20,489 nucleotides of DNA, taken from positions 1 through 20,489 of IMG/VR virus record IMGVR_UViG_3300037963_001392. One strand, given 5' to 3'. A program made the position numbers and the translations under genes. Shown in pieces: positions 1 to 20,489 of the stretch. The notes beneath the pieces were generated by a model. That model saw only the letters and a program-made list of their open reading frames with translations, was not told where the DNA came from and did no database searches. This DNA comes from a virus. The first letter of the stretch is position 1. Every line of letters begins with the position of its first letter.

Positions 1-288
1 CCAAACAACACATTCTTCCAAGCAGTGAATTCCTTCAAGCCAACCCACAATTCCTTGACCAGAATTTCAGGGATCTATCCGCATACGAGAGAGCAAACCA
101 TCGCCGCGTTGTCTAAGTTCAAAAAGAAAGGCCCTGTTGACATCGACATCAGCACGATTGAGGCCTACATCCACTTTGCCAGTGATGAATATGACAAGGC
201 TTTCAGAGAAGACAATTCCTACAACCAGGCCTGGTGGGACGGGGCTTTGGCCATGGCGCGTTGGATTCAGGAGGCTGACGGACAGTGA
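1..288 (+). CDS. small protein of unknown function, 5' end outside the window
   Basis: The frame is open from base 1 to the TGA at 286-288, giving at least 95 residues. A GTG at 25 could be a start, but no Shine-Dalgarno sequence precedes it and the frame stays open upstream, so I treat the gene as 5'-partial. The product is soluble-looking, with a Lys-rich patch (KFKKKG) and a C-terminal helix rich in aromatic residues containing WWDGALAMARWI. I do not recognise a family. A similar W-W/F-D-G/A pattern occurs in the small protein at 1056-1244. Its stop overlaps the GTG start of the exonuclease gene, and the AGGAGG serving that gene (269-274) lies inside this one, so the two are translationally coupled. 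Confidence 0.6.
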   Translation, partial: PNNTFFQAVNSFKPTHNSLTRISGIYPHTREQTIAALSKFKKKGPVDIDISTIEAYIHFASDEYDKAFREDNSYNQAWWDGALAMARWIQEADGQ

Positions 289-1037
289 ACTATCTTCTCT
301 ATGACACAGGATTTTTCGCTTATCGTTTTGCTGCCGGGAACAGCGAAGATTTTGATTTTGGCAACGGTTGGTTTATCCATGGCTGCAATCATGACAATGC
401 GCTCAATGACTTCATCTGCCACACGCAGGAATTGCTCGAAGCGTTCCCTGGATACACTTTATGGCTCGTCGAAGGCGGCAAGCGCACGTTCAGGCATGAC
501 CTTTGGCCGGACTACAAGAAAAACAGAAAAGATCGCAGAGCTCCTGCGGGTTATGGCATCTTCCTTGAGAGCCTGAAAGAGACCGCAAGACAGAGGGGGT
601 GGCTGGGTGGCGGCTGGCCGAATGTCGAAGATGACGACGTGCTCGGACTGCTGAGCGGTGACAACACGGTGATCGTCTCAGGCGACAAGGATCTGCTCAC
701 CATTCCCGGCAAGCACTACCGCGACGGCGAACTGATTACTGTCACCGAGGCTCAGGCCGACGCGCAGTTTTTCAAGCAAGCGTTGATGGGGGATGCCACC
801 GATGGCTTCCCTGGCTGCCCAAAAATTGGAGAGAAGAACAAGATCTTTCGCAGCAAGGAATGGGTCACGGCAGAAACACCGGCTGAGTATTGGGTGCAGG
901 TTCGTTATGAATACGAGAAAGCAGGATTCGATGAGCTTCATGCCATCACGATGGCCAGATTGGCCCGGATCTTGAGGCCAGGTGAATACGACCTGAAAGC
1001 AGGTACTCCTCACCTGTGGGAACCACCGGTAACCTGA
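285..1037 (+). CDS. 6: T7 gp6-like 5'-3' exonuclease (FEN/PIN superfamily)
   Basis: This 250-aa protein matches T7 gp6 (about 300 aa) in order and motif. Visible metal-site motifs are D7 near the N-terminus, WPDYKKNRK (74-82), an acidic EDDDVLGLL run (115-123), SGDKDLLTIPG (132-142) and GDATDGFPGCPKIG (169-182). It ends with an LARIL...LWEP segment like the ARIL...YLWRP end of T7 gp6. The T7 enzyme removes RNA primers and degrades host DNA to recycle nucleotides; the same role is inferred here. The start is GTG 285, overlapping the previous stop as GTGA, with AGGAGG at 269-274 ten bases upstream. The protein is shorter than T7 gp6 but all acidic motifs are kept, so it should be active. Confidence 0.93.
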   Translation: MNYLLYDTGFFAYRFAAGNSEDFDFGNGWFIHGCNHDNALNDFICHTQELLEAFPGYTLWLVEGGKRTFRHDLWPDYKKNRKDRRAPAGYGIFLESLKETARQRGWLGGGWPNVEDDDVLGLLSGDNTVIVSGDKDLLTIPGKHYRDGELITVTEAQADAQFFKQALMGDATDGFPGCPKIGEKNKIFRSKEWVTAETPAEYWVQVRYEYEKAGFDELHAITMARLARILRPGEYDLKAGTPHLWEPPVT

Positions 1038-1055
1038 GATCATCTCTATCTATGT

Positions 1056-1244
1056 ATGAGCGATTACTTCCCGCCAATTGATGAACGATTGGTGGCTGCG
1101 CTAGCGGCAAAGTTCCCTAGTCAGTCTCCATCGCTTGATACACCAGAGCGTCAGGTCTGGTTTGATGCGGGTGCTGCTCATGTTGTTGAGTGGCTTGCTC
1201 TCAGACTGGAAGAGCAGAATGAGATGAACCTGGAGGGCATCTAA
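1056..1244 (+). CDS. small hypothetical protein (62 aa)
   Basis: A 62-residue acidic protein starts at ATG 1056, and its TAA stop directly abuts the ATG at 1245. A second ATG at 1052 is in another frame. The upstream bases (1038-1055) are pyrimidine-rich with no clear Shine-Dalgarno sequence. The centre reads RQVWFDAGAAHVVEWL, a helical pattern like small proteins that sit near the exonuclease/portal junction in other podoviruses, but I cannot name a family. Its 3' end carries the GGAGG (1232-1236) that serves the next gene. Function unknown. Confidence 0.7.
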   Translation: MSDYFPPIDERLVAALAAKFPSQSPSLDTPERQVWFDAGAAHVVEWLALRLEEQNEMNLEGI

Positions 1245-1649
1245 ATGTGTTTCGGCGGCGGCGGGGGAGGCGGCACCATCACGATGCCTGACACCGGTGC
1301 ATACGACCGGATGCTGGATCGTCAGATCGCTGCGATGGAATCAGAGCGAGACGGTGCTGTCCAGCTGAAGCAGGCTGAATTGCAGACAGCGCAGCAGGCA
1401 CAGCAGCAAGCCCTGACGCAGCTGAATGATTACAGGACAGAGAAGGCTGAAGAATTTGCCTCAGTGGAGGCTGAAGCTCGCCGGCTGATGAACATCGTCG
1501 GTGCGCCTCCACCGGAGAAGTCTGCCAAGGCTCCTGTCGTTGGAGACACCCGTCGTTCTTCCGCCAGGAAGAAAGGCAAGCGCGGGCTGCGGATTGGCCG
1601 TAGCACCGCAAGTTCTTCCGGTGCTGGCACCGGTCTCAACATCACCTGA
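1245..1649 (+). CDS. gp7.3/gp6.7-like small virion protein, tandem copy 1
   Basis: This 134-aa protein begins MCF followed by a run of seven glycines. It continues with an Ala/Gln/Glu-rich helical, probably coiled-coil region (about 25-85) and a Lys/Arg-rich tail, and ends KKGKRGLRIGRS...GTGLNIT. T7 gp7.3 (tail assembly/host range) ends in a very similar basic-L-x-V/I...SSGGGINI tail, and T7 gp6.7 begins MCF. Both T7 proteins are small virion proteins lost from the particle on infection; the same role is inferred here from the motifs and from the position just before the portal gene. GGAGG at 1232-1236 supports ATG 1245. It is the first of three proteins of the same design. Low-complexity composition limits certainty. 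Confidence 0.75.
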   Translation: MCFGGGGGGGTITMPDTGAYDRMLDRQIAAMESERDGAVQLKQAELQTAQQAQQQALTQLNDYRTEKAEEFASVEAEARRLMNIVGAPPPEKSAKAPVVGDTRRSSARKKGKRGLRIGRSTASSSGAGTGLNIT

Positions 1650-1657
1650 GGTTCACC

Positions 1658-2062
1658 ATGTGTTTTGGAGCACCAGCAGCACCTGAAATTGTCTATTCAG
1701 GTCCAAGCCAAGAGGACATTGATCGCAACACTGCATCGCTCAACGAGTATGAGCAGAAGGTGGCGGAGCAGCAGGCCAACTTTTCTGCGCAGATTGCAGA
1801 GCAAATCGCTGCAGCAGAAGAGGAGACGGCACGAATTCAGGCCAGATATGACGAGGAGCTGGCTGCCGCTGCCGCAGATGCTGATGCTGCCGGGTCAATG
1901 GAGAACAACAACGTCTATGCCGTCACGGCAACGCAAACACCAGCGACCGGAGCTGAGACGACAACAGCAATCAAGAAAAAGAAAAAGCCCAATAGCTCAC
2001 TGAAGATTGCCATCGGTGGCACGCAAAACCAGGCCGGTTCTGGCCTCAACATTGGAGTCTGA
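1658..2062 (+). CDS. gp7.3/gp6.7-like small virion protein, tandem copy 2
   Basis: This 134-aa protein starts MCFG (ATG 1658, GAGG at 1648-1651). It has a Glu/Gln/Ala-rich coiled-coil segment (about 20-75), an Asn/Thr-rich spacer, a Lys run (KKKKK) and the terminal pattern SLKIAIGG...GSGLNIGV. N-terminus, architecture and C-terminal tail parallel the copies on either side, although the middle is diverged, so I read it as a paralogue. The C-terminal tail is the part resembling T7 gp7.3. It is likely a minor virion component associated with the portal/tail; this is inferred, not shown. Confidence 0.72.
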   Translation: MCFGAPAAPEIVYSGPSQEDIDRNTASLNEYEQKVAEQQANFSAQIAEQIAAAEEETARIQARYDEELAAAAADADAAGSMENNNVYAVTATQTPATGAETTTAIKKKKKPNSSLKIAIGGTQNQAGSGLNIGV

Positions 2063-2064
2063 TC

Positions 2065-2511
2065 ATGTGCACCGGTGACGGCGGAAGAGCTCAAGCAGAA
2101 CGTGAACAACGGCGCCAGGAAGAGCTGGCAAGGTCACGTCAAAACGAGCTGAATCGTATAGCTGCAGAACGTCAGGCGATTACCGCAAGCCAGCAGGCAA
2201 GACGTGATGAGCTGTTAGCTACTGCCTCTGCGCAGGAGGCCGCGGCCAAGGCTGAGTCTGAGCAAGCGTTGGCTGAGTTTGAGGCTGAACGGGCCACGCT
2301 CAAGCAAGAGTCAGAAGCAAAGACTCGCGCTGGCCAGGCAGCTGGCCAATCGCTGCGGGTGCTTGCAATGAATCAAGGAATGCAGCAAGGCAGGTCGGCA
2401 ACGATCAGCAAGCGCCGTGGCCGTCGCCGTGGTGCTCGTCAAACCACAGCATCGCTGCGTCTCGGTTCAACCGGTAGCGGCGGCGGCTCAGGATCCAACC
2501 TCTCTATCTGA
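2065..2511 (+). CDS. gp7.3/gp6.7-like small virion protein, tandem copy 3
   Basis: This 148-aa protein starts MCTG (ATG 2065, GGAG at 2054-2057, seven bases away). It has a long charged Arg/Glu/Gln/Ala helix (about 8-105) typical of a coiled coil, a strongly basic SKRRGRRRG stretch and the terminus SLRLGSTGSGGG...NLSI. The same three-part plan as the two preceding genes, and the same basic-SLxL/I-Gly/Ser-NxI tail as T7 gp7.3, make it the third tandem member. It is separated by only 2 nt from the portal start. The basic patch could contact DNA or RNA; that is speculation. Confidence 0.72.
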   Translation: MCTGDGGRAQAEREQRRQEELARSRQNELNRIAAERQAITASQQARRDELLATASAQEAAAKAESEQALAEFEAERATLKQESEAKTRAGQAAGQSLRVLAMNQGMQQGRSATISKRRGRRRGARQTTASLRLGSTGSGGGSGSNLSI

Positions 2512-2513
2512 CC

Positions 2514-4136
2514 ATGAAGTGCGCTCAATCGATTTACGACTCTCTCCAGTCTGAGAGGAACTACTGGCTCGATCGAGCGCGACGGTCAGCGAGCCTGACA
2601 ATCCCGTATCTGATCCCGCTTTCCAATACTCCAACGATGGAGAACGTGGATGCGTTTCGGCTGCCATGGAACGGGATCGGACAGCGCGGAACAAATTCGC
2701 TGTGCGCGAAATTGTTGATGGCGATTCTTCCGCCGACTGAAGCGTTTTTCCGTTTCACCTTGGATCCGGTGGAAATGGAGAAACAGGAACTTCAGATGGC
2801 AGAAGCCGGCATGGCGCCGGAAGAGATTGCATCAGCCAAGTCTGAAATTGAGCTGTCGCTGAACAAGCTGGAGCTGTCGATTCTGCGCAGCATTGAAACC
2901 AGCAATGACCGGGTGATGGTGCATGAAGCACTGATGCACCTTGTCGTTGGCGGCAACTGCCTGATGCACATTGCCGAGGATGGCCTGCGGATTTATCCGC
3001 TCAATCAGTATGTGATTCTGCGTGACCCGATCGGAGAGCCACTGGTTGCTGTCATCAAGGAAACGATGGCGATTGATCAGCTGCCGGCGAGCATTCGCAA
3101 TGAGCTGGGTAAGGACAAGGATGAATACGGTCAGCTGCTGGATACGAATGATCCACTGCCGACCGGCGAGCCGAATAAGGCGGTTGATATTTATACCTGC
3201 GTGAAGTGGGAAGGTGAAAGCGTTGAGTGGTTCCAAGAGATCAATAAGCAGGAGATTGAGGGCACCAGAGGATCAGCTAGGAAATCAGTATCGCCGTGGT
3301 TGCCATTAAGGATGGCGAGCTACCAGGCCAGCAGCTATGGGCCTGGCTATATCGAGTCAGCTGCTATTGCTGATTTACAAACAGCAGAAGCGTTGTCGCA
3401 GGCTGTTGCTGAATGTGCACTGGTTAGTGCTCAGGTAAAGCATCTCGTAAAACCAGCTGGCGTAGTCAATGCCAAGGCTTTGGCAGAAGCACCAAATGGT
3501 GCATACGTTCCTGGCAACCCAGAAGATGTGTTTACCGTCAGGACCGACAAGGGGTCGGACGTGGGTGTTGCCTACACAGCATTGCAGCGAATTGAACAAC
3601 GCTTGGCATCAACATTCATGCTGGCCGAAATGCGTGACGCTGAGCGCGTTACAGCCGAAGAAGCGCGAATTACAGCCATGCAGGTGGAAGCCTCCTTGGC
3701 AAACGTCTATGCAATTTTGACCAGTGAATTCCAGGCCCCATACATCAGACGACGCCTTGATCTCTACATGCGGAAAGGAGGACTCGACAGACTTCCCGAA
3801 GGTCTCGTTCAGCCAATGGTCAGCGTTGGTTTGGCTGGTGTCGGCCGGGGCAACGATCTTGAGAAGACGGCTCGGTTTATCAACATCCTCCAGCAATCAA
3901 TAGGCCCCGAGGGTATGGCTCAATACCTGAATAACAGTGAGCTTATTAAGAGGCTGGCAAGTTCAATGGGTATAAGTCCGTTAGGCTTGGTGAAGTCAGA
4001 GCAGCAAATTGCAGCTGAAATGCAACAGGCTCAGCAGCAAGCAATGCAGCAACAACTGATGGCTAATCCTCAGGGAGTTGCAGCAGCTGCTCAGACCGTC
4101 CAAGAAATGAACACACCACCTGAAGAAAATGGCTGA
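2514..4136 (+). CDS. 8: head-tail connector / portal protein (T7 gp8-like)
   Basis: At 540 aa it is almost exactly the length of T7 gp8 (536). The N-terminus keeps the family signature PWNGIGQRGTNSLCAKLLMAILPP (51-74, starting at P51), matching PW..VGARGLNNLASKLMLALFP in T7. The portal forms the dodecameric ring at one capsid vertex through which DNA is packaged and ejected, and it nucleates procapsid assembly with the scaffold. The C-terminus is a Gln/Met/Ala-rich helix, as expected for a portal crown. The start is ATG 2514; no strong Shine-Dalgarno sequence is near it, and coupling to the gene ending at 2511 is likely. Its last 8 nt overlap the scaffold gene. Hand counts suggest the second half is slightly more AT-rich than the first. 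Confidence 0.95.
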   Translation: MKCAQSIYDSLQSERNYWLDRARRSASLTIPYLIPLSNTPTMENVDAFRLPWNGIGQRGTNSLCAKLLMAILPPTEAFFRFTLDPVEMEKQELQMAEAGMAPEEIASAKSEIELSLNKLELSILRSIETSNDRVMVHEALMHLVVGGNCLMHIAEDGLRIYPLNQYVILRDPIGEPLVAVIKETMAIDQLPASIRNELGKDKDEYGQLLDTNDPLPTGEPNKAVDIYTCVKWEGESVEWFQEINKQEIEGTRGSARKSVSPWLPLRMASYQASSYGPGYIESAAIADLQTAEALSQAVAECALVSAQVKHLVKPAGVVNAKALAEAPNGAYVPGNPEDVFTVRTDKGSDVGVAYTALQRIEQRLASTFMLAEMRDAERVTAEEARITAMQVEASLANVYAILTSEFQAPYIRRRLDLYMRKGGLDRLPEGLVQPMVSVGLAGVGRGNDLEKTARFINILQQSIGPEGMAQYLNNSELIKRLASSMGISPLGLVKSEQQIAAEMQQAQQQAMQQQLMANPQGVAAAAQTVQEMNTPPEENG

Positions 4137-5010
4137 CTTGCTCCCACAGCAAACAATTCCCGTTGGCTTCGATCCAAAGTTTGAAGGCGCTGAGGGGATG
4201 ATTGCCCCTGGCCAGGAAGAACTGGCCAGACAGCTGATGGGCGAACCTGAGGAAGGGATTCCTGCTGTCCAGACGGATCCCGGCGAGGATCTGATTGGCG
4301 GCAAGTTCCGTTCACAGGATGACCTGCTGAAGGCGTATCAGGAGCTGGAAAGAAAACAGAGCCAAGCGTCCGGTCCCGACTCTGCAGATCTCGCACAACC
4401 TCAGGCTTACACAGCTGAGCAGGCTGTCCAGGTCTACGGCGACGACATCGTGAATGCTGTCGGAGAGGCCGGGTTGAACATGGCTGATCTGATGTGGCAG
4501 GCCGATAACGGCGGCGACATCAGCCAGCATTACGACGCACTGGCAGAGGCTGTTGGCGTTCCCCGCCAGGTTGTCGAAAACTACGTCTCCAAGGCTCAAG
4601 CAGGCAGCGGTGAGCCGGCTGAATTGTCCGACGCTGATCAGACGGAGATCGTCAATGAGATTGGCGGGTGGGATGAGTTCAACCGTCTGAGCAAATGGGC
4701 CAAGGACGGCGGCGGCTTGACTCAGGCAGAGCTGGATGATTACAACGCTGTTGCCAATAGCGGCAATAAAGCTGCGGTCCGCTGGGCGCTGAGAGCCATT
4801 CAGGCCAAGAGCAAGCCTGCTGCACCGTCAGAGCCCAAACTGATTCGTGGTCAGGCACCAGCTGAAACCAAAGCCAGGTTCAACAGCAAGGCAGAAGTGT
4901 TGGAAGCCATGGCGAAGAAGAACAGCAAGGGTCAGCGGCTGTATGACGTGGACACCGAATATCAGCGCAAGTTTGCAGAGCTGATGAACAATTCGGATCT
5001 CTTTGGTTAA
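4129..5010 (+). CDS. 9: capsid assembly (scaffolding) protein (T7 gp9-like)
   Basis: This 293-aa acidic protein is close to T7 gp9 in length (about 307), lies between portal and capsid as in T7, and overlaps the portal gene by 8 nt. The N-terminal half is rich in Glu, Gln and Pro. A central segment includes AEAVGVPRQVVENYV. The C-terminus is helical and more basic, ending YDVDTEYQRKFAELMNNSDLFG, the part that in gp9-like scaffolds binds the coat protein. Scaffold protein guides procapsid assembly and leaves before DNA packaging. Identification rests on order, length, composition and the C-terminal pattern. The start ATG 4129 is coupled to portal translation. Confidence 0.9.
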   Translation: MADLLPQQTIPVGFDPKFEGAEGMIAPGQEELARQLMGEPEEGIPAVQTDPGEDLIGGKFRSQDDLLKAYQELERKQSQASGPDSADLAQPQAYTAEQAVQVYGDDIVNAVGEAGLNMADLMWQADNGGDISQHYDALAEAVGVPRQVVENYVSKAQAGSGEPAELSDADQTEIVNEIGGWDEFNRLSKWAKDGGGLTQAELDDYNAVANSGNKAAVRWALRAIQAKSKPAAPSEPKLIRGQAPAETKARFNSKAEVLEAMAKKNSKGQRLYDVDTEYQRKFAELMNNSDLFG

Positions 5011-5121
5011 ATTGATCGCAGGTGTTCTGCACATCTGCAACTGATCGGCCCCTGCGGGGATAACCGAGAGGATTGAGAAAGCTGCGTTGCCTAACCGCAA
5101 ACTTCAATCAATTCTTCCGTC
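5011..5121 (+). promoter_or_regulatory. capsid-gene leader with motif and hairpin
   Basis: This 111-nt non-coding gap is where T7 carries its strongest late promoter, phi10. It holds TCTGCACATCTGCAAC (5026-5041), which is nearly repeated ahead of the tail fibre gene. It also holds a GC hairpin, CCCC 5049-5052 with GGGG 5056-5059, extended by CGG 5046-5048 with CCG 5064-5066 across an ATAA bulge. There is no U-run after the stem, so it is not an intrinsic terminator; an mRNA-stabilising or processing hairpin is possible. I see no T7 or consensus bacterial promoter, and no clear Shine-Dalgarno sequence directly before ATG 5122. The promoter role is inferred from position only. Confidence 0.45.
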
Positions 5122-5349
5122 ATGGCTGACGCTGATCTCAAACGAGTAGGTCAAGTTAAGGGCACCGGTGGCTCCTGGGAGGCCGGTGCTGACAAACAAG
5201 ATGGCTTTAAGGAGCTATTTCTCAAGCTGGGTTCTGCAGAGGTGCTGAGCGCCTTTGAGGAATACTGCGTGATGAAGGGCAAGGTGAAGGAAAGGAACAT
5301 CCGTGGAGGCAAATCCATGGCGTTCCCCATCACCGGTAAGCAGTCGGCT
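5122..5349 (+). CDS. 10: major capsid protein (T7 gp10-like), exon 1 of a split gene
   Basis: Exon 1 encodes residues 1-76 of the HK97-fold coat protein. It includes FLKLGSAEVLSAFEEYCVMK and GGKSMAFPITGKQSA, which align with the T7 gp10A segment GGKSAQFPVLGRTQA. It ends exactly at a codon boundary (tcg gct, 5344-5349) with the U required at a group I 5' splice site. Read through, the frame continues only seven codons into the intron to the TAA at 5371-5373, giving a non-functional 83-aa product, so splicing is needed for capsid. Joining to 5612 restores GKQSA|AYHEPG, which matches GRTQA|AYLAPG of T7 residue by residue. ATG 5122 lacks an obvious Shine-Dalgarno sequence. Confidence 0.93.
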
Positions 5350-5611
5350 GAATTGCGGCCCGCATTCGCGTAAGCGAACTGCGATAACAGGGTGAATTGT
5401 CTGGAACCCCTCCATTTTTGGGGAATCAGCAGCCAAGCCAGACCACAATCTGGAAGGTTCAACGACTAGATCCCGAGAGGAAACTCAGTAACGGATCCAC
5501 GAGTGCCCTGCACCCAACCAGTTATTAACTAGGGGGTGAAGATATAGTCTGACCTTGCGGGATGGTAAACCGTAAGAACCGAAGGATAAAGAGCCTTCGG
5601 GATAACATTTG
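5350..5611 (+). ncRNA. group I self-splicing intron in the capsid gene (262 nt, no ORF)
   Basis: The conserved core elements are visible in order. The Q-like segment is AATCAGCAGCCAAGCC (5425-5440), the R-like segment GTTCAACGACTAGA (5457-5470) and the S-like segment GAAGATATAGTCTGA (5538-5552). Stems I can draw: P1, exon GGCU 5346-5349 with GGCC 5357-5360, including the U·G splice-site pair; P10, TGC 5354-5356 with exon GCA 5612-5614; P2, TTCGC 5365-5369 with GCGAA 5374-5378, capped by GUAA; P4 CUG/CAG and P5 CCCC 5407-5410 with GGGG 5420-5423; P6 CCAGA/TCTGG 5438-5453; P7 GACTA 5464-5468 with TAGTC 5545-5549; P8 CACCC 5511-5515 with GGGTG 5534-5538; and a P9 hairpin CCGAAGG 5579-5585 with CCTTCGG 5594-5600. 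A GAAA loop sits at 5480-5483. The last base, G 5611, is the omega-G. No homing endonuclease is encoded. Confidence 0.95.
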
Positions 5612-6427
5612 GCATACCACGAGCCCGGTAAAGAAATCACAGGTGGGACTAACGATCCTTCCGCGCTAAATGAGCGCGTGTTGAATCTCGATAGCCTGAT
5701 GATATCCGACGCGGCGATCGCCGAAGTAGATGAATTGATGGCTTATTGGCCAGCACGCCAAGAGATCACTCGTGAGCTCGGACGTGCATTGGCTTATGAG
5801 TATGACAAGCGTGCTCTTCGCATTGTTTACGCCGCTTCAGTAAACACAACTGAACCGCTGAACAAGACCATCAATGAAGGCCGTATCGGTACTTCTGTCA
5901 CCCTTGGTGACGACTACACCGGCGCCGATGCAACTCGTCAAGAAAAGGGCGATGCGCTTGTGAACGCCATCTTCGATTGCAGAATCGAAATGGAGAAAAA
6001 AGATGTGCCTGTAGATTCAGGGATGTACGCCGTATTTGGCCCTGAAGACTATTACGCCATCACCCAATCTTCCAGAGCTATCAATGCTGATTTCGCTGGT
6101 GGGTATGGCGCCAACGGCACAATTGCAGAGGGCAAAACTCTGCAAATTGCAGGCATTCCCATCCTGCGCTCGAACAACGTCACCCAGGACGACTACTCGC
6201 TAGTCGCCGGGGACAACAATTCCGAATACGCCCAAGACTTGAGCAAGTGCAAAGGTCTTGTGTTCCACGGTGATTGCATGGGCGTCCTCACTCTGCTGTC
6301 TCCTGCTCTGCAGGTAACCAGCGGGGACTGGAATGTTTCTCACCAGTCCACATTGCTCGTGGCTCGTCAGAGCATCGGCATGGGCGTTCTTCGCGCTGAG
6401 TGTGCTGCCAACATCAGCATCACTTGA
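5612..6427 (+). CDS. 10: major capsid protein (T7 gp10-like), exon 2 of a split gene
   Basis: Exon 2 encodes residues 77-347 and the stop. The spliced protein, join(5122..5349, 5612..6427), has 347 aa, the same as T7 gp10A (about 345). It starts AYHEPGKEITGG and contains the coat core VLNLDSLMISDAAIAEVDELM, a counterpart of VITIDGLLTADVLIYDIEDAM in T7, then the FGPEDYYAITQ and LQIAGIPILRSNNV segments typical of phage T7-type coats. It forms the icosahedral head shell. A TTG at 5609 could nominally open this frame, but it spans the intron end and has no Shine-Dalgarno sequence, so it is not a separate gene. I see no frameshift site that would make a gp10B-like extension. A strong terminator follows within 30 nt. 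Confidence 0.93.
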   Translation, partial: AYHEPGKEITGGTNDPSALNERVLNLDSLMISDAAIAEVDELMAYWPARQEITRELGRALAYEYDKRALRIVYAASVNTTEPLNKTINEGRIGTSVTLGDDYTGADATRQEKGDALVNAIFDCRIEMEKKDVPVDSGMYAVFGPEDYYAITQSSRAINADFAGGYGANGTIAEGKTLQIAGIPILRSNNVTQDDYSLVAGDNNSEYAQDLSKCKGLVFHGDCMGVLTLLSPALQVTSGDWNVSHQSTLLVARQSIGMGVLRAECAANISIT

Positions 6428-6455
6428 TTACGCTCGGACTGGAAAGTGCGACTGC

Positions 6456-6484
6456 GGGGCTGGCTACGGCTGGCCCCTTTTTTT
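6456..6484 (+). terminator. intrinsic terminator after the capsid gene (T-phi equivalent)
   Basis: GGGGCTGGC (6456-6464) pairs with GCTGGCCCC (6469-6477), giving nine base pairs including two G·U, around a TACG loop (6465-6468). In RNA this is the very stable C(UACG)G tetraloop. Seven T residues (6478-6484) follow. It sits 28 nt after the capsid stop, the same place as T-phi in T7, and would attenuate transcription so that capsid mRNA exceeds tail mRNA. Confidence 0.95.
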
Positions 6485-6502
6485 GGCTCACCTAACATGA
6501 GC

Positions 6503-6518
6503 ACAGCACTTGTGCAGA
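6503..6518 (+). promoter_or_regulatory. GCACnnGTGCA element before gp11
   Basis: ACAGCACTTGTGCAGA contains the inverted repeat GCAC-TT-GTGC (6506-6515), or GCA/UGC around a CUUG loop in RNA. It ends 6 nt before the likely ATG of gp11 (6525). The space before the tail fibre gene has a matching element at the same distance from its ATG, and both are followed by TT and AATG at matching positions. The role (promoter, processing hairpin or translation element) is not known. Confidence 0.35.
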
Positions 6519-6524
6519 GTTCAA

Positions 6525-7187
6525 ATGGGTTCCTCCCAGCAGTCGGTAACGCCAGGGCGGACGACGCTGCTGGATGCAACAAACGTCCTGTTGCGCAACA
6601 TCGGTGAGATGCCGGTGAATTCGCTTGAAGACGAGCAGATCCAAGACGCACGGATTGCTGAGCAGACCCTGCTTGAGTTTCACAAGGAAGGGCAGATCCG
6701 CGGATGGTCCTGGAACCGTGAAGAGCAATATCCCTTTAAGCGAGATGCGGACAGTGGCGAGGTTGAGGTGCCCGCTTCGACGATGAGCTGGCTGGTTGAC
6801 CCTTATCAAGAGAACGGTCGTTACGTGCTGAGAGGCACCAGGGTCTACGACAAGAAAAATCGCACGTTCAAAATCGACGCCAACGATGCGCCGATTGAGG
6901 CGGATGTGGTCTGGTTGCTGCCCTGGGACGACTCGCCGGAGGCATACAACCGATGGACAACGATTAGAGCAGCGCGGGTGTTTTCGACCCGGATGCTGGG
7001 GTCAGATTCCGTTACCAACTACACGGCAGTTGACGAGCAAGCGGCATTGACCGAATTGATGCGAGTCGAGCTTGAGCAGTCGCAGCCGAACTCACTGACC
7101 GGCGGCCCATTCTCTGGCCCGATGCCGACCTACAGCGCTGAGCAGGGCCTGCGTCGTTCAATGTTTGGAGGCAGCTACGTTGGCTAA
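6525..7187 (+). CDS. 11: tail tubular protein A (T7 gp11-like)
   Basis: This 220-aa protein (T7 gp11: 196 aa) forms the adaptor ring between portal and nozzle. The N-terminal block LLDATNVLLRNIGEMPVNSL matches the SAVNDILASIGEPPVSTLE block of T7. Family features follow in IRGWSWNREEQYPF and in YVLRGTRVYDKKNRTF, which parallels the T7 stretch YVNRGGYVYDRTSQS. I chose ATG 6525 because homology begins shortly after it. TTG 6510 is in frame but falls inside the inverted repeat, and ATG 6497 is in another frame that ends after 36 codons. The Shine-Dalgarno sequence is weak (CAGAG, 6515-6519). The gene overlaps the start of gp12 by 8 nt. The N-terminus carries an extra Ser/Gln/Thr-rich leader before the conserved part. 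Confidence 0.9.
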   Translation: MGSSQQSVTPGRTTLLDATNVLLRNIGEMPVNSLEDEQIQDARIAEQTLLEFHKEGQIRGWSWNREEQYPFKRDADSGEVEVPASTMSWLVDPYQENGRYVLRGTRVYDKKNRTFKIDANDAPIEADVVWLLPWDDSPEAYNRWTTIRAARVFSTRMLGSDSVTNYTAVDEQAALTELMRVELEQSQPNSLTGGPFSGPMPTYSAEQGLRRSMFGGSYVG

Positions 7188-9750
7188 TCTCGTCAGCTAC
7201 ACGATCCCAAATCTTATTCAGGGAGTCTCGAACCAACCTGACGCACAAAGGGATCCCAGCCAAGCATCAATTCAAATCAATGGCGTCAGCTCGATCGCTG
7301 AAGGGCTGAGAAAACGAGATCAAACGAATGTGCTGGCCAGGGTCAGCGAGACGCCTTTTGGCGATGCTTTTATTCACTCCATCCTGAGAGACACAACAGA
7401 GGAGTATCTGGCTGTCATCACGAATGCCGGCATTCAGGTGTTTGATCTTGACGGCACCGAGATCACGGTGGAGGAGGCAACTGATGCCTACGACTACCTG
7501 GATTCAGTCACTGATGCGCGTGAGCAGCTGCGTGCAGTGACGATTGCGGATTACACGTTCATCTGCAATCTGAACACCAATACAGCGATGCAGGCGGACA
7601 CTGCGCCTGCAATTGCCAGACCAGAGCTGCATGAGTGTTTGATCTGGGTTCGTGCTGCAAATTACGGCCAGACCTACGTCGTCAACGTCAACGGCAATGA
7701 AGTCACCGTTGAGACTCCAGTCGCGCCTGTTGTCACCAGCGGAAGCACGGTCACCGAGAACAGGATCAGCTCTGAAGAGATTGCAGAAGAGATCATCACT
7801 GGATTGGGCACTGCTGGCCTGACTGGCTACGACCTGGACCAGCAGGGTTCAGTCATCTGGATCCGCGGGGCCAATCCAATTACGGTCGAAGTTTCTGATG
7901 CCAGATCCAACGCAGACATCACTGCAATTTTGGATTCAGTGCAGGCATTCACAGAGCTGCCGACGATCGCGCCAATCGGCTATCAGGTCACAATTGAAGG
8001 AGATCCTGGCAACCAATTTGACACTTATTACGTCCAGTTCCAGCCGCGTGGTTCTGATGTAACTGACCCTAACGACTACGATCCAGCCGCTTTCGGTGAA
8101 GGCTCATGGCTGGAAACTGTCAGCCCTGGTGTTGAGTATCTGGTCGATCCAGACACCATGCCTCACCTGCTGATTCGCAAGGCTGATGGTGAATTTTGGT
8201 TTGGCCCTGCTGATGGTCAGACCGTGGCGGACATTCCCAATGGTGTGCCGTCATGGGGAGAGCGCACCTGCGGTGACTTTGATACAGCGCCGGATCCCAG
8301 CTTCATTGGCAATCCAATCAACGACGTATTCATTTATAAAAATCGTTTGGGATTCTTGGCTGACGAAAACATCATCCTTAGCCAGAGCCGCGAGTTCTTC
8401 AATTTCTTCCCTGACACCACCACCACAATTCTGGATACAGATCCGATTGATCTGGTTGCCAGCAACAACAGGGTTTCAATTCTTCGATACGCCGTTCCCT
8501 ACCAGGATGAACTGATCCTTTTCAGTGCGCAGTATCAGTTCAGGTTCAACGCGGCGGAGAGCGTTCTGACGCCAAAGACGGCACAGCTGACTGTGCTGAC
8601 CCAATACGAGGTGGACGTGAATGTGCGCCCACAGCAGGTGGGTGGCGGGATCATCTTTGCGCAGGAGAACGGTGAGTGGTCGCAGATGCGCGAGTTCAGC
8701 GTGAGAGGTGCTGGAACAGCGCTGACAGCTGATGCTCAAGACCTGACGGGATACGTCTCCAGCTATGTGCCGTCAGAGCTTTTCAAGCTTGCGGTCAACG
8801 ACACCGGCAACGCGGTGTTTGCAATCAGCGGCCGGAACGTCACCGGTGGAACCGACTACAGAAACAGGATTTACGTCTACAAGTATTTCTTGCGCAATCA
8901 GGGCAGCGGTGTCGAGAGAGCGCAATCCAGCTGGAGTCACTTTGAGCTGACTGGTGCTGACCAGATCCTCCAGGTGCTCTGCGTTGAGGAGATGCTTTAT
9001 CTGCTGGTGCAATACGGCGATGACGTTTATCTAGAACGGATGTCGGTGATGGACCGCCAGGCGGAAACCGCTGGTGCGGCGCCGTTCCCGATGTTGTTGG
9101 ATCGACGAGTCACGAACACTGACCACACTCCGGCAGGTGTTCGCATGGCGGCTGCCACCTACGACGAACAGACGAACACTTCGACGTTCACTGTGCCTTA
9201 CACGATGACGGCACGAACCCAGATCTGGTCGATGTGGGATCTGACTGATGACGACACAACCGGCCCGGTCCTGATTGGTGAGGCTGATGAAGGCACCACA
9301 ATCACCGGCAGAGGTGACTGGTCATCGACTGATTGCGTGTGTGGCGAGCCATTTGAATTCCGTTATCGATTCACCAAATTCAAGATGGTGAAAGACATTG
9401 GCGGCGGCAGGGCTGCGGTCAACTCAATGCGAACGCAGATCAGGACAGCAAAGCTCAGATACCACGAGACCGGATTCTTCAAGGTCATGGTGATGCCTGA
9501 ATACAGGGACACCGGTGAATACACCTACGACGGCACTATTTCGGCTGTGCGGAATGCTGCGATTGGCAGGCCAGACATCTCGCACGGTGAAGACACTGCC
9601 CGATTCTTTGAAGGTGTTTTTTCTGTGCCGATTTACGGGCAAGGTGACCAGATCTTTGTTGAAATCAGAAGTGATCAACCCATGCCTTGTAAGTTCTCGA
9701 CATGCGAATGGATTGCACTTGTGACAGGAAGAGCACAGGCTCTGCAATGA
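7180..9750 (+). CDS. 12: tail tubular protein B / nozzle (T7 gp12-like)
   Basis: This 856-aa protein (T7 gp12: 794) builds the hexameric tail nozzle. It starts MANLVSYTIPNLIQGVSNQP, parallel to the T7 start MALISQSIKNLKGGISQQP. Other shared blocks are INGVSSIAEGLRKR, DYTFICNLNT, TMPHLLIRKADGEFWF, and INDVFIYKNRLGFLADENI (from residue 380) continuing into FFNFFPDTT. The start is TTG 7180: GGAGG at 7167-7171 lies eight bases upstream and the homology begins exactly there. An in-frame TTG at 7165 lies upstream of that GGAGG and adds only five residues with no support. It overlaps gp11 by 8 nt and gp13 by 4 nt (ATGA). Confidence 0.95.
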   Translation: MANLVSYTIPNLIQGVSNQPDAQRDPSQASIQINGVSSIAEGLRKRDQTNVLARVSETPFGDAFIHSILRDTTEEYLAVITNAGIQVFDLDGTEITVEEATDAYDYLDSVTDAREQLRAVTIADYTFICNLNTNTAMQADTAPAIARPELHECLIWVRAANYGQTYVVNVNGNEVTVETPVAPVVTSGSTVTENRISSEEIAEEIITGLGTAGLTGYDLDQQGSVIWIRGANPITVEVSDARSNADITAILDSVQAFTELPTIAPIGYQVTIEGDPGNQFDTYYVQFQPRGSDVTDPNDYDPAAFGEGSWLETVSPGVEYLVDPDTMPHLLIRKADGEFWFGPADGQTVADIPNGVPSWGERTCGDFDTAPDPSFIGNPINDVFIYKNRLGFLADENIILSQSREFFNFFPDTTTTILDTDPIDLVASNNRVSILRYAVPYQDELILFSAQYQFRFNAAESVLTPKTAQLTVLTQYEVDVNVRPQQVGGGIIFAQENGEWSQMREFSVRGAGTALTADAQDLTGYVSSYVPSELFKLAVNDTGNAVFAISGRNVTGGTDYRNRIYVYKYFLRNQGSGVERAQSSWSHFELTGADQILQVLCVEEMLYLLVQYGDDVYLERMSVMDRQAETAGAAPFPMLLDRRVTNTDHTPAGVRMAAATYDEQTNTSTFTVPYTMTARTQIWSMWDLTDDDTTGPVLIGEADEGTTITGRGDWSSTDCVCGEPFEFRYRFTKFKMVKDIGGGRAAVNSMRTQIRTAKLRYHETGFFKVMVMPEYRDTGEYTYDGTISAVRNAAIGRPDISHGEDTARFFEGVFSVPIYGQGDQIFVEIRSDQPMPCKFSTCEWIALVTGRAQALQ

Positions 9751-10193
9751 AATGGGCGGACGCAACTGAAGAGGCTGCACTTCACATTGCGATCCACCTA
9801 AGAGAAGAAGACAAGAAAGAAGTTTGGTTGAGCCATGGCCTCACGCCCACTGAGGCCGTGATGTGGAGCTGGTCTGAGAGTGATTTATGCCGCTGCATCG
9901 CTTCCGCCGAGGGCGAACCATTGGCTCTGACGGGCCTAGTTCGGAATAGGATCTGGCTACTCGGCACTGAGAAGTTGACCGCCACACGCGAGAGACGTTT
10001 GCAACTGTGCAAAGAAGGGAGAGAATGGGTTGAGACGTGCATTGAGCGAGCTGGGATGGCCATCGGCAATGACGTTTATGCGAAGAACACTCGCAGCATC
10101 CGCTGGCTGAAACATCTCGGGTTTGAGGTGGCAACTCCTAGGCCAATGGGTCCAAGCGCTGAGTTGTTTTCTGAGTTCTGGAGGGCTGCCTGA
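9747..10193 (+). CDS. 13: gp13-like protein (GNAT-like fold, virion assembly)
   Basis: This 148-aa protein is the length of T7 gp13 (138) and in its place between gp12 and gp14. The second half, EPLALTGLVRNRIWLLGTEKL then NDVYAKNTRSIRWLKHLGFEV, matches the gp13 pattern FPLAIGG...CWFVTS and VWVGNTSHIRFLKTIGAVF. The N-x-R/H-I-R-W/F-L-K-x-x-G motif is what acetyltransferase-fold proteins use near the acyl-CoA site. T7 gp13 is needed for normal internal core assembly; whether it acetylates anything is unknown. ATG 9747 overlaps the gp12 stop (ATGA). An in-frame extension back to TTG 9702 lies wholly in gp12 and is unlikely. Confidence 0.85.
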   Translation: MKWADATEEAALHIAIHLREEDKKEVWLSHGLTPTEAVMWSWSESDLCRCIASAEGEPLALTGLVRNRIWLLGTEKLTATRERRLQLCKEGREWVETCIERAGMAIGNDVYAKNTRSIRWLKHLGFEVATPRPMGPSAELFSEFWRAA

Positions 10194-11086
10194 TGGATCC
10201 AGTGACCATGAGCCTGATCAGTGGTGGCATTAACGCCACCACTGGGGTGCTGGGCGCGTTTGGGCAACGGCAAGCGCAACAGCAGAAATACCTGAGTGAC
10301 CTAGTTTTTCAGAAAGCCAACAACAGATTTGCTGTTTGGCAGGCAGGTTTTAACGCCAGGGTTCAGGACGCCAACAAAGAGCACCAGTTCTGGAAAGAAA
10401 CGGTCAACTACAACCAGCAGCGATCGTTTGTTAATTCGCAGCGCAATGTCGAGCTGTTGCGTGAGGCCGATCAGGCTCAGGTTGTTTTTCAAAATCGAGC
10501 ATCTGCCGGAGCTGCCTATGCAGACGACAGTGCTGCTCTGAGTGATCAGCTGGCTGAAGCAGAAATGGCTTCAGCTGTCGCTCAGCAGCAATACACCTGG
10601 AGAGCGCTGTCAGCACGGGCATCGGTGCAGGCGCTGAATCAAGAAGGAAACTCTGTTGATCGAATCGTCAACAACTATGCGTTTCAGCTGGGTGATCAGC
10701 TGTCGCTTGCGGCGATTGAATCCGACATGAGGGAGAGGCAATACGACAGAGCACAAGCAGGGCAGGTTGCCTCATATCTGAATAGATGGAACAGCCAGAC
10801 CTTCTATGAAGGTCAGCAATTCATGGATCCATTGGCGCCATTCGCGCCGCTGCCAACACTGATCACGCCACCGCCACCGACCAGAACAGGGGCACCACCG
10901 AGCAACGCAGCATTTGCGATGAATGTTGCCACTGGATTGCTGGGTGGCGTCAACGCTGGTTTTGGCACTTACAGCTCAATGAAGCGGTTGCAGATGCCTA
11001 GCAGCAGCACTGGGCCTGGCACTCCAGGCAACGGTCTGGGCGGGAATCTCTTGAGTTCAATTCAGAGCTACATGGGTAACGATTGA
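10193..11086 (+). CDS. 14: internal virion protein B (T7 gp14-like)
   Basis: This 297-aa protein is longer than T7 gp14 (196). It starts with a glycine-rich hydrophobic segment (MSLISGGINATTGVLGAFG, from residue 4), followed by a long Gln/Ala-rich helical body (about 25-195) with repeated Q-aromatic and NxQ patterns. A Pro-rich linker (about 216-242, PPPPTRTGAPP) leads to a second Gly/Ala hydrophobic segment (AFAMNVATGLLGGVNAGFG). In T7, gp14 leaves the head first and forms a pore in the outer membrane; the same is inferred. ATG 10193 overlaps the gp13 stop (TGATG), with GGAGGG beginning at 10180. The Pro-rich linker and C-terminal hydrophobic segment are additions relative to T7. Confidence 0.87.
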   Translation: MDPVTMSLISGGINATTGVLGAFGQRQAQQQKYLSDLVFQKANNRFAVWQAGFNARVQDANKEHQFWKETVNYNQQRSFVNSQRNVELLREADQAQVVFQNRASAGAAYADDSAALSDQLAEAEMASAVAQQQYTWRALSARASVQALNQEGNSVDRIVNNYAFQLGDQLSLAAIESDMRERQYDRAQAGQVASYLNRWNSQTFYEGQQFMDPLAPFAPLPTLITPPPPTRTGAPPSNAAFAMNVATGLLGGVNAGFGTYSSMKRLQMPSSSTGPGTPGNGLGGNLLSSIQSYMGND

Positions 11087-13410
11087 TGGAACGTCTTTTC
11101 AGTAATCAGATCCGCCCACAGGCGCAGCCGATCAGTTCATTCGTTCAGCCTCAGCAGTTAAGGCGAGCCAATGCGGCACAGCCGGCGTTGCTTGGCAATG
11201 TCAGCACGATCGTTCAGGCGCAACAACAAAGTGGTGGTTCAGTCCAAGGCTTCAATCAGTTTGAGCAGCTGGCAAATTCGTTAGCGCCGTTCAGCAAGCA
11301 GCTCACGAAAGGAATCGATCGCGGTTTCAGGCTGTATGCCACCAGCAACATTGAGGCTGGATATTACGAGGAGCTGGAAAACCAGCGAGTCAGGTCAACG
11401 ATGAACCTCCAGCAGCAGCAGGAGATTGCTGCTGCTGATGCTGCTGAAACACAGGGGCAGCTGGAAAAGGTTGATCCTATTGCCGGCACTTTGCTGCGTG
11501 AGGCAAATCCTTGGAAAGCGATTGGCCGGCGTCGTGCGTTGGCTCAGTTGGCCGCGGGACAAATTGGTGCTGCCATGGAGGCAGAGCTCGTTAATAACGC
11601 TGGGGCGCTTGCTGGTCTACAGCCTGGCAGTCCAGCGCTGGCTGCAAGAAAAGTTGCAGTTACCCAGAGTGTTTTTTCAAGGTTTGGCTTAACTGGATCT
11701 GAGCCAGAAGCAGCGGTTTATGTCACTCCTGCTGTCAATAAAGCATGGGATAGATTTACTGAGCGGCAGGGTGCTCTCTATAACGCTGAGATTTACGACA
11801 GCTCAGTTCAGCTAACAAATAAAGCTGTAATGCAGGAAATGCTCGGTGACCTTAGGGACGGAATTACGCTCCCAGATGGCACTGTGATTCAGCCCGGTGA
11901 CCCTAGGTTTGGCGATCTCGCTGGGAAAAGGGCAACACTTCAAATTGACCAGGGCCTGAGATTGCTTGCTGGTGAAGATAAGAGAAAGGCGCTGAAAGAA
12001 ATCAATCAAAACCTTGCAATGCTTAGGGCTTCTGGATTGCCAGGCCTGGAAGATGCAGTGAATAATATTCGGCTTGGCAACTCCAGGATGCCTATGGAAA
12101 AGCGGCCAACGTGGCTGCAGTCCAACCCTTATCAATTAAACGATTACACCAACAATGCGCTAAAGCAAAAGCAAGATACTTATGAATTAAAGCAAGAGGC
12201 TATTAAGCAGGACTTAGAGCAAAGGTGGAACCAGGACATCAGCGGGCTGCCCTATGACTCGGCAGAAAGGAGAGAGCGCATCAATGAACTTGAGACGTAT
12301 GCGCGTGAACAAGGCTATAGAGATTCAGAAGGCTGGTTGCGTGAGAAGAATGCTGATGATGAGGCCCGTGCGATTGACACCGAAGGAGGTGGTGGCGGCC
12401 CTGCGCTGACATCAGAAGAGCGGTTGGATTTCCTTGAGGAGTTAAATCAACTCCCGCCCAGCCAATTCGCAACACCTGAATCCACAAACGCTGCATATAA
12501 ATTTGCGCGTGACATGGCAGCTAGAGAGCCAACGCTGGAGAAGAAAGTTAAAGCGTATCAGGAATATGTGAAGGTCATTCAAGGCAAGCAGAAACAATTT
12601 GCTGGCCTGCCGTCTAATAACGGATTTGATACTGCTCTAAGCAATGAGCTCAAGGTTTCTTTGAATGATCCAACGCTTTTAGCGCTGAAACCAGCCGGGG
12701 CGACAATCGGCGTTTTTGGCCAAATTCAAATGCCCGAAGGGCAAGCGCTTACTCCAGATGGTCAAAAGTATTTTGCGTTTGTCAACAACCTGCGTCAGGC
12801 AATAACTCGGAAAGCGTTCGACAAAATCAATGAATGGCGCGAGGCCAATGGTGGTGCACAGATCCCAATTGATGTGCTGAGAGCGAAGGTCGGTGATGCG
12901 GCAAAGGAGATTCGCGATTCACCTGCTTATGAGAAAGACCTGAGCAAGCTGAAGGAGACTCAATCTCCAGGAGTGACACCCCAGCGAGGCGGCCCTGACC
13001 GCAGTGGAACGGCCAGCCCTAACGCAGCGCAGGCCCCGGTCCCTGCCGCTGCTGCTGACACGATCACGCAACAGCAGGTCAGCCAATACCGCACCAAGCC
13101 AATCATGGATGGCAAGTGGGTCTATCAAGAGCTGGTGAACTACGACACGACTCGTCAAACCAGCGTCAAGCTCAATGACCTTGCTGAGAAGGCTGGTGTT
13201 GCGCCACTGCGAATGGTGATTGAGCAGTTGAAGCTGTATCCAGCCTTGGATCCTGACGGAAAGATTCGCGAGGTTTTGCTGAAAGAGCTGAACAAGAACA
13301 AGCAGAGCTCAACTACCGCAGTGCCATACGGCAACGACTCGCAATCGCCGCGTTCCCCTGGCTCATGGCTGACCGCAATGGTGATGCCCGTTTCCACCCC
13401 TAACGCTTAA
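11086..13410 (+). CDS. 15: internal virion protein C (T7 gp15-like)
   Basis: At 774 aa it is close to T7 gp15 (747) and follows gp14 with a 1-nt overlap (TGATG). It is predominantly helical, rich in Gln, Ala, Leu and Glu. It has a Gly run (GGGGG) in the middle, a Pro/Ala/Gly-rich linker (about 630-660) and a C-terminal block with YRTKPIMDGKWVYQELVNYD and a helical LNDLAEKAGVAP. In T7, gp15 and gp16 form the tube across the periplasm and inner membrane that pulls in the DNA. Identity rests on position, length and composition; sequence similarity to T7 is weak by eye. Part of the middle (12121-12240) counts at about 40% GC, lower than its surroundings, suggesting mosaic origin. Confidence 0.75.
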   Translation: MERLFSNQIRPQAQPISSFVQPQQLRRANAAQPALLGNVSTIVQAQQQSGGSVQGFNQFEQLANSLAPFSKQLTKGIDRGFRLYATSNIEAGYYEELENQRVRSTMNLQQQQEIAAADAAETQGQLEKVDPIAGTLLREANPWKAIGRRRALAQLAAGQIGAAMEAELVNNAGALAGLQPGSPALAARKVAVTQSVFSRFGLTGSEPEAAVYVTPAVNKAWDRFTERQGALYNAEIYDSSVQLTNKAVMQEMLGDLRDGITLPDGTVIQPGDPRFGDLAGKRATLQIDQGLRLLAGEDKRKALKEINQNLAMLRASGLPGLEDAVNNIRLGNSRMPMEKRPTWLQSNPYQLNDYTNNALKQKQDTYELKQEAIKQDLEQRWNQDISGLPYDSAERRERINELETYAREQGYRDSEGWLREKNADDEARAIDTEGGGGGPALTSEERLDFLEELNQLPPSQFATPESTNAAYKFARDMAAREPTLEKKVKAYQEYVKVIQGKQKQFAGLPSNNGFDTALSNELKVSLNDPTLLALKPAGATIGVFGQIQMPEGQALTPDGQKYFAFVNNLRQAITRKAFDKINEWREANGGAQIPIDVLRAKVGDAAKEIRDSPAYEKDLSKLKETQSPGVTPQRGGPDRSGTASPNAAQAPVPAAAADTITQQQVSQYRTKPIMDGKWVYQELVNYDTTRQTSVKLNDLAEKAGVAPLRMVIEQLKLYPALDPDGKIREVLLKELNKNKQSSTTAVPYGNDSQSPRSPGSWLTAMVMPVSTPNA

Positions 13411-13413
13411 ACC

Positions 13414-16400
13414 ATGGATTCTCTATTTGACCTGAAGCCACTTGATGAGCTCGATGAGGCTGACCTGACGCCGATTGAGTATTCATATCCAGACGCCAAG
13501 GCACCGCCTGCATCGCCTTCGCCGTTGAATAACGCGCTCACTGACACAGCAGCCCTTGGAATTGACTGGCTGCGAACAAACGTCGGCAATCAGCTTGGCC
13601 CAATTCCACAGCAGCAGCTGAATCAACTGACGCCAAGCCAATTACGAGCGTTGAAAAATCAACGATTTGAAGAGGCTGCTGGCTGGGGCAAGCCGTTGGC
13701 TCAGTTTGTGAATGCTGTGACCTCACCGGCCGTGAGCGAAGGGGCAATTCTTGGCATCCCAAATGCCTTGATGAAGCTGGCCGATTTTGTCGTGGACCCG
13801 GAAGGTGCGCTGCCTGGGGACGTTCCGCAGATCCCCAAGAATGCGCTGGCACCGTTCAACCCGGCACGCAGGGGAGATGTCGTCAACACACCGGCTGATG
13901 ACGCTGGCTATGTGATCGGCGCTGAAGTTGCTGGTGAAGTGGCAGGTGCATTGACGGGTTCCACGTTGATGCGGCGAGTCCCGCAGGTGGCATCGCTCAC
14001 TAACCGTCTGCGTCAAACGCAAACTGCACGACGGATTGCGGTTGCTGCCAAGACAAGTCAAACAAAACGGCGTGCATTGAACCTGACCCGCTGGGGCGGG
14101 GAGGCAATGATCGACACGTCTCTAGCTGCGTTGTATCAGGACGCAGATGAGGGGAATGTCCTTGATCTGCTGCCGTTTGAAACAGCAATCTCCACCAGCA
14201 AGGACAACACCTATGGGCAAAACCTGCTGAACAAGGTTGTTGCTGACGGGATCTTGCTGCCGCTGACGTTGATTGGCGCTGGTCAGTTGGCGCCATGGAC
14301 AAGACGGTTGGCTGATGGCGATCTCGCCTGGGGGCTGGATGAAATTGCCGAGGTTGAGCTTGCACCGTATGTGCCGCGCAGTTTCACGCAGCCACAACTG
14401 CCACCAGCGTCATCTGTTGATCAGCAGTTTGATTCAGCTATTGATCGCACCACCTCTGCACAGCTGCAGGGTCAGCAGGTAGCGCAGCAGCAGGAACGCA
14501 TCAACACGATGTTCCCTGGACTGCGGCAACTGAACAGCGACCAGCTGGCAATCGACATCACGTCTGTCGGCGGCACCGGCACCGGCAACAAACTCAGCAA
14601 GGTCGAGACGCCTGAAGGCGAGGTTGTCCCTGGCGGCCCGGAGTTTGAATTCAAACAACGTCCCAAGCAGGGCGCACTTGATCTGGGTGAATTTGGCGAT
14701 GCACCGGATCCACGACCAGAGATTTCCACGTATCTGGCAGAGCTCGATGAGCTCGATGATGCAGGGCTGCGTCGTGTGCTGGGCAACGTCGATCAGACCG
14801 AGCAGATCAGCCTGAGGCAGCAGTCACTGGAGGAAGCGCAGGCTCGCGTGACAGCAGCTGAGGCCAAGATTGCTGATGTGGAAGAGCGGCTGGCGTTGCC
14901 TGAAGGCAGCAAGCGCAAGCTGACCGAGCAGGGTTCCAAGCGTCTGCTGAACAAGGCGTACAAGGAACTCGAAGCAGCACGGCTGCAGGTGAGCAATCAG
15001 TCAGCTGAGCCGTTCACTGCAGCCAGTGTTGGCGATCAGCTGGCGATGGAGCTGCAGCAGAGCCTGGACTTGAGCGCGACTCCTGACGTTCAACTGCCCA
15101 GCCTGGAGAAGTTTGAATTTGATGAGGCCACCGGGATGTGGCGCACCAAGAAAGCAGACGGTGGCTATCCCAGCCTGGAGGCGTATCGCGAAGACATCTC
15201 CGGCTGGAACCGTGATCTGCTCAGAGGGATGGCATCGCCGGAGAACAGCCCGCAGATCGCTGCACTGGTGAAGGCAAGGACTGGCCGCCGGGTGTGGGCT
15301 GCCAAGAAGCAGGACATCGTTGATGCGCTGGTTGAATACGCCGGCCGCACCAAGCGATACGCGGTTGACAGCACTGAGCAGCTGCCACTGGAGGGGCTGC
15401 AGCAAAACCTTGACCTAGCCACTGAGCCGACATTCCAGCGTCGTGGCATGAGCGCTGCTGAGCGCGAGCTGATGAAGAAGAAAATTCTGCAAGCTGCGAT
15501 TGACGCAGGTGAGGTGCAGGCAGACATCACGCCGCCACCAGCAGGTCTACCGCAGATTCAATTCAACCAGGGCGAGTTGATTGAGTCGCTGTTTAACGCT
15601 GATGCAAGCGGCCAGCTTGATCTGCTCAAAGGCTATGCCGACGGCGAAATCCCGACCTACAAGGCAGGCGGTAAAAACGCTGAAGCTCTGATTGAGGAAG
15701 TGCGGTCGCGGTTCGATTGGGCAGAGCTCGATGGTGCTGGCCAGGTCGCATCGAAGAAAGCGATGTGGGAGAAGGAGGGATGGAACAAGTTGACGTGGGA
15801 TGAGCGCAAGCGGTTGATGATGCTCAACCGTGAAGAGACAGGCCTGTATCGCGCAGTTGCAGGGGAAAAAGTTCCACAGCTTGCCAGGGCGAATCCCAAT
15901 GAAGTCAGTGCTCAACTGCTGGAGTCAGGCAGAACGGAAGTCAACACTCAATTGTTGGAGTGGACTCCAGAAGGCAACGTGCCAGTCACAAACTCAAAGT
16001 TTCCTGAGTTCAAAGCTGGTCGCAAATTGTTTCATGGCACAAGTAAAGAGGCTGCTGCTGCAATTCGCGCCGGAGGATTCAAAATCCCTGCGAAAGGGAA
16101 AGGTCGCGCCAGGGTGCCTGGGGATCTTGGCGATGGCGTTTATTTTTCACCAAGCAGGCAAGGCGCATCTGCTTACGGGGATGCTGTAGTGATCAACAAA
16201 GCGACTGGAGAAAGCCGATTTGAAAGTAATTTTATTGAAGGCACTGTGCCTGCTGGCGCCCGCATTCTTGACTACAACGGAACACCCAAAGATCTTGCCA
16301 AAGAACTTAAGGTGAGTCCAGCTAGATTGCAGCAAAAACTTAAATCACAGGGATATGATGGACTTTCAGCAAGAGCTGCAGGTTCAACAACTGATGAGGC

Positions 16401-16599
16401 AGAAATTGTCATTTGGAATCAAGATGTCTTAGACCAAATATCTGGCACTAAGTCTCCGGTTCCAAAGTCAAGATCAAGGCGCAAGTCCAAGAACACCAAG
16501 ACCCCTGATCAGGTCAAGGTTGATCAAACCAACAAACGAATCGACGACAAAGTTCGTCGGCTCGAAAAGCAACTAGAGGAGGCAACCTGCAATGGCTGA
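13414..16599 (+). CDS. large ejection-type virion protein with C-terminal ADP-ribosyltransferase domain
   Basis: This 1061-aa protein lies in the internal virion protein cluster, 3 nt after gp15 and overlapping the next gene by 8 nt. The N-terminal third is helical with Ala/Gly-rich segments (VIGAEVAGEVAGALTG; VVADGILLPLTLIGAG). A coiled coil with EEAQARVTAAEAKIADVEERL follows (about 471-491), then a helical part with ALVKARTGRRVWAAKKQDIV, then two copies of a 12-residue repeat (830-853). Residues 869-1008 look like a PARP/polyvalent-type ART: LFHGTSKEAAAAIRAGGF with H874; GDGVYFSPSRQGASAYG with Y910; GYDGLSA; and AEIVIWNQDVL with E997, which parallels the catalytic NEYIVYD of PARP1. The tail is basic (KSRSRRKSKNTK). 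No transglycosylase motif is seen. Packaging and ejection are inferred from position; the ART fold is inferred from motifs. Confidence 0.8.
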   Translation: MDSLFDLKPLDELDEADLTPIEYSYPDAKAPPASPSPLNNALTDTAALGIDWLRTNVGNQLGPIPQQQLNQLTPSQLRALKNQRFEEAAGWGKPLAQFVNAVTSPAVSEGAILGIPNALMKLADFVVDPEGALPGDVPQIPKNALAPFNPARRGDVVNTPADDAGYVIGAEVAGEVAGALTGSTLMRRVPQVASLTNRLRQTQTARRIAVAAKTSQTKRRALNLTRWGGEAMIDTSLAALYQDADEGNVLDLLPFETAISTSKDNTYGQNLLNKVVADGILLPLTLIGAGQLAPWTRRLADGDLAWGLDEIAEVELAPYVPRSFTQPQLPPASSVDQQFDSAIDRTTSAQLQGQQVAQQQERINTMFPGLRQLNSDQLAIDITSVGGTGTGNKLSKVETPEGEVVPGGPEFEFKQRPKQGALDLGEFGDAPDPRPEISTYLAELDELDDAGLRRVLGNVDQTEQISLRQQSLEEAQARVTAAEAKIADVEERLALPEGSKRKLTEQGSKRLLNKAYKELEAARLQVSNQSAEPFTAASVGDQLAMELQQSLDLSATPDVQLPSLEKFEFDEATGMWRTKKADGGYPSLEAYREDISGWNRDLLRGMASPENSPQIAALVKARTGRRVWAAKKQDIVDALVEYAGRTKRYAVDSTEQLPLEGLQQNLDLATEPTFQRRGMSAAERELMKKKILQAAIDAGEVQADITPPPAGLPQIQFNQGELIESLFNADASGQLDLLKGYADGEIPTYKAGGKNAEALIEEVRSRFDWAELDGAGQVASKKAMWEKEGWNKLTWDERKRLMMLNREETGLYRAVAGEKVPQLARANPNEVSAQLLESGRTEVNTQLLEWTPEGNVPVTNSKFPEFKAGRKLFHGTSKEAAAAIRAGGFKIPAKGKGRARVPGDLGDGVYFSPSRQGASAYGDAVVINKATGESRFESNFIEGTVPAGARILDYNGTPKDLAKELKVSPARLQQKLKSQGYDGLSARAAGSTTDEAEIVIWNQDVLDQISGTKSPVPKSRSRRKSKNTKTPDQVKVDQTNKRIDDKVRRLEKQLEEATCNG
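15901..15972 (+). repeat. two tandem 12-codon units just before the ART domain
   Basis: Units 15901-15936 and 15937-15972 both begin GAAGTCA and encode EVSAQLLESGRT and EVNTQLLEWTPE (residues 830-841 and 842-853). Seven of the first eight codons are identical or conservative, but many third positions differ, so the duplication is old or under selection. It lies at the boundary between the GC-rich body and the AT-richer ART region. Confidence 0.6.
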
Positions 16600-19500
16600 T
16601 TGTTCAAAGATCGAAGCTGAACTTCAGCGTGCACGGGAACAGCAAGCTGCTGCGCGAAAGCTCAAGCGGCAGGTTGATGCCGAGGCGAAAGCCACTGCTG
16701 AGATGAGAGCGGAGGAGGAGGCGACAGGCGCCAAGCCATTCCGCACGTTCTCCATGGTGGACGGCACCAAGATCAGGATCAATCCGCGTGAGTTCTACCG
16801 GCAGGTGGAGCTGGACAACATCGGCCTGGGTGAAGACAAGATCCGTGAGTTGGTGCGTGCACGGTTTGACAAGGACGCCAAGCCTGATGGCAGCGAAGGG
16901 CTGAACATCAACTACGCGGAGATGGAGTGGAACGAGGAGAACGTCAACATCCTTCTGGAGTTGGCCGGTGCTCGTCGCATGAAGTCTGCTGCCGGCGCTG
17001 AGCTGGCAATGGAATTCACGGAAGAAGCGGCTCGTGAGCAGCTGCTCGACAACATCCGAATGCTGGGTGGCGATGCTGCTGAGATTGCCAGGGTGATGGG
17101 GCGGAACAGTTCAGGACTGAAGAAGCTGCCAGTTCTGATGGTGATGGCGAAGAAGATGAAATTCGACAGCGCTCGGTATTACGCCGACTTGCTGGATGAC
17201 ACGGGCACGTTGATTGATACGTTCGGCGTCAGCCCTGCGATGCAGGCCAGGCTGTCGCGTGCCTCACAGTTCACTCATTTCTTTGAGCAGTTTGATGCAC
17301 TGGTTTCCAGGAAGGTGGGCCAGGCGTTGCGATCACGTCAGTATGACTCGCTGGACGGGATTGGAGATGAGATTGATTTTGGAGATATCAAGAGCCTTGA
17401 GCTGGAACTGTTGGAAGAGGGCAGCCTTGCTGCTCAGGTGAGTGAGGCAATCCTGCAGGGCAACGCAGAAGACTTGCGCAAGATTGCGCGTGCCAAGCGT
17501 GTTGGCGCATTGAATGAAGTTGGCCTGAATGAAGGCAACATCTCTGCGCAGCTCAGGATCCTGAACAACTTGCGCCGGGACAACATGTTCCTGAGCCCGT
17601 CTACCTGGACGCAGCGCAATGTGGTGGCTGGTGCGCTGGTGAATTTCTCTTTTGGTTTTGACGATTTTTACTCCATGGCCTTCAAGAGAAAGGATCTGGG
17701 GGATGCCTATCGAATGTCGATGTTCGCTTTCCGCAATATGCAGATGGGAATGAGCGCTGCATTCGGCAATGCGTTCGAGATGCTGACAACAGGCAAGGCG
17801 ACATTCACGCAGGCCGGAATCAAGGAAGGTCTTGACCCGATGTCGCTGGTCAACAGGAAAGAGAACAATCAGCAGATCATGCTGAAAACCAGGGATGACC
17901 TGAACACTTTGTGGGAAGAACTTGTTGAGGGGAATGCTGCGCAGAAGGCTGGCGCAATAACCGACGCAACGGTGAAGCTGCAGTTGCCACTGTCAGCGAT
18001 GACATTGATGAGCACCGGCATTCGCTATTTGCTGGGCAATGTCATCGAAAGGTTGCCGGGTGGTAGCACTGCTGGATATTCACCAGGCTTTTCGCTGCTG
18101 GCTGCTGGTGATGAAGTGACCCGCAAGATGGCGTTCGACTGGGCTGCCAGCAAGACGGCTTACGACAACGCCTTGAACGAATGGGATCAGCTTGTTGATA
18201 AGCCAGAAGGAATCTCCAAGGCGCAGTGGGTAGCTGATCGCGCCAATGAGCGAGCAGAGGCTGCAGTGTTTGCGCCAGAGAAGATGACTGCTGATGACCT
18301 GGCAGTGATCAGACGCCAAGCGGGCGGGCTGCAGTTTGGCGATATGGGCGATGACGCGCTGCGCCTGAAGCTGTTCAACGATCAGGCTGGACTGCCAAAC
18401 CTTGGAACACCTGAAGGCAGAGCTGGCGCACAGCGTGGTGCTGAAGCCACGTTCACGCAAAAGATTGACGGCAAGGTTGGCGTCGGCATTCAGATGATCA
18501 GGCAGAACCCGCTGGGTGGCTGGATCATGCCGGTGTTTCAGACCCCATATAACGGTCTGAAGTGGCTACTCAGTCGTGACTTCTTAATTGCGCTGCCAAA
18601 ACAATTCATCAAGGAAATACGTCAGGCCAAGGGAGTTGCTGACGATCTGCCATTCACGGCAGATGAGATGGCTGACGCTCGTGCCAGAACACTGAATGCA
18701 GCAATGATCAGTGCGACAACTTATGGGCTGTGGCAATCAGGCGTGTTCCGCGATGGTGGCAGCTTTAACCCTGATCAAAGGAAGCGTGAGAACAACCCAG
18801 CACTGGGCGCACCGTATTCATTTGCTTTCAGCATGGGCAACATTCTTGGCATGTCCAAGCTTTCAATTCCAGGCGCATCAATTGATCTGGTTGACCTGAT
18901 GGGATTGCAGGCTGACGTGCACCGTGCATTCCATGAAAACATCATCAACGATACGGATGTTCAAGAGTTCATGTTCTCTATCAGCCAAGCGTATATGCGT
19001 GTGCTGGATAACAAGTCAACGCTGACTGGCGTGATGGACATCCTCAACATGATCAATCGGATAGCAATGGGTCAGAAGGTTGACTTCACACAAGTCATGG
19101 CAGGTCAGATGAATGGCACGTTGCCGTTGTCTGGTTTCCTGACTGCCGCCTCACGCGGCTTCCAGGACTTGAATGAGCAACAGACGTTTGGCCGTCGGCA
19201 GTTGTCTTCAGATGAGGTTGAAGCGCTGGGCAAAGATCCGAACTGGAGCGTGTTCCAGAAGTTTGCGGCCAGGGTTGCTCGCAACTATCCAATCATTGGA
19301 ACCATTGGCTATCAGTATCAAGACAAGGATTGGTTGATGCGTGATCGGCGCCGTCCGTTCGGTATGCCACTGGACTCTGCTGCACCCTTTGCAATCCTTC
19401 TGACGAATGACAGCCCACTGGATCAGTGGATGAACAAGCACGGTTTTGGCGCCAAGCCAAAACCTGAAGGCAAGGTGGGCGGCAGTGAACTGGGCCTGCC

Positions 19501-19996
19501 GACCGGCACCGCACCAACAACAATGTCGATGGATGAAGAGCGGACCTATCGGATTGAGATGAACCGAGCCAAGGGTGAAATTCCAGTTGAGTTGCTCCTA
19601 GGTAAAACCAACGCAGTAATCAACACAGGCACCAACGTCTACAACATCAACCAATACACCCGAGGCAAGACGCTAATTGAAGCGTTGACAGCACTCAGTG
19701 AGGATCCCCGATACAACGCTGATTTGGCATTGCCCTACGGGCCGAGCATTGCCAACACAGAGCTGCCCATTTGGGATCAATCATTGGCCAAGAGAAAAGA
19801 AAGGATCAATGATCCTGGCGGTCTCTACAAAGTGTTCAACGCAATTGTCGATTACTACGACAAGCTGGGATTGATGGCGATGGCTCGACAGCACCCTGAC
19901 TTTGTGAAGAAGGCAATTGCCAACACGCAAGTTAGGAAGGAGAGAGAGCTGGAGAACTACGAGGCACAGTCACCACTGGGTCTTTCCCGGCAATGA
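16592..19996 (+). CDS. 16: internal virion / ejection protein (gp16-position)
   Basis: This 1134-aa protein is the last gene before the tail fibre, the place of T7 gp16 (1318 aa). GAGGAGG (16576-16582) supports ATG 16592. The N-terminus is a charged coiled coil (about 5-45). The body is helical with many Met-rich segments (FRNMQMGMSAAFGNAFEML; SAMTLMSTGIRYLLGN; WIMPVFQTPYNGLKWLL at 644-660). The MPVFQTPYN motif is of a kind I recall from large phage internal and polyvalent proteins. T7 gp16 carries an N-terminal lytic transglycosylase; no comparable catalytic Glu motif is visible here. The likely role is part of the periplasmic/inner-membrane DNA ejection channel. Assignment rests on order, size and composition. 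Confidence 0.72.
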   Translation: MADCSKIEAELQRAREQQAAARKLKRQVDAEAKATAEMRAEEEATGAKPFRTFSMVDGTKIRINPREFYRQVELDNIGLGEDKIRELVRARFDKDAKPDGSEGLNINYAEMEWNEENVNILLELAGARRMKSAAGAELAMEFTEEAAREQLLDNIRMLGGDAAEIARVMGRNSSGLKKLPVLMVMAKKMKFDSARYYADLLDDTGTLIDTFGVSPAMQARLSRASQFTHFFEQFDALVSRKVGQALRSRQYDSLDGIGDEIDFGDIKSLELELLEEGSLAAQVSEAILQGNAEDLRKIARAKRVGALNEVGLNEGNISAQLRILNNLRRDNMFLSPSTWTQRNVVAGALVNFSFGFDDFYSMAFKRKDLGDAYRMSMFAFRNMQMGMSAAFGNAFEMLTTGKATFTQAGIKEGLDPMSLVNRKENNQQIMLKTRDDLNTLWEELVEGNAAQKAGAITDATVKLQLPLSAMTLMSTGIRYLLGNVIERLPGGSTAGYSPGFSLLAAGDEVTRKMAFDWAASKTAYDNALNEWDQLVDKPEGISKAQWVADRANERAEAAVFAPEKMTADDLAVIRRQAGGLQFGDMGDDALRLKLFNDQAGLPNLGTPEGRAGAQRGAEATFTQKIDGKVGVGIQMIRQNPLGGWIMPVFQTPYNGLKWLLSRDFLIALPKQFIKEIRQAKGVADDLPFTADEMADARARTLNAAMISATTYGLWQSGVFRDGGSFNPDQRKRENNPALGAPYSFAFSMGNILGMSKLSIPGASIDLVDLMGLQADVHRAFHENIINDTDVQEFMFSISQAYMRVLDNKSTLTGVMDILNMINRIAMGQKVDFTQVMAGQMNGTLPLSGFLTAASRGFQDLNEQQTFGRRQLSSDEVEALGKDPNWSVFQKFAARVARNYPIIGTIGYQYQDKDWLMRDRRRPFGMPLDSAAPFAILLTNDSPLDQWMNKHGFGAKPKPEGKVGGSELGLPTGTAPTTMSMDEERTYRIEMNRAKGEIPVELLLGKTNAVINTGTNVYNINQYTRGKTLIEALTALSEDPRYNADLALPYGPSIANTELPIWDQSLAKRKERINDPGGLYKVFNAIVDYYDKLGLMAMARQHPDFVKKAIANTQVRKERELENYEAQSPLGLSRQ

Positions 19997-20015
19997 CACC
20001 CGGCCTACACTGAGG

Positions 20016-20031
20016 TCTGCACCAGTGCAAC
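20016..20031 (+). promoter_or_regulatory. CTGCAC-N3-TGCAAC element before the tail fibre gene
   Basis: TCTGCACCAGTGCAAC lies in the 41-nt gap between gp16 and gp17, where T7 has promoter phi17. It matches the capsid-leader element (5026-5041) at 13 of 16 positions and contains the inverted repeat TGCAC-CA-GTGCA. It ends 6 nt before ATG 20038, the same distance as the element before gp11. Only limited similarity to the remembered Syn5 RNA polymerase promoter (GCACC core) can be argued. Function unproven. Confidence 0.4.
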
Positions 20032-20037
20032 CTTTGA

Positions 20038-20489
20038 ATGACCTACGCCACCGATCTGTTCACTGGTGACGGCTCAACCGTCGAGTTCACGCTGACCTTT
20101 GATTTTATTCAGCGTGATCACGTCAAGGTCTATCGGGTTGTCACTGCAACAGAAGCAGAGACTGAGCTGACTGTTCTCACTTCGGGCGACCCAAGTGGTG
20201 ATCAATATGCGTGGGAGTCAAATACACAGATCAAGGTGGGCACTGCGCCCACTTCTGATCAGCAGATCAAGGTTGTTCGGAACACTCCAAAGGATGAGCA
20301 GCTGGTCGATTGGACGGACGGCAGCTACATCGTTGCCGCTGACCTGAATACAGCAGACCGCCAGTTCCTTTACGACATCCAGGAGCTGGAAGATCAGATT
20401 GATGAGATTGATGGCAGCGTTGCTGGCGAAGCCGTCAAGGAAGTAACTGGCACTGCACCTGTCAGCGTCGATAGCAGTGATGCGCAGAA
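20038..20489 (+). CDS. 17: tail fibre protein, N-terminal part (T7 gp17-like), 3' end outside the window
   Basis: 150 codons are present, open to the window end. The N-terminal domain that attaches the fibre to the tail in T7 gp17 is recognisable: TYATDLFTGDGSTVEFTLTF, then IKVVRNTPKDEQLVDWTDGS and AADLNTADRQFLYDIQELED, parallel to the T7 blocks IEIRRVTSTTDRLVDFTDGS and AYDLNVAQIQTMHVAEEA. A coiled-coil-like Asp/Glu/Ile segment follows, as expected before the fibre shaft. The receptor-binding tip is not in the window. The start ATG 20038 has no clear Shine-Dalgarno sequence; an inverted repeat lies just upstream. Confidence 0.92.
   Translation, partial: MTYATDLFTGDGSTVEFTLTFDFIQRDHVKVYRVVTATEAETELTVLTSGDPSGDQYAWESNTQIKVGTAPTSDQQIKVVRNTPKDEQLVDWTDGSYIVAADLNTADRQFLYDIQELEDQIDEIDGSVAGEAVKEVTGTAPVSVDSSDAQ

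What the first reader, a model, noticed from the sequence alone, without database searches (positions are those of the whole stretch)
16018..16437. ADP-ribosyltransferase domain at the C-terminus of an ejection-cluster protein
Residues 869-1008 of the 1061-aa protein show all three signature motifs of H-Y-E ARTs in order and at sensible spacing: LFHGT (H874), GDGVYFSPS...AYG (Y910) and AEIVIW (E997). They match PARP1 WHGS, GKGIYFAD and NEYIVYD, and the ART family described in phage and conjugative polyvalent proteins. The gene lies between gp15- and gp16-position genes, whose T7 products are ejected into the host. A T7-like phage may therefore inject a host-modifying enzyme with its DNA, analogous to T4 Alt. 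This would be an early takeover or anti-defence effector built into the ejection apparatus.
Basis: partly seen in the sequence, partly recalled or inferred. Interest (0 to 1): 0.85.

Follow-up and report, generated by a model that had tools for sequence, protein, structure and literature searches.

The report
Phage ejection protein with inserted ADP-ribosyltransferase
A T7-like phage, probably of cyanobacteria, has recently gained an enzyme domain able in principle to attach ADP-ribose to other molecules, spliced in frame into a protein it should eject into its host with its DNA; unrelated cyanophages carry similar domains in their own ejection proteins, so the ejection machine may be a repeatedly used cargo carrier.

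Summary
Residues 869-1008 of the 1061-aa protein carry H874, Y910 and E997 as stated. The domain is a divergent H-Y-E ADP-ribosyltransferase (ART). Pfam matches fall below cut-off, but a profile of six other ARTs, built without it, scores it 63.6 bits (best of 2000 shuffles: 8.7), and Foldseek's 50 best PDB matches are all ARTs, though the model is of moderate confidence (pLDDT 63). Third-position GC is 33% against 61% in the rest of the gene. The gene looks like the front part of a split gp16; the next gene is gp16's C-terminal part. Other ARTs sit inside intact gp16 of cyanophages P60, S-CBP42 and two uncultured lineages, and a solved cyanophage A-4L pre-ejectosome chain contains an ART-like segment. 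Most likely this is packaged, ejected cargo that ADP-ribosylates a host target at entry. Packaging, catalysis, cytoplasmic delivery and target are inferred. Packaged phage ARTs are known; ARTs as movable cargo in T7-type ejection proteins look like a new variant.

The parts
13414..16599 (+). 1061-aa ejection-cluster protein (W1061), probable N-terminal half of a split gp16, carrying the ART insertion
   Evidence: ORF; 62 viral loci encode relatives; N-terminal region matches gp16 profile columns 242-309, hhalign E=4e-4
16018..16437 (+). ADP-ribosyltransferase domain, residues 869-1008
   Evidence: Pfam PF00644/PF18760 sub-threshold; held-out profile 63.6 bits vs 8.7 for best shuffle; Foldseek top 50 in PDB all ART fold; viral library top hits MuF-fusion, PARP and PolyVal ARTs
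15989..16464 (+). Inserted segment absent from the nearest relative L002 (in-frame, low GC3); boundaries approximate
   Evidence: L002 matches 15946-15988 at 95% and 16465-20044 at 91% nucleotide identity, with only a short unrelated linker between; GC3 33% vs 61% in the rest of the gene
16033..16035 (+). H874 codon (motif 1)
16141..16143 (+). Y910 codon (motif 2)
16402..16404 (+). E997 codon (motif 3, catalytic Glu position)
16465..16599 (+). Conserved basic linker and predicted coiled-coil tail ending in ATCNG, shared with relatives
16592..19996 (+). 1134-aa protein homologous to the C-terminal part of cyanopodovirus gp16
   Evidence: hhalign 99.8%, E=1.7e-27 to S-CBP42/P60/Syn5/SS120-1/P-SSP7/S-TIP28 gp16 profile
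11083..13410 (+). 775-aa protein in gp15 position
   Evidence: position; relatives in S-SRP02 and two uncultured T7-like phages
10193..11086 (+). gp14-position protein
   Evidence: weak PF24072 T7_gp14, E=0.13; position
9702..10193 (+). gp13-like internal virion protein
   Evidence: phrog_308 E=1.4e-26, PF11090 E=1.6e-4
2514..9750 (+). Upstream T7-like structural genes: portal, head assembly, major head protein, tail tubular proteins
   Evidence: phrog_449, 1052, 267, 446, 457

Best explanation
The domain is an H-Y-E ADP-ribosyltransferase acquired recently as a cargo module and spliced in frame into the flexible linker near the C-terminus of the front half of a split gp16-type ejection protein. 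It is made late, packed into the virion as part of the internal core, leaves the capsid with the other ejection proteins before or with the DNA and, once past the inner membrane, uses host NAD+ to ADP-ribosylate a host macromolecule at the very start of infection (transcription or translation machinery or a defence component). Shown here: ART homology, intact H-Y-E, in-frame insertion, foreign composition, membership of the gene in a conserved ejection-cluster family, ARTs in gp16 of other cyanopodoviruses. Inferred: packaging, ejection into the cytoplasm, catalytic activity, host target.
For: ART homology and fold. Triad kept in the six aligned ARTs from this gene, S-CBP42, P60, L089, L090 and L091. 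Clean insertion against L002 and foreign codon composition; absent in the 38 other family members of A10 and elsewhere in the 44 family records searched. Recurrence: ART in gp16 (phrog_6651) of S-CBP42, P60, L089 and L090 but not in Syn5, P-SSP7 or S-TIP28; the S-CBP42/P60 ART is 75% identical while flanks are 34-45%, with third codon positions also more alike (0.56 vs 0.35-0.39), as expected of a swapped module. Virion precedent: an ART-like stretch (LYHGT...GSGTYFS, residues 1419-1599) is modelled in PDB 9k3a chain B, the cyanophage A4 pre-ejectosome, identical to A-4L ORF27. Packaged and injected phage ARTs are an established theme (PMC9503650, PMC5512222).
Against: No biochemical evidence. 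The AF2 model is of moderate confidence (pLDDT 63, pTM 0.63). T7 gp16-N is periplasmic (PMC8954989), where no NAD+ is expected, and this protein corresponds, weakly, to the N-terminal part of gp16. Only one sequence of this exact insertion is known, so selection on it cannot be measured. Ejection proteins are few per virion, so effects would have to be catalytic.
Confidence: 0.6

Rival explanations
1. The ART acts in the producing cell late in infection (or on phage proteins themselves) and its place in an ejection protein is only a carrier; it is not a first-minute effector.
For: Late structural gene; the literature survey itself offers an alternative in which such ARTs protect the packaging apparatus; insertion into a linker tolerates any fused domain.
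Against: Recurrent choice of gp16-type ejection proteins as carrier in separate lineages and an ART-like domain seen in a packaged pre-ejectosome favour a role tied to ejection.
Confidence: 0.17
2. The domain is a degenerate or non-catalytic ART, kept for structural or binding reasons or simply a recent neutral insertion on its way out.
For: Found once; recent and foreign in composition; below Pfam cut-offs; the A-4L counterpart seems to have Thr in place of the catalytic Glu (by eye).
Against: All three active-site positions and the surrounding motifs intact; reading frame intact over 145 aa; H-Y-E also kept in the more strongly conserved S-CBP42/P60/L089 domains.
Confidence: 0.13
3. The domain is an NADase or related NAD+-consuming enzyme that depletes or rewires host NAD+ signalling, rather than a transferase to macromolecules.
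For: Some phage ARTs are thought to be NADases; NAD-degrading toxin-antitoxin enzymes (RES, MbcT, NatT) appear among the structural matches.
Against: H-Y-E with PARP/exotoxin-like best Foldseek hits is typical of transferases; the few molecules expected per virion would hardly drain a cell's NAD+.
Confidence: 0.07
4. Assembly chimera: the ART segment was joined to this contig in error.
For: Single metagenomic record; abrupt composition change.
Against: Two junctions both in frame, inside a linker, with conserved sequence resuming on both sides; comparable ART fusions exist in isolate genomes (S-CBP42, P60).
Confidence: 0.03

Closest known systems
ART inside gp16-type internal virion protein of Synechococcus phages P60 and S-CBP42
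   Same: H-Y-E ART of about 150 aa inserted in a T7-type ejection protein of cyanopodoviruses; patchy presence among relatives
   Different: There the ART lies after the N-terminal part (about residue 355) of an intact 1610-1639-aa gp16, a different position; only about 25-30% identity to the window domain; annotated only as internal virion protein
Cyanophage A-4L (A4) ORF27, PDB 9k3a chain B, pre-ejectosome
   Same: ART-like segment (LYHGT...GSGTYFS) in a large packaged ejectosome protein
   Different: Protein is not detectably homologous to W1061; the Glu position seems to be Thr; whether the authors noted an ART is unknown because the paper (10.1073/pnas.2423403122) was not held
Polyvalent-protein ARTs (ART-PolyVal, Tox-ART-HYD2), e.g. 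Roseovarius Plymouth podovirus 1 vRNAP protein (PMC5512222)
   Same: ART domain in a large protein believed to be virion-packaged and injected; H and Y motifs
   Different: Described active site is H-Y-D; the window has H-Y-E and is below the PF18760 cut-off; only one catalytic domain recognised here
T4 Alt
   Same: Virion-packaged, injected ADP-ribosyltransferase acting at the start of infection
   Different: R-S-E family, free-standing head protein of a myovirus; not the same ART family
MuF-ART fusions (PMC9503650)
   Same: ART fused to a packaged head protein; top viral structure hit is a MuF-like fusion protein
   Different: Carrier is a head morphogenesis protein, not the T7-type trans-envelope channel

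Membership tests
ART superfamily, H-Y-[EDQ] clade | His on strand 1, Tyr on strand 2, Glu/Asp/Gln on strand 5, in order | tested here: met
   H874, Y910, E997; aligned with the same residues in five other ARTs
ART superfamily, H-Y-[EDQ] clade | ART fold | tested here: met
   AF2 model of moderate confidence (pLDDT 63, pTM 0.63); Foldseek top 50 all ARTs, best E=1.7e-3; VIA best Z 7.6, rmsd 4.8, 117 aligned, to ParT, a middling Z
ART superfamily, H-Y-[EDQ] clade | NAD+ binding and ADP-ribosyl transfer | not testable with these tools
   needs biochemistry
Pfam PF18760 ART-PolyVal | score over curated cut-off (31.2 bits) | tested here: not met
   18.6 bits for the domain
Pfam PF18760 ART-PolyVal | H-Y-D active site | tested here: not met
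   third residue is Glu; family description in PMC5512222
Pfam PF00644 PARP catalytic domain | score over curated cut-off (26.7 bits) | tested here: not met
   19.4 bits for the domain
T4 Alt/VIP2 family | R-S-E active site | tested here: not met
   motifs are H-Y-E
T7-type ejectosome protein gp16 (as N-terminal half of a split gp16) | homology to gp16 N-terminal part | tested here: inconclusive
   hhalign E=4e-4 but probability 36% over 62 columns
T7-type ejectosome protein gp16 (as N-terminal half of a split gp16) | adjacent gene supplies the gp16 C-terminal part | tested here: met
   16592-19996 matches gp16 columns 732-1545, E=1.7e-27
T7-type ejectosome protein gp16 (as N-terminal half of a split gp16) | present in virions and ejected | not testable with these tools
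   needs virion proteomics and ejection assays
Polyvalent proteins | two or more unrelated catalytic domains in one injected protein | tested here: inconclusive
   only the ART was recognised by Pfam and PHROGs

The most novel reading that the evidence does not exclude
The gp16-type proteins of T7-like ejectosomes, whole or split, are a general carrier with linkers into which effector domains such as ARTs are swapped between phages, so that the DNA-delivery channel itself delivers exchangeable host-modifying enzymes into cyanobacteria at time zero.
Probability: 0.4. Interest if true: 0.78.

Novelty: new variant of a known kind. Interest (0 to 1): 0.62.

Why it matters
T7-like phages are usually thought to start takeover with early transcription; their ejection proteins are seen mainly as a channel. 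If an ART rides on that channel, host modification begins before any phage gene is expressed. The patchy, modular distribution (one recent gain here, ARTs in P60-, S-CBP42-, L089- and L090-like phages, none in Syn5 or P-SSP7) gives pairs of related phages with and without the cargo. P60 and S-CBP42 are recorded with named Synechococcus hosts, so the idea is directly testable. It would also add to podoviruses, so far poor in ARTs (3% in PMC9503650), a way of injecting ADP-ribosylating enzymes.

Tried and rejected
Close relatives of the window ART alone: none in viral contigs, in genome contigs with the single domain or with the window+L090 alignment, or in plasmids, so the source of the insert is unknown. 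A first six-member ART alignment had no stretch conserved enough for a collection scan. phmmer of the domain against PDB sequences gave only chance kinase-extracellular-domain hits; a profile was needed, and it found PARP14/15/10 chains first (E=2.4e-5). The PF04760 IF2_N match (E=4e-4) was considered as a separate domain: it covers a short helical stretch between motifs 2 and 3 (TPKDLAKELKVSPARLQQKLKSQG) and is probably a local helix-turn-helix resemblance inside the ART. A model of the S-CBP42 ART was poor (pLDDT 59, pTM 0.41) and its PDB matches weak, though the best were ARTs, so it is not used as evidence. Homology of W1061 to A-4L ORF27 was tested and not found. A Pfam scan of 39 family members for other cargo domains found none convincing. 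NCBIfam gave only a weak RNA 2'-phosphotransferase match, an ART relative. The ART was searched for elsewhere in 44 family records and not found. Hou et al. 2025 on cyanophage A4 could not be read. No metagenome scan was available.

Full report
What is there. The window is a 20,489-base virus record with a T7-like gene order: portal, head assembly, major head protein, tail tubular proteins, a gp13-like internal virion protein, then proteins of 297, 775, 1061 and 1134 aa, then a tail fibre. The gene in question is 13414-16599, 1061 aa.

Is it an ART? Single-sequence family searches are suggestive only: for the domain alone PARP PF00644 E=7.9e-4 and ART-PolyVal PF18760 E=3.4e-3, both under their curated cut-offs. 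A search of the record with PF00644 gave E=1.4e-5 with no hit in 14 control genomes. A profile made from six other viral ARTs, without the window, scores the domain 63.6 bits (E=2.8e-18); the best of 2000 shuffles reaches 8.7 bits, and of 2670 ORFs in the related loci only this protein and the gp16 proteins of P60 and S-CBP42 are hit. One caveat is that some of those six were found through similarity to the window domain; two of them have independent support, L091 by Pfam PARP over cut-off (E=2.6e-8) and L090 by ART-PolyVal at E=1.4e-5, still below its cut-off. A profile of the set matches myophage PARP-like ARTs at E=2.5e-9 and PARP14/15/10 chains in the PDB at E about 3e-5. The AlphaFold2 model is of moderate confidence (pLDDT 63, pTM 0.63), yet the 50 best Foldseek matches in the PDB are all ARTs of the PARP and diphtheria-toxin/exotoxin A kind, and the named best viral matches include a MuF-fusion protein, PARP-like and PolyVal ARTs. 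VIA-align gives ParT first at Z 7.6, which is middling. I conclude that the ART assignment is secure (about 0.95) and the exact family is not.

It is an insertion. The nearest relative, L002, is 86% identical in DNA over 5660-11566, 84% over 14309-15851, 95% over 15946-15988 directly before the insert and 91% over 16465-20044, but has only a short linker where the window has the ART. The inserted segment is about 15989-16464, in frame. The third-position GC of the domain is 33% against 61% in the rest of the gene. None of the other 38 members of alignment A10 (L002 included) has it, and none of the 44 family records searched carries it elsewhere (some are fragments). The simplest history is a recent gain in the window's lineage, into the Pro/Lys-rich linker that precedes a short C-terminal tail. 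The source is unknown.

What the carrier is. Profile comparison shows that the next gene (16592-19996) is the C-terminal part of the gp16 internal virion protein of cyanopodoviruses (columns 732-1545, E=1.7e-27). The 1061-aa protein weakly matches the N-terminal part of the same gp16 profile (columns 242-309, E=4e-4, probability 36%), around its most hydrophobic stretch (residues 271-293). The two genes together therefore look like a split gp16; the N-terminal half of this claim is the weaker. Relatives include Synechococcus phage S-SRP02 and two uncultured marine T7-like phages, so a cyanobacterial host is likely, not shown.

It is not alone. tblastn of the domain brought up gp16 of Synechococcus phages S-CBP42 and P60 at insignificant E-values, but inspection shows LYHAT, GSGVYTA...YARSYG and EEVFLFDP in order. 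Two further uncultured lineages carry an ART in gp16: L089 (with L088, which matches it gene for gene) and L090, whose gp16 is phrog_6651 at E=4e-145. Syn5, P-SSP7 and S-TIP28 gp16 have nothing there, and SS120-1 has a longer unrelated-looking insert at the same place. The S-CBP42 and P60 ARTs are 75% identical while the rest of the two gp16 proteins is 34-45% identical, and third codon positions are also more alike in the ART (0.56 against 0.35-0.39). This fits exchange of the module between phages; stronger constraint on the domain may add to it. Finally, a structural match of the window model is residues 1419-1599 of PDB 9k3a chain B, the pre-ejectosome of cyanophage A4 (Z 5.0, rmsd 4.7, 105 aligned, 27% identity). 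The chain is identical to A-4L ORF27 and contains LYHGT and GSGTYFS, with Thr where Glu would be expected (by eye). The profile match of that stretch is weak, but it is modelled in a packaged core, which is the most direct precedent for virion packaging. The paper could not be read.

How it most likely works. By analogy with T7 (PMC8954989), gp16-type proteins sit in the capsid core, are ejected and form the inner part of the channel, with the C-terminal part in the cytoplasm and the N-terminal part in the periplasm. ARTs need NAD+, which is cytoplasmic (general knowledge). The ART at the C-terminus of the front half, beyond the hydrophobic stretch, could reach the cytoplasm, but this is the weakest step. 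If it does, a few enzyme molecules would modify a host target before any phage gene is read, as T4 Alt does. Rivals are action in the producing cell, a non-catalytic domain, an NADase, and an assembly error; the last is made unlikely by two in-frame junctions.

Against what is known. Packaged and injected phage ARTs are an established theme: T4 Alt, MuF-ART fusions and polyvalent proteins, including an N4-like podovirus (PMC9503650, PMC5512222). The survey found ARTs in only about 3% of podoviruses. I found no paper that describes ARTs in T7-type gp16 ejection proteins, within a library that lacks most subscription papers; the P60 case may be listed in supplements I could not read. I therefore rate it a new variant of a known kind: the carrier (T7-type ejectosome), the placement, the recent in-frame gain and the apparent swapping are the new points. 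It should not be filed as ART-PolyVal or PARP, whose cut-offs it fails, nor as an Alt homologue.

Noticed in passing
L083:1021-6441 (Cyanophage SS120-1 gp16), aligned to S-CBP42 residues 355-507: SS120-1 gp16 (1807 aa) has a different insert of roughly 250 aa at the position where S-CBP42 and P60 carry the ART, suggesting another cargo domain; Pfam recognises nothing convincing.
   Followed up: partly
L089:4825-10677: gp16 of this uncultured cyanopodovirus-like phage is 1951 aa, about 340 aa longer than S-CBP42 gp16, so it has a further insert besides the ART.
   Followed up: no
window 11566-14309: The gp15-position gene and the start of the 1061-aa gene are much less similar to L002 (69-81% or no match, apart from a short 86% piece) than both flanks (84-91%), suggesting a recombination or fast-evolving stretch.
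   Followed up: no
L098:20116-25269 (-), A-4L ORF27: Just before the ART-like segment there is a ParB/sulfiredoxin-looking stretch (by eye), so this ejectosome protein may be a polyvalent protein with two effector domains.
   Followed up: no
L077, L078, L093, L095, L096, L097: A family of large-phage proteins of about 1000-1500 aa with a PARP-like ART near the C-terminus (phages phiOC and pf16 and uncultured relatives).
   Followed up: partly
L092:2989-12297: A giant protein of more than 3100 aa with an ART-like domain near residue 1005 whose third motif has Gln (H-Y-Q).
   Followed up: no
window 285-1034: Exonuclease gene (phrog_107) of only 250 aa matching only part (120-374 of 542) of the family profile; it may be split or shortened.
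   Followed up: no
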